Assembly: GCF_001541095.1 (NCBI RefSeq) | Contig: NZ_LMXH01000001.1 | Coordinates: 2,109,382-2,173,381 of the forward strand | Source: Paenibacillus sp. FJAT-26967 | GTDB taxonomy: Bacteria > Bacillota > Bacilli > Paenibacillales > NBRC-103111 | Length of the DNA stretch: 64,000 nt | Direction: 5' to 3' | The notes under the pieces: generated by a model | Databases searched by the model: none | What the model was told of the DNA's origin: nothing | What the model saw: the letters and a program-made list of their open reading frames with translations, nothing else | Shown here: positions 1 through 64,000 of the stretch, in pieces | How the letters are laid out: each line of letters opens with the position of its first letter | Position numbering within the stretch: the stretch's first letter is position 1 | Program-made: the position numbers and the translations under genes

Positions 1-1
1 C

Positions 2-637
2 ATTACTCTTGAAGATGTGCAGCAGCTCGGTCAGGAGATTTCCTGCCTGCTGCTGGAACTGCCGCAGCGCGAAATCGGCGGGCAGCTGCCGGCTTACGAA
101 GAGTTGGAGGCGATCTCTGTATATTGCCGTGAAAATAACATTAAGCTCCATCTGGACGGCGCGAGACTGTTCGAGATCACGCCTTATTATCAGAAATCGG
201 CGGCTGAAATTTGCGCGTTGTTTGACAGCGTATATGTCTCCTTTTACAAAGGGATCGGCGGGATTGCAGGGGCTATTCTGGCAGGTGAGACCCCGTTTAC
301 AGAACAGTCTAAAGTATGGAAGAGGCGCCATGGAGGCGATCTGATTAGTCTATATCCTTACATTATCAGTTCGGAATATTACTTCGGCCAGCGAATCGGT
401 AATATGGAGCAGTACTTCGAGGAAGCGAAAGAGTTAGCGGGTTTCTTCAATGAGTGTGAAGGGATCTTCACCAAACCGGAAGTACCGGTGTCGAACATGT
501 TCCATGTTCATTTCCAGCGGCCGAAGAGTCCATATAAACCATCGTCCAAGAATACCATCTCCGGCATATGTGGGGAGTCCATTTTTTTTAACCATTCAAG
601 GCCGCGCATTGCGCGGCTTTTTGCTTTTCGGAGATAA
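2..637 (+). pseudogene. Threonine aldolase-like PLP enzyme, 5' cut by window edge and 3' truncated
   Basis: The reading frame is open from base 2, so the gene starts outside the window. The protein resembles the beta-eliminating lyase / low-specificity L-threonine aldolase family (PLP fold type I), which splits beta-hydroxy amino acids into glycine and an aldehyde. The motif HLDGARLFE carries the Asp that contacts the PLP pyridine ring, and SFYKGIGGIAGA carries the probable Schiff-base Lys. Similarity stops after NMFHVHFQRPK; the last 30 or so residues are low-quality sequence that reads straight through a transcription terminator at 598-628. The small C-terminal domain of about 70-80 residues is therefore missing. 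I infer a 3' deletion and a probably inactive enzyme, but the missing N-terminus prevents a full judgement. Confidence 0.65.
598..628 (+). terminator. Intrinsic terminator
   Basis: GCCGCGC and GCGCGGC form a perfect 7-bp stem around a 3-base loop (601-617), extended by AAG/TTT pairing and followed by a T-rich run. It lies inside the 3' end of the truncated threonine aldolase frame, which supports that frame being broken. Confidence 0.75.
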
Positions 638-791
638 ATGACTCTGCGCTGCCATTTGACCAATCCTTCCCGCTAACCTCCCTCTTATCCACCTTGTGTA
701 CCGTATTCTTTACACCTCATTCATTGTATAACTTCTAATATTTTCTGGCACTCTATACACAAGAATGAATTGTCAGGAGCAGAAAAAGCTT

Positions 792-2243
792 ATGGCCATG
801 AACCTAACATTAATGGAGTATATGAAAGAACAACTCACAGATAATGAGGACATTGTCTATCAGAGTTTTCTCATTCACGGTCATACGTGTGTACTTATTT
901 ATATCGAATCCATTATTAATGTTCCTGTCATGCAGGAACGAATTGCCGCTGTCCTCATCCAAGAATCCGGTTTACAAGTGAATACCGGGAATCTGGTGGA
1001 GAGACTGGATCAGGGGACGCTGATTCCACTGCCTTCCGTACTGGCCCAGACCACGGAGGAGGCTGTAGATCAGCTGGTTCAGGGGAAGGTCCTTCTGTGC
1101 TTGAATGAAGCTCACAGAATATATTTGTTCGATCTTGTGAAATACGAGAAAAGAGCCGTTTCCGAATCCAAAAACGAACTCGTTGTGATTGGTCCCCAAG
1201 AGGCCTTTATAGAGGATATCAACACGAATTTATCTCTGCTAAGACACAAAATTAAACATCCCGGTTTGAAGACAATCCGATATGAAGTCGGAACCTATAC
1301 GAAAACGATCATTTATATCGTATACATCGAAGGGTTATGTAAGCCGGAAATTGTGGAGGAATTGGATCAGCAAATCGATCAGTTATCCATTGACGGAGTC
1401 CTTGGCATCAGCTACACGGCTGAACTAATGAAAAAAGGGATTCGCACTCCATTCCCTCAATTCCAGTATACGGAGCGTCCTGATTCTGTCGCCGGTTCCC
1501 TTCTGGAAGGAAGAGTCGGGATTATGCAGGACGGGACGCCATCGGCACTTCTGGTGCCGGTTACCTTGTTCTCTCTGATGCAATCCTCTGAGGATTATTA
1601 TCAGAGTTATATGGCTGCCAGCTGGATTCGGATCGTCAGAATGTTCTTTGCGATTATTTCCATGCTGCTCCCGTCACTGTATGTGGCGATTACAACCTTC
1701 CAGCCGGAGATGATTCCGACGGAGCTGCTGGTGACGATATCAGCGGCCCGGGAGAACATTCCATTCTCCGCGTTAACGGAAGCGCTCATTATGGAGCTGA
1801 CCTTTGAGGGGCTTCGCGAAGCAGGAACGCGTATTCCCAAACCTGTCGGACAAACCATCTCTATCATCGGTGCAATTGTAATCGGACAAGCCGCAGTACA
1901 GGCGGGGATCGTCTCCGCACCTATGGTGATTGTGGTCTCGGTTACGGGAATAGCTTCTTACATTATCCCTCACTTCGAGCTCGGACTGGCGTTTCGTCTG
2001 CTCAGGTTCCCTCTTCTTATAATAGGCGGAATGACGGGGCTGATCGGTGTCTTTATTGCAACGTTTATCGTATTTGGACACTTGGCCAATCTGAATACCT
2101 TCGGAGCCCCCTATATGCAGCCCCTGGCTCCTTTAGTTTTTAAAGATTGGAAAGATATATTTGTCCGGGTTCCGGCACCGGCTATGAAGGCAAGAACAAC
2201 TGCTTACACGACACGGAATCCAAGGAGACAGAAGTTGAAGTGA
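792..2243 (+). CDS. Spore germination protein GerA family (germinant receptor subunit A)
   Basis: Subunit A of a GerA-type nutrient germinant receptor in the spore inner membrane. The protein has the family layout: a soluble N-terminal half of about 270 residues, then the conserved block RPDSVAGSLLEGRVGI before a membrane half with about five hydrophobic segments (IRIVRMFFAIISMLLPSLYV, VGQTISIIGAIVIGQAAV and the LRFPLLIIGGMTGLIGVFI region). An upstream in-frame ATG at 765 has no Shine-Dalgarno; AGGAG at 775-779 favours ATG 792, with 12-base spacing. The stop overlaps the start of the downstream gerC-type gene as GTGA, indicating translational coupling. Its germinant cannot be told from sequence. 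First gene of a four-gene ger operon. Confidence 0.9.
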   Translation: MAMNLTLMEYMKEQLTDNEDIVYQSFLIHGHTCVLIYIESIINVPVMQERIAAVLIQESGLQVNTGNLVERLDQGTLIPLPSVLAQTTEEAVDQLVQGKVLLCLNEAHRIYLFDLVKYEKRAVSESKNELVVIGPQEAFIEDINTNLSLLRHKIKHPGLKTIRYEVGTYTKTIIYIVYIEGLCKPEIVEELDQQIDQLSIDGVLGISYTAELMKKGIRTPFPQFQYTERPDSVAGSLLEGRVGIMQDGTPSALLVPVTLFSLMQSSEDYYQSYMAASWIRIVRMFFAIISMLLPSLYVAITTFQPEMIPTELLVTISAARENIPFSALTEALIMELTFEGLREAGTRIPKPVGQTISIIGAIVIGQAAVQAGIVSAPMVIVVSVTGIASYIIPHFELGLAFRLLRFPLLIIGGMTGLIGVFIATFIVFGHLANLNTFGAPYMQPLAPLVFKDWKDIFVRVPAPAMKARTTAYTTRNPRRQKLK

Positions 2244-3388
2244 AATCCTCCAAATGGCTGATAATTATGATTCCCGTCATACTTTTAAGCGGATGCTGGT
2301 CCAAAATTGAAGTGGATGAACAAATTTTCGTATTCGCCATTTATGTAGATGTAGGGCAGGAGCCGGGAACAGTAGAGGTTACCATAAGCAGTCCTCTACC
2401 CAACCGGATGATGGCTGGCCAGCAGGCAGGGAGCAGCGGTGCGAACGGGAAATCATACGCAATGGTCTCCAAAACGGATGTAACGATACCGGATGCCGTT
2501 CGTCAAATTCAAAAAGACCTTACCCGTCGTATAAATTTCGGTCATACCCGCGAAATTATCGTCGGCCGGGATTATGCTGAGTCTGGGATTGGAGATTTAC
2601 TTGATTGGATAAGCAAAGAGCACAGCTTCCATATCAGCGCCTTTCTGGCCACGGCTCCCCATAAAGCCAAAGATATAGCGGAATTGACTCCTCTCTATGA
2701 ACAAATGCCTGCCGAAGTCCTTCGTAAAATGAACTTACAGCGCACCATGTTCAGTACCAGTGTGAAAGAAGCTCTCTTAGCCTACTCATCTAATGTAGGC
2801 TTCGGGACGAATTATATGTCGATCGGCTTCGAGACTATGCCCGGAGAGAATGAGAAGATGCAGAAGTGGGCGGGGATACAAGGTGCAGCGCTGTACCAAA
2901 GAGACAAAATGACAGGAACTTTGGACGCTCCAGAAGCTAGAGCAGTCGCTTGGGCCACAGGGCGGCTGGGCAGACAAGTCTTTTCAGTCACCTGGGATGA
3001 AGGAAAAAGCCGGGGGGGTGTGCTGCTCGATCAACTTAAGGCCACCCGTAAAGTGAAGATGACTGAGCGGGGTCCACAGTTTACCATACATCTCGAAGCT
3101 ACCGGGAACTTGATTTACAGCAAAGATATGAAGCGGCGAAGCGATACGGAACGGACCCTTATGATTGCAAAACTGCTTGCATCTAAAATTGAGAAGGATC
3201 TTAATTCTGCGATAAGGTTGACGAAGAAATACGGCTCGGACACTCTGAAATTAGGATTGCTCCTGGAATGGAATTATCCCCAATATTGGAATAAAGTCCG
3301 TGAGGATTGGCCGGATTATTACAAGACTCAAAGTGATATTCAAGTCAAAGCGAAGGTGGATGTCACTCATATTACCAATCAGCCGTAG
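2240..3388 (+). CDS. Ger(x)C family germination lipoprotein (receptor subunit C)
   Basis: Subunit C of the same germinant receptor, a lipoprotein on the outer face of the inner spore membrane. The GTG start at 2240 overlaps the preceding stop by four bases and gives a lipoprotein signal: a positive N-terminus (MKSSKW), a hydrophobic stretch and the lipobox LLSGC, with WSKIEVDE following as is usual for GerC. A longer in-frame reading from 2147 would run through the upstream gene and lose the signal peptide at the N-terminus. At 382 residues the length is normal for the family. The body has the expected alternation of beta and helical segments, for example the FGHTREIIVG region. Confidence 0.9.
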   Translation: MKSSKWLIIMIPVILLSGCWSKIEVDEQIFVFAIYVDVGQEPGTVEVTISSPLPNRMMAGQQAGSSGANGKSYAMVSKTDVTIPDAVRQIQKDLTRRINFGHTREIIVGRDYAESGIGDLLDWISKEHSFHISAFLATAPHKAKDIAELTPLYEQMPAEVLRKMNLQRTMFSTSVKEALLAYSSNVGFGTNYMSIGFETMPGENEKMQKWAGIQGAALYQRDKMTGTLDAPEARAVAWATGRLGRQVFSVTWDEGKSRGGVLLDQLKATRKVKMTERGPQFTIHLEATGNLIYSKDMKRRSDTERTLMIAKLLASKIEKDLNSAIRLTKKYGSDTLKLGLLLEWNYPQYWNKVREDWPDYYKTQSDIQVKAKVDVTHITNQP

Positions 3389-3422
3389 ACGATCAGGCGC
3401 GGGTTTGTTCGACTGAAAGGAT

Positions 3423-3620
3423 GTGTCTTCCGTGCTCGCCATTTGCTTTGCAGTCATAGCTGTATTCGAGTGGAGACAGCGTGCAAATAAACCTTCCGGC
3501 GGACAAAAAGCATTCTGGTGGTTCTTTTCGCTGATGCTGGTCTGGAATTTAGCGGCGAATATTATCCCATGGTGGCCGAGTCCGATCCGATTGATTATGT
3601 ATTTACTCGGCTGGATGTAA
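3423..3620 (+). CDS. Small two-helix membrane protein in ger operon
   Basis: A 65-residue protein with two hydrophobic segments, an N-terminal one (SSVLAICFAVIAVF) and a central/C-terminal one (AFWWFFSLMLVWNLAANIIPW), separated by a short basic loop. It sits between the gerC-type and gerB-type genes with short gaps on both sides. Small membrane proteins accompany several Bacillales gerA-type operons, so an accessory role in the receptor is likely, but I recognise no named family. The start is GTG preceded closely by GAAAGG; a second GTG nine bases downstream is possible. Confidence 0.6.
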   Translation: MSSVLAICFAVIAVFEWRQRANKPSGGQKAFWWFFSLMLVWNLAANIIPWWPSPIRLIMYLLGWM

Positions 3621-3671
3621 TCCGTAGTAGTCTGGTTTACAGCAAACACATGTGAAAGGGATGGTGCATCC

Positions 3672-4766
3672 ATGCATACGACATCGTTTCAGACTTTCCG
3701 GTTCGCATGTATTTATATGCTTACAATCCCGCTGGCATTTATGATTCCGCCCTTGATCGCTTCTTCCGGGTACCAAGGGTGGATCGGAATAGTAATTGGC
3801 GGAGCCGTTAACATTGTGCTAATCCTCTGTACTCACAAATTAGGCAAAATGACAGCGGGGCAATCCTGGGCTGATTTCGGCGAGAAAATCGCCGGGAAAT
3901 GGGGCCATAGGGCAGTTCTTCTCCTGCTTGTATTCTGGAGTGTTTATTATGTTTCTCTGGACATTGAACAGTTCAGTTTATTTTATGGAACCATCTATAT
4001 GAGAGAAACCCCATCTTGGGTGCTTCAATTAATGATCGGACTTGTTATTTTGGTAACGGCCCGATGGGGGTTTGCAACACTGGTTTATATTGCGGATGGC
4101 ACTTTTATCATCATCCTTCTGGGGATTGTATTTTTATTAATCCTTTTCTCCGCGGATGCGGATTATCAGATGCTTCCAGCACTTATAACCCGGTACGATT
4201 CACGCATTGTCTTCAATGATGTCATCAGTGTAATTTCATGGATCGGAGAGTGGTTCATATTCCTGTTCATTGCGCCGCAGATCCCCTTCGATAAGAAGAC
4301 ACTTCGAAATCTGTTGTTATCTAACACGCTAGTGACGTTCTCCGTCTTATTGACGTGGCTTCTCGTACTCCTTAATTTCGGGATTCATTACGGAAGCCAA
4401 CTCAAGTATCCGATTCTTCAATTAATCCGGGGGACTTCTTTCACGGGGCTGATCGGCCATGCAGATCCTGTCTTCATTGGTTTGTGGGCAACGTCCATGA
4501 TTATTCATGATGCTTTCCTGATCTATGTGGGCGTGGCCTGTATAGGACATCTTCTTAAGCTGCAAGAGAAAAAACCTCTTAATGCAATACTGGTAGGAAC
4601 AGCAACCGTGGCTGCCTTTCAGTACTCACAGAATATCAGCTGGTTTCAGAAGGAAATAACAGAGGCTGGTTTCATTTTTTTCTGGGTAGCCATTAACGGG
4701 ATTCCGTTGTACTATTTAATATTAGCCCTTGTCCGGGGGCAGCTGGGCAGGAAGAAAGTACATTAG
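3672..4766 (+). CDS. GerB family spore germination permease (receptor subunit B)
   Basis: An integral membrane protein of 364 residues with about ten hydrophobic segments, typical of the GerB/spore permease branch of the amino acid-polyamine-organocation superfamily. It opens with a segment ending IPLAFMIPPLIASSG, and the conserved motif GYQGWIGIVIGG follows. In known receptors this subunit carries the germinant-binding pocket. It is the last gene of the ger operon and is followed by an intrinsic terminator at 4810-4831. The gene order A-C-small-B differs from the A-B-C order of B. subtilis gerA. Confidence 0.9.
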   Translation: MHTTSFQTFRFACIYMLTIPLAFMIPPLIASSGYQGWIGIVIGGAVNIVLILCTHKLGKMTAGQSWADFGEKIAGKWGHRAVLLLLVFWSVYYVSLDIEQFSLFYGTIYMRETPSWVLQLMIGLVILVTARWGFATLVYIADGTFIIILLGIVFLLILFSADADYQMLPALITRYDSRIVFNDVISVISWIGEWFIFLFIAPQIPFDKKTLRNLLLSNTLVTFSVLLTWLLVLLNFGIHYGSQLKYPILQLIRGTSFTGLIGHADPVFIGLWATSMIIHDAFLIYVGVACIGHLLKLQEKKPLNAILVGTATVAAFQYSQNISWFQKEITEAGFIFFWVAINGIPLYYLILALVRGQLGRKKVH

Positions 4767-4809
4767 GAGCCGGCTGGCTGCACCGAAGACAAGAATATTC
4801 ACAAGAGAT

Positions 4810-4831
4810 CCGCGCGCAGCGCGGTTTTTTT
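4810..4831 (+). terminator. Terminator of the ger operon
   Basis: CCGCGC-GCA-GCGCGG is a perfect 6-bp stem with a 3-base loop followed by seven T residues, 43 bases after the gerB-type stop. Confidence 0.8.
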
Positions 4832-4933
4832 ATTGCAGCGGGGACCAATAGGAGATTCAATGTTCAGAATCCGTTCAGGCCTAGGAGGTATAATTTTCAT
4901 ATGAGTTAGAATCAGAGGTGTAGAAGGGGATCA

Positions 4934-7479
4934 ATGATGAAGAAGAATATGGTTAAAGTAGTCACTACCGCTGCATTGTTTTGTTCTTTGGCGCTTCCTG
5001 CCCAAAGGCGCTGCAGCTTGATATATCCGCTGCACCAGCCCAACCGACGTTCGCAGATATTCCGGTCATTCATTATGCGTTTCCATATGTAGAGGCGGCA
5101 GCCAAAGCCGGATTAATTCAAGGACAAGGAGCCGGAACTTTCGGGAACGGTCAGAATCTGTCCCGTCAGGATATGGCCATCATTTTCGTGCGTGCATTAG
5201 GAATCGATATCACCGGTAAAGCGGCTGATCTGAAATTCAGCGATGCGGATTCTATTGCCGATTACGCTAAGGATGCAGTAGGAGCAGCGGTAGAACTAGG
5301 CCTCATAGTCGGCTATGAGAATGGTGCTTTCAGTCCCAAAGGCAGTGCAACCAGAGAGCAAGTCGCATCCGTCGCGATTAAATTCCTTTCAGAAGTACAG
5401 AAAAACCCAGCTCCAAATCCAACTCCACCTAATCCGGAGAAGCCGGAACCAGTGGAGCCGGCACCTGTGCCTACACCCAACATACCTGCACCGTCAGTCC
5501 CAAGCACAGGAGGAGGCAAAGTATATGCTGTCGATACCAGCTCGAATGTTTCCGTGCCCAGTTCTGTCCTTGAGCTGCGTGTTCCTCGAATGGGGCAGCC
5601 TGCCGTATCCTTTACCAGTGCCGATACGCTGGTGATTACCTATCAGGAAGACTTGGATTCAAATTCGATCCCGGCCCTGAACGATTTTGTTATTCTTGAT
5701 GCGGATGACCCGCAGGCATCTCCTCTTCCGCTGCAAGAAGTGCGAGTGGAAGGTACGAAGGTACGCTTAAAGCTTTCTCAGGCAGTGAATTATTTAGCTC
5801 GCATACAAATTAATTATCAATCAGATAATGCTATTATTAGCGGAACAGGCAAAGTATCACCGCAGATCTCGGAAGTGGTCACCTATGATCCTGGGAATCG
5901 GAATCCGATCGTTGTCCAAGAAATCACGGATCAAACGGGTACGGCAGGGGGAACCAAAATCAGCATAAATCCGGCAGCGCATTTCAGTGATCCGGACGGG
6001 GATATTTTAACGTTTACCGTGACTTCCACGGATGGGAATATTGCATCAGCAGCTGTGGACGGCAAGATATATATTAAACCGGTTTCAGTCGGGGCCGCTT
6101 CGATTACAATCACGGCAAACGACGGAAAAGGTGGAACGATTCAGAGGACATTTACAATAACGGTGGAAGCTGATCCGGTAGCGGTTGCCGTAATCGCAAC
6201 GGAACAATTATCGGCTGAGGATAAAGATTTTAGTAGGACAGAGAATCTGACGCCAGTTAATCAAGCCCTTCAATCCGCCCAAATGTTAGTATCTGCTGTT
6301 GCGGATGCAACCCGGAAAGACGAATTCCAATTAAGGCTGAATGCTGTCCAATCTTTCCTAACAACAGCAGTCCAAGCAACAGGAAAGGTAACGGCATTGG
6401 AGAACGCTACTGCGGATACCAAAAACTTGCTGCCGGGAAAAGCAGATCGTGTATTGGCGGGTACCGCATTCGCAGAGATTAATTACACCGGACTTAACAG
6501 CGCTACTCAAGTCTCATTGACGAATCGCGTTAACACGAGTGCCGCCTTAATGAACACAGCCGATACTTTAAAGATGAACGTAGAATCTTTAGAGGCGGCT
6601 GTTGCGGATACCAAAGATTTGTCGGCGGCAGCAGCGGATCGACTGACAGCAGATACGGCAGCGGCTCTTATTTCCTATACAAATGTAACAACCGGAACCA
6701 AGGATGCCGTTATCGGACGAGTTAACGCAGCGGTTGCAGCCCTGACAGCTGCCGATACAGCAGAAGCTCTGGTTATCGCTTTAGAGAACGCGGTAGCTGC
6801 GGGGAAAGATTTGACGGCAGGTACGGCAGATCGGATAGCGGCTGAGAATGCTCTGGCTGCAATTTCATATGCAGGGACCAACACGGCAACCCATACGTCA
6901 TTATCGGCCCGCGCAGTAATAGCGGGATTGAAAATACCGGTGTTGGTTAACCAGCCGCCAGTTGTACAGAATATGATTACTCCGGTCATGGTTCCTATTG
7001 TATTAGGGGATCGGATCATTAATCTGGCCAACGTCTTTAGCGATCCGGATAACGATGCCATGACGTATACGGCTGTATCTTCCGATCCGGGTAAAGCAAC
7101 CGTAACCGTCAATGGTACAGACCTTACCATTACACCCTTGTTAAACGGTTCAACTGTCGTTAGAGTGACCGCAAATGATGGAAAAGGCGGAACCAACTAT
7201 ACAGAATTTAATGTCACCCTGGCAGAATCTATGCCGCCAATATTAACGGGTTTCGCTTCGCCGCTTATGGTAGAATTTTCATTCATCGATGACGCGAACT
7301 GGAGAAGTAAAATAACGGCTATTGAATGGGATAATCAGCCTATAACGCCGACTTATAATCTCTCAATTCCAGGGAGAATTATGATCCCGTGGATGGGTAT
7401 GATAATACCCGGTACTCAATATAAGTTTAAAGTAAAGGCAACGGGTTATAGGGATGCGGAGATAATGGTCATGATTTAA
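4934..7479 (+). CDS. SLH-domain surface protein with cadherin-like and helical repeats; frameshift between signal peptide and mature part
   Basis: A secreted or S-layer-anchored protein of about 840 residues. A Sec signal peptide (MMKKNMVKVVTTAALFC...) begins at ATG 4934 behind AGAAGGGGATCA, but that frame meets a stop at 5090-5092. The body is in the next frame (from about 4981) and has no good start of its own, so one base seems to be missing between 4937 and about 5010. The body has two SLH motifs (FADIPVIHYAFPYVEAAAKA; FSDADSIADYAKDAVGAAVE), a Pro-rich linker, a beta-rich region, a cadherin/Ig-like repeat (HFSDPDGDILTFTV...ANDGKGGT), three helical repeats of about 65 residues (AADTAEALVIALENAVAAGK type), a second cadherin-like repeat (FSDPDNDAMTYTAV) and a C-terminal beta segment. 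This could be a true frameshift, phase variation or a sequencing error. Confidence 0.8.
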
Positions 7480-7510
7480 ATGGTATTTTAATGCAGAAAT
7501 CCAAACGAAA

Positions 7511-7540
7511 GAGATGTTCCATCACTGGAACATCTCTATT
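7511..7540 (+). terminator. Terminator after the SLH gene
   Basis: GAGATGTTCCA and TGGAACATCTC form a perfect 11-bp stem with a TCAC loop (7511-7536), about 30 bases after the SLH stop. The following tract is only moderately T-rich (TATTTAT), but an upstream A-rich stretch would let it work in both directions. Confidence 0.65.
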
Positions 7541-7679
7541 TATGTTAGGTTGAGTATTTATACGAAGAAACCATTGCGTACTATTAATAGTGAGGGAAAT
7601 CTAAATTAAAGTTTTTGTATCTACATTGTGTTTATAACGTGAATCCATTAAAAATTTATAATGGAGGGCGGGATACCAA

Positions 7680-7877
7680 TTGCAGCAAGCTCTTGGCGGT
7701 AGAGATAAGGTAAGCAGAGAGTTTGCCAAACAATTGCAGGAATATTCCCTAACGAATCCAAAAGAATTCACTCAGCAAATACTGACCACTTACTTGGATC
7801 TTGATCTGACAATTCCTTCTTGTGTTTCGAAAACTTATAAAGGATACGCTTTTCTCAAATGTTTCTGCTCGGCTTAA
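7680..7877 (+). CDS. Small ORF of unknown function (65 aa, Cys-containing C-terminus)
   Basis: A possible short gene with a TTG start 11 bases after GGAGGG (7663-7668). The N-terminal two thirds are charged and helical-looking (REFAKQLQEYSLTNPKEFTQ), and the C-terminus is enriched in Cys, Ser, Thr and aromatics (TIPSCVSKTYKGY, then FLKCFCSA). That shape resembles a leader plus a cyclised core peptide, but there is no modification enzyme, protease or exporter next to it. It lies in a degenerate intergenic region, so it may be spurious. I do not recognise a family. Confidence 0.3.
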   Translation: MQQALGGRDKVSREFAKQLQEYSLTNPKEFTQQILTTYLDLDLTIPSCVSKTYKGYAFLKCFCSA

Positions 7878-7946
7878 TCGGGGAGGCACCAAAGGAAGGA
7901 TAGCAGGTCATGAGTCATAGAAAAGAAGGATGTTTCCATCGCACTC

Positions 7947-7986
7947 TTTTATTGTTTACGTAATTAATATTATGTAAACAATAAAA
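7947..7986. promoter_or_regulatory. Inverted repeat, possible TetR-type operator
   Basis: TTTTATTGTTTAC and GTAAACAATAAAA are perfect 13-base inverted arms separated by 14 AT-rich bases. Palindromes containing TTGTTTAC/GTAAACAA are commonly the operators of TetR/AcrR regulators that control dehydrogenase genes. The short-chain dehydrogenase remnant just downstream suggests this is the leftover control site of a lost gene pair. It could also be a transcription hairpin. Confidence 0.35.
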
Positions 7987-8039
7987 ATTTAACCGACCTA
8001 AATTAAACGTGTATGCAAGTGGAATTATATTTGGGGGCT

Positions 8040-8150
8040 GTATGGAGAGTCAGGAGAATCGCCAATGCGTTCTTGGCATCAGATCTTGCTAGTTTTATTA
8101 CGGGCGCGTATATTCCAGTTAACGGAGGCGACATCATGCCAGCTATTTAA
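8040..8150 (+). pseudogene. 3' remnant of a short-chain dehydrogenase/reductase gene
   Basis: The frame ending with the TAA at 8148-8150 encodes ANAFLASDLASFITG followed by YIPVNGGDIMPAI. This is the standard C-terminus of classical SDR enzymes (the pattern FLASD.AS.ITG...VNGG). Only about 30 residues remain, and nothing upstream encodes the Rossmann fold or the YxxxK active site. It is a deletion relic rather than a gene. Confidence 0.7.
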
Positions 8151-8306
8151 GGCAGACAAGAGAAGGAGGCAAGCCAGACGAATCAATGACTAAAGGTGAG
8201 TACTTAACTTTTCCCCCTGTTACATTTATTCCGTGTTAAAATAATAGCGTATGGTTATATTTTCCATTCTGACAACTAACCCATTTTAAAAGGAATGAGG
8301 CGCATT

Positions 8307-8783
8307 ATGGATCAAGTCGTGTTCAAACAAATTGAATTTGTACGTCATCTTACTATCCAGGCTGTTGAAGGTATATCTGAGAAAACTTTAGCTGTCATAC
8401 CAGAAAGATTCAACAATAATGTGATTTGGAATTTGGGACATATTTACTCGGTTCAAGAGAAGTTCGCCTTTTATTTCTCTGGAGATCCTTTGCAGCTCCC
8501 GGAGAACTTTGATCGATTGTTTGCAAAAGGCACCAAACCTGCGGATTGGAATGAGGCAGCTCCAAAACTTGAGGAGTTACTTGAACTGCTGGCAGACCAG
8601 CCCAAACGTATTCGGCAAACCTTACAAAGCCGCTTAGGCGAACCTATACAGAAACCTTTCACTTTGGGCAACGGATTAACTTTTGAGACAATTGGGGAAT
8701 TGGTGAACTTTTCCATCTATCACGAAGGCATGCATTTTAATACGATTCAACTATTAAAACGATTTGCAGATAAAAATCTGTAG
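8307..8783 (+). CDS. DinB-superfamily protein
   Basis: A 158-residue all-helical protein of the DinB/YfiT-like superfamily, metal-binding four-helix bundles whose biochemical roles are mostly unknown; some are thiol-dependent transferases. Visible hallmarks are NNVIWNLGHIYSVQEKF in the second helix, with a conserved His, and YHEGMHFNTIQLLKR near the C-terminus, giving the His-x3-His pair expected for a metal site. An in-frame ATG at 8295 has a ribosome site that is too close; GAGG at 8297-8300 six bases before ATG 8307 favours the latter. Monocistronic, followed by a terminator at 8816-8837. Confidence 0.75.
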   Translation: MDQVVFKQIEFVRHLTIQAVEGISEKTLAVIPERFNNNVIWNLGHIYSVQEKFAFYFSGDPLQLPENFDRLFAKGTKPADWNEAAPKLEELLELLADQPKRIRQTLQSRLGEPIQKPFTLGNGLTFETIGELVNFSIYHEGMHFNTIQLLKRFADKNL

Positions 8784-8815
8784 CTGCATATAAAGTTTTG
8801 GATATGAACAACCAG

Positions 8816-8837
8816 CCGCCAAGTTTGGCGGTTTTTT
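8816..8837 (+). terminator. Intrinsic terminator after DinB-like gene
   Basis: CCGCCA-AGTT-TGGCGG hairpin (8816-8831) followed by six T residues, about 30 bases after the stop. Confidence 0.8.
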
Positions 8838-8990
8838 GCGTTGAATATATAAAATGCAGATGGACTTCTGGATCAATTCTGGAAGGGAGAATAATGAAAC
8901 AAGGGGGACGCTCCTTCGAACGGGCAGCGTCCGCTTTGTTAGTTATGTTCCAAACGAGGAGGTATATATTGGAAGGCTCTGATATAAGAC

Positions 8991-9485
8991 TCAGGAATGA
9001 GATTTGCCGCGTGCCGCGGAGCTCAGATGATGAATCTGCTCTTCCAGCACCGTACTTGCTTTATCTAGAAACTGAGTAATGAACTCAAGCTCTTCATCCG
9101 TATAGGAGGAAGCCAGTTTAATCATGGCGGCGTGAAGAGGTTGGTACGTATTGCTGACCTCTTCTTTATTTTCATACAAAGGAACAATAATCACTTTGCG
9201 GCGGTCGTTTGGATCGTTTTCCCTGCGGACAAAACCGTTTTTTTCAAGCCGGTCAATTAATGTAGTAACGCTTCCTGTAGCAAGTCCCGTTAGTTTAGCC
9301 AGTTCACCGGCGGTAATAGGACCTTTCTCACGAAGGATATCTACGGATAAAAAATCATTATTGTATAAGCCTAGAGAGGAAGCTGCATTTTGCTGGTATA
9401 GGACAGTCCGGGACCCCAGGCCCCGCATGCGCAAAGTAAAATTTTCCTGAAGATCTGTTGGTTGAGCTTGCCGATCACTTGACAA
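8991..9485 (-). CDS. MarR family transcriptional regulator
   Basis: A 164-residue winged-helix regulator on the minus strand. The DNA-binding core is clear: ITAGELAKLTGLATGSVT is the helix-turn-helix, LIDRLEKNGFVRRENDPND contains the recognition wing, and DRRKVIIVPL is the family signature. The start is set by an AGGAGG-like site upstream on the minus strand (ccctcctttt on the plus strand). It is divergent from the UvrA-like gene at 9705, and the intergenic region holds a perfect 23-base palindrome fitting a MarR dimer. The likely role is repression of itself and of the UvrA-like ATPase, released by an unknown ligand. Confidence 0.9.
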   Translation of the reverse strand: MSSDRQAQPTDLQENFTLRMRGLGSRTVLYQQNAASSLGLYNNDFLSVDILREKGPITAGELAKLTGLATGSVTTLIDRLEKNGFVRRENDPNDRRKVIIVPLYENKEEVSNTYQPLHAAMIKLASSYTDEELEFITQFLDKASTVLEEQIHHLSSAARGKSHS

Positions 9486-9511
9486 GGATATCCCCTCCTT
9501 TTAAGATGTAA

Positions 9512-9548
9512 TATATCTCGATTATCGAGATATAAGATATTCGAGATA
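9512..9548. promoter_or_regulatory. Putative MarR operator in divergent promoter region
   Basis: TATATCTCGAT and ATCGAGATATA are perfect 11-base inverted arms around a single T (9512-9534). A further half-site TCGAGATA occurs at 9541-9548. MarR-type proteins typically bind palindromes of this kind (ATCTCGA...TCGAGAT). The position 27 bases upstream of the marR start and between the divergent genes supports autoregulation plus control of the UvrA-like gene. Confidence 0.65.
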
Positions 9549-9704
9549 CTAGATTTACTTACGTTTTAACAAAGTTTATTGTATCGAAATCATAACGGAA
9601 TTGCAAAGGGGCAAGAAATAAAGCTATAAACAAGCCAAGACTCAGAATGTCAGCCCTTCAACTATAAGTTTATACGTTTAAAATGAAGCAAGAGGAGGAT
9701 TTAT

Positions 9705-12200
9705 GTGAAAGAAGCTATAGTTATTAAAGGTGCGCGGGAAAACAATCTTAAGAATCTTTCTCTTACAATTCCAAAGTACAAGCTGGTTGTCCTTACAGGA
9801 CCGTCAGGCTCGGGTAAATCGACCTTAGCCATGGATACGCTTCAGCGGGAGTGCCAGAGACAGTACATGGAATCCATGGGGTTGACGTCGGATTCTATCA
9901 GCAAGCCGAAAGTCGAGTCTATTGAAGGACTGTCCCCATCTATTAGTGTCGGACAGCATGTCACCAACCGCAACCCGCGCTCGACAGTCGGGACTGTGAC
10001 AGACATTTATACGTATGTCCGTTTTATTTTTTCACGGCTGGGGGAGCGGGTATGCCCATCTTGCAGCGGAAGCATTCCGCCTTCTTTTGAGCCGGCAGGG
10101 TTATTGGCGGAGGAAGACGAGGACATGGACTCTCAGATGATAAGCTGTCCGCATTGTCATGCGCAGCTTGAGAAGCTGGGAATGCCACATTTCTCTTTTA
10201 ACAAACCGGAGGGAGCATGCGAAGAGTGCGGCGGGCTTGGGCATGTGGCAACCATCAAGGAATCGGCGGTATTCAATCAGGAGCTTAGTTTACGCGGAGG
10301 AGGAGTAGCCTCGCTGAACGGTGTCCATCGCGATATTCAGATCCGTATATTAGTGGCTGCCGGCAAACATTACGGATTCGAGATTGACCCTGATCAGCCC
10401 TTGAAAGAGTATGGCGAAATTCAGCGTGATTTGCTGTACTACGGAGTTGAGAGCGAGGCATTCAAGCGTCATTATCCGGATAAGAAACCGCCCCAAGGAA
10501 CTAAATTTGAAGGTGTTATTCCTAGCTTATGGCGGCGTTACAAGGAAAAGGAAGGTGAAGCGGGCGCGCAGGAAAAAGACGGCGGTTTTTTCCATGAACA
10601 GCTTTGTCCGGAGTGCCGCGGAGCCCGTCTGAAAAAAGAAATACGTAATATTCGGGTAGCGGATGCCACGATCTCTGATGTATCTGATTGGTCACTCCGT
10701 GACGTTTATGAGTGGACGAAAGGGCTTGAGGCAGTGATACCGGCCGAAGGACTTCATCTGCTTGAGCCGATCCTCCATGACATGCCCACCCGGCTAAAAC
10801 GGATTATGGATGTCGGTCTCGGCTACATTTCCATGAACCGGCAGACGGTAACGCTGTCCGGCGGAGAAGCGCAGAGGCTGCGGCTGGCGTCCTTGCTCGG
10901 TTCAGGACTGACCGGCGTGTTGTATGTTCTGGATGAACCAACGACAGGTCTTCATCCTCGGGACACGGTTGGCCTCATTCGGGTGCTTCAGGAGCTGCGC
11001 GATCTGGGCAATACCGTGCTCGTTATCGAGCATGATGTCGAGATGATGCGTGCTGCCGATCATATTATCGATATCGGACCCGGTGCCGGTCCATATGGGG
11101 GGAGCGTGGTAGGGGAAGGCAGCCTCGAAGATTTGATGGCGAGCGATCTTTCGGTTACGGGTGCCTATTTGAGGGAAGCAAATCTTCCATCTCCCGCACG
11201 CATCCGCAGAAAGGGAAGCGGACAGCATATTACGATCAGGGAGGCACAAGTACGTAACCTTCATATTCCCGTCGTTTCCTTTCCGCTGGGCAGTTTAGTG
11301 TCCGTAACCGGCGTTTCGGGTTCGGGCAAATCTACACTTGTGTTCGATATACTTGCGCAAGGAGGTTCCAAAGAAAAGGAGTACACCGGTTGTAAGGAAA
11401 TAACGGGCTTGGAGCATGTCGGCAACATCGTGATCTTTGATCAAACGCCTATGGGTAGAATTCAGCGCTCGAATGTCGCAACCTATACCGATGTATTTAC
11501 ACACCTCCGACAGATGTTTGCAGGCTTGCCGGAGGCCAAAGCAAGAAAACTGACATCCAAGCACTTCTCATTTAATACGCCGGGAGGCCGCTGCGAGACA
11601 TGCCAAGGTCTGGGTGTGCTGTCTGTCGATATGAATTTTCTTCCTGATCTGGAGGTGAAGTGCCACGACTGTAAAGGTAGGAGATTTACAGATGAGGTGC
11701 TGCAGGTTCAGTATCAGGGTTTCTCCATCTCTGATCTGCTGAATATGTCGATTCAGGAAAGTTTGCCGGTTCTCCAGTCGGAGAACAAAATTGCGGGCAT
11801 AATCAGAATGTTGTGTGAGGTAGGGCTTGGTTACCTGCAATGGGGGCAATCGGTCAAAACCTTATCGGGCGGCGAAGGACAGCGGATCAGGCTGGCCAAA
11901 GAACTGAGCAAACCGCCCAAGAGCCATACCCTTTATCTGCTGGATGAGCCGACGACGGGCCTGCATCCCTCTGACATCAAACAGCTGCAAGTCTTGCTCG
12001 ATAAGCTGGTCGACACGGGAAATACCGTTGTCGTAGTCGAGCATAGTCTGGAGCTGATCGAGGAATCCGACTGGGTGATCGACATCGGACCTGAAGGAGG
12101 CGCAGCGGGCGGCAAGCTTGTAGCTGAAGGTACGCCGGAGCAGGTAGCCAAAGTGCCGGCTTCTTACACAGGCATGTTCTTGAAACGTATTTTGGCCTAA
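9705..12200 (+). CDS. UvrA-like excinuclease ABC subunit A (short, resistance-type)
   Basis: A tandem ABC ATPase of 831 residues with the UvrA plan: first Walker [10 protein letters not shown], zinc cysteines CPSC...CPHC, signature [18 protein letters not shown], Walker [11 protein letters not shown]; then a second half with [15 protein letters not shown]...[20 protein letters not shown] and [12 protein letters not shown]. Housekeeping UvrA is about 940-960 residues; the shorter length fits UvrA2/DrrC-like paralogues, which lack the UvrB-binding insertion and are often linked to resistance against DNA-binding drugs. It starts at GTG behind AGAGGAGG; the ATG two bases upstream is followed at once by a stop. 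It is divergent from a MarR regulator, suggesting drug-inducible expression. Its substrate is unknown, and it ends in a strong bidirectional terminator. Confidence 0.9.
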
Positions 12201-12238
12201 GGGTTTTAATTGTAAGCGGAGATGTTTCTTGTTCTAAC

Positions 12239-12274
12239 AAAAGAGCCCTTGCGATCGATCGCAAGGGCTCTTTT
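12239..12274. terminator. Perfect 36-base palindrome, bidirectional terminator
   Basis: Two perfect 18-base arms meet at GATC|GATC; the GC-rich part is GAGCCCTTGCGATC and its complement, flanked by A4 on the left and T4 on the right. About 40 bases downstream of the UvrA-like stop. It can fold as a terminator on either strand. Confidence 0.75.
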
Positions 12275-12385
12275 GCATTTTATCCAAAGAACAGCCTTCA
12301 ATGTCCTCCCGACTGTCTATAGAAAAAATTATTTGCAGTATGTCGATTTTGCCGTCAGTGATTCGTCGTCTTAATAAAGGTTGAT

Positions 12386-12398
12386 TTCACCAGGTGAA
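12386..12398. promoter_or_regulatory. Short palindrome upstream of alpha/beta hydrolase, possible operator
   Basis: TTCACC-A-GGTGAA, a perfect 13-base palindrome about 100 bases before the hydrolase start. It is the only notable element in the 300-base gap after the UvrA-like gene apart from the terminator. It may be a chance palindrome. Confidence 0.25.
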
Positions 12399-12500
12399 TC
12401 CGCACATCCAAACGGCGCATTTTCACTAAAAGCTTTCCAAAAACTGTTATCCGTTTTAAGCTAGATCTAACAATCTGTCACACAACAAAGGAGACTTCAC

Positions 12501-13313
12501 ATGTATTCAATAACTTCCCAGGATGGTACGAAAATCACCTATGACAAAGTTGGTCATGGGCCGGCCCTTATACTTGTAGCGGGTGCATTCAGCTATAGAA
12601 AATTTCCCGGCCAGGTGCGGCTTGCTAATCTGTTATCGGAGCACTTCACAGTCTATAACTACGACCGCCGGGGCAGAGGCGACAGTGGAGACACTCAGCC
12701 GTATGCCGTTGCCCGTGAGATCGAAGATTTACAGGCTCTGATTGATGAAGCGGGCGGGTCAGCAAATGTGTGGGGATTGTCATCCGGGGCGGTTCTTGCC
12801 CTGGAAGCGGCAGCGAGTGGGGTAAGGATGACTAAATTAGCGCTGCATGAACCCCCATTCGTTGTCCATGCTGCCGATCATAAGCCGCCAATTGACTTTG
12901 CTAGGCATGTCAGCGAGCTTCTTGCGGATAATCGAAGGGCTGAGGCTATCCGATATTTTATGACAAAGGGCATGGGGGCGCCCTCGCTGGTTGTCAGCCT
13001 CATGCGCGTGATGCCGGGCGTATGGCCTAGACTCACGGCTGTTGCCCACACCCTGCCCTATGATGCGGCTCTGTTAGACGGATATATGGAGGGAAAGCCG
13101 CTGCCAACCGGGATTTGGAATAATGTCACAATGCCTGTCTTGGTGCTCGAAGGCACGGAAAGCCCGGCTGGACTGCGGCATGGGGCCCAGGCGCTGGCTC
13201 ATGTGCTTCCTCATGCGCGGCTGCTGAGTAAAAAGGGACTGGGCCATACGAAGAAGCTGCAGGCAGCATTAATTTCATCGGAACTTAAAACGTTCTTTCT
13301 GGGCAACCACTGA
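12501..13313 (+). CDS. Alpha/beta hydrolase
   Basis: A 270-residue alpha/beta-hydrolase fold protein. NYDRRGRGDSG precedes the nucleophile elbow GLSSG (G-x-S-x-G form), an acid is expected near LVLEGTESP, and the catalytic His is probably in KKGLGHTKK. The oxyanion region GPALILVAGAF is in place. It starts at ATG behind AAAGGAGACTT. The substrate is unknown; soluble esterases and lactonases of this type often neighbour ECF sigma/YciI gene pairs, as here. No signal peptide, so cytoplasmic. Confidence 0.85.
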   Translation: MYSITSQDGTKITYDKVGHGPALILVAGAFSYRKFPGQVRLANLLSEHFTVYNYDRRGRGDSGDTQPYAVAREIEDLQALIDEAGGSANVWGLSSGAVLALEAAASGVRMTKLALHEPPFVVHAADHKPPIDFARHVSELLADNRRAEAIRYFMTKGMGAPSLVVSLMRVMPGVWPRLTAVAHTLPYDAALLDGYMEGKPLPTGIWNNVTMPVLVLEGTESPAGLRHGAQALAHVLPHARLLSKKGLGHTKKLQAALISSELKTFFLGNH

Positions 13314-13396
13314 CTTTGCTATGTGTAACTAGTTCTAAAAGTCATTTGTTGAATAGGCAGGAAATTTTTTCTCCTACCACAGAAAATTATGAATGC

Positions 13397-13424
13397 GGTC
13401 GATTCTGGTCAATTCTTGTTCGTC
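13397..13424 (+). promoter_or_regulatory. Candidate ECF-type promoter upstream of the YciI/sigma pair
   Basis: GGTCGA (13397-13402), an 18-base gap and CGTC (13421-13424) about 80 bases before the YciI-like start resemble the TGTCGA...CGTC form reported for autoregulated ECF42-type sigma factors. This is a pattern match by eye with one mismatch; spacing and identity are uncertain. Confidence 0.3.
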
Positions 13425-13502
13425 GTAGAGATAGAAGCGGATTTACAGAAGAACGGACTCATTGCAGTATACATGCTTCGTCATATATAAGGAGGAGTCA
13501 TT

Positions 13503-13937
13503 ATGAGATTTATGATGATTGTCAAAGCAACAACGGATTCAGAGGCGGGTACTATGCCCAGCCAGGAGCTTATCGATGCCATGCAGAAGTATAATGAAGA
13601 ATTAGTAAAAGCAGGTGTGCTGTTAGCTGCGGATGGCCTGCAGCCTACCTCAAACGGTATTCGGATTGCCTACCCCGAGCCTGGGGGCAAACCAAAGGTA
13701 ACCGATGGCCCGTTCACGGAGGCCAAAGAAATAATAGCAGGATACACGTTGATCGAAGTGAAATCCAGAGAAGAAGCGGTAGAATGGGCACTCCGTATGC
13801 CGGATCCCCATGGGTTGGGACAGGGTGAAATTGAACTGAGACAAGTGTTTGAGGTCGAGGACCTAATGAATGATACCGAATCGTTGGCAAAAGAAGCAGA
13901 ACTCCGCAAACAGGTCGAGGAGCGAAAAAAAGCGTGA
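13503..13937 (+). CDS. YciI/DGPF-domain protein
   Basis: A 144-residue protein of the YciI-like family (ferredoxin-like dimeric fold). MRFMMIVKA at the start and the VTDGPFTEAKEIIAGYTLIE motif, which contains the DGPF signature, are diagnostic. It has a strong AAGGAGGAG ribosome site, and its stop overlaps the ECF sigma factor start as GTGA, so the two are translationally coupled. In Actinobacteria and Firmicutes, DGPF proteins are the standard partners of ECF42-group sigma factors; the function of the partner is not established. An acidic tail of about 25 residues extends past the core domain. Confidence 0.85.
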   Translation: MRFMMIVKATTDSEAGTMPSQELIDAMQKYNEELVKAGVLLAADGLQPTSNGIRIAYPEPGGKPKVTDGPFTEAKEIIAGYTLIEVKSREEAVEWALRMPDPHGLGQGEIELRQVFEVEDLMNDTESLAKEAELRKQVEERKKA

Positions 13938-15199
13938 CGTCTTCCCGTGCCTACCGAACTATTGATGCGATATGGAGAATGGAGTCGGCTAAGCTTATCG
14001 CGGGATTAATGCGAATGGTACGAGATGTTGGCCTGGCCGAGGACTTCGCTCAGGATGCTTTGGTAACTGCCATGCAGCGATGGCCGGAAACCGGTATTCC
14101 AGACAAACCGGGAGCGTGGCTGATGACGACAGCGAAGCGGCGTGCGCTTGATTTCATGCGCAGAGCTAAGGTTCGGGATCAGAAATACATAGAGATCGCC
14201 CACAGTATGGATTTGTATACGAAAGAAGAGATGGACCAAGCTTTGGACGGGGAGATCGGTGACGATCTCCTTCGTCTGATCTTTATGACCTGTCACCCGG
14301 TGTTATCGCAGGATGCCAGAGTTGCCCTAACGCTTCGTTTGTTATGCGGGCTTACCACGGATGAAATTGCCCGCTCTTTCCTTGCAGCCGAATCAACGAT
14401 CGCCCAGCGGATTGTCCGGGCCAAAAGAACCCTCAGCGCGGAGAAGGTCCCTTTTGAAGTGCCTGCAGGAGATGAACGGAGTGCCCGTATGTCTGCCGTA
14501 CTTGAGGTAGTTTACCTTCTGTTTAACGAAGGGTATTCCGCAACCTCAGGGGATTGCTGGATCCGGCCGCTGCTATGTCAGGAGGCGCTGAGACTGGGCC
14601 GAATACTCGCTGAGATTGCTCCTAATGAATCCGAAGTTCACGGTCTGGTTGCCTTAATGGAGATTCAATCCTCGCGGTTGAGGACGCGAGTCAATCCTGC
14701 AGGCCAACCCGTGCTTTTGATGGATCAAAACCGGGCACAGTGGGACCGGCTGCTGATACGAAGGGGTCTAGCTGCACTTGAACGCAGTCGTAAGATTGGA
14801 TGCCCGCTTGGTCCATACTCACTGCAGGCTGCAATTTCGGCTTGCCATGCCCAAGCGCCCACGTCAGCTGAGACAGACTGGATTCGGATTGCAGCTTTGT
14901 ACGAAGCCCTGTCAAGAGCAGCGCCATCACCGATAGTCGAGTTAAACCGGGCGGTTGCCATATCTATGGCGTTCGGGCCGGCATTCGGCCTGCAAATTGT
15001 CGATGCGCTTAGCGGCGAATCTTCCCTCAAAAGCTACCATCTGCTGCCGAGCGTACGTGGCGATCTTCTGGCAAAGCTGGGCCGGCTCGGTGAAGCTTGT
15101 TCTGAATTCGAACGGGCGGCTTCTATGACGCGAAATGTCCGTGAGCAGGAGCTTTTGCTGAATCGTGCAGCTGAATGCAGGAATGCAGCGGCCGAATAA
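13934..15199 (+). CDS. ECF RNA polymerase sigma factor, ECF42-like with long C-terminal extension
   Basis: A 421-residue sigma factor. Region 2 spans residues 20-85 (AEDFAQDALVTAMQRWPETG, then GAWLMTTAKRRALDFMRR), and region 4 follows at about 110-180 (LTLRLLCGLTTDEIARSFL, STIAQRIVRAKR). The remaining 230 or so residues form a helical, TPR-like extension (VVYLLFNEGYSATSGD, ELNRAVAISMAFGP, LGEACSEFERAASM) characteristic of the ECF42/SigJ-like group with DUF6596. The extension replaces an anti-sigma factor and probably controls activity. The GTG start overlaps the YciI stop. No anti-sigma gene is present. Confidence 0.88.
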   Translation: MTSSRAYRTIDAIWRMESAKLIAGLMRMVRDVGLAEDFAQDALVTAMQRWPETGIPDKPGAWLMTTAKRRALDFMRRAKVRDQKYIEIAHSMDLYTKEEMDQALDGEIGDDLLRLIFMTCHPVLSQDARVALTLRLLCGLTTDEIARSFLAAESTIAQRIVRAKRTLSAEKVPFEVPAGDERSARMSAVLEVVYLLFNEGYSATSGDCWIRPLLCQEALRLGRILAEIAPNESEVHGLVALMEIQSSRLRTRVNPAGQPVLLMDQNRAQWDRLLIRRGLAALERSRKIGCPLGPYSLQAAISACHAQAPTSAETDWIRIAALYEALSRAAPSPIVELNRAVAISMAFGPAFGLQIVDALSGESSLKSYHLLPSVRGDLLAKLGRLGEACSEFERAASMTRNVREQELLLNRAAECRNAAAE

Positions 15200-15340
15200 T
15201 TTTGGGTCCTGCGTGTCGATTACGGCGTATCCCGTTCGTCATACTAGTGGGGGAGGCTTAGAGCGGCCGCTGCCTCAAGGACAGGATGAGCATATTAATA
15301 AAAATTTAATATTATTCTATACTAAGGGAGAGTAAACAAA

Positions 15341-15682
15341 ATGAATCAGGAAGTAAACGAATTTATTGAAGCGCTAAAAGAATCTTGGCAGAGAGATCTG
15401 TCCGCTAAGCTGCGTGAGGTTGTCCACCAGGCCATACCGGATGTACAGGAACGTATTCAGTATAAAAAGCCGCATTTTTTGAAAAACGGCAAATATGCGG
15501 CTGTGATCTCGACTTCCAAAGATGCAGTCAGCTTTACGATTTTTAATGCCGCCGTACTGGAGCTTCCTGAAGATAAGTTCGATGGTCCGCCGGAGAGAAA
15601 GACTTTGAAGCTGCGCCAAGGGGATCCTTTTGACCCCGGGTATCTTGTATCATTGGTTATTCAAGCTTCAAGCTCGTTGTAA
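15341..15682 (+). CDS. DUF1801 domain protein (YdhG-like)
   Basis: A 113-residue protein matching the DUF1801 family: an N-terminal amphipathic helix (VNEFIEALKESWQRDLSAKLR), then the conserved segment ERIQYKKPHFLKNGKYAAVIS and a compact C-terminus. The fold is shared with iron-related and frataxin-like YdhG proteins, but no function is established. It begins at ATG after TAAGGGAG with a somewhat long spacing. Monocistronic, followed by a terminator. Confidence 0.75.
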   Translation: MNQEVNEFIEALKESWQRDLSAKLREVVHQAIPDVQERIQYKKPHFLKNGKYAAVISTSKDAVSFTIFNAAVLELPEDKFDGPPERKTLKLRQGDPFDPGYLVSLVIQASSSL

Positions 15683-15695
15683 TCCGTTCCAGGCA

Positions 15696-15732
15696 AGAGT
15701 AGAAGCAGGGGCCCTGCCTCTGCTCTTTTTTT
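15696..15732 (+). terminator. Terminator after DUF1801 gene
   Basis: AGAG.AGA.GCAGG pairs with CCTGC.TCT.CTCT with two mismatches, followed by eight T residues (15725-15732). It isolates the left chromosomal part from the biosynthetic operon. Confidence 0.75.
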
Positions 15733-15807
15733 GGGTTCTGTGAGAGAAAGAATACATTAGGTAATTGTTCATATAATAAACATTTACATATTAAGGGAGT
15801 GAAAATT

Positions 15808-15813
15808 ATGTAA
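15808..15813 (+). other. Start-stop mini-ORF in the leader of the biosynthetic operon
   Basis: A good ribosome site AAGGGAG (15793-15799) is followed nine bases later by ATG and immediately by TAA. Start-stop elements can hold ribosomes on an mRNA leader, but the promoter position relative to it is unknown and it could be a relic of a lost gene start. Confidence 0.25.
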
Positions 15814-15830
15814 TAAAAATTTATTGGATA

Positions 15831-15867
15831 TTGACAATAAAATACATCTATGGGAGTATAGATGTAT
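15831..15867. promoter_or_regulatory. Inverted repeat next to a TTGACA box upstream of the NRPS/PKS operon
   Basis: ATACATCTAT (15842-15851) and ATAGATGTAT (15858-15867) are perfect 10-base inverted arms with a 6-base loop. They start five bases after TTGACA (15831-15836). A -10 box at usual spacing is poor (GAGTAT at 17 bases, or TATAGA at 20 bases inside the right arm). The arrangement fits an operator overlapping a promoter, or a leader hairpin. The surrounding gap of about 280 bases is otherwise AT-rich without a gene. Confidence 0.4.
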
Positions 15868-15963
15868 AAAAAAATTACATAAATTAGTTAATTTATTTAT
15901 TTACAGGTAAACCTATGATGATTCATTATTTTACAAAATAACTGATACAAGAAAGAAGTGAGT

Positions 15964-16980
15964 ATGAATTTGGGTATCAAGGAACTGGAATTGAGCATCC
16001 CGCCTCTTGTCGGATATCAGTATCTGGCATATCCCCTTTGTACGGTACTCACACGCACGGAGGCGCTGCCATGGTTTTACAGCAATTTCATCCACCTATA
16101 TTGTCATCAGGATCTTGATGGAGAGGCGGCTTCGCGCTCTGTGCCTATGACCTTCTACGGTGAAGATTTTATCCGCTGTCCATGGCTGATCACACAAAAA
16201 CTGGAGCGCGACTTCTTGCTGGATTCACAGCCTGGAATTACCGAATTTCTGATAAATAGTATCCAATCCAAATATACGATCTCTCTTCATGTGGATGAGT
16301 TCTATATCCCTCGGAGACGAGTCTATCAACATACTCATTATGCTCACGATATTCTGGTTTACGGTTACGATGATGCGAGCAGAACATTCCTTGTTCTCGG
16401 CTACGATGAGGAGATGCAGTTCCAGAAGACCGTGGTACCGTACCATGAAATGGAGGAAGGGTTCCAAAATCTCGAATGGACGGACAATTATGAAGAACAA
16501 ATCTACCTCTATAAGTTCAATAAATCGGGAAGTTACCGGTTAGATTCGGCGTTCATTCAAGAATCACTGGAAGAATATATAGCAGGCAGTAATATTTCGT
16601 TGCGTAACCGGGGTACGGCGGGCCCGTTGGATGCGGCATTCGGTCTCAATGTTTATGATGCGCTCATTCGTAACATGCCTGTACTTGTACGTAAACGTGA
16701 TATCCGGCCCATCCACATTCTGTGGGAGCACAAGAAAATGATGGGACTGCGGATGCGTTATTTATGTGAGCAGGGACTTCTTTCACCGGATTTTGCAGAG
16801 TGTTTCCGGCCGGTAGAAGAGCAGGCATTCGGTTTGCGCCAGTTATTGATGAAGTATGCCTTAACGGGAGAGGATTACATTCTGAAGCAGGGACTCGACG
16901 AAATGACTCACATCATGGAAAGCGAAAAACGAATATTGGGAACGGTTGTGAAAGCGCTGGATCATCAGGTTGTTTCCTAG
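15964..16980 (+). CDS. Unassigned biosynthetic protein, possibly BtrH-like acyltransferase (papain/C39-like fold)
   Basis: First gene of the NRPS/PKS operon, 338 residues. It resembles proteins annotated as BtrH N-terminal-like, a family with a cysteine-peptidase-like fold; BtrH in butirosin biosynthesis moves an acyl group from an ACP to an amine. Visible support is the central block VDEFYIPRRRVYQ followed by HDILVYGYDD, with His128 as candidate catalytic base, and Cys26 (AYPLC) as candidate nucleophile. The C-terminal third is helical. The similarity is weak and from memory, so the function is an inference. ATG 15964 follows AAGAAGTGAG; a GTG six bases upstream is an alternative. The gap to the next gene is only 34 bases, so it belongs to the same operon. 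Confidence 0.5.
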   Translation: MNLGIKELELSIPPLVGYQYLAYPLCTVLTRTEALPWFYSNFIHLYCHQDLDGEAASRSVPMTFYGEDFIRCPWLITQKLERDFLLDSQPGITEFLINSIQSKYTISLHVDEFYIPRRRVYQHTHYAHDILVYGYDDASRTFLVLGYDEEMQFQKTVVPYHEMEEGFQNLEWTDNYEEQIYLYKFNKSGSYRLDSAFIQESLEEYIAGSNISLRNRGTAGPLDAAFGLNVYDALIRNMPVLVRKRDIRPIHILWEHKKMMGLRMRYLCEQGLLSPDFAECFRPVEEQAFGLRQLLMKYALTGEDYILKQGLDEMTHIMESEKRILGTVVKALDHQVVS

Positions 16981-17014
16981 TATTCGTAACTTATTCCGAT
17001 TGGAGGTTATTTCT

Positions 17015-20000
17015 TTGGAGACATGCAAGCTCTATCCACTGACGCATCCGCAAAAACGTATTTGGTATGTAGAAAATATATACCCGGGTACGAGCATACA
17101 TAACATCGGAGGACTCATCAAAATTTACGGACCCGTAGATTTTTCTTTACTGGAGGAAGCAATCAATCAATTCATCCGGCTTAATGAGGCCGTCCGCATA
17201 AGGGTAGTCGAGCAGGACGGATCCGTTCAGCAGACGGTGACGGAATATCGCAGGAGAACGTTCCCGCTAATCGATTTTATGGCCCTGGAATCGGATGTGG
17301 ATGACTGGGTAAGTGCGGAGTTCGCCAAACCGCTGGCACTGGACGGAGAATATTTGTATGATTTTGCACTTGTCAGGATCAGCGAGACAGAAAGCGCATA
17401 TCTGACAAAATTCCACCATATTATTTCGGACGGCTGGTCTTTTCAATTGATGACGACGCACATCAACCAAATCTATACACAATTGATGCAAGGGGAGGAA
17501 GTCCGCCAGGAATCCCGCCCTACCTATCTGGACTATATTGAGCAAGAGAATAAGTATCTGTCATCTCCTCGCTTTATGAAAAATAAAAGGTATTGGAATA
17601 ATAAATTCGATCACATCCATGACGTTGATCTTCAGAATACAGCAATCGGCACCGCAGGCAACCGCAAAAAATTCTCGATAAGCCGGCCTGCTTCCGATTC
17701 CATCCGCGAATTTGCACGAACCCATCATATTTCGTTGAATACTTTTTTCGTAGCAACGATGCTCCTTTATCTCCACAAAACGAATCAACAAAACCGCCTC
17801 CTGATAGGCACTCCTGTATTAAACCGTACGGGGGCCAAAGAAAAAAATACATTCGGAATGTTTACCAGCACGATGCCCTTTCTCATTGACATCGAGCGTG
17901 AGATTTCTTTCTCTTCGTTCATAGATAACGTCAACCAAGAGCTGATCCAATGTTATTTTCATCAGAAATATCCTTATAACTTGCTCGTACAGGATCTTCA
18001 GCTTCAGCAGCGGGGATTGGATCAATTATTTCAAATATGCGTGAACTATTATAATACGGCATTCGACAGGAAATTCGGTCCTGGATGGAAGATGCAGCAA
18101 ATTGAAGTGAATAACGGCAATCAGCTGTATTCCTTGCAGCTCATCGTCACCGAATGGTCATCGGATGAGGAACTGGAGCTGTACTTCGATTATAAGAAAG
18201 GCGATTACACGGAGAAGCAGATCGATGAAATACATGACCGGCTTCTCTATTTAACCGATCAAGTCTTGAGCCGTCCCGATGCCGTACTTAAGGATTTGCA
18301 GCTGCTTCTGCCGGATGAGCGTACGAAGCTGCTATATACGTACAACACTACGGATTGCGAATATCCTTCGCACAAAACGATCTTGCAGCTGTTTGAAGAA
18401 CAAGCCGGACGGGCTCCGGACCGCATTGCCGTTTCACATATGGGGCAATCGCTTACCTACAGGGAGCTGAACGAACGCGCTAACCGGCTGGCACGAACAT
18501 TACTGGAGAGAGGGGTCAGCCCTCACACACCGGCAGCTGTCATGGGCCGCCACTCTCTGTCCATCGTTGTCGGGATCTGGGCGGTTATCAAAGCCGGAAT
18601 GGCCTATCTTCCGATCGATCCCGACTATCCGAAGGAACGGATCGAGTATATTTTGAAGGACAGCGGATCTTCGCTGCTGCTGACGAGCGGCAAGGAATGG
18701 GAGCAGCTGTCTTACAAGGGTGAGGTTCTTGCACTCGATGATGAACGTCTGTACAACAAGGGCGGGAATAATCTGCCTGTCATGAGTACGGCAGACGATT
18801 TGGTTTATATGATCTACACCTCAGGATCAACAGGCAATCCCAAAGGTGCGATGATCGAGCACAGAGGACTGGTGAACTACATCTGGTGGGCCGCCAAAAC
18901 GTATATCCGCTCGGAAAACGATGTTTTTGCGCTGTATTCCTCCATTGCTTTTGATCTGACCGTGACCTCTATCTTCGCGCCATTGATTAGCGGCTGCCGT
19001 ATCGAAATCTATGAAGATGACGGAAGGGACTTTATTGTCAAACGAATTGTGGAAGACAACAAGGCTACCGTTATCAAGCTGACGCCGGCTCATTTGGCTC
19101 TAATCAAAGACATGGATTTCAGCGCTTACACGGTCCGTACTTTCATTGTGGGCGGTGAGGATTTGAAATGCTCGCTGGCTCGTGACATTTATGAAAACAG
19201 TCGGGGCGGTATTGAAATCCTAAACGAGTACGGACCGACCGAAACCGTAGTCGGTTGTATGATTTACCGGTATGATCCTGCGGGCGACGAAGGGGTATCC
19301 GTTCCGATCGGGCAGCCGATTGATAATGTGCAGATTTATTTGCTGGATGAGCAGCTGGAGCCTGTCCCAAACGGATCGGTCGGCGAAATATATATATCCG
19401 GGGACGGGGTTGCCAGGGGCTACTTGTACAGGGATGAGCTGACTCAAGAGCGATTTCTGTCTAATCCTTTCCTTATGGGAAAAAGGATGTACCGGACGGG
19501 TGATTTGGCTGTACGCCACGAGAATGGCAGCATCGTTTATTTAGGCCGGATCGATCATCAGGTCAAAATAAAAGGATACCGAATTGAAATGGGGGAAATC
19601 GAGCATCAGCTCCTTGAAATAGACGGCATTGAAAAAGCCGTTGTCATGGACCGCACCGGAGAAGACGGACAGCAGCAGCTTGCCGCTTATTATGTAGCCA
19701 GGGGACCTCTTACGGCTCTGGAGCTGAGGATGAAGCTGGCAGAAGTGCTGCCTTCGTATATGATACCTGCTTATTTTGTCCGTCTCGATCAATTGCCGCT
19801 TACCCCGAACGGTAAAGTGGACCGACGTCTTCTGCCTGATCCGGAGCAATACATCGAAACAAGCGATACCGGACGGACCAGTGGAGTCGAAACAATGTTA
19901 ATGGATATTTTCCAGGATGTACTCCGGTTGAAAGAAATCACGGTTCAGGACAATTTCTACCGGCTGGGCGGTGACTCAATCAAGGCGATACAAATTGTAT

Positions 20001-21487
20001 CGAAAGTGAAGTCGGCAGGTTATCAGCTTAAGGTGCAGCAAATTATGAGCTATCCGGTTATCCGTGAACTGGCTGTGCTTATTGAAATAAACTCGGCGGC
20101 TCCGATTGAGCAAGGGCCTAGTCACGGGGAAGTTAAGCCGCTGCCGATTACATCGTGGTTTTTTACAAGACAATGGAATAATCCTCATTACTACGCGCAG
20201 TCAGTTTTGCTCCGCCTAACGCAAACAGTAACGATGGATCAGCTTCATGACGCATTATTTGCATTAATCAGCCATCATGACACTTTGAGGCTGCAGGTTG
20301 ATGCCGGCCGCCTGGTCTACCGGACTGTCGGACGCGAGGACGTGGAGCTTGCGCACTTCGATCTTGCCGGCATTCCGGAGGATGAGCGGGCTGCGGCTTT
20401 GAAGAAACAAGCCGAAACGTTCAAAGCAAGTGTGCGGCTCGGGCAGGGTATGCTGTTCAAAGCGCTTGTATTTGATGAAGGAAACCACGGACAACGTCTC
20501 TTGCTGACAGCACATCATTTGATCGTAGACGGCGTATCCTGGCGAGTTATGCTGGAAGACTTAGACCGTCTGCTGAAGGCGGGTTTGAGCGGGTCGGTTG
20601 TGACTCTGCCGAATAAAACGCATTCGATTCAAATATGGTCGGATGCCATAGACGCTTATGGCAGCGAGAGGGCACTTGAACATCTCGACTACTGGAAGTC
20701 GGTCGCAGAGAACGCAGAAGACAGCCTTGCTGCGGATTTTCCTTCGGATGATGATCGGCTTGCCGTATGCGATACGCTAATCCGGGAGCTCTCCGAGCAG
20801 GAGACGAGCAAACTGCTGGGGGAGGCGAACACCGCATTCCGAACTCATGCGGGCGATTTGCTGGTCGCCTCGCTGGCAATGGCCGTGAGCGCTATCACTG
20901 GCAAGAATAAAATCACGATCGAACTGGAGGGACATGGACGCGAAGAGTTGTTCGAGAACATGGATGTATCCAGAACCGTAGGATGGTTCACATCGCTGTA
21001 TCCCGTTAATCTCTTGATGGCTGAAACAAAAACAGCGGGGATCATCAAGAGCATAAAAGGGCAGCTTCGTTCAATCCCGAACAAAGGAATTGACTATGGC
21101 ATCTTGGCATATGGTTCAGGCAGTATCCCGAAGACCGGCGGCAGCCTGCTCCGCTTCAATTATATGGGCGAAATCGATAATCATTTGCACAGCCCTGTGC
21201 TCGCCATTGCCGGGGACGATACCGGAAGAGATACATGCCCAAGCAACAGGTTATCCTGTCTGGCCGATGTGGTAGCCATGATTACGGATAGGAGGCTCCA
21301 GATCCGCATGACATACAGCACAGCCATGTTCAGCCGGGATACTATGGACGAGTTAATCCAAGTTTTTATGCAGCGGCTGGCTGAAGTCATTCAACTAGGC
21401 TCAGACAGGGGACAGGCTGATTTTACGCCCTCTGATTTTGAGACTGTCAAGCTCGCACAAGAAGAACTTGACGTACTCTTCAATTAA
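17015..21487 (+). CDS. Starter NRPS, C-A(Asn)-T-E, N-acyl-D-asparagine loading module
   Basis: A single-module NRPS of 1490 residues. TTG 17015 follows GGAGG by 8 bases; the longer reading from 16970 overlaps the previous gene and has no ribosome site. Domains: C (1-435, HHIISDGWS near 133), A (about 455-955, YTSGSTGNPKG near 600), T (DNFYRLGGDSIKAI, Ser near 985) and E (1030-1490, HHLIVDGVSW, EGHGREELF, RTVGWFTS, NYMGEID). The specificity residues read by eye are D-L-T-K-I-G-E-V-G-K, one conservative change from the known Asn code DLTKLGEVG. With a condensation domain at the very start and an epimerase at the end, it fits ClbN/XcnA-type modules that acylate Asn with a fatty acyl-CoA and epimerise it to D. 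The peptidase that removes such a cap is the next gene. Confidence 0.92.
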   Translation: METCKLYPLTHPQKRIWYVENIYPGTSIHNIGGLIKIYGPVDFSLLEEAINQFIRLNEAVRIRVVEQDGSVQQTVTEYRRRTFPLIDFMALESDVDDWVSAEFAKPLALDGEYLYDFALVRISETESAYLTKFHHIISDGWSFQLMTTHINQIYTQLMQGEEVRQESRPTYLDYIEQENKYLSSPRFMKNKRYWNNKFDHIHDVDLQNTAIGTAGNRKKFSISRPASDSIREFARTHHISLNTFFVATMLLYLHKTNQQNRLLIGTPVLNRTGAKEKNTFGMFTSTMPFLIDIEREISFSSFIDNVNQELIQCYFHQKYPYNLLVQDLQLQQRGLDQLFQICVNYYNTAFDRKFGPGWKMQQIEVNNGNQLYSLQLIVTEWSSDEELELYFDYKKGDYTEKQIDEIHDRLLYLTDQVLSRPDAVLKDLQLLLPDERTKLLYTYNTTDCEYPSHKTILQLFEEQAGRAPDRIAVSHMGQSLTYRELNERANRLARTLLERGVSPHTPAAVMGRHSLSIVVGIWAVIKAGMAYLPIDPDYPKERIEYILKDSGSSLLLTSGKEWEQLSYKGEVLALDDERLYNKGGNNLPVMSTADDLVYMIYTSGSTGNPKGAMIEHRGLVNYIWWAAKTYIRSENDVFALYSSIAFDLTVTSIFAPLISGCRIEIYEDDGRDFIVKRIVEDNKATVIKLTPAHLALIKDMDFSAYTVRTFIVGGEDLKCSLARDIYENSRGGIEILNEYGPTETVVGCMIYRYDPAGDEGVSVPIGQPIDNVQIYLLDEQLEPVPNGSVGEIYISGDGVARGYLYRDELTQERFLSNPFLMGKRMYRTGDLAVRHENGSIVYLGRIDHQVKIKGYRIEMGEIEHQLLEIDGIEKAVVMDRTGEDGQQQLAAYYVARGPLTALELRMKLAEVLPSYMIPAYFVRLDQLPLTPNGKVDRRLLPDPEQYIETSDTGRTSGVETMLMDIFQDVLRLKEITVQDNFYRLGGDSIKAIQIVSKVKSAGYQLKVQQIMSYPVIRELAVLIEINSAAPIEQGPSHGEVKPLPITSWFFTRQWNNPHYYAQSVLLRLTQTVTMDQLHDALFALISHHDTLRLQVDAGRLVYRTVGREDVELAHFDLAGIPEDERAAALKKQAETFKASVRLGQGMLFKALVFDEGNHGQRLLLTAHHLIVDGVSWRVMLEDLDRLLKAGLSGSVVTLPNKTHSIQIWSDAIDAYGSERALEHLDYWKSVAENAEDSLAADFPSDDDRLAVCDTLIRELSEQETSKLLGEANTAFRTHAGDLLVASLAMAVSAITGKNKITIELEGHGREELFENMDVSRTVGWFTSLYPVNLLMAETKTAGIIKSIKGQLRSIPNKGIDYGILAYGSGSIPKTGGSLLRFNYMGEIDNHLHSPVLAIAGDDTGRDTCPSNRLSCLADVVAMITDRRLQIRMTYSTAMFSRDTMDELIQVFMQRLAEVIQLGSDRGQADFTPSDFETVKLAQEELDVLFN

Positions 21488-21504
21488 TAAAGGGGCGGAT
21501 AATC

Positions 21505-23046
21505 GTGGTAAAGAAACTTGTTTTCTATGTACTGATGATGCTGCTGCTAGTCAGTCCGCCGGCTGCAGCCGCCGAAGGCGGAGCCCCTTCTCCGCCAAGA
21601 CAGCCGAATATAGATACGATTGCCATCGACCAGTTCGTGCAGGACCAACTGGTGAAGGCGCAAAGCCCGGGAGCCGCAGTTGTGGTCGTAAGCGGGGATC
21701 GTGTGGTCTATACGAAGGGATTCGGACAGGCTGATCGTGCAGCCGGGATTCCGGCAACAAGCACGACATTATTTGAATTGGGATCGACTTCCAAAGCATT
21801 CACAGGCCTGGCCTTGTTAGAGCTGGAGCGTGACAACGCGCTTAGCCTTGACGATCCGGTCACCCGCTATATTCCGTGGCTGTCGCTAACCTATCAAGGA
21901 CAGCCGGCCAAGGTGACGCTGGGTCATCTCCTGCACCATACGAGCGGGGTGCCGTTCGCTTCGCTCGCTTCCATCCCGATCAGCTCGGGAGAGCAGGCGC
22001 TGGAACAGACTGTGCAGGCGTTATCGGGTACGGAGCTGAGCGGCCAGCCAGGGAATAAGTATGAATATGCGACCATTAATTATGATGTTCTGGGATTGGT
22101 CATCCAGGAAGTATCGGGTATGTCATATGAGGCATACATGTCTGGAATGCTGCAGCGGTTTGGCATGAGCAACACGGTGACTGCCGCACAGCTGAATAAC
22201 CCGCAGATGCTCGCCAGGGGATATAAGATCGGATTCGGCTCCCCTCGTTTATACGAAGCACCCGTTTACAGGGGAAACACACCCGCCGGTTATTTAGTCT
22301 CCAGTGCGGACGATATCGGGCAGTGGCTGCTGCTCCAGCTCGGAACGAGGAGTATCTCCGAGGCGCAGCGGAACATCATCGAACGTTCCCATATGCCTGA
22401 TACGAGCGTAGGGCCGGACGCGAGCGGAGCCTACTATGCCGCAGGATGGTTTGTAACGGCGGACGGCAAAGAGCTCTCGCACCAGGGATCTAACCCTAAT
22501 TTCTCGTCCTATTTCATAATGCGCCCGCAAGAGCAGCTCGGTGTGGGAGTGCTTGCCAACATCAACTCGGCCTATACGTTTCATATCGGCCAAGGTTTGA
22601 TGAGCCTGCTGCGGGAGCAAGAGCTTCCGCCCGCTGCAGCGGATTTCTATCCGCAGCTTGATCGCATTTCGATGATCGTGCTGAGCCTTATCGGTGTCTT
22701 CATGCTTATGATGGCTGGTAAAACGATCGGAATACCAGGACAAATTCGTCGTCAGAGGCGCATTTTCGTTCCGCCAAAAGGTAGGAGGCTTGTAGGTCTG
22801 GGAGCTGCGCTTTTGTTGACCGGGACCTCATTGTGGGGAATCGGGCTGCTGCTCGAGGCTGCCTTTGCAGGCTTACCGCTTGCCGTAGTCGCGGTATGGT
22901 CGCCTGTGACGGTCATCTGGCTCGTCTATGCGCTCTACCTATTCGTCGGAATGGCGTTCCTGTTCTTTCTTGCAGTCTGGTTGTTTCCATCAGTGAAACG
23001 CCGCTGCGGGCCGGTTCTTCCCGCTTCTGCAGAGGAGGTGATCTAA
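21505..23046 (+). CDS. ClbP/XcnG-like membrane-anchored prodrug peptidase (serine beta-lactamase fold)
   Basis: A 513-residue secreted, membrane-bound serine peptidase of the S12/beta-lactamase fold. It has an N-terminal signal (MVKKLVFYVLMMLLLVSPPA), then a catalytic domain with the SxxK motif S94-T-S-K97 (FELGSTSKAFTG), the second motif Y188-A-T (KYEYATINYDVLG), and C-terminal hydrophobic segments at about 385-405, 428-455 and 460-495 that give roughly three membrane helices. ClbP of the colibactin pathway has the same plan (signal, S95/K98, three helices) and removes N-acyl-D-Asn from the exported prodrug; XcnG and the amicoumacin counterpart do likewise. Placement directly after the Asn-epimerising NRPS supports this role. 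It starts at GTG behind AGGGGCGG. Confidence 0.88.
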   Translation: MVKKLVFYVLMMLLLVSPPAAAAEGGAPSPPRQPNIDTIAIDQFVQDQLVKAQSPGAAVVVVSGDRVVYTKGFGQADRAAGIPATSTTLFELGSTSKAFTGLALLELERDNALSLDDPVTRYIPWLSLTYQGQPAKVTLGHLLHHTSGVPFASLASIPISSGEQALEQTVQALSGTELSGQPGNKYEYATINYDVLGLVIQEVSGMSYEAYMSGMLQRFGMSNTVTAAQLNNPQMLARGYKIGFGSPRLYEAPVYRGNTPAGYLVSSADDIGQWLLLQLGTRSISEAQRNIIERSHMPDTSVGPDASGAYYAAGWFVTADGKELSHQGSNPNFSSYFIMRPQEQLGVGVLANINSAYTFHIGQGLMSLLREQELPPAAADFYPQLDRISMIVLSLIGVFMLMMAGKTIGIPGQIRRQRRIFVPPKGRRLVGLGAALLLTGTSLWGIGLLLEAAFAGLPLAVVAVWSPVTVIWLVYALYLFVGMAFLFFLAVWLFPSVKRRCGPVLPASAEEVI

Positions 23047-23778
23047 ATGAAAATGAAGTTGTTCTGTCTGCCTTACGCCGGAGGCTCCGCTACCATTTAT
23101 ACGAGATGGAAACGCCATCTGCACGGCGATATCGAATTGCATCCCGTCGAATTGTCCGGAAGGGGGAAAAGATTGCTCGAACCCCATTACGGCAGCATGG
23201 ATGAACTGGTCGAGGATTTATACGGGTATCTGGACCAAGAGCTGGACGAAACTGATTTTGCTTTCTTCGGCCATAGTATGGGCGCCCTCATCGCTTATGA
23301 ACTGGCGCATGCCGTCAAGAAGAAGAGAGGGCGCGAGCCCCTCCATTTATTCGTCTCGGGGACTTATCCCCCTCATGCCCGCAGGAGTCTTCCACTGCAT
23401 CTTCTATCGGATGCAAGACTTCAGCAAGAAATTAGGCAGCTTGGCGGAACCGATGACGAATTATTTGAGCGGGAGGAACTGCTGCGACTCTTTTTGCCAG
23501 GACTGCGGAGAGATCTGGAGCTGGTGGAAACGCACTGCTTCAAGAGCAGAGCGGAGCTTATTCACTGTGATATATCCGTACTCAACGGAAAAGAGGATAA
23601 AGCGACCGAAGGTTTTAACCTTCTGGAGTGGGCCTCATATGGCAGCCGGGGCTGTCAACTTTATGAGTTCGAAGGAGGTCATTTTTTCATAAATGAACAT
23701 ACCGAGCAGGTAGTGTCGCTCATCCATGATGTGCTGCGCAGCCCTGTTGTACAAATGTCCACTAAAAAGGAGTCGTGA
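23047..23778 (+). CDS. Type II thioesterase
   Basis: A 243-residue alpha/beta hydrolase of the GrsT/SrfAD editing thioesterase family, which frees mis-primed carrier proteins in NRPS and PKS systems. Motifs are LPYAGGSATIYTRW near the start, the nucleophile elbow GHSMGALIAYELA, Asp in ISVLNGKEDK, and the catalytic His in FEGGHFFI. The start ATG directly follows the stop of the peptidase gene, with the AGGAGGTGAT ribosome site inside that gene. It is the only thioesterase in the window; no thioesterase domain is fused to the assembly line. Confidence 0.92.
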   Translation: MKMKLFCLPYAGGSATIYTRWKRHLHGDIELHPVELSGRGKRLLEPHYGSMDELVEDLYGYLDQELDETDFAFFGHSMGALIAYELAHAVKKKRGREPLHLFVSGTYPPHARRSLPLHLLSDARLQQEIRQLGGTDDELFEREELLRLFLPGLRRDLELVETHCFKSRAELIHCDISVLNGKEDKATEGFNLLEWASYGSRGCQLYEFEGGHFFINEHTEQVVSLIHDVLRSPVVQMSTKKES

Positions 23779-23782
23779 ATTG

Positions 23783-24637
23783 ATGATACGAACGGTCGGA
23801 GTAGTCGGTGCGGGTGTAATGGGCAGTGACGTTGCTTTGGATCTGGCTTGCTATGGATACGAAGTGGTGCTCAAAGATATTAACGAAGATGTCTTGCATC
23901 GAGCCAAAGAAAAAATCAGTACGGATTTTCGGCTGCTGAAGCTGGTCAAGCCTAAGGCGAAGCAGCTTACCGTGGAAGACGTTCTCTCCCGGATTACCTT
24001 TACAACGGCCTATGATGACTTCAGACGCGTCCAGTTTGTTATCGAGAACGTGACAGAGGAATGGGAACTTAAGAAAGCGGTGTTTACGGAGCTGTCCAAG
24101 GTATGCGGCTTACATACAATCTATGCCGTTAATACAAGCTGCATTTCCATTACGAAGGTGGGCTCGTTAATGCCAAGACCGGAGAATGTTATCGGTATGC
24201 ATTTCATGAACCCGGTCCCGATGAAGGAACTGGTCGAGGTCATCCGGGGCGAGCACACTTCCGACGAGACCGTTGCCACCGGGGAGCAGTTTTTGAAATC
24301 TTTCGATAAAGTCCCGGTAGTTGTTCGAGATTTTCCCGGTTTCGTGACGAATCGTGTTCTCATGCTGACGATCAACGAATGCGTCTGGACCGTGCAGGAC
24401 GGAGTCGCAGAGCCGAAGGATGTCGATAAGATTTTCCGTCTGGGCTTCGGCCATAAGATGGGGCCGCTTGCTACATGCGATCTGATCGGCCTGGACACCA
24501 TTCTCAATTCACTGCTGGTGCTGCAGGACAGCTACAAGGATCCGAAGTTCCGGCCCTGCCCGCTGCTTGTAAAGATGGTGGATGCCGGTTACCTGGGCAA
24601 AAAATCAGGAAAAGGATTTTTCGATTACAGCAAGTAG
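23783..24637 (+). CDS. 3-hydroxyacyl-CoA dehydrogenase-like enzyme of hydroxymalonyl-ACP synthesis
   Basis: A 284-residue NAD-dependent dehydrogenase: Rossmann motif GVVGAGVMGSDVALDLA at the N-terminus, NTSCISIT and GMHFMNPVPMKELVEVI in the middle, and DFPGFVTNRVL and GLDTILN in the C-terminal domain. Homologues (ZmaG, XcnB, Asm13 type) oxidise glyceryl-ACP at C3 in making hydroxy- or methoxymalonyl-ACP. The gene opens a run of four that is complete for that pathway: dehydrogenase, FkbH, ACP, acyl-CoA dehydrogenase. It starts at ATG 23783 behind AAAAAGGAG; longer in-frame readings overlap the thioesterase gene. Confidence 0.9.
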   Translation: MIRTVGVVGAGVMGSDVALDLACYGYEVVLKDINEDVLHRAKEKISTDFRLLKLVKPKAKQLTVEDVLSRITFTTAYDDFRRVQFVIENVTEEWELKKAVFTELSKVCGLHTIYAVNTSCISITKVGSLMPRPENVIGMHFMNPVPMKELVEVIRGEHTSDETVATGEQFLKSFDKVPVVVRDFPGFVTNRVLMLTINECVWTVQDGVAEPKDVDKIFRLGFGHKMGPLATCDLIGLDTILNSLLVLQDSYKDPKFRPCPLLVKMVDAGYLGKKSGKGFFDYSK

Positions 24638-24649
24638 GGAGGGATAACG

Positions 24650-25714
24650 ATGGATGGAGCAGCGGAAAAGCTAAAGGAAGTCAAATGCGTGATCTGGGAT
24701 CTGGACAATACGATGTGGGACGGCATTTTGCTGGAGTCGGAAGAGGTCGAGCTAAAGCCGCGCATGCGGGAGCTTCTCGCGGAGCTGGATTCTCGCGGCA
24801 TTCTGCAATCGATCGCAAGCCGTAATGATACGGAGCATGCGATGGACAAGCTTAAGGCTTTTGGTATCGACACCTATTTTCTTTATCCCGAAATCAATTG
24901 GAATGCCAAATCAATGTCGATCGATAAAATACGCGGGAACCTGAACATCGGGATGGACACGATTCTGTTCATCGACGATCAGCCCTTCGAACGGGATGAG
25001 GTCTTAAGCGTCCATCCGGAGGTTGAGTGCCTGGATGTGACGCCATACGAGACATTGCTCGGTCACCCGCGTCTGAATCCCCGGTTCATTACGGAAGATT
25101 CAAGACGCCGACGCGTCATGTATCTGGAAGACATAGAGCGCAAAAGCGAAGAAGAATCGTTCGCGGGGCCCCAAGAAGCGTTCCTGAGCTCGCTCGGCAT
25201 GCGCTTTGTCATAAGCGAGGCGAGAGAGGAGGATTTGAAACGGGCGGAGGAACTGACAATCCGCACGAATCAGCTGAATGCGACGGGTTATACGTACAGC
25301 TATGAAGAGCTGGACAAGATCAGACAATCGGATAATCATATTCTGCTGGTATGTGAATTGACGGATAAATATGGCTCCTACGGCAAAATCGGGCTCGCTC
25401 TGATCGAATTGAAGGAAAGCTGCTGGCACCTGAAAATGATGCTTATGTCCTGCAGGGTGATGTCACGCGGAGTTGGTACCGTAATGCTCACCTATATCAT
25501 GCAGCAGGCGAAAAACGAAGGAAAAGTGCTTAGGGCCGACTTCAAACAGACAGACCGCAACAAGATGATGTATGTTACGTACCGTTTCGCCAATTTTACG
25601 GAAGTCTCCAATGACGGTGAAGGAAATATTCTGTTCGAGAACAATTTAAATCAAATTCAGCCGTTCCCGCCTTATATTGATGTGTTGGTCACGGTTGCAG
25701 GGAGAAAGGGGTAA
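24650..25714 (+). CDS. FkbH-like glyceryl transferase/phosphatase (HAD + GNAT-like)
   Basis: A 354-residue standalone FkbH-family protein. The N-terminal HAD domain carries the catalytic motif DLDNT (VIWDLDNTMWDG), SIASRND and LFIDDQPFERDEV; the C-terminal part is GNAT-like (LKMMLMSCRVMSRGVGTVML). FkbH proteins take the glyceryl group of 1,3-bisphosphoglycerate, dephosphorylate it and load it onto an ACP. The neighbouring ACP (25719) is the evident partner, and the flanking dehydrogenases would oxidise glyceryl-ACP to hydroxymalonyl-ACP. No O-methyltransferase is present, so the unit should stay hydroxymalonyl rather than methoxymalonyl. Confidence 0.9.
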   Translation: MDGAAEKLKEVKCVIWDLDNTMWDGILLESEEVELKPRMRELLAELDSRGILQSIASRNDTEHAMDKLKAFGIDTYFLYPEINWNAKSMSIDKIRGNLNIGMDTILFIDDQPFERDEVLSVHPEVECLDVTPYETLLGHPRLNPRFITEDSRRRRVMYLEDIERKSEEESFAGPQEAFLSSLGMRFVISEAREEDLKRAEELTIRTNQLNATGYTYSYEELDKIRQSDNHILLVCELTDKYGSYGKIGLALIELKESCWHLKMMLMSCRVMSRGVGTVMLTYIMQQAKNEGKVLRADFKQTDRNKMMYVTYRFANFTEVSNDGEGNILFENNLNQIQPFPPYIDVLVTVAGRKG

Positions 25715-25718
25715 CTAG

Positions 25719-25970
25719 ATGGAAACTAAACATAAAATCCGCAGTTTTATTGAAAGCAATCTGGTTGTATTTGAGGATGAGGCAGTGTTCACCGACGATG
25801 ATCATATCTTTCAGAAGGGTTTCGTCAATTCCTTATTCGCGATGAAACTTCTCAGCTACATTGAACAAGAGTTCGGATTCACGGTGAGTAACGAGGATTT
25901 GGATATCGCCAATTTTAGCACGCTTAACAACATCGTAAAGCTAATCGAAAAGCATAAGCAGGAGGCCTAA
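25719..25970 (+). CDS. Discrete acyl carrier protein of the hydroxymalonyl cassette
   Basis: An 83-residue carrier protein with the phosphopantetheine site in GFVNSLFAMKLL (Ser within NSL, where the common form is DSL). Acidic and helical as expected, and four bases after the FkbH stop. It should carry glyceryl and then hydroxymalonyl for the hydroxymalonyl-specific acyltransferase of the large NRPS/PKS gene. Confidence 0.9.
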   Translation: METKHKIRSFIESNLVVFEDEAVFTDDDHIFQKGFVNSLFAMKLLSYIEQEFGFTVSNEDLDIANFSTLNNIVKLIEKHKQEA

Positions 25971-25973
25971 GCG

Positions 25974-27155
25974 ATGATTGCTCAGACATGCGCTTCTGCC
26001 GCCCAAATCATAGAGGAGGCTAAAATTTTTGCCGCCCGGGAAATCCGGCCGATCGCAGGGGAAATCGACGTCAAAGGCGAGCTTCCCCGCAGCTTAATTG
26101 GCAGAATGGGACAGCGGGGATATCTGTCGGCCAGCTGGCCGGAGGAATACGGCGGTCTGGGACTGGACCCGGTGGCCTATGGACTATTTACAGAGCAGAT
26201 CGGCAAAGCATGCTGCAATACGAGGGCTCTCATAACCGTTCAAACCTCACTGCTGGGAGAGACTATACTGCGTTTCGGCACAGAAGCGCAGAAAAGATAC
26301 TGGCTGCCGCCAATGGCGAGGGCCGAGAAGCTGGGCGCGTTCGCCTTATCGGAGCCAAATGTGGGCTCGGATGCGAAAAACGTTCAGACCGCCTACCGCA
26401 AAGAAGGGAGCCATTATATTCTGAATGGCACCAAGAAGTGGATTTCTTTCGCCGCTATCGCTGATTTTTTCGTCGTGATCGCAGCCGATTCGGGCGGGCA
26501 AATCACCTCATTCATCGTCGAGCGCGAACGTGAAGGGGTGCATACAATCCCGATGCCCGGCATGCTCGGCAACCGGGCGGCTCATATTGCGGAGATTCAG
26601 CTTAATGAAGTGAAGATCCCGGCGGAGAACGTGCTCGGAATCGTTGGCGGAGGCTTTACTTATATTGTATCCACGGCGCTTGATCACGGCAGGTACAGCA
26701 TTGCATGGGCAGGAGCGGCAATTGCAGGCGAGGCGCTGGAAGCGATGGTTGCGTACTCGATATCGCGGTCCCAGTTCGGTGAGAAGCTGCACCAGTTCCA
26801 GCTGATCAAAGGGCTGATTGGCGATGCGGTCACCAAGGTTCATGCCGCGCGAACGCTTTGCATTGCCGCAGGTGAAATGCGCAAAAGCGGGGCGGCGGAA
26901 GCGGTTGACGAGACAGCGATCGCCAAATATTTTACATCGAAGGCGGCTGTTGAGGTCACTAACGATACGGTGCAAATACACGGTGGCAACGGTTGCCGCA
27001 GCGGTTACCCTGCCGAACGGTTATTCCGGGAAGCCAAGGTGCTGGAAATTATTGAAGGCACCAGCCAAATTCAGCAGCAGGTCATTTCTCAATACGGACT
27101 TCGCAAGTATGCGGTGAAGAAGCAGGAGGAAGTTCGAACAGGAAAGGATGTGTGA
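25974..27155 (+). CDS. Acyl-CoA dehydrogenase-like enzyme of hydroxymalonyl-ACP synthesis
   Basis: A 393-residue flavoprotein of the acyl-CoA dehydrogenase family: SASWPEEYGGLGLDP near the N-terminus, GAFALSEPNVGSDAKN (FAD/substrate signature), GTKKWISFAAIADFF, and QIHGGNGCRSGYPAERLFRE with EGTSQIQ at the C-terminus. In zwittermicin, ansamitocin and xenocoumacin pathways such an enzyme completes oxidation of the glyceryl-ACP intermediate. Three bases separate it from the ACP gene, and its end overlaps the next gene. Confidence 0.92.
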   Translation: MIAQTCASAAQIIEEAKIFAAREIRPIAGEIDVKGELPRSLIGRMGQRGYLSASWPEEYGGLGLDPVAYGLFTEQIGKACCNTRALITVQTSLLGETILRFGTEAQKRYWLPPMARAEKLGAFALSEPNVGSDAKNVQTAYRKEGSHYILNGTKKWISFAAIADFFVVIAADSGGQITSFIVEREREGVHTIPMPGMLGNRAAHIAEIQLNEVKIPAENVLGIVGGGFTYIVSTALDHGRYSIAWAGAAIAGEALEAMVAYSISRSQFGEKLHQFQLIKGLIGDAVTKVHAARTLCIAAGEMRKSGAAEAVDETAIAKYFTSKAAVEVTNDTVQIHGGNGCRSGYPAERLFREAKVLEIIEGTSQIQQQVISQYGLRKYAVKKQEEVRTGKDV

Positions 27156-30100
27156 TAGCGTGAAGGAACCTCAGAAGCTGGACAAAAGCAATGTTGAAGA
27201 TATTTTGGCACTGTCCCCTATGCAGTCCGGGATGCTGCTTCAATACTTGAAAGATCCCGAAACTACGCAGTACGTCGAGCTAATCGCACTTAGCGTGAGC
27301 GGGGAGCTGGAGCCCTCGTTGTTTGAGCAGGCATGGGTATCCGTTGTGCAGACCAACGAGGCGCTGCGGTCATTGTTCCGCTGGGAAGAGGTGAACCAGC
27401 CTGTTCAAATCGTGCTGCGGGAGCACCGTCCCGTTATTCGTTATGAGAACTATTCCGGTTATGACGAGAATGTACAAGCTGAACTGATTGCAGACCGGAT
27501 TTCCGCCGATAAAAAGGAAAAATTCAAGCTGGATCAAGTGCCCTTCCGTCTGACGCTGTGCACGCAGAACGAGCGCAAACACACGCTGCTGATGAGCTTT
27601 CACCATATCTTGTTCGACGGCTGGAGCACCGGAATTCTGTTGAAAGAATGGCGGAGCGCCTACCTTATGCTGGCGCAGGGGCGGAAGCCGGAGCGGCAGC
27701 ACAAGCCGCGGCTCAAGCAGTTTATCTCTTTGCTTCAGCAGCAGGACAAGCAAACGCAAGAGAATTACTGGAGCCAATATCTTCACGACATGCAGAACCG
27801 GCCCATCGCTATAAGAAACGCCAAAGTTTCAGGGACGCCGGTTATGGCCGCATACACCGAAAAACGGAGCCGCTCCTTCACTGCCAGACTGCACCAATGG
27901 GTCCGTTCGGAAGAAGTGACGCAAGCCGCTCTTTTCTATACGGCATGGGGTATCTTGCTTCAGCACTATACCAACAGTGACGATGTATTGTTCGGTACCA
28001 CTGTATCGGGACGCAATATGAGTATTTCCGGAATGGAGCACATGGTCGGCTTATTCATCAATACACTGCCGTTTCGCATGACGGCCGGTCCGGGCAAAAT
28101 TCTGCCTGAGCTCTTGGCTGAGGTGAATGCTTCCATTCAAGGGAGCGAAGAGCATGCGAACACTTCTTTGACGGATATCAAAACTTACGGAGAGCTCAGG
28201 ACTGAAGGAAGTCCGTTTGATTCTCTGGTTGTAGTGGAGAATTATCCGCTTGATGAAGTCGTTACAAGCACCGGCGGACCGCTTACGATGGAGCCTCATC
28301 ATATTGAGGAAGAGACCGAGTTCGATCTGACACTCCGCATTACAGTAACTGAAAAGCTTGAAATAACCTTTTCATACAATAAGCAGGCGTATCAAGAGGA
28401 TATGGTCAAGAAAATTGCTCACCACTATCTCTACATTCTTGAACAAATTATCCAAGCTTCCACTCAGGTTACCGCGTACCGGGAGACAAGGCTTAAAGAT
28501 ATCGGCATTCTTACCCATGAAGAGCGGGAACAAATTCTGTTATTCAACCTGACAACTTCGAATTATCCCAGTGAGAAAACCGTTCATGAGCTGTTCGAGG
28601 AACAGGTGCTGTTGTCTCCTGAGAGCACGGCTGTAACAGATGAGCGGCAATCCTATACGTATCGGGAGCTGAATGAACAGGCGGGCCGGATTGCCCGCAC
28701 GCTGCAGGCGGAAGGTATGGAAAGCGGTCAGGTTGTGGGCTTGATGGCAAGCAGATCCACCGAACTGATTGCCGGGATATTCGGTATTCTCAAGGCGGGA
28801 GGCGTCTATCTGCCGCTTGATTCCGCTCATCCTGCCGACAGGATCGCCTACATGCTGTCCGATGGCAGTGTGCGCCAGGTGCTGGCTTCTCCCGGTCTTG
28901 AGGTTCTGATACCTGAAGATGTTCAAGTGCTGAAACTGGACGAAGTGCTGCTTCAACGCGGCAAAGCTGCCGATTTGCCTCCGGCGGGCGGGCCCGAACA
29001 TCCCGCTTACGTTATGTATACCTCCGGCTCGACCGGTAAGCCTAAAGGCGTCATTGTCGGGCACCGGGGCATCGTGCGGCTGGTCCGGAACACGAACTAC
29101 GTCCAGTTCGAAGCGCGGGACTGCATTCTTCAGGCAGGAGCAATCGGCTTTGACGCGCTGACATTCGAGGTGTTCGGCGCGCTCTTAAACGGGGCCAGCC
29201 TGCACATTGCGGACAAGCATACCCTGCTGGATAATGCCAGATTGGATGACTTTTTGCGTACGCATGCAATCTCGGGCGGGCTGCTCACTCCGGCGTTATT
29301 CAACCAGTTGGCCCAGCAGCGTCCGGAAATGTTCGCCGGGATCCGGAATCTGGTCGTCGGAGGCGATGTACTTTCCCCGAAACACATTGAGGCCGTTCGG
29401 CAAGCATGTCCCGGCCTGACGATTTGGAACGCGTACGGTCCTACCGAAAACACGGTCATTTCGACTTGTTTCCGCATCGATCGTGAATTCAACGAGCATA
29501 TACCGATTGGACGGCCTATCAGCAATTCCACGGCTTATATCGTCGACCGCTATGATAAGCTGCTGCCTATAGGCATTCCGGGCGAGCTGATCGTCGGCGG
29601 TGACGGAGTCGCGCTCGGCTATTTGAACCGGCCGGATTTGACGGCGGAGAAATTTGTACCCGATCACTTCCGCTCAAGCGGGATGATCTATAAGACAGGC
29701 GATATGGCGCGTTGGCTGGAAGACGGAACCATTGAATATATGGGACGAATAGACCAGCAGGTAAAAATCCGCGGCCACCGAATCGAAATCGGTGAAATCG
29801 AGACGATGCTTCTCCAGCACAAATCCGTGCAAGAAGCAGCGGTGACGGTACAACAGCGGGGCGCTCAGACGGAATTATGCGCCTACGTAGCCGCTTCCGA
29901 GCAGATGTCCGTGTCTGACCTGCGGGCTTATCTTGCCGCGAAATTGCCGGATTACATGATACCGTCTCATATTGTCTATCTGGATCAAATTCCGCTGACG
30001 CCCAACGGAAAGCTGGACCGCAAGGCGCTGCCTGCGCTTGTAGAACCTCCCCGCGAGATTCAGGAAGCGGCAGTGCCTAGGACAGAGCTGGAGAGCCTGA

Positions 30101-33100
30101 TCGCGGATGCCTGGAAAGCCGTGCTTGAGCTGGACCGAATCGGTATCCACGATAAATATTTTGAAGTAGGCGGTAATTCGATTAACCTCATTCAACTGCA
30201 GAGCAAGCTGCAAAGACAATTGAAGCGTACAATCCCCATCGTCACGCTGTTTCAATACCCCACCGTGTATGATCTGGCTATGCATTTGGCAGGCCAAACT
30301 AAGCGATCGGCAGATCGGAAGAACGAGGGCTCAGCCTCCGGCAAGATGAACGAACAACCATCGCGGGCACAATCCGGCAGTTCGAAGCGCGGTAATGAAG
30401 GCAGCAGGGACATCGCAGTCATCGGTTTAGCCGGCAGATTCCCTGGCGCGCGGAATATTAGTGAGTTTTGGAGCAATTTGCAGCAGGGCAAAGAGTCGAT
30501 CTCGTTCTTCACGGATGATGAGCTGGCTGAGTATGGCTTTGACCGTGAGCTCTTGGGACGGCCGGAGTTCGTCAAAGCAAAAGGCGTGCTGGATGAGATG
30601 GATCACTTCGATCCGGCCTTCTTCGGCTATACTCCCGATCAGGCGGCGATTATGGATCCCCAGGTTCGGCTCCTGCACGAATGCGCTTGGCATACTTTGG
30701 AGGACGCGGGATGCGATCCGCAGCGACATGTCGGTTCTATCGGGCTGTTTGCCGGGGTCACGAACAATTTCCACTGGCTCTCGCAGTTGTCTGACCGTCT
30801 GCATGGGAACTTATCGGACATGTTTGAGGTTGATTCGCTGAACGATTCGTACACGGTCAGCACCCGTATTTCTCATAAGCTGAATTTAAAAGGTCCTGCG
30901 ATCAGTCTGCAAACGGCTTGTTCCACCTCTCTGGTAGCTGTGCATCTGGCTTGCCAGTCTATTCTTAACGGGGATTGCGATCTGGCTCTGGCCGGCGGCG
31001 CGTCCATCGTACTTCCTCATAAATCCGGTTATCTTTATCAAGAAGGTATGGTTAAATCGCCGGACGGTCATTGCCGTACCTTTGACGCCAAAGCAAAAGG
31101 GACGATAGGCGGGGACGGAGTCGGATTCGCGGCGCTCAAGTCGCTCGATGCGGCTGTCGCCGACGGTGACCGGATCTACGCGGTTATCAAAGGCTCAGCC
31201 ATCAACAATGACGGCAGCCGTAAGGTCGGCTATACGGCGCCAAGCGTGCAGGGTCAGGCGGATGTTATCGCCAGAGCCCAGGAGGCAGCAGGAGTTCCGG
31301 CCGAGAGTATCACCTACGTAGAAGCGCACGGATCGGGAACTACGCTTGGCGATCCGATCGAAATCGAAGCGCTGACGAAGGCATTCCAGACAGATAAAAC
31401 TGGGTTTTGCCGTGTCGGCTCCGTAAAAACAAACATAGGACATCTGGATGCCGCAGCAGGGGTGGCCGGATTGATCAAGACTGCACTGGCGCTTCATTAT
31501 AAGCAGCTTCCGCCAAGCCTGCATTATGAGACCCCGAATCCGAATATTGATTTTGCGAACAGTCCTTTCGTGGTCAATACCGGCCTGACCGATTGGCGCA
31601 GCGATGGCCATCCGCTGCGCGCCGGCGTCAGTTCCTTCGGAATAGGCGGAACGAATGCTCACGTCGTTATGGAGGAGGCTCCCCTATTGGAAGGCGCAGG
31701 GAAGGGGGGGGCCAATCAGGTGCTGGTATGGTCCGCACAGACACCGGCTGCGCTTGATTCGATGACGGCTAATTTGGGCGCCTATCTCCAAGAGCATCCT
31801 TCGGCGAATCTGGCCGACATTGCGTATACCCTGCAGACCGGCCGGCATCCCTTCAGATACCGCCGTATGCTGTCATGCAGCACGGTAGAGGAAGCAGCAG
31901 CGGCACTGACGCCGTCTGCCGACAGAGCAAGCTTCGATACACGGAGAGTAATTTCCCACACGGCCGGGGAGGAGCGCGGTTCAATCGTGTTCATGTTCTC
32001 CGGGCAAGGATCGCAATATATCCGCATGGGGCAGGGTTTGTATGAGACCGAGTCCGTGTTCCGGGAAGAAATGAACCGCTGCTTGCGTCTGTATCTTGAC
32101 CTTACCGGCTCTGATATGAAGGAAATGCTGTATCCGGACGCAGAAGCGGAGACGGCGGTAATCACTCATTCATTAAACCAGACCAAGCATATCCAGCCAG
32201 CCATGCTCATGTTCGAATATGCGCTCGCGCGTCTTCTCCTGTCATGGGGACTGAAGCCGGATGCGATGATCGGCTACAGCTTCGGCGAGTATGCGGCTGC
32301 CTGCCTGGCTGGCGTCATGTCTCTGGAAGATGCCATGCGCCTCATCATACTGCGCGGAGAGCTTATGCAGCAGGTGCCGCCAGGGGGGATGCTCAGCGTA
32401 CCTCTTCCGGAGCGGGATCTCAAGCCCCTTCTCAGCGGGTCCTTATCACTGGCCGTCGTGAACGGACCCTCCTGCATTGTATCCGGCCCTGAAGAAGAAA
32501 TTGCCGCTTTCGAGCAGGAAATGAAGGCGGGCAAGTACGTTTGTATGAGATTGCCGGTATCGACGGCTTCACATTCTTCTCTTCTTCACGAAGTGATGGA
32601 GCCGTTCGCCGAAGCCGTCCGGCAGGTGCGCTTGAATCCGCCCGCAATACCGTATGTCTCCACGACGACAGGCAACTGGATAACGGATGAAGAAGCGACA
32701 GACCCGGGTTATTGGACCCGGCACATGACCGATACCGTACGTTTTGCGGACGGCATTGAACGGCTTGTAGAGCAGCCGGGCAGACTGTTCGTGGAGATCG
32801 GTCCCGGACAGGATTTAACACTTCTGGCGCGTCGCTACATTAACACAGAGCGCGGACAGCAGGCACTCAACCTCGTACCACCCGCGCAGAGCAGTATACC
32901 GGACACTTCACTGCTCGTTAACCGCATCGGGAGAATGTGGCTTTACGGCCAGTCCGCCGATTGGAGAGCATTTCATGGAGAAGGAACGCGGCTGCGTGTC
33001 TCTCTGCCTGCTTATCCGTTCGCCAGACAGCGCTATTGGATCGAATCATCTGCCGGAACTTCACTGCCGCCGGGAAGCGCCAAGAGCAAGCTTCAGGGTT

Positions 33101-36100
33101 CAGGCGGCAAGCTGGCCAAGCTGCCCGACATGACCGACTGGTTCTATGTGCCGACTTGGACAAAAGAGCAGCTTCTTCCAGGCTCTGCCGGCATAAACGC
33201 TAACATAGCCGGAAATTGGCTCCTGTTCGCCGACGAATACGGTCTGGCGGCCGACATTGCGGAGTCACTCGCCGAACGTGGAGGACAAATCATTGTAGTG
33301 AGTGCGGGTGAGCACTACGAGCAGGCGTCAGCTCATCAATATACCCTGAATCCGCAAAATGAACATCATTATAAGAAGCTTTTTGATGATCTGGAAGCGG
33401 GGGGTACCTTGCCTGACCTGCTGCTTCACACTTGGGGAATCTCTGCTCCTGCCTCGCGGAACAATGGTGTATCGTGGCTGAAGTCCACTCAAGAACGTGG
33501 GTACTACAGCTTGTTATACACGGGCAAAGCGCTGAAAAAACAAGCTGCGGGGCATGAAATACGCATGTGGGTGCTGACGGATAATATGCAGGCTATTGCC
33601 AGCGAATCGGTCCTCTATCCTGAGAAGGCGACTGTGCTCGGACCCTGCCGGGTTATTCCGCAGGAACTACCGCACATTCATTGTCACAGTATAGATATTA
33701 ACCTGCCGGAAGCGGGAAGCTGGCAGAGGGAAAAACTGATCCGCCGCCTGCTGGACGAATTTGGCGCCGCCCGGTTCGAATTGGCGGCCGCCTATCGCGA
33801 CAACGAACGCTGGGTGCTCGGTTATGAACCGGTTAGGGTAGCGGAACCTGAAGCGCAAGCGGCGGGGCTCCGTCAAGGCGGCGTCTATATGATCACAGGC
33901 GGCTTGGGATATATCGGTCAAGTTCTTGCAGGTCATCTGGCCCGAAGCGTACAGGCGAAGCTTGTCTTTACCAGCCGCACCTCATTTCCGTCAAACGATA
34001 AATGGGATCAATGGCTTGCCGAATACGGCGCAGAAAATACCGTAAGTGTCCAGATCGGCAAGCTTAAGCAGCTTCAATCTCACGGAGCCGAGGTGCTCGT
34101 GCTTACCGCGAATTCGTCGGATCATGAGCAAATGAAGGAGGCCATCCGGCAAACCGAGGCGGCATTCGGTTCATTGAACGGGGTTATTCATACAGCCGGA
34201 ATGACAGGCGAAGCGGCATTTCGGATGCTTGAGGAGACAGACGAGGAGTTAAGTGAGCAGCATTTCCAAGCAAAGCTATATGGACTCTTTGTTTTGGATG
34301 GGTTGCTGGCTGACAAAGAGCTTGATTTCTGCTTGCTGGCTTCGTCGCTGTCTCCGATGCTCGGCGGATTGGGTTTTACCGCCTATGCGGCAGCGAACCA
34401 TTTTATGGACGCTTATGTACATGATCGCAATCGCCGCCGGCGCACGGCTTGGACCAGTGTCAACTGGGACGGCTGGCAGCTGGAACAAGAGCAGACGATT
34501 CACGGGCAGGCGGGCACCTCGATATCGGAGCTGCTTATTGCACCGGAAGAGGGAACTGAGCTGCTGAAGCGCTTGCTGTCGGTCAGGGAAGCGAGTCAGA
34601 TCGTCCTGTCGACCGGCAGCTTGCAGGACCGTATCGACAAGTGGGTGAAACGGACGGCCAAGGAAGAAGCGCAGCTTCCGCAGGGAGAAGGCGGCTTCTA
34701 CACCCGTCCCGCGCTGTCCGGAGAATATATAGCTCCCGTAACGGAGTCCCAGCGCAAGCTCTGCGGAATGTGGGAGCAGTTTTTCCGGATTGACCGGATC
34801 GGAGTGCAGGATGACTTCTTCGAACTGGGGGGAGATTCGCTCAAAGCGATTACGGCCGTAACCGGGATTCATAAAGAAATGAAGGTGGAAATCAGCTTGC
34901 CGGTCTTTTTCAATATACCGACAATCCAGCAGCTGGCCGCATATATCGATGAGGCGGAAAAAAGCAGCTATCACGATATTGAGAAGGCTCAAACGCGTGA
35001 ATATTACGAGCTCTCCTCCGCGCAAAAGCGCCTGTACCTAATCCAGCAGATGGAGAAGGGTCATACGGGATATAACGAAATTGTTGCAGGCATTCTGAAA
35101 GGCAGACTCGACAGGGCACTTATGGAGGAAGTACTCCGGCAGCTGATAGAGCGTCACGAAAGCTTGCGGACTTCATTTGAACTGGTTAACGGAATACCGA
35201 TGCAGAAAATTAGCGAAACCGTCGCGTTCGAGGTTGAATACGAGGACTTCAGCGACGATCTTGCACCTTATAACTACGGCTCTGGACCGCTTGAGAATGA
35301 AATGGAGACCGAGGAGAGAATAAGCGAAGCAGTGGCGAGGTTCGTGCGTCCCTTTGATCTGACACGTGCGCCTTTGATGCGCGCCGGACTCATCAAACTC
35401 GGGGAAGAGCGGCACGTCTTGATGGTGGATCTTCATCATATCGTGTCGGACGGTTTATCACAGGATATATTCGTTAACGATTTTATGGCCCTGTATGCCG
35501 GACGCGAATTGCCCGAGCTTGTGCTGCAATATAAGGATTTCTCAGAATGGCAGAACCGGATGAAGGAAACAGAGGAGCAGAAACGGCAGGGGGCATTCTG
35601 GCTGAATCAGCTGCAGGAAGTTCCACGGTTAGCCCTGCGTACGGATTATCCGCGTCCGGAAACAAGAAATTTCGCCGGCAGCCGTGTTCCGTTTGAACTG
35701 AGTACAGAGCAGACACAAGCTCTGAAGTCGCTCAGCCTGAAGGAAGATGTGACACTCTTCATGACGCTGCTCGCCGTCTTTAATCTGATGCTGGCCAAAG
35801 TTTGTGTTCAGGAAGACATCGTTGTAGGTACACCGATTATCGGTCGTAAACAGCCGTCTCTGCAGCTTATTATCGGCAAATTCGTCAATATGCTTCCACT
35901 TCGTAATCAGTTGGATGGAGAGATGAGTTTCAGCGCTTTGCTCCAGAAGGTGAGAGCCACAACACTGGATGCTTTCGCCAATCAGGACTACCAGTTCGAG
36001 GAAATGGTTCAGCAGCTGGGGCAGGATCGCGATTTGGGACGCAACCCCGTATTCGATGTTGTATTCGCGCTCCAGAATATGCAGAACCCTGAGATGAGCA

Positions 36101-36387
36101 TTCCCGGCTTAACGATGGAGCCGTTCCCGTTCGTTCATGACGCCTCTCATTTTGATCTATCTCTGATCGCAGAGGAGGACGGAGATAGACTGTCCTTCAA
36201 ATTCGAATACAGCACCCGCTTGTTCCTGCAGGACACGATTGAGCGTTTTGCCGGTTATATGCAGGATATTATATCCGATGTTCTGGCAAATCCGGACAAG
36301 AAGCTAAGCGACATTACGATTGCTCATCATTTAGCGGAGCCCGAGCCTGTCTATCTTGCTGGAGCCCGGGGGGAGTTCGGACTATGA
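27148..36387 (+). CDS. Hybrid NRPS/PKS, C-A(hydrophobic)-T-KS-AT(hydroxymalonyl)-KR-T-C
   Basis: A 3079-residue megasynthase. Domains: C (HHILFDGWS near 152), A (YTSGSTGKPKG near 624), T (VGGNSINL near 1011), KS (1087-1510; Cys in TACSTS near 1258, EAHGSGT, NIGHLDAAAG), AT (1610-1900), KR (GGLGYIG near 2249, Tyr near 2412), T (LGGDSLKAI near 2563) and a full C (HHIVSDGLS near 2763). The A-domain code read by eye is D-A-F-L-V-G-A-V-I-K: no charged residue, nearest to aliphatic codes such as DAFMLGMVF (Leu). The AT active site is GYSFGE and its specificity segment is TASHS, unlike the four other ATs here (GHSxGE with HAFHS), as expected for an ACP-bound hydroxymalonyl unit. Predicted unit: 4-amino-2,3-dihydroxy acid joined to the next amino acid. 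A GTG at 27160 is an alternative start. Confidence 0.93.
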   Translation: MCDSVKEPQKLDKSNVEDILALSPMQSGMLLQYLKDPETTQYVELIALSVSGELEPSLFEQAWVSVVQTNEALRSLFRWEEVNQPVQIVLREHRPVIRYENYSGYDENVQAELIADRISADKKEKFKLDQVPFRLTLCTQNERKHTLLMSFHHILFDGWSTGILLKEWRSAYLMLAQGRKPERQHKPRLKQFISLLQQQDKQTQENYWSQYLHDMQNRPIAIRNAKVSGTPVMAAYTEKRSRSFTARLHQWVRSEEVTQAALFYTAWGILLQHYTNSDDVLFGTTVSGRNMSISGMEHMVGLFINTLPFRMTAGPGKILPELLAEVNASIQGSEEHANTSLTDIKTYGELRTEGSPFDSLVVVENYPLDEVVTSTGGPLTMEPHHIEEETEFDLTLRITVTEKLEITFSYNKQAYQEDMVKKIAHHYLYILEQIIQASTQVTAYRETRLKDIGILTHEEREQILLFNLTTSNYPSEKTVHELFEEQVLLSPESTAVTDERQSYTYRELNEQAGRIARTLQAEGMESGQVVGLMASRSTELIAGIFGILKAGGVYLPLDSAHPADRIAYMLSDGSVRQVLASPGLEVLIPEDVQVLKLDEVLLQRGKAADLPPAGGPEHPAYVMYTSGSTGKPKGVIVGHRGIVRLVRNTNYVQFEARDCILQAGAIGFDALTFEVFGALLNGASLHIADKHTLLDNARLDDFLRTHAISGGLLTPALFNQLAQQRPEMFAGIRNLVVGGDVLSPKHIEAVRQACPGLTIWNAYGPTENTVISTCFRIDREFNEHIPIGRPISNSTAYIVDRYDKLLPIGIPGELIVGGDGVALGYLNRPDLTAEKFVPDHFRSSGMIYKTGDMARWLEDGTIEYMGRIDQQVKIRGHRIEIGEIETMLLQHKSVQEAAVTVQQRGAQTELCAYVAASEQMSVSDLRAYLAAKLPDYMIPSHIVYLDQIPLTPNGKLDRKALPALVEPPREIQEAAVPRTELESLIADAWKAVLELDRIGIHDKYFEVGGNSINLIQLQSKLQRQLKRTIPIVTLFQYPTVYDLAMHLAGQTKRSADRKNEGSASGKMNEQPSRAQSGSSKRGNEGSRDIAVIGLAGRFPGARNISEFWSNLQQGKESISFFTDDELAEYGFDRELLGRPEFVKAKGVLDEMDHFDPAFFGYTPDQAAIMDPQVRLLHECAWHTLEDAGCDPQRHVGSIGLFAGVTNNFHWLSQLSDRLHGNLSDMFEVDSLNDSYTVSTRISHKLNLKGPAISLQTACSTSLVAVHLACQSILNGDCDLALAGGASIVLPHKSGYLYQEGMVKSPDGHCRTFDAKAKGTIGGDGVGFAALKSLDAAVADGDRIYAVIKGSAINNDGSRKVGYTAPSVQGQADVIARAQEAAGVPAESITYVEAHGSGTTLGDPIEIEALTKAFQTDKTGFCRVGSVKTNIGHLDAAAGVAGLIKTALALHYKQLPPSLHYETPNPNIDFANSPFVVNTGLTDWRSDGHPLRAGVSSFGIGGTNAHVVMEEAPLLEGAGKGGANQVLVWSAQTPAALDSMTANLGAYLQEHPSANLADIAYTLQTGRHPFRYRRMLSCSTVEEAAAALTPSADRASFDTRRVISHTAGEERGSIVFMFSGQGSQYIRMGQGLYETESVFREEMNRCLRLYLDLTGSDMKEMLYPDAEAETAVITHSLNQTKHIQPAMLMFEYALARLLLSWGLKPDAMIGYSFGEYAAACLAGVMSLEDAMRLIILRGELMQQVPPGGMLSVPLPERDLKPLLSGSLSLAVVNGPSCIVSGPEEEIAAFEQEMKAGKYVCMRLPVSTASHSSLLHEVMEPFAEAVRQVRLNPPAIPYVSTTTGNWITDEEATDPGYWTRHMTDTVRFADGIERLVEQPGRLFVEIGPGQDLTLLARRYINTERGQQALNLVPPAQSSIPDTSLLVNRIGRMWLYGQSADWRAFHGEGTRLRVSLPAYPFARQRYWIESSAGTSLPPGSAKSKLQGSGGKLAKLPDMTDWFYVPTWTKEQLLPGSAGINANIAGNWLLFADEYGLAADIAESLAERGGQIIVVSAGEHYEQASAHQYTLNPQNEHHYKKLFDDLEAGGTLPDLLLHTWGISAPASRNNGVSWLKSTQERGYYSLLYTGKALKKQAAGHEIRMWVLTDNMQAIASESVLYPEKATVLGPCRVIPQELPHIHCHSIDINLPEAGSWQREKLIRRLLDEFGAARFELAAAYRDNERWVLGYEPVRVAEPEAQAAGLRQGGVYMITGGLGYIGQVLAGHLARSVQAKLVFTSRTSFPSNDKWDQWLAEYGAENTVSVQIGKLKQLQSHGAEVLVLTANSSDHEQMKEAIRQTEAAFGSLNGVIHTAGMTGEAAFRMLEETDEELSEQHFQAKLYGLFVLDGLLADKELDFCLLASSLSPMLGGLGFTAYAAANHFMDAYVHDRNRRRRTAWTSVNWDGWQLEQEQTIHGQAGTSISELLIAPEEGTELLKRLLSVREASQIVLSTGSLQDRIDKWVKRTAKEEAQLPQGEGGFYTRPALSGEYIAPVTESQRKLCGMWEQFFRIDRIGVQDDFFELGGDSLKAITAVTGIHKEMKVEISLPVFFNIPTIQQLAAYIDEAEKSSYHDIEKAQTREYYELSSAQKRLYLIQQMEKGHTGYNEIVAGILKGRLDRALMEEVLRQLIERHESLRTSFELVNGIPMQKISETVAFEVEYEDFSDDLAPYNYGSGPLENEMETEERISEAVARFVRPFDLTRAPLMRAGLIKLGEERHVLMVDLHHIVSDGLSQDIFVNDFMALYAGRELPELVLQYKDFSEWQNRMKETEEQKRQGAFWLNQLQEVPRLALRTDYPRPETRNFAGSRVPFELSTEQTQALKSLSLKEDVTLFMTLLAVFNLMLAKVCVQEDIVVGTPIIGRKQPSLQLIIGKFVNMLPLRNQLDGEMSFSALLQKVRATTLDAFANQDYQFEEMVQQLGQDRDLGRNPVFDVVFALQNMQNPEMSIPGLTMEPFPFVHDASHFDLSLIAEEDGDRLSFKFEYSTRLFLQDTIERFAGYMQDIISDVLANPDKKLSDITIAHHLAEPEPVYLAGARGEFGL

Positions 36388-36419
36388 GCGGACCCGGAGG
36401 AAGAAAGGGAGGAATAGTG

Positions 36420-39047
36420 ATGGGGCCACAAAATCGTTTGGACCGGCTGGCAGTAGCGGCGTCTCAAAAAAGCAGGGAAAGGGATTACTGGCTGTCCGCA
36501 TTGTCCGGAGAATATGACAAGAGCGGCTTTCCTGCCGATTACACGCGCGCAGCAGGGGTGACGGTTGAAGAAGCTTCGTTCACTTTTCCGCAGGAACTGA
36601 CGGACCGCCTGCTCCAGGTTAGTAACGAATCCGATTCAAAGCTTCATGTTGTGCTAGCCGCTGTACTCGCCGCCTTGCTGGCCAAAATGTCGAGTCGCAG
36701 TGTGGTTTCGCTGGGGACTCCGATCTACAAGCAGAAGGAAGAGGCGGAATTTATCAATTCCGTGCTGCCTTTGCGGGTTAAGATCGATCATTCACTTTCG
36801 TTCAGACAGTGTCTTCTTCACATGCAGGATACGATTGTGGCTGCCGTGGATCATCAGAGCTATCCGATGGAGATGGTGGCGGAACAATTGGCGCTGCAGG
36901 CGGATGATCCCATCGCTCATCCACTATTCGAGGCGGCCTTGCTGCTGGGTAACATTCATGAGGAGCGTTATTTCCGGAATGTGAGATGGACGACGTTGTT
37001 TTCTTTTCATAGGGAGAAAGAGCACATCGGCGGTACGGTTCAATATAACGCGCAGCTCTACCGCAGCGATACAATAAATAAACTCGTCGCGCGTTACACG
37101 CTTCTGCTGCGCGAGACACTGGCGAATCCGGATCTTCCGCTGAACCGTATCGACATCCTGCTGCCGGGGGAGAGAGAAGTTCTTCTCGGACCGCTCGCTG
37201 GCTGCCAAACCGGATTTGCCGATCAGCAAACCGTTCAGCACTTGTTCGAAGAACAGGCGGCACGCACTCCGTACGCGCCGGCCATCGCCAGCCGGGAGCG
37301 GCAGGTGACGTATCGCGAGCTGAATGAGAAAGCCAATCAGCTCGCCCGTATACTGCGGGCCGAAGGAATTGGGGCGGGTGACATCGTAGGTCTGCTGTTT
37401 GCGCCTTCCGCCGACATGATGCTCGGTATGATGGCCGTCCTTAAGGCCGGCGGTGCTTTCCTGCCGATAGATCCGGACTATCCCGATGAGCGCCTGGGGT
37501 ACATGCTGGATGATAGTCGCGCACAAGTGGTGCTGACACAACGGGCTTTTACCGGCAGAACGACAGGCCGCAAGACGCTTTGTCTGGATGATGAGAAATT
37601 GTTTACCGGTGAAACAAGTAATTTGGCATTAGAGAGCTCGGCGGATGATCTGGCTTATGTCATCTATACATCCGGATCTACCGGACGCCCCAAGGGTGTC
37701 ATGATTGAGCACCGTTCGCTTGTTAACCTGTCGTTCTGGCACAATCGCGCTTTTGGTGTAACTACGGCGGACCGCAGCATTAAGTATGCAGGATTCGGGT
37801 TTGACGCTTCCGTGTGGGAAGTGTTCCCTTATCTGCTTGCAGGGGCTTGTATTCATATCGTGCCTTCCGAGATCAGACTGGATGCTAAGAAACTGGATGA
37901 TTTTTTTACAGAGAACGGCATTACCATCGCTTTCCTGCCGACGCTGATGTGCGAGCAATTTATGGATTTGCCGGACCGGGAGCAGACAAAGCTGCGAATC
38001 ATGTTAACGGGCGGCGATCGCCTGAAGCGGTATAAGCCGGCCAACTACAGGTTGTTCAACAATTACGGTCCGACTGAGAATACAGTCGTGACTACGTTCA
38101 CCGAAATTAAACCGGATACCGGAGGCCTTCCGATCGGCCGGCCGATCGACAATGCCAAGGTTTATATATTAGACGTTAATTTGCAGCTCCTTCCACCAGG
38201 AATGCCAGGTCAAATATGTGTTGCCGGTGCGGGTCTGGCACGCGGTTATCTCGGACGACCCGAGCTGACCGGAGAAAAGTTCGTACCTCATCCGTTCGCT
38301 CCCGGAGAACGCTTGTATCTGACGGGTGATAGGGGACGCTGGCTACAGGACGGAACTTTGGAATACTTGGGGCGTCAGGATGACCAAGTCAAAGTACGTG
38401 GATACCGCATAGAGCCGGGGGAAATCGAAGCTCTGCTGCGACGGCATGATGATGTCCGCGAAGCTGTTATCCGCATCAGGGAAGATGAGAGCGGGCAGAA
38501 CATTTTATGTGCGTACTATACCGGAGCGGATGATCTATCCGCTGCTAAGCTGCGGGATCACCTCTCCGGACAACTGCCAGCTTATATGATCCCGGCCTAT
38601 TTTGTCCGTCTGGATCAGCTTCCTGTAACGGCAAACGGCAAGCTCGACACGAAAGCATTGCCTGATCCCAAAGCTCATGTTCATACCGGCAAGGAATACG
38701 TGGCGCCACAGGGTGAAATAGAGAGCACTTTGGTCCGGATTTGGGCCGAAGTCCTGGCCGTTGGCGAAGACAGAGTCGGAGTGCAGGATACATTTTTCGA
38801 CCTGGGAGGCAACTCATTTCAGCTGGTGCAGGTGGTGAATATGCTGAAGGAAACCTTCGGGCATGACATTCCGGTACCCGTCATGTTCCAGTACACTACG
38901 GTTTCGGCGCTCGGTGGTTACTTGCAGAGATTGGAAAAAGGGGAAGCACCTATGCCCCAAGATATGGCGGACAATGAGGAGATGGATGCGGGATTCGAAA
39001 CGATGGAGCAGACGATGCTGATTCTGGAGGGGGCGCATGATGACTAA
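36420..39047 (+). CDS. NRPS module, truncated C - A(Leu) - T
   Basis: An 875-residue NRPS protein. Residues 1-255 are only the C-terminal half of a condensation domain, without an HHxxxDG motif; the complete C domain sits at the end of the preceding protein. Adenylation domain at about 265-765 (YTSGSTGRPKG near 415, FDASVWEVF near 461) and T at about 770-845 (LGGNSFQLVQV). The specificity residues read D-A-W-F-L-G-N-V-V-K, an exact match to the classical Leu code of lichenysin-type synthetases. Leu is the amino acid built into the dihydroisocoumarin of amicoumacins and xenocoumacins. GGGAGGA six bases ahead of GTG-ATG favours ATG 36420; ATG 36384 overlaps the previous stop but has no ribosome site. 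An acidic C-terminal tail may be a docking element. Confidence 0.92.
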   Translation: MGPQNRLDRLAVAASQKSRERDYWLSALSGEYDKSGFPADYTRAAGVTVEEASFTFPQELTDRLLQVSNESDSKLHVVLAAVLAALLAKMSSRSVVSLGTPIYKQKEEAEFINSVLPLRVKIDHSLSFRQCLLHMQDTIVAAVDHQSYPMEMVAEQLALQADDPIAHPLFEAALLLGNIHEERYFRNVRWTTLFSFHREKEHIGGTVQYNAQLYRSDTINKLVARYTLLLRETLANPDLPLNRIDILLPGEREVLLGPLAGCQTGFADQQTVQHLFEEQAARTPYAPAIASRERQVTYRELNEKANQLARILRAEGIGAGDIVGLLFAPSADMMLGMMAVLKAGGAFLPIDPDYPDERLGYMLDDSRAQVVLTQRAFTGRTTGRKTLCLDDEKLFTGETSNLALESSADDLAYVIYTSGSTGRPKGVMIEHRSLVNLSFWHNRAFGVTTADRSIKYAGFGFDASVWEVFPYLLAGACIHIVPSEIRLDAKKLDDFFTENGITIAFLPTLMCEQFMDLPDREQTKLRIMLTGGDRLKRYKPANYRLFNNYGPTENTVVTTFTEIKPDTGGLPIGRPIDNAKVYILDVNLQLLPPGMPGQICVAGAGLARGYLGRPELTGEKFVPHPFAPGERLYLTGDRGRWLQDGTLEYLGRQDDQVKVRGYRIEPGEIEALLRRHDDVREAVIRIREDESGQNILCAYYTGADDLSAAKLRDHLSGQLPAYMIPAYFVRLDQLPVTANGKLDTKALPDPKAHVHTGKEYVAPQGEIESTLVRIWAEVLAVGEDRVGVQDTFFDLGGNSFQLVQVVNMLKETFGHDIPVPVMFQYTTVSALGGYLQRLEKGEAPMPQDMADNEEMDAGFETMEQTMLILEGAHDD

Positions 39048-42000
39048 AAGCAGACAAACGCAAGCGGCCACCGGGCTGGAAATCGCTGTGATCGGAATGG
39101 CGGGCCGGTTTCCCGAAGCGCGGAATTTAGACGAGTATTGGGATAACCTGAGAAACGGCAGGGAGTCGATTCACTTCTTCTCCGACAGCGAACTTGAAGC
39201 CGCAGGCGTCGATCCCGAGCTGATTCGAAGCTCCAGATATGTGAGGGCCAAAGGGCTCGTGCCGGATGCCGAATGGTTTGATTCCGATTTTTTCGATTAT
39301 TCGCCACGCGAAGCAGAAGTCATTGATCCGCAGCTGCGGATTTTCCATGAGTGCGCCTATGAAGCGCTGGAGCACGCAGGCTACGACACGGAGCAGACGA
39401 GCGGCGCCATCGGTCTGTTCGCGGGGGCTTCGTCAAGTATTTACTGGCAGCTAGTGGCCATGCTTTCGCGCAGCGAGAGCACAGCCGAGCAGTTCGCCGC
39501 ACTGGCTTTGTCGGACAAAGATTTCTTGAGCACGCGAATTTCCCACAAGCTGAATTTAAAAGGCACGAGTGTGAGTGTCGATTCCGCCTGCTCGACCTCC
39601 CTCTTGGCCATTCATCTGGCCTCCCGAGCACTGCTTACGGGCGAATGCAGGATAGCGTTAGCCGGCGGAGTTACCGTAACGGTACCCCGGACGGAAGGCT
39701 ATTTATACGAGGAAGGTATGGTCAGCTCGCCGGACGGCCATTGCCGTGCTTTCGATTCCAATGCTAAGGGAACCGTCGGCGGCGAAGGGGCGGGAGTTGT
39801 TGTGCTGAAGCCGCTTAAGCAGGCATTAGCCGACGGAGACGCTATTTATGCGGTTATTAAGGGCTCGGCGGCGAATAATGACGGTACGCGTAAAATGGGC
39901 TACTCCGCTCCCAGTGTAGAGGGACAGGCGGAGGTAATCCGGGCGGCGCAGCGGATGAGCCGGGTCGCTCCGGAGAGTATCAGCTATATAGAAGCGCACG
40001 GTACCGGTACGGCGCTGGGCGATCCGGTCGAGATCGAAGCGCTTAAGCTGGCCTTTCAGACGGACAAAACAGGGTACTGCCGGATCGGCTCCGTCAAGAC
40101 GAACATCGGCCACTTGAATAGCGCTGCCGGGGTTGCGGCGTTCATCAAAACGGTGCTGGCGCTTATGCACAAGCAGCTTCCGCCGAGCTTGCATTTCGAG
40201 AAGCCTAATCCCAAAATCGATTTTGCCGGCAGTCCGTTTATCGTCAATACAGAGCTCACGAGCTGGACGAACGAGCTTCACCCGCTGAGAGCCGGAGTGA
40301 GTTCGTTCGGTATCGGCGGAACCAATGTGCATGTGGTGCTTGAAGAAGCACCTCCCCGGGCGGAAAGAGCTCAGGGCAGAGACTCACAGCTGCTCCTGTT
40401 GTCCGCGAAGACTGAATCTGGCCTGGAGCAAGCTACGGCACGCTTCCGCGAGTATTTGCGGAGTAATCCAGGCCTATCTCTACCCGATGCGGCCTATACG
40501 CTGCAGATCGGCCGCAGGGCATTCAAACACAGGCGTATGCTCGTAAGTTCTTCTGCGGAGGAGACGCTTGCGCTGCTGGACACCTTGCCTCCTGAACGGG
40601 TGTACAGCCGTGCTGGCGACAATGAACAGCCGAGGCTCATATTTATGTTCCCTGGACAGGGCGCGCAGTATGTCAATATGGGACTGGATTTGTACAACCG
40701 AGAGCTGGAATTCCGGGTAGCGGCCGACCGCTGCTTTGACTTTATCCGTCCGTTGATGGACGTTGATTTAAAAGATTTGATGTATCCCGCCGCTAGCGAA
40801 GCGGCCGGAGATCATAATGATCGCCTGAAGCAGACGGACGTGACACAGCCGGCAATGTTTATATTCTCCTATGCGCTGGCACAACTGCTGATCGGATGGG
40901 GGCTGAAGCCCGCCTCCATGATCGGACACAGCGCCGGAGAATATGTGGCCGCTTGCCTGGCCGGAGTTATGACAGTAGAAGAGGCGCTGGAACTGGTTGT
41001 GCTGCGGGGTAAACTTATGCACAGTATGCCGGAGGGAGCGATGTTAAGCGTCCCCTTACCTGAGCGTGAGCTCATTCCGTTCATGAACGAAGGCCTATCG
41101 CTTGCGGCAGTAAACGGTCCGGCGATGTGTGTTGTATCGGGACCTCATGAGGCAATAGAGCTACTGGAAGAAAAGCTGACTGAGAAAGGGCAAGCCTGCA
41201 CACGGCTGCAAACTTCACATGCCTTTCACTCCGCCATGATGGAACCGGCTATGGACCCTTTTCGCCAGAAGTTGATCGGGATGAAGCTGCAGGACCCCGA
41301 TATTCCTTATATCTCAAATGTAAGCGGAAGCTGGATTACGAAGGAAGAAACAGTCGATCCCGACTACTGGACCCGGCATTTGCGTGGTACCGTCCGTTTT
41401 GGCGACGGTCTCCGAGAGCTGCTGCTTGACGAAAAGGCGGTGTTTGTGGAGGTCGGTCCCGGCAACACATTAAGCGCATTTGTGCGCCGGCATCCTGACA
41501 AGAAAGAGCGGCATGCTGTCTTCAATCTTGTTCGGCATGTGAAGGAGCAGGCGCGCGACGACTATTATTTGCAGCAGCAGGTGGGGCGTCTGTGGCTGGA
41601 AGGAGCTCGGCCCGATTGGAAGGCATACCATGCGAACGAACAGCGTCAGCGGACAGCCTTGCCGACGTATCCGTTTGAGCGCAGGCGTTACTGGGTTGAT
41701 CCGCCGTTTGAGACGGATGTTCTAAAGCAAGGTCTTGTCCGCAAGCAGACGAAGCAGCCAAAGCCCTCAAACGCTGCCGGACTGGTTAAAAAAGATGCCG
41801 TTCGGGATTGGCTGTACACGCCAATCTGGGAACGTTCCCTGTTGAACGAAGAAGCGGTTGCGGCTGCCGGTATGAACGCAGCAAGCTCCTGGCTTGTTTT
41901 TGCGCCAGAGCATGGGATTTGTTCCCGGCTGGCTGCGGGTTTATTGCAAGCTGGTCACCGCATCGTATCGGTATATCCTTCCGATTCGTTCGTCCGGCTG

Positions 42001-43770
42001 AACGATCAGGCGTATCGGATCGATCCGGGGCAACAAGAGCATTATACCCGGCTGCTGCAATATTTGAAGGAAGCTGGCACAATACCAGATCGCATTGTTC
42101 ATGCCTGGCTGACTGAGGAGAGCGTCAACACCGAAGGATGGAGCTATTCCCACAGCACAAGAGTACTGGGTAAAGGCTATCACAGCCTCATTGCACTGGC
42201 TCAGGCGATCGGGACGTGCGGACTGCAAGAAGAGCTGCAGCTTACGGTCATAACTTCCAATATGCAAGAGGTGACAGGAGAAGAGCAGCTGATGCCGGAA
42301 CAAGCAGCGGTGCTCGGTGCATGCCTCGTCATTCCGCAAGAGTACGGCAACGTGCGCTGCCGCAGCATTGATATTGCGGATTCGCTGCGGCAGGAGGATT
42401 CGGAACATAGGCAGCAATCTCTGCTAGACCGGCTGCAAGCCGAATTAACCGCTTTTTCCGCCGACATTTTCGTCGCGTATCGCGGCCCGAACCGTTGGGT
42501 GCAGACCTACGTTCCAATTCCGGTTCCTTCCGTTGACGAAGCGAATTCCGGTCTCAGGAAAGAGGGGGTTTACCTTATAACCGGAGGCTTGGGCGGTATA
42601 GGAATGACCTTGGCGGAGCATCTGGCGAAGACTGTGAAAGCGAAGCTTATACTCGTAAGCCGTTCGGGAATAGGCGGCGAAGAGGACTGGCGTCACTGCG
42701 CCAAACATACGGCCGACGAAACTCTGGCGATTCAACTGAATAAGCTGGAGGAGCTGGAGCTGTATGGGGCTGAGGTGCTTGTCTGCAAAGCAGATGTAAG
42801 CGATGAGCAGCAAATGGAGCAGGCCGTAGCTCGGGCTCTCGAACGCTTCGGAGAGATTCACGGCGTCATCCACGCGGCCGGAACGGCCGATGGAGCGCTG
42901 ATCCAGCGGCGGACTCGGGAAATTGAGGAACGTGCATTGACGGCCAAGGTAAACGGCACGCGTGTCCTCGAGCGGGTGCTGGCCGGAAGGAAGCTGGACT
43001 TCCTACTATTGTGCTCTTCTCTGACCAGTGTGCTCGGCGCCCTGGGTCAAGCGGGGTATTGCGCGGCCAATGCGTTTCTCGATGCTTATGCCTACCGCAA
43101 ACGCGCACTGGACGATACGCATGTCGTCGCGGTTGATTGGGACGGGTGGCAGACCGTCGGAATGGCTGCTGCGGCTGAACTGGAAGTCGCCGTCGCTGCG
43201 GCGCAAGCGGGAGTGTCCGCTCAAGGTGCGGACAAGCAGACCCGGCTGCTTCCGGAGGAAGGAATCGCTGTTTTCCGGTATGCACTGGCCTGCCGTCTGC
43301 CCCAGGTAACGGTATCGACGACGGATTTGGGTCTGCGGCTGCATGCCGCCCGCACTTCATCCCTGCAATCCATTGTGGACGGGGAGCGGAGCGGAATTTC
43401 CGCCAGAGCCGAACGTCCCGATGTCAGCACGTCTTTTGTGATTCCCGAAGACGAGCTGGAGCAGACTTTAGCTGAGCTTTGGCGGGACTATCTGGGTATC
43501 GATGGAGTCGGTCTGCATGATAACTTCTTCGAGCTGGGTGCTACCTCGCTTGATATGATTCAAATGAATTCCAAGATCCAGCGTTCACTTAAGCAGGAAG
43601 TGTCGGTCGTTGATATGTTCAGCCATCCGACTATCTATACACTCGCTGGCTTGTTGCGAAGAGCGCAAGCGGGAACTGATCGGCAGGAAGAGACGGCGGA
43701 CCGCACAGAGCTGATAAAAGACGGAAAGCACAGGCTGCAGAAGCGGCTGCAAAAACGGGATAGAACGTGA
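39037..43770 (+). CDS. PKS module 1 of the isocoumarin line, KS-AT-KR-T
   Basis: A 1577-residue type I PKS. KS (15-435; ACSTS Cys near 184, EAHGTGT, NIGHLNSAAG), AT (about 535-830; GHSAGE near 631, TSHAFHSAMMEP near 728, the malonyl-CoA signature), KR (GGLGGIG near 1184, CSSL and GYCAANAF with Tyr near 1340) and T (LGATSLDMIQ near 1505). The KR would reduce the Leu carbonyl to the hydroxyl that later forms the lactone. There is no dehydratase. It overlaps the previous gene by 11 bases, so the two are co-translated. Confidence 0.93.
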   Translation: MMTKSRQTQAATGLEIAVIGMAGRFPEARNLDEYWDNLRNGRESIHFFSDSELEAAGVDPELIRSSRYVRAKGLVPDAEWFDSDFFDYSPREAEVIDPQLRIFHECAYEALEHAGYDTEQTSGAIGLFAGASSSIYWQLVAMLSRSESTAEQFAALALSDKDFLSTRISHKLNLKGTSVSVDSACSTSLLAIHLASRALLTGECRIALAGGVTVTVPRTEGYLYEEGMVSSPDGHCRAFDSNAKGTVGGEGAGVVVLKPLKQALADGDAIYAVIKGSAANNDGTRKMGYSAPSVEGQAEVIRAAQRMSRVAPESISYIEAHGTGTALGDPVEIEALKLAFQTDKTGYCRIGSVKTNIGHLNSAAGVAAFIKTVLALMHKQLPPSLHFEKPNPKIDFAGSPFIVNTELTSWTNELHPLRAGVSSFGIGGTNVHVVLEEAPPRAERAQGRDSQLLLLSAKTESGLEQATARFREYLRSNPGLSLPDAAYTLQIGRRAFKHRRMLVSSSAEETLALLDTLPPERVYSRAGDNEQPRLIFMFPGQGAQYVNMGLDLYNRELEFRVAADRCFDFIRPLMDVDLKDLMYPAASEAAGDHNDRLKQTDVTQPAMFIFSYALAQLLIGWGLKPASMIGHSAGEYVAACLAGVMTVEEALELVVLRGKLMHSMPEGAMLSVPLPERELIPFMNEGLSLAAVNGPAMCVVSGPHEAIELLEEKLTEKGQACTRLQTSHAFHSAMMEPAMDPFRQKLIGMKLQDPDIPYISNVSGSWITKEETVDPDYWTRHLRGTVRFGDGLRELLLDEKAVFVEVGPGNTLSAFVRRHPDKKERHAVFNLVRHVKEQARDDYYLQQQVGRLWLEGARPDWKAYHANEQRQRTALPTYPFERRRYWVDPPFETDVLKQGLVRKQTKQPKPSNAAGLVKKDAVRDWLYTPIWERSLLNEEAVAAAGMNAASSWLVFAPEHGICSRLAAGLLQAGHRIVSVYPSDSFVRLNDQAYRIDPGQQEHYTRLLQYLKEAGTIPDRIVHAWLTEESVNTEGWSYSHSTRVLGKGYHSLIALAQAIGTCGLQEELQLTVITSNMQEVTGEEQLMPEQAAVLGACLVIPQEYGNVRCRSIDIADSLRQEDSEHRQQSLLDRLQAELTAFSADIFVAYRGPNRWVQTYVPIPVPSVDEANSGLRKEGVYLITGGLGGIGMTLAEHLAKTVKAKLILVSRSGIGGEEDWRHCAKHTADETLAIQLNKLEELELYGAEVLVCKADVSDEQQMEQAVARALERFGEIHGVIHAAGTADGALIQRRTREIEERALTAKVNGTRVLERVLAGRKLDFLLLCSSLTSVLGALGQAGYCAANAFLDAYAYRKRALDDTHVVAVDWDGWQTVGMAAAAELEVAVAAAQAGVSAQGADKQTRLLPEEGIAVFRYALACRLPQVTVSTTDLGLRLHAARTSSLQSIVDGERSGISARAERPDVSTSFVIPEDELEQTLAELWRDYLGIDGVGLHDNFFELGATSLDMIQMNSKIQRSLKQEVSVVDMFSHPTIYTLAGLLRRAQAGTDRQEETADRTELIKDGKHRLQKRLQKRDRT

Positions 43771-43783
43771 AGGAGGTGGCAAG

Positions 43784-46700
43784 ATGAGTGCCGAGAACGA
43801 AAAGTACGGAGAAACCGGTTTGGAAATTGCCGTTATCGGAATGGCAGGAAGATTTCCGGGCGCGAAGAACCTGGCGGAATTTTGGGAAAACTTACGTGCC
43901 GGCAAGGAATCGGTCACTTTTTTTACGGATGAAGAGCTGCAGAAGGCAGGAATTGCTCCGGAGATGCTCAAGCATTCCCAGTATGTAAAAGCAAAGGCTC
44001 AGATTGAGGATGTCGAATCGTTCGATGCGCCGTTTTTTGATTACACGCCGCGAGAAGCCGAGCTAATCGATCCGCAGTTCCGTCTGTTCCACGAATGTGC
44101 CTGGGAGGCGCTTGAGAATGCGGGGCACCCTCCCGAATCCGAGGATCAACTGATCGGTGTGTACGCGGGAGCTTCCCCTAACACATATTGGGTTGCAAGC
44201 CAAGTTATGAATGCTGCCCATGCCAGTGATCATTTTCAAATTCTGCAATTGAATAATCCTTCGTTTACGACACGGATTTCGTACAAGCTGAATTTGAAGG
44301 GTCCTAGCGTCAGCGTGCAAACGGCTTGCTCCACCTCTCTGGTATCCATTCATCTGGCTTGTCAGGGACTGCTGGCCGGCGAATGCGATCTCGCCTTGGC
44401 CGGAGGGGTTTCGGTCAATTTGCCGCGCACTACCGGCTATTTGTACCAGGAGGGGATGATCCAGTCTCCCGACGGCCACTGCCGGCCTTTTGACGAAGGC
44501 GCGAGCGGAACCTTGTTCGGCGACGGAATCGGAATCGTCGTGCTGAAGCGGCTCGCAGACGCCGTTAGGGATGGCGACGAAATTCATGCCGTTATCAAAG
44601 GCTCGGCGGTTAACAATGACGGCAGCCGGAAAGTAGGGTACACGGCCCCAAGCACGAACGGCCAGGTGGAAGTCGTTCGCGCGGCACACCAGATGGCTGA
44701 GGTTGAGCCGGAAAGCATCGGTTATATAGAGGCGCACGGAACCGGGACTGTACTTGGGGACCCGATCGAGGTGGAGGCTCTGCAGACTGCATTCGCTACG
44801 GATAAAAAGGGCTTTTGCAAAATCGGTTCACTCAAATCCAATATCGGTCATTTGGATGCCGCGGCAGGAGTCGCGGGCTTCATCAAGGCTGTACTGGCGA
44901 TTAAGCATCGGCAAATCCCGCCAAGCCTTCATTTTCATAAACCGAATCCCAAAATCGATTTTGAAAATTCTCCCTTCAGGGTTAATTCAGAGCTTAGCGA
45001 TTGGAAAAGAACGGAAGGTCCTCTGAGAGCAGGTGTCAGCTCATTCGGTATCGGGGGTACGAATGCCCACGTCATCTTGGAGGAGGCCCCGATTGGGGGA
45101 GGGAGTTCGGCCAGCCGCGATTTGAAGCTGCTTGTGCTTTCTGCCCGGACAGAGGAAGGACTGGAGCGCGCGACTCGCAATCTCGGCGAATTTCTGCGGA
45201 CTTGCCCCGAGGCCGACCTGGCAGATGTGGCTTATACACTGCAGACGGGACGCAAGCGATTCCGCTGGCGCAGAACATTCGTATGCTCCAATGTTCGTGA
45301 AGCTGTGGATCGCTTGGACAAGCCTGCCGAAGGCAGCGTGTACACGGACGAATCGGAAAGAGATCAAGCCAAGGTTATTTTCCTCTTTCCGGGGCAGGGC
45401 TCGCAGTATGTGAATATGGGAGCTGATTTGTACCGCAAGGAGCCGCTGTTCCGGGCGGAAATGGACCGCTGCTGCGAGATCATTACAGCACAGGGCGGCG
45501 CCGACCCAAGGGATTTGCTGTACCGGGCCCCGGATAGTGCGGATAGCGCGGCAGCGGCTGACAGGATCAACCAGACGGAAGCGGCACAGCCGGCATTGTT
45601 CGCGTTCGAATATTCGCTCGCGCAGCTATTGATGTCGTGGGGCGTCAAGCCGCATGCAATGATCGGACACAGTATCGGAGAGTACACGGCTGCTTGCCTG
45701 TCGGGTGTACTGTCGCTCAAGGACGCGCTGAAGCTCGTCACGCTGCGCGGCAAGCTCATGCAGAGCCTGCCGCCGGGAGAAATGCTGAGCGTATCCCTCT
45801 CAGAAGCAAGTCTGTTAGAGCTTCTTCCGGACGAATTAGCGCTGGCTGCCGTCAATAGTCCGGAGCTATGTGTTGTTTCCGGCGCTCATGCTGCCATCGC
45901 TTCCTTTGAAGCCAAACTTACAGGGCTGCAGGTGGTGCACCGAAAGCTTCATACGTCGCATGCGTTTCACTCGGCCATGATGGAGCCGATATTGGAGGAG
46001 TACGCGGACAAAGTCAAGGAGGCAGACCTCTTTGCTCCTTCGATCCCGTATGTATCCAATGTGACGGGGACATGGATAACGCCGGAAGACGCCGCTGACC
46101 CCGCATATTGGACGCGGCATTTGCGGGAAACGGTACGGTTTGCAAGCGGGGCGGCTGAGCTGCTCAAAGAGAAGCAGGCCGTATTTATTGAAATCGGGCC
46201 CGGCAATGTTCTCAGCAGCTTCATTCGTAAACAACAGGGGAAGGACACAGAGCGTAAGCATGAAGTGCTCCATCTCGTCCGTCATCCCCAGGTACAATCC
46301 GCGGACGATGCTTTCTTACTAGAGAAGATAGGCAAACTGTGGATTGCGGGTGTGCGGATTGATTGGAAAGAGTATTACGACTCGGAACGCCGCCGCAGAG
46401 TTGCTCTGCCGACCTATCCGTTCGAACGCCAGCGTTACTCTGTAGAGGGCACACAAATTTCATTGGGAAGCGTGCACGAGGCAGCGGGTTTGCGGAGACC
46501 GGGCCGTCCAGAAACGGAGACCGGGAACGAAGCCGTTAAACAACCGACAGAAGCTGCCCGATTGTTGCCCGCATCAGCTATTGAGCAGACGGTTACTGAG
46601 CTTGTCCAGAGTCATTTCGGATTTGCGCATATTGGGATAAATGACAACTTTTTTGAAATCGGGGCAAGCTCGCTCGATATTTCCCAGCTGGCTGACAAGC

Positions 46701-49700
46701 TTGCGGGAGTGTTGGGCAGGGAAGTGCCCGTGGTTACCTTGTATTCCTACCCTTCTGTCCGCACCCTGGCGGCATTCTTGCGTGAGAACGGACAGGAAAC
46801 CGAGGCAGCGGTTGAAGAGGCCGGAGAGCGCCGGAATGTCATTGCCGAAGGTATGGCGCGTTCCGAGCGGATGAGGACAATTTCCGTCCGGGAAAGAGAT
46901 CTGCGCGGGACGGGGGAACAAGCGAAGCGTGAAGCCGCCGGGGAGAACGGACTTGAGATTGCGGTCATAGGTATGGCCGCCAGATTCCCTGGTGCGGACA
47001 GCATCGGCCAGTTCTGGCGCAATTTGCGCGACGGCGTGGAGTCCATCACATTCTACACGGACGAAGAGCTGGTGCAGGCAGGCGTTGACCCGCAGCTGGT
47101 ATCCCATCCTTCCTATGTAAAAGCCAAAGGCGCTTTGAACGGGATCGATCAGTTCGACGCCGCGTTTTTCGGTTATTCTCCGCGGGAAGCGCAGCTTATG
47201 GACCCGCAGCTGCGGCTGTTCCACGAATGCGCATGGGAGGCGATCGAATCGGCCGCCTACAATCCCGACACCTATCCGGGACTTATCGGCGTCTATGCGG
47301 GGGCAACTCCGAATCTGGAGTGGGTTTCCCGCTTTGCGGCTGCTTTGGGCGGAACGGAACGATTCAGCGCTATGCTACTTAACGACAGGGAATTTTTCAG
47401 CACCCAGCTGTCTTATAAACTCAATCTTCGTGGTCCCAGTATTTCTATGCAGACCGCCTGCTCCACGTCTCTGGTTAATATCGTTCTAGCCTCGCAAGGG
47501 TTGCTGGCAGGTGCGTGCGACATCGCGCTGGCCGGCGGCTCCACTGTCAGCGTACCGGATAAGTCCGGCTACCTGTATGAAGACGGCATGATTCAATCGC
47601 CGGACGGGCATTGCCGGGCTTTCGACGAGCAGGCGGCAGGGACTGTTTTCGGAGACGGTGTCGGTGTCGTCATCCTGAAGCGGCTTAGTGATGCCATTGC
47701 GGATGGGGATGTGATCCACGCCGTTATCAAGGGCTTCGGCTTGAACAATGACGGCACCCGCAAGGTAGGCTTTACCGCTCCGAGCACTAAGGGACAAGCC
47801 GAGGTAATCCGTGCGGCACACCGGATGTCGGGTGTAGAGCCTGAAAGTATCACCTATGTAGAAGCGCACGGAACAGGCACAAGCATGGGGGACCCCATTG
47901 AGATCGAAGCTTTGAAGGAAGCCTTTGGCACCGATAAGACGGGATTTTGCCGAATCGGATCAGTCAAGACGAACGTCGGTCACCTTAACAGCGCTGCCGG
48001 AGCAGCGGGATTCATCAAAACGGTGCTGGCCCTGAAAGAGAAGCAGATTCCGCCGAGTCTTCATTATCAACGGGGAAACCCCAATATTGACTTTGTTAAC
48101 AGCCCGTTCGTCGTCAATACAGAACTGGTGCCATGGGAAAGCAGCCGTTATCCCTTGCGCTCCGGAGTCAGCTCATTCGGCATCGGTGGCACGAATGCGC
48201 ACGTTATTCTGGAGGAAGCTCCCTCAAGAGAGCCGTCGGACGCAGGCCGGGCAGAGAAACTGCTGCTTTTGTCGGCCAGAACGCCTACAGCATTGACAGA
48301 GTCGAAATCGCGACTGGCTGCTTTTTTAACAGAGCATCCGCAAGTGAATCTGGCAGATGCGGCGTATACGCTGCAAGCAGGCAGGAAGGCTTTTGAATGG
48401 AGAGCCGCATTCGTGTGCAAGGATGCGGGAGAAGCGGCCGCCATATTGAGTTCGAACGGGGCCGATAAAATTGCCGAAGGCCAAACGGAGGCGCAAACCC
48501 GATCTGTCGTATTCATGTTCCCCGGCCAGGGTTCGCAGTACGTTGGCATGGGACGGGAGCTCTATCGCAGCGAACCTGAATTCAAGGAGGAGCTTGATCG
48601 CTGCTTCGAGCTCGTTCAACCGTATATGCAGGTTGACTTAAAGGCCTTACTGTATGCTGACGAACCGGACCAAGCGGTGCGGGAGGATCTCCTGATGCGG
48701 ACGGATATCGCGCAGCCTGTGCTCTTTATGATCGAGTATGCGCTTGCCAAGCTGCTCATCCGATGGAGCATCCGGCCGGAAGCGATGCTGGGCCACAGCA
48801 TCGGCGAATATGTGGCAGCATGTCTGGCGGGTGTATTCACGCTGGCAGATGCGCTGCAGCTCGTAGCGCTTCGGGGCCGTCTCATGCAGGGGCTGCCGGC
48901 GGGATCTATGCTCAGTGTGGCGATGCCGGAAGCGGAACTCCGCGCATTATTGCCTGATCATCTTGCGCTGGCGGCAGTCAACAGCTCCTCCTTGTGCGTT
49001 GTTTCCGGCACGTCGGAGCAGATCCAAGCATTCTCACGGCTGCTGGAAGACCAAGGCTGCGCCTGCCGTCTTCTTCACACATCTCATGCCTTTCATTCTC
49101 ATATGATGGATCCGATACTGACAGCATTCGCGGACCAAGTTCGGTCTATCCCGCTGAAAGAGCCGCTGCTGCCCTTTATTTCCAATGTAACCGGCACTTG
49201 GATCACACCGGAGGAAGCTTCGGATGCGGATTACTGGGTCAGGCATTTGCGATCGACTGTGCGGTTTGCGGACGGGCTTGCGGAACTGTTGAATAACCCG
49301 CGCTCTGTATTCATTGAAGCCGGTCCGGGTAATTCGCTCAGCACGTTCGTGCGTAAGCATGAAGCAGGATCACGTGAGCGGATTATTGTCAATATGCTGA
49401 GACATCCCCAGGAAGCCGTATCTGATACTGAGCATTTGTTGAACAAAATCGGACGTCTCTGGCTGGCGGGTATCGACATCGATTGGACGGGCTATTACGC
49501 CCATGAACGGCGCAGACGAATCGAGCTGCCAACCTATCCGATGGAGCGCCAGCGCTATTGGCTTGATGATGAACAGCAGCCGTTACCTGGAGCACGTTCT
49601 TCCTCGGCGCGAAGAGGCGGTAAGAACCCCAATATGGCGGACTGGTTCTATTATCCTTCCTGGGAACGTGCCTTGCTGGAGGAGCATCCGGAAGAAAGGC

Positions 49701-51583
49701 AGCAGAACGGACACAATTGGCTTGTATTCACGGATAATTGCGGCATCGCGGACGAATTGGCTGCATGTGTTCAGAGTGAGGGAGACCGTGTCGCGATGGT
49801 TAAGGCGGGTAACGCATTCGGTGCGCATGAGAATGGAACGTTCACGCTTGTCCCGGGATCTGCAGAGCATTATATCCGGCTGCTGGATGAGCTGCGGAAA
49901 CAGGATTTCGTACCCGACAGAGTCGCTCACCTTTGGAATGTTTCTTCCTCTGGGGAGGAAGAAGAGGAAAAGGAATACTCCGATGCGGAGGCGATTGAAC
50001 GCCGTCAGCAAGAAGAGGGCTATTACAGTCTGATCTATTTGGCTCAGGCACTGCGCAAGCATAAGGAAGCAGAGGCCGTCCGTATAGCAGTCGTGTCTTC
50101 AGGGATGCAGGAAGTAACGGGGATGGAGAGGCTGTCTCCGGGTAAAATGACGCTGCTCGGCCCATGTATGGTCATTCAGCAGGAATACAGCGGAATTACA
50201 TGTGTAAGCATTGATATTGATGTACCGCAGGAGGCTAAGCATAGACGGCGAATCGCTGGCAATGTCATCGGGGAATTATCGGCTCCTTCCTCGGATCTGC
50301 TCACCGCTTATCGGGGGAATTACCGCTGGGTTCAGAACTTCAAGCCGGTGGGACTACGCCAGTCGGATACCCGGGCGGCTCCATTTCGGGAGCAGGGTGT
50401 ATATCTGATTACGGGAGGGCTCGGAGGAATCGGAATGCTGACGGCAGAGTTCCTGGCGCGAAATTACGGTGCTCGGCTCATTCTTACCGGACGTTCAAGC
50501 TTTCCCGAGAGGGAGGAATATACGCGCTGCCTGGCCGAACACGAGGAGGAGCATCCGCTCGCCCGCAAAATCAGGCGTGTGCTGCATTTGGAAGAACTCG
50601 GCGCTGAGGTGACCTATTTGCAGGCCGACTTGTCCAATGAAGAACAGATGAGCCGTGTCTTCAAGTTCATAGACTGTGAATATGGCCGCCTCCATGGGGT
50701 TGTGCAGGCGGCGGGTCTTCCAGGCGGAGAATCTTTCCGCGCAATTGAGAATATCAGCGGAGACCAGTCCGACGAGCAGTTCCGCGCCAAAGTCCAGGGT
50801 TTGCAGACGCTGGGCAGGCTAATTGCCGACAGGGAAGCGGAGATATGCATCCTGTTCTCCTCCATTGCCAGCATACTCGGAGGACTCGGATTCAGCGCTT
50901 ATTCGGCAGCGAATTTGTACATGGATGCCTTTGCCCGCAAACAGAACCGGGCAGGCGGTACGAAGTGGTTGTGCGTCAATTGGGATGCGTGGGAGTTCTG
51001 GGAAGAGCACCGCTCAACGATCGGGGAGTCGCTTGTCGAATTGGCGATAACGCCTGCCGAGGCGCCTGATTTGTTCAGGTACGTCTACAGTCCATGCGGC
51101 AGCAATCAAATTATTGTATCTACCGGTGATCTTCAGAAGCGGATCGATCAATGGATCCGACACGCGGGCAAGCAGGAAGACACTCATGCGGCAGGCAGCG
51201 CTTCATTCAGCAGGCCGAACCTGACCACACCTTATGCGGCACCACGTAATCGGGTCGAGAAGACGATAGCGGAGGTGTGGAAACAATTTTTCCGTATTGA
51301 CGAGGTTGGTATCCACGATAATTTCTTCGATCTGGGAGCAAGTTCACTGGATATGATTCAAGTGACCGCCAAACTAAATGAAGCGTTGGACGAGAGTATT
51401 GCCGTTGTTGATATGTTCACCTATCCAAGCATTCATGCGCTAGCTCAACGCCTTACACCCAGCGAAGAAGACGAGGCGGAGGAGGCGGAGATGGAAAATC
51501 AAATGATCGACTCCGCTGCGAAAGGAAGAAAGCGGCAGCAGCAGCAAAAAGAAAAAAGACGCAAAGGAGAGGTCTTGCTATGA
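43784..51583 (+). CDS. Bimodular PKS, KS-AT-T (module 2) and KS-AT-KR-T (module 3)
   Basis: A 2599-residue type I PKS. Module 2: KS (TACSTS near 182), AT (GHSIGEYTAACLSG near 632, TSHAFHSAMMEP), T (IGASSLDISQ near 965), no KR. Module 3: KS (TACSTS near 1227, NVGHLNSAAG), AT (GHSIGEYVAACLAG near 1673, TSHAFHSHMMDP), KR (GGLGGIG near 2212, SSIAS, Tyr in FSAYSAANLY near 2374), T (LGASSLDMIQ near 2521). Both ATs have malonyl-CoA signatures. Leaving one keto group and reducing the next matches the oxidation pattern needed before aldol aromatisation. ATG follows AGGAGGTGGCAAG. The Glu/Lys-rich tail (EEDEAEEAEMENQ, GRKRQQQQKEKRR) is a probable docking helix. Confidence 0.93.
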   Translation: MSAENEKYGETGLEIAVIGMAGRFPGAKNLAEFWENLRAGKESVTFFTDEELQKAGIAPEMLKHSQYVKAKAQIEDVESFDAPFFDYTPREAELIDPQFRLFHECAWEALENAGHPPESEDQLIGVYAGASPNTYWVASQVMNAAHASDHFQILQLNNPSFTTRISYKLNLKGPSVSVQTACSTSLVSIHLACQGLLAGECDLALAGGVSVNLPRTTGYLYQEGMIQSPDGHCRPFDEGASGTLFGDGIGIVVLKRLADAVRDGDEIHAVIKGSAVNNDGSRKVGYTAPSTNGQVEVVRAAHQMAEVEPESIGYIEAHGTGTVLGDPIEVEALQTAFATDKKGFCKIGSLKSNIGHLDAAAGVAGFIKAVLAIKHRQIPPSLHFHKPNPKIDFENSPFRVNSELSDWKRTEGPLRAGVSSFGIGGTNAHVILEEAPIGGGSSASRDLKLLVLSARTEEGLERATRNLGEFLRTCPEADLADVAYTLQTGRKRFRWRRTFVCSNVREAVDRLDKPAEGSVYTDESERDQAKVIFLFPGQGSQYVNMGADLYRKEPLFRAEMDRCCEIITAQGGADPRDLLYRAPDSADSAAAADRINQTEAAQPALFAFEYSLAQLLMSWGVKPHAMIGHSIGEYTAACLSGVLSLKDALKLVTLRGKLMQSLPPGEMLSVSLSEASLLELLPDELALAAVNSPELCVVSGAHAAIASFEAKLTGLQVVHRKLHTSHAFHSAMMEPILEEYADKVKEADLFAPSIPYVSNVTGTWITPEDAADPAYWTRHLRETVRFASGAAELLKEKQAVFIEIGPGNVLSSFIRKQQGKDTERKHEVLHLVRHPQVQSADDAFLLEKIGKLWIAGVRIDWKEYYDSERRRRVALPTYPFERQRYSVEGTQISLGSVHEAAGLRRPGRPETETGNEAVKQPTEAARLLPASAIEQTVTELVQSHFGFAHIGINDNFFEIGASSLDISQLADKLAGVLGREVPVVTLYSYPSVRTLAAFLRENGQETEAAVEEAGERRNVIAEGMARSERMRTISVRERDLRGTGEQAKREAAGENGLEIAVIGMAARFPGADSIGQFWRNLRDGVESITFYTDEELVQAGVDPQLVSHPSYVKAKGALNGIDQFDAAFFGYSPREAQLMDPQLRLFHECAWEAIESAAYNPDTYPGLIGVYAGATPNLEWVSRFAAALGGTERFSAMLLNDREFFSTQLSYKLNLRGPSISMQTACSTSLVNIVLASQGLLAGACDIALAGGSTVSVPDKSGYLYEDGMIQSPDGHCRAFDEQAAGTVFGDGVGVVILKRLSDAIADGDVIHAVIKGFGLNNDGTRKVGFTAPSTKGQAEVIRAAHRMSGVEPESITYVEAHGTGTSMGDPIEIEALKEAFGTDKTGFCRIGSVKTNVGHLNSAAGAAGFIKTVLALKEKQIPPSLHYQRGNPNIDFVNSPFVVNTELVPWESSRYPLRSGVSSFGIGGTNAHVILEEAPSREPSDAGRAEKLLLLSARTPTALTESKSRLAAFLTEHPQVNLADAAYTLQAGRKAFEWRAAFVCKDAGEAAAILSSNGADKIAEGQTEAQTRSVVFMFPGQGSQYVGMGRELYRSEPEFKEELDRCFELVQPYMQVDLKALLYADEPDQAVREDLLMRTDIAQPVLFMIEYALAKLLIRWSIRPEAMLGHSIGEYVAACLAGVFTLADALQLVALRGRLMQGLPAGSMLSVAMPEAELRALLPDHLALAAVNSSSLCVVSGTSEQIQAFSRLLEDQGCACRLLHTSHAFHSHMMDPILTAFADQVRSIPLKEPLLPFISNVTGTWITPEEASDADYWVRHLRSTVRFADGLAELLNNPRSVFIEAGPGNSLSTFVRKHEAGSRERIIVNMLRHPQEAVSDTEHLLNKIGRLWLAGIDIDWTGYYAHERRRRIELPTYPMERQRYWLDDEQQPLPGARSSSARRGGKNPNMADWFYYPSWERALLEEHPEERQQNGHNWLVFTDNCGIADELAACVQSEGDRVAMVKAGNAFGAHENGTFTLVPGSAEHYIRLLDELRKQDFVPDRVAHLWNVSSSGEEEEEKEYSDAEAIERRQQEEGYYSLIYLAQALRKHKEAEAVRIAVVSSGMQEVTGMERLSPGKMTLLGPCMVIQQEYSGITCVSIDIDVPQEAKHRRRIAGNVIGELSAPSSDLLTAYRGNYRWVQNFKPVGLRQSDTRAAPFREQGVYLITGGLGGIGMLTAEFLARNYGARLILTGRSSFPEREEYTRCLAEHEEEHPLARKIRRVLHLEELGAEVTYLQADLSNEEQMSRVFKFIDCEYGRLHGVVQAAGLPGGESFRAIENISGDQSDEQFRAKVQGLQTLGRLIADREAEICILFSSIASILGGLGFSAYSAANLYMDAFARKQNRAGGTKWLCVNWDAWEFWEEHRSTIGESLVELAITPAEAPDLFRYVYSPCGSNQIIVSTGDLQKRIDQWIRHAGKQEDTHAAGSASFSRPNLTTPYAAPRNRVEKTIAEVWKQFFRIDEVGIHDNFFDLGASSLDMIQVTAKLNEALDESIAVVDMFTYPSIHALAQRLTPSEEDEAEEAEMENQMIDSAAKGRKRQQQQKEKRRKGEVLL

Positions 51584-54500
51584 GCATATCGAACGGTAGC
51601 GACTATAACGGATCGGAAATTGCCGTAATCGGCATGTCGGGCAGATTTCCGGGAGCCAAAAACTTGCGGGAATATTGGAATAATCTCTGCAGCGGCAAGG
51701 AAAGTATCTCTTTTTTCAGTGACGAAGAGCTGCTGGAGGAAGGCATTGATGTGTCGGCGGTGTCTCACCCCAATTATGTAAAGGCCAAGGGAGTACTCGA
51801 TGATCTCGAGTACTTCGATCCCGAATTCTTCGATTATACACCCCGCGAAGCGGAGCTAATGGATCCGCAGTTCCGTCTTATGCACGAATGCTCCTGGGAA
51901 GCGCTTGAACAAGCGGGGTATGATCCCAGAACATACAGAGGCTCAATCGGGTTATATGCAGGCGCGGCTTTCAATTCCAACTGGTTCATGCGCGCGTTCA
52001 AAGGGCTGGGGACAGCGGAGGAATCCGCCACCCTGGAGACGGCTATGCTGAATCTGCGCGATTATATGGCCACGCTCGTTTCCTATAAGCTGAATATGAA
52101 GGGACCGAGCTTTACGGTGCAGACGGCTTGTTCCACATCGCTCGTCGCCATCCATCTGGCCTGTCAAAGTCTGCTTAGCGGAGAGTGCAGCATGGCGCTG
52201 GCCGGAGGAGTGTCGATACAGCTGCCTAAGAAAGCCGGTTATTTTTATCAGGAAGGCATGATTAATTCGCCAGACGGTCACTGCCGGGCCTTCGATGAAA
52301 AAGGGGCAGGTACCGTCTTCGGTGAAGGCGCCGGGATTGTCGTCCTGAAACCGCTGGAGGATGCGCTTGCGGACGGAGACCATATATACGCTGTAATTAA
52401 AGGTTCAGCGATCAATAACGACGGCAGCAGGAAAGTAGGCTATACCGCTCCGAGTACATCAGGTCAGGCATCCGTAATCCGTGCCGCGCATCATATAGCT
52501 GAGGTGGAGCCGGAAAGCATCTCCTATATCGAAGCACACGGCACAGGCACGACACTTGGCGATCCAATCGAAATCGAAGCGTTGAAAACCGCTTTTCAAA
52601 CGGACAAGAAGAGATACTGCGGCATCGGCTCGGTTAAGTCCAACATCGGGCATCTAAACAACGCAGCAGGGGTAGCGGGATTTATTAAAACAGTGCTTGC
52701 TCTGGCCCATAAGCAGCTGCCTCCTACACTTCACTATGAACGGCCGAATCCCAAAATAGACTTTGAGAACAGCCCATTCTATGTCAACGACCGGTTAAAA
52801 GACTGGTCCAACGACTCCTTCCCGCTTCGGGCCGGCATCAGTTCTTTTGGCATCGGCGGCACGAATGCCCACATTGTCCTGGAAGAAGCGCCGCCGGCTT
52901 CCGCTTCCTCTACGGGCAGGTCGGCGCAGCTCATCTCCCTGTCGGCTAAGACGGAAGTGTCGCTCGACAAACTGACGGAGCGTATAGCACTGCATTTGCA
53001 GGAGAACCCCGGCGTATGCTTAGCCGATTTGGCGTATACACTCCATGAGGGACGGGCGGCTTTCCCGCATCGCAGAACGCTTGTCTGCGGCAGCGCGAAT
53101 GAAGCGGCCATGCTGCTGGCTCAGCCCGGATCATCCGATGTCCAGAGCGGATTTGCCGCAGCCGATGCACCGCCGGTCGTATTCATGTTTTCCGGACAAG
53201 GCTCGCAATACACCGGAATGGGCAGGGAATTGTATGAGCAGGAGCCGGTGTTCCGGGAGGAGGCGGACCGCTGCTTTGAGCTGTTGCCAGATGAGATCCG
53301 CCATGAAGCGAAGCGGGTTCTATATCCATCCGCCGATGATCCCGATACGTCACTTATTAACCGGACTGACATTGCCCAGCCGGTCCTGTTTACGGTCGAA
53401 TATGCACTTGCCAAGCTCATGATGAAATGGGGTGTACAGCCGCAGGCCATGATCGGGCACAGCATAGGTGAATACGTCGCCGCATGTCTGGCAGGCGTAT
53501 TCTCGCTGGAGGATGCGGTGCGGCTCGTTACTCTTCGCGGTCGATTGATGCAGAGTCTGCCAAGCGGTCTCATGCTGAGCGTCCCGCTGACGGAGCAGGA
53601 AATTCTTCCGCTGTTGTCCGGCGGCATATCACTGGCTGCGGTGAACGCTCCTTCTATGTGCGTTGTTTCAGGCCCTTCGGAAGCGGTTGAATCATTGGCC
53701 TCTTCCTTGGAAAAGAAAGGAATCGAATGCCGTGGTCTACACACGTCACACGCATTCCATTCCGCCATGATGGAACCGATTCTGGAGCCCTATGAGCGCG
53801 AGGTCGGCAAGCTTGTGCTGAACGCACCGCAGTTGCCCTTCATTTCTAACGTCACGGGGACTTGGATCCGGGATGAGCAGGCAATCGATCCCGTTTACTG
53901 GGCACAGCATCTGCGCGGTACCGTACGGTTCTCCGACGGACTCAGCACCCTGCTGGCCGAGATGGACGCTGTGTTTGTAGAGGTTGGAGGAGGCAATGCT
54001 CTGACCGCATTTGCGAAGAGCCATAATGAATTCTCCAAGAGCTCAGCCAAGGGGAATAAGGAGCTCCTTATTGTGAATCTGATACGTCACCCGAAGCAGA
54101 ATACGTCTGATATCGCTCATCTTCTTCTTCAAGTGGGACGTTTATGGAATGCCGGCCTAAAAATAAACTGGACCCGCTTCTACGGGGATGGGAAGAGAAA
54201 CCGTATTCCTTTGCCGACTTATCCGTTTGACCGCCGCCGTTACTGGCTCGATGAAGAAGGAATCCGGATCGTCCACACGGACTCACCGGGGGAGAACGCA
54301 GGACAAAGCCCCGTTACGGAGCGGAATGACCGGAAAGAGGCGCCAAAAGAATTATCGGAACCGAGCAACCCGCTTGAAGAGACGTTGGCCGGCATATGGC
54401 GCAATCTGTTCGGCCTGGAGGATATCGGAATTCACGAGGATTTCTTCGAAATAGGCGGTCATTCTTTGAAAGCGACCAGCCTGGTCACCAAGATTCACAA

Positions 54501-57500
54501 GGAACTTGATGTGGAGCTGACTCTGTCGGATATATTCAACATGCCGACGATAAGTGCACTTGCCCGTCATATCGGGCAGATGGCTAAGAATAAATATTTA
54601 GCGATCGAACCGGCGGAGAGCAAACCTTACTATCGGTTGTCCTCTGCACAGAAACGTACGTTCCTCATTCATCAGCAAATCGGCTCGGTAACTACATACA
54701 ACATGCCGATGGCTTTGTGGGTGCACGGGAAAGCGGAAGCGGATCGTTTTGAGCAGGCTTTCATTAAATTGATTCACCGTCATGAGAACATGCGAACCTC
54801 GTTTCATATGGTAGATGGAGAACCGGTTCAGCGTATTCATGAGAATTTCGTGTTTACCGTTGAACGCCTGGACGCGGACGAAGAGGACTTGAAGAAAATT
54901 ATGCGGAAGTTTATCAGGCCGTTCGACCTGGGCCAAGCCCCGCTTATTCGCGCCCTTTTTGTCAGAATAGAGCCCGAGAAACATGTGCTGTTTATGGATA
55001 TGCACAATATTGTTTCGGACGGCGCTTCAATGAATGTGTTTATCAAAGAATTCAGCGATCTGTATGCCGGGAAAGATCTTCCTCCTCTGCGCATTCAATA
55101 CAAGGACTTCGCGGAATGGCAGCACCTCCTGTTGAGCGGGGACGTTATTCGGAAGCAAGAGGAATATTGGATGAATCAATTCCGGCACAATATCCCCGTG
55201 CTGAACATGCCGTATGACTTCGAGAGGCCCGAATTCCAGTCCTTTGTCGGCAGAGCGCACAAGATTAACATCTCGAAGGAAACCGCAGACCGGCTGAACG
55301 CTTTGGCCAAATCGCAAAATGTCACGATTAACGTGCTTTTGTTTCATCTATATACGATTGTACTGCATCAATATACCGGCCAGCATGACCTTACAGTCGG
55401 CTCTCTGGTGGCCGGCAGGCGGCATGCCGATGTGGAGCCTTTAATAGGCATGTTCACGAACTTCCTGCCGATCCGGGTCCGGTTCCAAGACCGGATCAGT
55501 CTTCTCGACCAACTGCTTGTTCTGAATGACACGATGATGAACGCCTATGAGAATCAAGATTTTCCATTCGACCGGATGGTAGAGAAGCTATCGGCGAAAT
55601 TACCGCGCGGACGTAATCCTCTGTTCGATACCATGATGATTTTTCACAATGAATTTGATGGAAACACCGTGCTTACCGCCGAAGGACTTACCTTCGAGAA
55701 TTTTGAGATTACGAAAGGAATTTCCAAGCTCGATTTCAAACTCGATATCGGTTATGCGGATGATGGCGGACTGCTCTGTGTCATGCAGTACAATACTGCT
55801 TTGTTCGCCGAAGCTACTATGGCCGGACTCATGGGACATTTTACGGATCTGATTGAACTGGCGCTGGACAACCCGGCTATCGAATTGAGAGAAGTCCGGC
55901 TGCTTACCGATGAGCAAGAGGCCGAAGCGGCGGCCAAACGAAGCAGCTCGCTGCCGGAGCGTGTCCTTAACGTAACGGCCGTCTCTACCTTTACTGCGGA
56001 TCCGATCCGCCCCTATGTCAGTTGGTGGGGAGAGCAATTCGGAGCCCGCATTGATATTCTTTTTGCTCCGTATCAACAAGTGTTTCAAGAGCTTTTGAGC
56101 CCGGACAGCTCCTTCTCGTATGAAGAGGCGGCGGGACTCCTGCTCATCCGCTTTGAAGATTGGCTGCGGGATGACCGTTCTTCGGAGGCCGAGCAGATTA
56201 AAAAGCTGGAGAGGGCGCTTGCCGATCTGCTTCAGGCATTATCTGCAGGTCAAAGATCGAACCCGTTATTCGCCGGGGTGTTCCCGGTGTCTACTTCATT
56301 GGAAGTGTCTCCAGTCATGGAGAGTTATCTGGAAGAGCTCGGGAATCGCTGGAAGCGTGAATTGAAGCGGCTTGACCATGTTTACGTTATCGACTTCAGA
56401 GAGCTTGGCGCAACATTTGGCATTGAACACGTACACGATTCCACTGCAGATCAAGCTGCACACATGCCGTTCACACCGGAATTTTATGCGGCAATCGGAA
56501 CCCTTACAGCACGCCGCCTGCTCGCTTGGCAAGGACATCCGTTCAAAGTTATTGCGGTGGATTGCGACAATACTCTCTGGCGTGGAGTGTGCGGGGAGGA
56601 TGGGGCAGCAGGGGTAGCGGCTTCCGATTCTTACCGCGCGTTCCAGCGTTATCTGCTTGGCAAGCAGCAAGAAGGCATGCTTCTTGTGCTGGTCAGTAAG
56701 AACAATGAAGCGGATGTGTGGGATGTACTGGACAATCACCCGGATATGCTGCTCAAAAAAGAGCACTTTGCAGGAACGCGGATCAATTGGAGCTCAAAAT
56801 CCGAAAACTTGCTCTCGTTGGCGGAAGAACTGCAATTAGGACTGGATAGCTTCATCTTTATTGATGACAGTTCGCTGGAATGCTCCGAAGTGCAGTTAAA
56901 TTGTCCGGAAGTTCTTACGTTTCAGCTCCCTGAAGAGCGGCAAATCCCGGCATTCCTGGAACATGTCTGGGCAACGGACCGCCTGCTCGTCACGGAAGAG
57001 GATAAACGGAGAACCGAAATGTATGCCTCAGAGCGCAAACGTAGACAAGTTAAATCTTCGGCTTCTTCACTGCAGGCATTTCTCGATGAATTAGAGCTTA
57101 GAATGGGCATCTACGAAGCGGCTGACGAGCAACTGCCACGTATTGCCCAGCTCATGCAGCGTACCAATCAGTTTACGCTGAACGCGAGTATACCAGCAGG
57201 GAGGAAGCTGGAAGCCATACGGGCTGAACAGGATACGAAATGCTGGGCGATTGAAGCCTCAGACCGGTTCGGTCATTACGGACTGTCAGGAGCGGTAATT
57301 ACGCGATGCGAGAAGGACATTGTTCATCTGGAAGTCTTCCTGCTGAGCTGCCGCATTCTCGGGAGAGGAATCGAGTCGGCGGTAATCAGTTCCTTGAAGG
57401 CTTATTGCCTGGAAAGGAAGGCCGAATATATCGAGGCTGTCTGTACAATTACCGGGAAAAACGAGCCGCTGCTCGACTTTTTGAGAAAGGGATCGTGGAG

Positions 57501-58068
57501 CATTCTGGAGGAGTCCGGTCGCAGCGTGCGTTTCCGGCTTGCGGTCAAGGATATCCCAGATTCTATCCAGCATATTGAGATCTTTAACGAACCTCTGCCA
57601 GCCTCAGCAGAGCCTCAGCCTCAGCTCTCAGGCAGAGAAATTCAAGGAGAGGCCGGCAACGCTGAGGGAATGGTACGGGGTTTAGAAGAGGCGGACTGGG
57701 AAGTGGCCGTCAGTGGTGATAATCAGCAGCATCGCCATCAACTGCTTCCGCTGCAGTATTCTAACGGACCCAGACTGCTTCGGATTCCGGTGCGGGAGAT
57801 AGAAGAGAGTGCGGCTCAAAGAGCTCCGTACCGGGCTCCGTCCAACGAGACAGAGGCAGCTTTAGTGCAGATTTGGGAACGGGTGCTCGGGATCGGCGGC
57901 ATCGGAATAGATGACGATTTTTTCCGGCTAGGCGGAACGTCCCTTCATGCTGTCCGGGTTGAAGTCGAAATGGAGAAGCAAGGTTTATCGGCGGAAGGAC
58001 AGCAATTATTCAAATATCGGACGATTCATCAATTAAGTCCGTTTATTCGAATCTCCGTGATGGAATGA
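51580..58068 (+). CDS. Terminal PKS module 4 with extra tail, KS-AT-T-C*-FkbH-T
   Basis: A 2162-residue protein whose ATG overlaps the previous stop (ATGA). Domains: KS (TACSTS near 186, EAHGTGT, NIGHLNNAAG), AT (GHSIGEYVAACLAG near 629, TSHAFHSAMMEP, malonyl), T (IGGHSLKATS near 964), a full-length C domain (1010-1440), an FkbH region (about 1470-2020) and a final T (LGGTSLHAV, Ser2121). The C motif reads H1142-N1143-IVSDG, so the second, catalytic His of HHxxxDG is Asn. The FkbH region has its HAD motif intact (D1661-C-D1663-NT, LVSKNNEADVW, FIFIDDSSLE) and a GNAT-like end. No thioesterase or KR. Known isocoumarin lines stop after the fourth malonyl unit; this tail is unexplained, and glyceryl loading onto Ser2121 is the likeliest activity. 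Confidence 0.92.
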   Translation: MSISNGSDYNGSEIAVIGMSGRFPGAKNLREYWNNLCSGKESISFFSDEELLEEGIDVSAVSHPNYVKAKGVLDDLEYFDPEFFDYTPREAELMDPQFRLMHECSWEALEQAGYDPRTYRGSIGLYAGAAFNSNWFMRAFKGLGTAEESATLETAMLNLRDYMATLVSYKLNMKGPSFTVQTACSTSLVAIHLACQSLLSGECSMALAGGVSIQLPKKAGYFYQEGMINSPDGHCRAFDEKGAGTVFGEGAGIVVLKPLEDALADGDHIYAVIKGSAINNDGSRKVGYTAPSTSGQASVIRAAHHIAEVEPESISYIEAHGTGTTLGDPIEIEALKTAFQTDKKRYCGIGSVKSNIGHLNNAAGVAGFIKTVLALAHKQLPPTLHYERPNPKIDFENSPFYVNDRLKDWSNDSFPLRAGISSFGIGGTNAHIVLEEAPPASASSTGRSAQLISLSAKTEVSLDKLTERIALHLQENPGVCLADLAYTLHEGRAAFPHRRTLVCGSANEAAMLLAQPGSSDVQSGFAAADAPPVVFMFSGQGSQYTGMGRELYEQEPVFREEADRCFELLPDEIRHEAKRVLYPSADDPDTSLINRTDIAQPVLFTVEYALAKLMMKWGVQPQAMIGHSIGEYVAACLAGVFSLEDAVRLVTLRGRLMQSLPSGLMLSVPLTEQEILPLLSGGISLAAVNAPSMCVVSGPSEAVESLASSLEKKGIECRGLHTSHAFHSAMMEPILEPYEREVGKLVLNAPQLPFISNVTGTWIRDEQAIDPVYWAQHLRGTVRFSDGLSTLLAEMDAVFVEVGGGNALTAFAKSHNEFSKSSAKGNKELLIVNLIRHPKQNTSDIAHLLLQVGRLWNAGLKINWTRFYGDGKRNRIPLPTYPFDRRRYWLDEEGIRIVHTDSPGENAGQSPVTERNDRKEAPKELSEPSNPLEETLAGIWRNLFGLEDIGIHEDFFEIGGHSLKATSLVTKIHKELDVELTLSDIFNMPTISALARHIGQMAKNKYLAIEPAESKPYYRLSSAQKRTFLIHQQIGSVTTYNMPMALWVHGKAEADRFEQAFIKLIHRHENMRTSFHMVDGEPVQRIHENFVFTVERLDADEEDLKKIMRKFIRPFDLGQAPLIRALFVRIEPEKHVLFMDMHNIVSDGASMNVFIKEFSDLYAGKDLPPLRIQYKDFAEWQHLLLSGDVIRKQEEYWMNQFRHNIPVLNMPYDFERPEFQSFVGRAHKINISKETADRLNALAKSQNVTINVLLFHLYTIVLHQYTGQHDLTVGSLVAGRRHADVEPLIGMFTNFLPIRVRFQDRISLLDQLLVLNDTMMNAYENQDFPFDRMVEKLSAKLPRGRNPLFDTMMIFHNEFDGNTVLTAEGLTFENFEITKGISKLDFKLDIGYADDGGLLCVMQYNTALFAEATMAGLMGHFTDLIELALDNPAIELREVRLLTDEQEAEAAAKRSSSLPERVLNVTAVSTFTADPIRPYVSWWGEQFGARIDILFAPYQQVFQELLSPDSSFSYEEAAGLLLIRFEDWLRDDRSSEAEQIKKLERALADLLQALSAGQRSNPLFAGVFPVSTSLEVSPVMESYLEELGNRWKRELKRLDHVYVIDFRELGATFGIEHVHDSTADQAAHMPFTPEFYAAIGTLTARRLLAWQGHPFKVIAVDCDNTLWRGVCGEDGAAGVAASDSYRAFQRYLLGKQQEGMLLVLVSKNNEADVWDVLDNHPDMLLKKEHFAGTRINWSSKSENLLSLAEELQLGLDSFIFIDDSSLECSEVQLNCPEVLTFQLPEERQIPAFLEHVWATDRLLVTEEDKRRTEMYASERKRRQVKSSASSLQAFLDELELRMGIYEAADEQLPRIAQLMQRTNQFTLNASIPAGRKLEAIRAEQDTKCWAIEASDRFGHYGLSGAVITRCEKDIVHLEVFLLSCRILGRGIESAVISSLKAYCLERKAEYIEAVCTITGKNEPLLDFLRKGSWSILEESGRSVRFRLAVKDIPDSIQHIEIFNEPLPASAEPQPQLSGREIQGEAGNAEGMVRGLEEADWEVAVSGDNQQHRHQLLPLQYSNGPRLLRIPVREIEESAAQRAPYRAPSNETEAALVQIWERVLGIGGIGIDDDFFRLGGTSLHAVRVEVEMEKQGLSAEGQQLFKYRTIHQLSPFIRISVME

Positions 58069-58086
58069 CACAAGGCAATTTTATAG

Positions 58087-58142
58087 AAGCAAGGCATCTA
58101 GAGACAAGGGCTATCTCCTGTCTTAGGATGCCTTGCTTTTTT
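58087..58142 (+). terminator. Strong terminator closing the NRPS/PKS operon
   Basis: AAGCAAGGCATC pairs perfectly with GATGCCTTGCTT, with an inner AGACA/TGTCT stem and six T residues (58137-58142), 19 bases after the last PKS stop. It separates the main operon from the bpsA-like unit. Confidence 0.85.
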
Positions 58143-58161
58143 ATGGTAAATATAGGATAAT
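58133..58161 (+). promoter_or_regulatory. Candidate promoter of the second unit, overlapping the terminator
   Basis: TTGCTT (58133-58138), a 17-base gap and GATAAT (58156-58161) resemble a SigA promoter (3/6 and 5/6 matches). Its -35 box lies in the terminator stem. It is weak evidence, but some promoter is needed here for 58246-61175. Confidence 0.3.
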
Positions 58162-58245
58162 GGTTGCGCTTGTTGGTAATCCATTAATATACAATTGTGC
58201 ATTACGCTGGATAATATATTCGTTAAAGGAGTTGATGGTAAATAT

Positions 58246-59415
58246 ATGAATAAGGAACTGATAGATTATGTTTATTCCCAAGTGTCAATTAAGGACGGAA
58301 AAAAAGTAATTGAGAATGTTTTATTGGATATTTATTTTAAACCGGGTATTTCCACCAAAGATATTGCCCGAAAAACGCTGCTGCCCCTGCCTCTTGTATC
58401 CGCTATTAAGAAAGAATTAATCAAGGTGGGCCTCATTGAGCAAAAACGGGGAGTTAACTGCACCGCAAGAGGAAACCGGTTTGTCGAACAAACGATGGGA
58501 TTCGGTCATCTGGACCATGACCTGTATCAGCGCCTGAAGTACGAGCAGTGGCAGCCTGAAGAGCTGAAGGACATGATGGCCAAGCTCGAGAGCGTCTTTG
58601 AGGGACGGCCTCAGGTCGATGTTACCATTGACCAGTCACGCTGTACTCTGGCTACGAGCATGAATCGGGCTGTTCTGGCGCTTCGTCACGAGGCTCTAAT
58701 CGGCAGGGATATCGTTTGTCTGGGGGACGATGATCTCGTCAGTGTGTCGCTGGCTTTCTTGCTGAAGCAGCTTTACCGTAATGATGCCTCCAAGTCGAAC
58801 ACCCGCATCCATGTATTCGAAATTGACAAACGCATTACCAGCTACGTGAACTATCTGGCGGAAACCGAAGATTTGCCGATCGTATGTTACGAAATGGATT
58901 TTCGCGAACAGCTCCCGTCTGAATTCTTGCACCGCTTTGATTGCGTGTTCACCGATCCCCCTTATACACAGCAGGGGATGTCGTTATTCGTCTCCCGCGG
59001 AATCCAATTGCTGAAACGGGATGTAGGACTGCCTATCTTCCTGTCGTTCGCTCATAAATCACCTGATTTCACCTTGGCGATGCAGCGCGAGTTTGCCAAT
59101 ATGGGTTTGTTCGTGACGAGTGTTTTGCCTCGCTTCAATGAATATATCGGGGCGGAAATTATTGGTAACACCAGCCAGATGATTGTGTTACAATCTACTG
59201 AAGAGACGCATGAAAGCATTGAGCGTGAATACAGGCAAGCGCTGTATACCGGCGAGGTCAAACGTACGATTCGTTTATACGAGTGCAAACGTTGTAACCG
59301 CGTGACCGAAGTAGGCTTCCAAATGCAGTGGCAGACGATCGAGCAGTTGAAAAAAGAAGGCTGCCCGGGCTGCCGTTACGAAACTTTCGAGCTCATTCAA
59401 AAAAAGAACGCATAA
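58246..59415 (+). CDS. BpsA-like aminopropyltransferase (branched-polyamine synthase family)
   Basis: A 389-residue protein with the plan of N4-bis(aminopropyl)spermidine synthase BpsA (DUF43 family), which moves aminopropyl groups from decarboxylated S-adenosylmethionine to the internal nitrogen of spermidine. Residues 1-80 form a winged-helix-like domain (STKDIARKTLLPLPLVSAIKK type). The Rossmann-like catalytic part has the acidic motif CLGDDDLVSVSLAF and FDCVFTDPPYTQQG, the two BpsA hallmarks. The C-terminus adds a Cys-x2-Cys...Cys-x2-Cys zinc ribbon (YECKRCN, GCPGCRY). BpsA is mostly known from thermophiles, so its place beside a secondary-metabolite operon suggests a tailoring use on a polyamine or on the product. 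AAAGGAG is 14 bases ahead of ATG 58246; a TTG at 58195 is an alternative. Confidence 0.8.
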   Translation: MNKELIDYVYSQVSIKDGKKVIENVLLDIYFKPGISTKDIARKTLLPLPLVSAIKKELIKVGLIEQKRGVNCTARGNRFVEQTMGFGHLDHDLYQRLKYEQWQPEELKDMMAKLESVFEGRPQVDVTIDQSRCTLATSMNRAVLALRHEALIGRDIVCLGDDDLVSVSLAFLLKQLYRNDASKSNTRIHVFEIDKRITSYVNYLAETEDLPIVCYEMDFREQLPSEFLHRFDCVFTDPPYTQQGMSLFVSRGIQLLKRDVGLPIFLSFAHKSPDFTLAMQREFANMGLFVTSVLPRFNEYIGAEIIGNTSQMIVLQSTEETHESIEREYRQALYTGEVKRTIRLYECKRCNRVTEVGFQMQWQTIEQLKKEGCPGCRYETFELIQKKNA

Positions 59416-59440
59416 GAACGCAGATTGGAGTTACAGCACG

Positions 59441-59899
59441 ATGCCGATTAGAGAAATCGAGCCCAAGGATATCGCGACTATTACAATATTTGAAACAGAA
59501 ATCTCCACGATTTCATTCGGAGAAGATGCGATTACCGATCCTCAATTTCATACAAAAAAACTGGAAAAGGCGCTTCGTTATGAGAGGGAAGGAATGCTTG
59601 TTCTCGAAGTGGACGGGGAGATTTCAGGCTGGATGTGGATAACCCCGCGTAAAAACTCGGTTACCAAGGAGACGTACGCGAATTTTAAAAGTTTTTATAT
59701 TGCTGAATCCTGCCGGGGCACCGCTTATGTCGATGAACTTTTCGAGGCGGGAATGAACTACTGCAAAAGCGAGGAAGTTACGCAGATCGTCGGTAAGGTG
59801 CATGTGAGCAATTTGCCGATGCGGCTCCTCTATAAGAAATACGGCTTCAAGCCGACACATTTGACGATGGAGCTATTCCCCGATGGACCCCATGATTAA
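59441..59899 (+). CDS. GNAT family N-acetyltransferase
   Basis: A 152-residue GNAT protein: central strands MLVLEVDGEISGWMWI, the acetyl-CoA region FKSFYIAESCRGTAYVDELFEAG and the C-terminal VSNLPMRLLYKKYGFK. In related pathways acetyltransferases protect the producer (ZmaR in zwittermicin, EdeQ in edeine) or tailor amines, and the same may hold here for the free amine left after cap removal or for a polyamine group. It lies 25 bases after the BpsA-like gene and overlaps the next fkbH gene by 17 bases, so it is in the same transcription unit. Confidence 0.82.
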   Translation: MPIREIEPKDIATITIFETEISTISFGEDAITDPQFHTKKLEKALRYEREGMLVLEVDGEISGWMWITPRKNSVTKETYANFKSFYIAESCRGTAYVDELFEAGMNYCKSEEVTQIVGKVHVSNLPMRLLYKKYGFKPTHLTMELFPDGPHD

Positions 59900-60917
59900 A
59901 TGCCTGGTGTGGGATTTAGACGATACATTATGGCAGGGTACGCTCCAGGAAGATGAAGCGGGAATTAAACTGCTGCCGGGGATCACGAGCGTACTCCATA
60001 CATTGGACCGGCGCGGAATTATCCAGAGTATAGCCAGCCGCAACAACTGGGAGCATGTGAAGAGCAAACTGGAGGAGCTGGGCGTCGGTCAATATTTCTT
60101 GTACCCTCAGTGCCATTTTGATTCTAAAACGCTCAGTATGGAGCGGATATCCAAGGAACTCAACATCGGATTGGATTCATTGGCCTTTATTGACAATGAC
60201 CCGTTCGAACGGTTTGAAATAAATTATTATGTTCCTCAGGTGCGCACTTATGACGCCCGTGAATACCGGGATTTGCCTGAGTATCCCGAGTTTCAGGCCG
60301 GTCATGTGACGGAGGAATCGGAGAAGCGGCGTCAATATATGCAGGCGCGATTTCGGAGAGAAGAAGCCAGAAAAGAATACAAGGGAACCCGTGAGCAATT
60401 TTTAAGGGAATGCGGGATGAAACTGCAGATCCGATTAGCGCAGGAGGAAGATTACCCCCGCGTTGTTGAATTGTCCCACCGTACAAATCAGATGAACAGT
60501 CTGTTGGAAAGAATTGATCTGCCGTTCGTCGATTCCTATTGCAATCAGGCCGGTCACTATTTGTATGTGGCCAAGCTCGAGGACCGGTTCGGTGCGCACG
60601 GCCTTATCGGGACCTGTTTTGTGAATACCGCTGATGAGGAAGTTGATATTTCTCTCTTTTGTATTTCTTGCCGGATCGAAGGACGTGGCATCGCTTCGGC
60701 GTTTTTGTATACGGTTCTAGAACGGTTGGGACAACAGCTGCCGACGGCGGAAACTGTAAGGTGCCGGTTGGTGCGCAAACAGCGGAATTTACCCGCCAGA
60801 CTGTTATTGGAAATGCTGGGCTTCAAGAAATCCGTTTCGGATGACTTGGAATCCATCTACATACTGCAATTGCCGCTTCCGCACAAAGCATTTAATTGGC
60901 TAGAGATTGGAGAATGA
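59883..60917 (+). CDS. Second standalone FkbH-like glyceryl transferase/phosphatase
   Basis: A 344-residue FkbH paralogue of the one at 24650: HAD motif DLDDT (LVWDLDDTLWQG), SIASRNN, LAFIDNDPFERFEI and the GNAT-like end ISLFCISCRIEGRGIASAFL. It is followed three bases later by its own ACP gene, but here there is no hydroxyacyl- or acyl-CoA dehydrogenase. The pair should therefore stop at glyceryl-ACP unless it borrows the enzymes of the first cassette. Another in-frame ATG (59892) is possible. It overlaps the GNAT gene. Confidence 0.88.
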   Translation: MDPMIKCLVWDLDDTLWQGTLQEDEAGIKLLPGITSVLHTLDRRGIIQSIASRNNWEHVKSKLEELGVGQYFLYPQCHFDSKTLSMERISKELNIGLDSLAFIDNDPFERFEINYYVPQVRTYDAREYRDLPEYPEFQAGHVTEESEKRRQYMQARFRREEARKEYKGTREQFLRECGMKLQIRLAQEEDYPRVVELSHRTNQMNSLLERIDLPFVDSYCNQAGHYLYVAKLEDRFGAHGLIGTCFVNTADEEVDISLFCISCRIEGRGIASAFLYTVLERLGQQLPTAETVRCRLVRKQRNLPARLLLEMLGFKKSVSDDLESIYILQLPLPHKAFNWLEIGE

Positions 60918-60920
60918 ACA

Positions 60921-61175
60921 ATGAACCGTGATACGATCCAGCAAGAGATTGCGGACATTATTAAGGAAATGTTTCATATGTCAATGGTTGATAAGGATAC
61001 CGTCTTAATCGGCGCTGCCGGAGTACTGGATTCTATGACGGTAATCAGATTGCTTGCGGAGTTGGAGAAACGGTTCGACTTTACGATGGACGAGGATGAT
61101 ATGACTTTGGATTCCATCAGCAGCGTCAGGCATCTGACGGACTGGGTGATCCAGAGCAAACAGGGAAATCTATGA
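60921..61175 (+). CDS. Second discrete acyl carrier protein
   Basis: An 84-residue acidic carrier protein with the phosphopantetheine site in GVLDSMTVIRLL. It immediately follows the second FkbH gene, the probable loader. It is the last gene of the 58246-61175 unit and is followed by a terminator. Confidence 0.9.
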   Translation: MNRDTIQQEIADIIKEMFHMSMVDKDTVLIGAAGVLDSMTVIRLLAELEKRFDFTMDEDDMTLDSISSVRHLTDWVIQSKQGNL

Positions 61176-61208
61176 ATTGCAGCAGGCACCAGACGTCAAG
61201 ATACTGAG

Positions 61209-61255
61209 ATACCATGTCCAAGCGGGAAATTTCCTGCAAAGGTCATGGTATTTTT
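61209..61255 (+). terminator. Terminator of the bpsA-like/fkbH/acp unit
   Basis: ATACCATG and CATGGTAT pair perfectly at the base of a long hairpin, with CC/GG pairing inside after one mismatch, and a run of five T residues follows (61251-61255). Confidence 0.75.
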
Positions 61256-61540
61256 GTATTGCAAGGAATAGGCGGCAGAATAATTTACAGTTCAATTTGT
61301 AGAGTGGATACTATTTAGTAGAGTTCATTATAAACAAGATTTACCTTCTTACCATAATATTTACATGTTATAATTATATTTATCTCATACAATTTGTGGA
61401 AAATTCTTATTACAAACTTGTATGCGGTGAAAGAGGAAGGATCTCAAATTTAGTTGTCTTTTTCATCTTACATGGCAGGCATCAGAGAACAGATTCGCGT
61501 TGTACAAAGAAAAACTTTGAACTACGGGAGGAATGTAAAC
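61256..61540. other. AT-rich intergenic region upstream of the amidohydrolase gene
   Basis: No gene is visible. TATAAT occurs at 61369-61374, but at 17 bases upstream there is only a poor -35 (TTCTTA). The last 20 bases hold GGGAGGA, the ribosome site of the next gene. The independent terminator before and this gap suggest that the next gene has its own promoter. Confidence 0.4.
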
Positions 61541-63796
61541 ATGTCCAAAGAAGATGTGAAAACGAATGGGACCGCAGCGCAGGCGCCAAATCCAGTTACG
61601 GTTGTGGGGTATACGAATGAATTCAGCGTCCAGCCCGGTCAAGATTTGCACTTTATGATTGATACCGAAAGCCCGGTATATACGGCTAATGTTGTGCGTT
61701 TAAGCGGCGGAATGCCTGATCCGGATAACTCGACTTTTTTGCCGACGGAACCGGTGACGGCAGATTGTGCAGGTGAATACCCCGGGCGGCGGCAAATAAC
61801 AGCGCCGGGTTCCTATGCCGAGCTGCCACTGCCGGGGAATTGGATGCAGAGCGGCGAATTCTCGGCGCAGCTGTGGATTTACCCGATGGTTCCCGTATAC
61901 GACTATATCCAAACCGTCTGGTCGGCACGAACTGCAGATGGCACAGCAGGCGCTGCTCTAAAGCTGGAAAATGACGGTCGGCTGGCGTTTTCCCTTACCG
62001 GGGGATGCGGGCAATCTGTTACAGTCCGCACGGCTGTTCCGCTTAAGGAAAATATATGGTATTCCGTCGTCCTCCATTATTCTGCAAGCACACAGGCAGC
62101 CAAGCTTTGTGTCACCAGCCGGGACGGCTGGAAGGCCGATGACGGCATACAAGTCCATACCGCTGCTGCAAATCTGGATTACAGCAATGTCGCCTTAGCA
62201 CGCGTACTGCTCGCTGCGGATTCCGACCCTGCCGCTCCGGGACGAACCATTCATCATTACAATGGTAAAATCGGCAATCCCCGGTTCTGGGGAGAACTTC
62301 TAACCGAGGAGTTATTATCGGACGTGCTGCTTGGTACAGACGGGATTAGTGCTGTGCCCCTTGCGGATTATGATTTCAGCGCCAATATTGCATCTGCACA
62401 CCTTGAGGACCTGTCGGCAGGCGGCTACCACGGTACCCTGCACCAGGGGGGGACAAGGGCGGTAACCAGTCACAACTGGACCGGGGAACAGCTGGACTAC
62501 CGGCACGCACCTGAACAATACGCGGCTGTTCACTTTCATGACAACGATCTCGTCGATGCCGAGTGGGAGACCGATTTTTCCTGGCATATCCCGGATGATC
62601 TGCCGAGCGGAATATATGCGATGAAACTTGAGGCTGAAGGCAGTATAGACTATATCCCTTTCTTTGTACGTCCCGTACAAGGAACCGCAACTGCACCCGT
62701 GCTGTTCCTTGCGCCAACCAATACTTACGTGGCTTACGGGAACGAGCGGCTGTTCAAACTAGCCAAAGACTATTTGGGAGAGGACTATGTCCTTCCTTCA
62801 CAGGACGTTTATTTGGATGAACATCCGGAGCTTGGCAACTCCATCTACGACCTGCATAACGATGGCAGCGGCGTACAATTCTCCTCCCGTCTGCGACCGC
62901 TTCTGAATATCCGGCCTCACTACCGTAACTGGCGGGCTGTGCGCCACTTTTCCGCCGACTTGTACATTACGGGCTGGCTGGAGAATCGGGAACAGAGCTA
63001 TGACGTAGCTACGGACGAGGATTTGCATCATGCGGGAGTTGACCTATTGAGCCCATACAAGGTGCTGATCACGGGCAGTCATCCCGAATATTGGACGCGG
63101 CCGATGATGAAGGCTCTGGAGCAATATTTAGCGAACGGCGGGCGGGTAATGTACTTGGGAGGGAACGGATTCTACTGGGTGACGAGTCTCGATCCGGCCC
63201 GGCCGGCTTTATTGGAAGTGCGGCGCGGCAACGCCGGTTCACGCGCATCGGACTCACCTCCGGGTGAACTGTTCCACAGCACGACTGGCGAGTCCGGCGG
63301 TATCTGGCGCCATCACGGTTATGTGCCGCAGCGTCTTGTCGGTGTAGGCACTAGTGCTTTGGGAGGCGGATCCGCTGCCGGCTACCGGCGGTTAGATGAC
63401 AGCTTTAAGCCGGAAGCCGGGTTTATTTTTGACGGTATCGGCGAATACGAGATCATAGGCGATTTCGGACATGCTGCCGGAGGAGCCGCCGGCGATGAGA
63501 TCGACCGTTACGATCTGAGTTTCGGAACACCTCCGCACACACTGCGTCTGGCAACCTCGACCGGCCATGACGATAACTATCAATTCGTACATGAAGATCT
63601 GCTGCATACTGCGCCAGGTCAGGGAGGCACGGTAAATCCGCTCGTGCGGGCAGACATGACTTATTTTGATATTCATGGCGGAGGGGCTGTGTTCTCCGTA
63701 GGTTCGGTTAATTGGGCGGGCAGCCTGGGTTGGAACAATTATAACAACAATGTGGCCCGCATCAGCGACAACGTACTGAGCAAGCTGCTGCTGTAG
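61541..63796 (+). CDS. N,N-dimethylformamidase large-subunit-like amidohydrolase
   Basis: A 751-residue protein resembling the large (beta) subunit of N,N-dimethylformamidase. The N-terminal strand block VVGYTNEFSVQPGQDLHFMI is typical; a LamG/ConA-like region follows (about 90-290, containing GEFSAQLWIYPMVPV); the C-terminal domain (about 350-751) has APTNTYVAYGNERL, GSHPEYWT, GGRVMYLGGNGFYWVT and a late VGSVNWAGSLGWN. In the known enzyme this subunit carries a mononuclear iron site made of two Tyr and one Glu; Tyr in TYVAYGNE and Glu in HPEYW are the obvious candidates. The small subunit is absent. No signal peptide, so cytoplasmic. ATG 61541 follows GGGAGGA by eight bases; the longer reading from 61454 lacks a ribosome site. 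It may act on an amide in the product or be unrelated to the cluster. Confidence 0.8.
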   Translation: MSKEDVKTNGTAAQAPNPVTVVGYTNEFSVQPGQDLHFMIDTESPVYTANVVRLSGGMPDPDNSTFLPTEPVTADCAGEYPGRRQITAPGSYAELPLPGNWMQSGEFSAQLWIYPMVPVYDYIQTVWSARTADGTAGAALKLENDGRLAFSLTGGCGQSVTVRTAVPLKENIWYSVVLHYSASTQAAKLCVTSRDGWKADDGIQVHTAAANLDYSNVALARVLLAADSDPAAPGRTIHHYNGKIGNPRFWGELLTEELLSDVLLGTDGISAVPLADYDFSANIASAHLEDLSAGGYHGTLHQGGTRAVTSHNWTGEQLDYRHAPEQYAAVHFHDNDLVDAEWETDFSWHIPDDLPSGIYAMKLEAEGSIDYIPFFVRPVQGTATAPVLFLAPTNTYVAYGNERLFKLAKDYLGEDYVLPSQDVYLDEHPELGNSIYDLHNDGSGVQFSSRLRPLLNIRPHYRNWRAVRHFSADLYITGWLENREQSYDVATDEDLHHAGVDLLSPYKVLITGSHPEYWTRPMMKALEQYLANGGRVMYLGGNGFYWVTSLDPARPALLEVRRGNAGSRASDSPPGELFHSTTGESGGIWRHHGYVPQRLVGVGTSALGGGSAAGYRRLDDSFKPEAGFIFDGIGEYEIIGDFGHAAGGAAGDEIDRYDLSFGTPPHTLRLATSTGHDDNYQFVHEDLLHTAPGQGGTVNPLVRADMTYFDIHGGGAVFSVGSVNWAGSLGWNNYNNNVARISDNVLSKLLL

Positions 63797-63899
63797 TTAA
63801 CAGGACATGCACCGTCCCATTTGATAACGTGTGAAATGGGGCTCGCATGTATCCGGACAAGGCTAGGAAGTGAAGCTTGCACTAAAAAACCGAGGGAGA

Positions 63900-64000
63900 A
63901 GGGGACTGACCCCTGTTTGTGAGACAGGGATCAAAACACCTTTCAAGTTATGCAGCCAGTCGTCGGAATTCAAGCGGCGACTGGTTATTTAGTTTCGTTT
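63900..64000 (-). mobile_element. IS3-family insertion sequence, right end (cut by window edge)
   Basis: From about 63900 the sequence has the form GGGACTGACCCCTG...GAGACAGGG, close to the terminal inverted repeats of IS3/IS150-type elements. It is followed inward by the 3' end of a transposase frame on the minus strand. The rest of the element lies beyond the right edge, so the outer repeat and target duplication cannot be checked. Confidence 0.6.
63948..64000 (-). CDS. IS3-family transposase, C-terminal end (partial)
   Basis: Reading the minus strand from the window edge gives TKLNNQSPLEFRRLAA and a stop at 63950-63948. This matches the usual end of IS3-family OrfB transposases (...L...SP.EFR...). 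Only 16 codons are inside the window. Confidence 0.65.
   Translation of the reverse strand, partial: TKLNNQSPLEFRRLAA

Follow-up and report, generated by a model that had tools for sequence, protein, structure and literature searches.

An HN-type C*-FkbH-T tail on AmiM-type synthases: a conserved module with a possible role in finishing amicoumacin-type chains

Introduction

In 2015 the gene cluster of a well-studied antibiotic, amicoumacin, was cloned and expressed. The synthase bears an apparently overlooked module: AmiM ends in a tail that should add a building block and evidently does not. What does this tail do? We addressed the question in a stretch of 64,000 nucleotides (the window) from Paenibacillus sp. 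FJAT-26967, in which an AmiM-type synthase carries the tail. The HH-to-HN change in its condensation domain, the restriction of that change to one clade, and the link to AmiC by gene fusion are new. The literature searched gave no explanation for the release or lactonisation of amicoumacin-type chains, and AmiM has no terminal TE.

Results

The tail-bearing synthase

The original prediction described a C-FkbH-T tail fused to the last PKS module, and this is borne out by a single uninterrupted ORF of 2162 aa with the architecture KS-AT-T-C-FkbH-T. In the Pfam/NCBIfam search, the ketoacyl synthase was placed at residues 13-387, the AT at 534-844, the T1 carrier at 935-998, and the Condensation domain at 1018-1448 (E 8.4e-103). 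The FkbH model TIGR01686 matched residues 1656-1971 with 269 bits (cut-off 146.65), and a second PP-binding stretch was found; Pfam gave no TE in the tail. The features are:

51580..58068, + strand: AmiM-type synthase, 2162 aa, KS-AT-T1-C*-FkbH-T2 (ORF and Pfam/NCBIfam)
54382..54573, + strand: T1, carrier of the fourth malonyl-type module, GGHS (Pfam and sequence)
54631..55923, + strand: C*, full-length condensation domain without the catalytic His (Pfam and motif comparison)
55003..55023, + strand: HNIVSDG motif, that is HHxxxDG with the second His changed to Asn1143 (sequence)
55942..57549, + strand: FkbH region, N-terminal part plus HAD/GNAT-like part (N-terminal boundary set by eye)
56545-57492, + strand: TIGR01686 match inside the FkbH region (NCBIfam)
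56560-56574, + strand: DCDNT, the HAD motif, residues 1661-1665 (sequence)
57349-57351, + strand: Cys1924 of the FkbH region (sequence)
57817..58029, + strand: T2, terminal carrier (domain boundary set by eye)
57940-57942, + strand: Ser2121 of T2 (sequence)

The intact HAD motif and the terminal carrier with Ser2121 had also been predicted and are present, the carrier being recognised by sequence reading as GGTS near the C-terminus. The description of the condensation domain as complete stands for its length, but not for its catalytic His.

The tail-bearing gene reads through uninterrupted in 10 named loci, with an AmiL-type gene upstream in all 10 and the same set of three genes downstream in 9, so the tail is no assembly accident. 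An AlphaFold2 model of the tail (mean pLDDT 63.3, pTM 0.33) was too poor for use.

The surrounding cluster

The genes upstream of the synthase are:

15958..16980, + strand: BtrH_N-like protein, a divergent AmiC relative (retains the His region, lacks the Cys motif of AmiC)
16970..21487, + strand: prodrug NRPS, C-A-T-E, with A-domain residues like AmiA; E is our reading of a second Condensation-family stretch
21505..23046, + strand: beta-lactamase-fold peptidase, AmiB/XcnG-like
23726..27155, + strand: hydroxymalonyl set of 3-hydroxyacyl-CoA dehydrogenase, FkbH-like HAD, ACP (25719-25970) and acyl-CoA dehydrogenase
27148..51583, + strand: AmiI, J, K and L equivalents, C-A-T-KS-AT-KR-T-C; (partial C)-A-T; KS-AT-KR-T; KS-AT-T-KS-AT-KR-T

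The AmiI-J-K-L-equivalent genes follow the same order as in G414, a genome whose genus is taken as Bacillus. An N-acyl-D-Asn prodrug NRPS with its dedicated peptidase, both of the amicoumacin type, is present (A residues like those of AmiA of G414), as are the predicted hydroxymalonyl set (3HCDH, FkbH-like HAD, ACP, ACAD) and a putative hydroxymalonyl PKS module. The HAFHS seen in P0001 is missing from the AT of P0002. The tail as a feeder of the hydroxymalonyl extender was considered and rejected, as this complete separate set exists. Pfam gave a (C)-A-T module and then four PKS modules (KR, none, KR, none), the last of them in AmiM; six further Paenibacillus-type clusters and G414 have the same module order.

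The second A domain, specific for Asn in AmiI, was read with the A-domain code table. It is of the D-A-F-L-V-G-A-V-I type in the window, against the DLTK type in AmiI of G414, and thus not AmiI-like. Because these residues differ, the Paenibacillus line is expected to make something other than amicoumacin. As to AmiN, a GNAT gene lies downstream in the window; at the position of the APH-family kinase of G414 and Paludifilum, the Paenibacillus lines carry BpsA-like, GNAT and FkbH genes.

Distribution of the tail

No such module had been known to the original prediction in this product family, and a genome search for the C-FkbH-T order had been proposed. Uniqueness fails in that search, as the tail also occurs in Bacillus, Priestia and Paludifilum. 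The same architecture with the HN motif was found in AmiM of B. pumilus, B. inaquosorum, B. atrophaeus, B. swezeyi, Priestia endophytica and Paludifilum, and nine named Paenibacillus loci carry the tail with this motif. In the genus of G414, 12 of 44 genomes gave full-length matches; eight of the 12 were read as loci, and all eight have HN, DCDHT, SCR and both carrier serines. A tail unique to this genome or genus was therefore rejected. So was, for Bacillus, a published AmiM without the tail, at which the 3,419-aa Xenorhabdus AmiL-M had hinted, as Bacillus AmiM bears it.

The family-level search returned mostly lone C domains, with the full-length tail in 3 of 104 genomes among the matches listed. 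At class level, with two candidates scored per genome, it was found in 4 of 398. A search for KS-AT-T homologs was dominated by other PKS, with no Bacillus AmiM among the 120 matches listed. The hydroxymalonyl HAD gene was present in 63 of 392 and 30 of 398 genomes in two overlapping searches, and 25 regions were read from genomes with this gene. The tail was found in seven regions (G315, G401, G342, G171, G344, G278, G414). Another architecture was found in 16, some of them read in part (G368, G222, G306, G035, G260, G360, G500, G589, G553, G439, G716, G504, G544, G015, G510, G540). The remaining two, G295 and G087, have the front genes, and such a PKS or tail was not found within the 55 kb read. 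Cluster counts by genome and by named locus are not additive, as G315/L005, G401/L022 and G342/L007 are the same genomes.

The HH-to-HN change and conservation of the tail

The second, catalytic His of HHxxxDG is Asn1143 in the window, where the motif reads HNIVSDG; the HHxxxDG of ester-forming C-FkbH-T modules is not present in C*. Among the matches listed, 156 C-FkbH proteins had a readable motif, which was HN in 25, HH in 130 and PH in one. All 27 HN tips of the tree fall in one clade (support 0.999), to which the His-to-Asn change is confined in the sequences compared. In seven such clusters, the AmiA-/AmiI-type proteins have four HHxxxDG matches each and no HN matches. One further HN-like match in these clusters belongs to a G171 PKS protein and is outside any C domain. 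A literature search on the spelling HNxxxDG found no papers, and no description of the HN change or of the tail's link to AmiC was found in the literature searches. HNxxxDG before FkbH can serve as a sequence mark for finding tail modules.

Seven motif residues of FkbH (Asp1661, Asp1663, Ser1706, Lys1740, Asp1762, Asp1763 and Cys1924) are the same in all 27 HN tips, by which FkbH appears catalytically complete, and the T2 serine is kept in 25 of 25 HN proteins. The dN/dS of C* ranged from 0.05 to 0.10 in eight pairs, against 0.12-0.19 for the AT domain, and was the lower of the two in every pair; dN/dS was low for FkbH and T2 as well. Judged from these alignments, the cassette is intact, conserved and under purifying selection.

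AmiC and its link to the tail

AmiC is named a hypothetical protein in print. Five HN proteins have an AmiC-like domain fused behind T2. When these five fused domains alone were made into a profile, its best match among 788 ORFs was the gene that occupies the AmiC position in Paludifilum (E 8.5e-66), and the second best was AmiC of G414 (E 5e-54). By these matches, the AmiC family is tied to the tail by gene fusion. The link is not exclusive, because relatives occur in HH proteins, in tail-less clusters and elsewhere in genomes. Fusions are also seen in P0078 (HH) and in P0016, whose motif is unreadable; weak matches were found in P0018, P0021 (HH), P0308 and P0335 (no FkbH match); weaker relatives lie in the tail-less clusters G504, G544 and G553; and 5 of 10 genomes examined have further BtrH-like genes.

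The Cys motif is present in AmiC-type proteins and absent from the window gene at 15958. Against the Pfam BtrH_N cut-off of 29.7 bits, the scores were 26.8 (window), 28.7 (P0266), 23.7 (P0278), 19.5 (P0090), 23.8 (AmiC of G414) and 31.2 (Paludifilum), so that one of the six proteins lies above it.

Discussion

We tentatively favour, at somewhat below even confidence, the reading that the C*-FkbH-T cassette, which also ends Bacillus AmiM, holds a glyceryl group for chain finishing that is probably not kept in the product. The tail is likely a passing finishing device and not a product builder, because the available text of PMC4894447 and PMC12366304 gives no glycerate in the amicoumacins or in the preamicoumacins that accompany an amiB deletion. 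For amicoumacin, a hydroxy acid added to the final product is unlikely. FkbH would load glyceryl from 1,3-bisphosphoglycerate onto Ser2121, and C* would move the finished polyketide from T1 onto a glyceryl hydroxyl, forming an ester, or would at the minimum dock the chain there. The chain's own hydroxyl would then attack, closing the dihydroisocoumarin lactone and leaving the glyceryl behind, and AmiC, as a BtrH-like partner, may clear or reset T2. In favour of this reading are the architecture and HN motif shared with Bacillus AmiM, the invariant FkbH and carrier residues, the low dN/dS, the AmiC fusions, and the lack in X. bovienii of both amiC and, by size, the tail. The wider form of this proposal is doubtful: Gram-positive amicoumacin lines would end in a traceless glycerate relay, in which a C domain re-tuned from HH to HN passes the chain to a glyceryl-loaded carrier and AmiC-aided lactonisation expels it, the building block being loaded as a co-catalyst and never incorporated. 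Several points run against the favoured reading. A C domain without its catalytic His may esterify nothing; in Paenibacillus, AmiC is represented just by a divergent relative that lacks the Cys motif; the link between AmiC relatives and the tail is not exclusive, and BtrH_N passes the cut-off in one of six proteins; and X. bovienii, which lacks amiC and, judged by size, the tail too, still produces amicoumacin.

Another explanation, which we consider unlikely, is that C* died once and that AmiM retained the module, catalytically silent, for structure or docking at its end. Loss of the catalytic His across the entire HN clade, amicoumacins described without glycerate, and X. bovienii managing without a tail (judged by size) fit this. 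However, neither the catalytic residues of FkbH nor the carrier Ser vary across genera, dN/dS is low in C*, FkbH and T2, and a silent carrier would have no use for an AmiC-like domain fused to it. Ester formation with a hydroxy acid had been suggested originally, and the chemistry exists: vioprolide has an ester-forming C-FkbH-T module (PMC8949500, available text), and foxicin a C-FkbH pair (PMC5318452, available text). That the chain is esterified here to a glycerate that remains part of the Paenibacillus product, or of minor congeners in Bacillus, nevertheless seems quite improbable, given the glycerate-free descriptions of amicoumacins and preamicoumacins and a motif that is HN where most related C-FkbH proteins listed have HH. 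In its favour are the different second A domain of the Paenibacillus line and the seven compounds identified out of a 35-node amicoumacin family of B. safensis (PMC12366304, available text). The least probable alternative takes FkbH-T2 as a glyceryl depot in trans, from which AmiC moves glyceryl to the hydroxymalonyl ACP or an amine. BtrH is indeed an ACP:aminoglycoside acyltransferase, close in its BtrH_N domain to the papain-like C39 and C70 families (PMC10318531, available text), and an AmiC-like domain is fused behind T2; yet the complete hydroxymalonyl set has its own FkbH and ACP, and X. bovienii has such a set without amiC (PMC5055758, section 7) and, by size, without the tail.

On the favoured reading, the tail is a testable case of an assembly-line module that does not incorporate its building block, and it gives AmiC a partner. 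For such clusters, collinearity would mispredict a glycerate ester.

Comparison with known systems

AmiM of B. inaquosorum, B. pumilus and B. safensis CB729 resembles the window synthase in its KS-AT-T-C*-FkbH-T architecture, in its HN motif and in its position along the assembly line, the reference AmiM of CB729 and KCTC 13429 being compared by published size and identity only. The published sizes, 2,136 aa (PMC12366304, Table 2) and 2,142 aa (PMC7649127, available text), agree with a tail-bearing AmiM. Identity between Bacillus AmiM and the window protein is about 49% at full length and 43% within the tail, and the Paenibacillus lines differ in their second A-domain residues and divergent AmiC relative. 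The X. bovienii AmiL-M, at 3,419 aa, has no room for a tail. Production there without amiC and, by protein size, without the tail makes the cassette dispensable for the amicoumacin scaffold.

AmiC-type proteins and the fused domains resemble butirosin BtrH in matching BtrH_N, and some also Peptidase_C39_2, over the His region; in contrast to BtrH, only the Paludifilum protein passes the BtrH_N cut-off, and an acyltransferase role of the AmiC type is putative. The vioprolide module, compared by description, has the same C-FkbH-T order, FkbH standing where an A domain would otherwise be; the tail here is terminal and its C* reads HN, whereas related C-FkbH proteins are mostly HH. In foxicin FoxBII/FoxBIII (PKS-C-FkbH, PCP-TE), the C-FkbH pair likewise directly follows a PKS module, but the line ends in a TE and a glyceryl-derived unit is proposed in the product, while the window tail has no TE.

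Domain organization of the tail gene

The C-FkbH-T tail is encoded at the end of one AmiM-type gene (AmiM, the last synthase of the amicoumacin cluster), whose features are as follows.

51580-58068: tail gene, a single open gene of 2162 aa
N-terminal part of the protein: KS, AT, and carrier T1 (domain searches)
Residues 1018-1448: condensation domain, full length (E 8.4e-103)
Residues 1656-1971: FkbH, TIGR01686 (269 bits versus a cut-off of 146.65)
Second carrier stretch: T2 (domain searches)

The domain searches of this open gene reproduced the coordinates and domain list of the original prediction. The HAD motif of FkbH is intact, as predicted, with the nucleophile motif DCDNT present in the sequence along with Ser2121 of T2. 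The condensation domain had been described as complete; it is full length, but its motif reads HNIVSDG, with Asn1143 at the second-His position of HHxxxDG, which we take to be the catalytic histidine.

Conservation of the HN motif

The motif was read across 228 proteins, comprising the window protein, P0245, and 119 and 107 matches from the best 120 of 554 and the best 120 of 303, respectively. After 57 proteins without an FkbH match, nine without upstream room, three without a condensation match, and three with an unreadable motif were set aside, these best matches provided 156 readable C-FkbH proteins, of which 130 were HH, 25 HN, and one PH. The C-FkbH tree contained 164 tips, the 156 proteins and eight locus sequences, at least one of which (L012) duplicates a species already present. 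The 27 HN tips all fell in one clade without intruders (support of 0.999), and the node uniting it with the nearest HH and PH neighbors had a support of just 0.512. Six positions (1044, 1143, 1152, 1293, 1379, and 1383) were retained in 96% or more of the HN tips but in no more than 10% of the HH tips; they are all within the condensation domain, and FkbH has none.

Among the FkbH residues to which we assign presumed HAD-type roles, Asp1661, Asp1663, Ser1706, Lys1740, Asp1762, Asp1763, and Cys1924 were invariant in the 27 HN tips, and Thr1665 was kept in 26. The T2 serine was present in all 25 HN proteins (16 + 6 + 3). Against eight Paenibacillus orthologs, dN/dS was 0.05-0.10 for the HN condensation domain, 0.10-0.17 for the two FkbH parts, 0.02-0.11 for T2, 0.02-0.05 for KS, and 0.12-0.19 for AT; these values are rough because dS was near or above 1 for most domains in four of the eight orthologs, and saturation was widespread in two further, more distant pairs. 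In seven clusters of the amicoumacin-like kind, the AmiA- and AmiI-type proteins gave four HH matches each, and the tail gave the HN match. The low dN/dS and the kept FkbH residues and T2 serine argue that the tail is not decaying and that its condensation domain was altered and then held. HNxxxDG is a diagnostic motif of the terminal cassette.

Distribution of the tail

In the genome-collection scan, the tail matched nine named Paenibacillus loci at 62-92% identity and Paludifilum at 49%. Among 25 regions read around the hydroxymalonyl HAD gene, genome G414 displayed the amicoumacin gene order A to N, with an ACP-sized ORF in the AmiG place and an APH-family kinase in the AmiN place. Its AmiM (2136 aa, KS-AT-T-C-FkbH-T) is 48.8% identical to the window protein over nearly the whole length. 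The matches listed for this AmiM included the same architecture in Bacillus pumilus and B. inaquosorum, represented by clusters of 361 and 181 sequences, and in B. atrophaeus, B. swezeyi, and Priestia endophytica. Since the G414 tail and a B. pumilus AmiM share 95% identity, we took the genus of G414 as Bacillus. A full-length, stop-free tail occurred in 12 of the 44 genomes of this genus, and in one further genome the match was limited to the KS-AT-T part. The eight loci read from the 12 genomes kept the HN motif, DCDHT, SCR, and both carrier serines. The view that the product family holds no such module is not borne out by these Bacillus amicoumacin-type lines, and the proposed search for the same order found it in Paenibacillus, Paludifilum, Bacillus, and P. 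endophytica, so the tail is not unique.

The AmiM of B. safensis CB729, which produces amicoumacin, is listed at 2,136 aa (PMC12366304), and that of strain BSXE-1601, at 99.3% to the reference WP_003240106.1, is listed at 2,142 aa (PMC7649127); both papers label it simply a polyketide synthase. A literature search, mostly of papers free of subscription, found no report linking FkbH to amicoumacin, and the available main texts naming AmiM gave no description of its C-FkbH-T end. The terminal cassette is apparently undescribed before.

Association with AmiC

Five HN proteins (P0090, P0266, P0267, P0270 from Tengunoibacter, and P0278) carry a domain of about 330 aa after T2. A profile from these five domains alone, run against 788 ORFs of the clusters retrieved, gave its best match to the Paludifilum gene at the AmiC position (E 8.5e-66) and its next best to the AmiC of G414 (E 5e-54), both nearly full length. 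An N-terminal Cys motif and a His region are common to the AmiC-type sequences. Among the six proteins tested, the one from Paludifilum passed the Pfam cut-off for BtrH_N (31.2 bits), and the window protein, the AmiC of G414, and three of the fused proteins fell below it; Peptidase_C39_2 passed its own cut-off in the Paludifilum protein and in the AmiC of G414. BtrH acts as an ACP:aminoglycoside acyltransferase (PMC10318531).

The terminal cassette is thus a new partner for AmiC, although the link is not exclusive, since P0078 (HH) and P0016 (motif unreadable) contain such a fusion as well, weak matches occur in P0018 and P0021 (HH) and in P0308 and P0335 (without an FkbH match), weaker relatives occur in the tail-free clusters G504, G544, and G553 and in the G222 type, and five of ten genomes examined have further BtrH-like genes. 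The window's own AmiC relative (15958) has diverged and has no Cys motif; a copy was found in all nine Paenibacillus genomes examined (62-93% identity).

Possible role of the terminal cassette

FkbH in C-FkbH-T modules loads glyceryl from 1,3-bisphosphoglycerate (PMC8949500). The 47.4-kb ami locus alone confers on B. subtilis amicoumacins A-C and O-methylamicoumacin B, and the amiB deletion gives preamicoumacins, described as amicoumacin A with N-acyl-Asn on the amine; the available text describes none with glycerate (PMC4894447). TP-B0611 is reported identical to strain 1779 in gene order and domain organization (PMC5064115), and from this match and the relatives, the AmiM of strain 1779 probably bears the tail. 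As far as the described products go, the tail leaves no glycerate in amicoumacin, which makes the predicted ester with a hydroxy acid in the product unlikely for this compound.

If T2 is glyceryl-loaded and the product is devoid of glyceryl, that group either stays unused or takes part and is then lost. The main rival, a silent end-piece, is favored by the loss of the presumed catalytic histidine, which also calls for caution regarding the preferred reading, in which the cassette may act as a relay whose glyceryl is used and lost. In this relay, the chain would pass to the glyceryl of T2 as an ester, the chain's own hydroxyl would close the dihydroisocoumarin and tracelessly expel it from the glyceryl, and AmiC, whose counterpart in the fused proteins follows T2, would afterwards clear this carrier or reset it. 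The amicoumacin producer X. bovienii has an AmiL-M of 3,419 aa and lacks amiC (PMC5055758); this size approximates AmiL (2,410 aa in B. safensis, PMC12366304) plus AmiM minus the tail, suggesting that it lacks the tail. As the cassette is apparently dispensable in X. bovienii, it would tune release and not be needed for the scaffold. What remains is a conserved, probably non-incorporating terminal cassette of the assembly line.

Surrounding cluster and comparison with known systems

Directly 3' of the tail gene, 58195-59415 encodes a relative of BpsA, N(4)-bis(aminopropyl)spermidine synthase (PDB 5xnc, E 8e-25), found at nine of ten loci (absent from Paludifilum). The same nine loci have an additional FkbH-like gene (59883-60917, 344 aa, 232 bits), besides the tail FkbH and the hydroxymalonyl HAD; a fourth in this genome lies outside the window (G000 C1:594958-595878, locus L003). 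A GNAT acetyltransferase (59441-59899), possibly a self-resistance gene, is near the position of the APH-family kinase in G414 and Paludifilum, and 61454-63796 (LamG domain and dimethylformamidase-like C-terminal domain) is 3' of the cluster in eight of ten loci. A second conserved cluster type (G368, G222, G306, and G035; loci L097, L100, L103, and L106) has an internal C-A-T-C-A-T-C-KR-FkbH-T protein of 4,055-4,111 aa and a prodrug NRPS C-A-T-E, with a BtrH-like gene in three of the four.

The first A domain of the window cluster has AmiA-like residues, and the second (in 27148-36387) has residues unlike AmiI of G414, under our presumed substrate-code assignment of both. Amicoumacin itself is not the expected product of this cluster because the second A domain does not match AmiI, and the Paenibacillus compound is predicted to contain a different amino acid. 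The gene order 5' of the tail gene comprises a BtrH_N-like protein, prodrug NRPS C-A-T-E, beta-lactamase-fold peptidase, thioesterase, 3-hydroxyacyl-CoA dehydrogenase, FkbH-like HAD, ACP, acyl-CoA dehydrogenase, C-A-T-KS-AT-KR-T-C, (partial C)-A-T, KS-AT-KR-T, and KS-AT-T-KS-AT-KR-T, and the cluster follows the amicoumacin/xenocoumacin plan (PMC4894447; PMC5055758).
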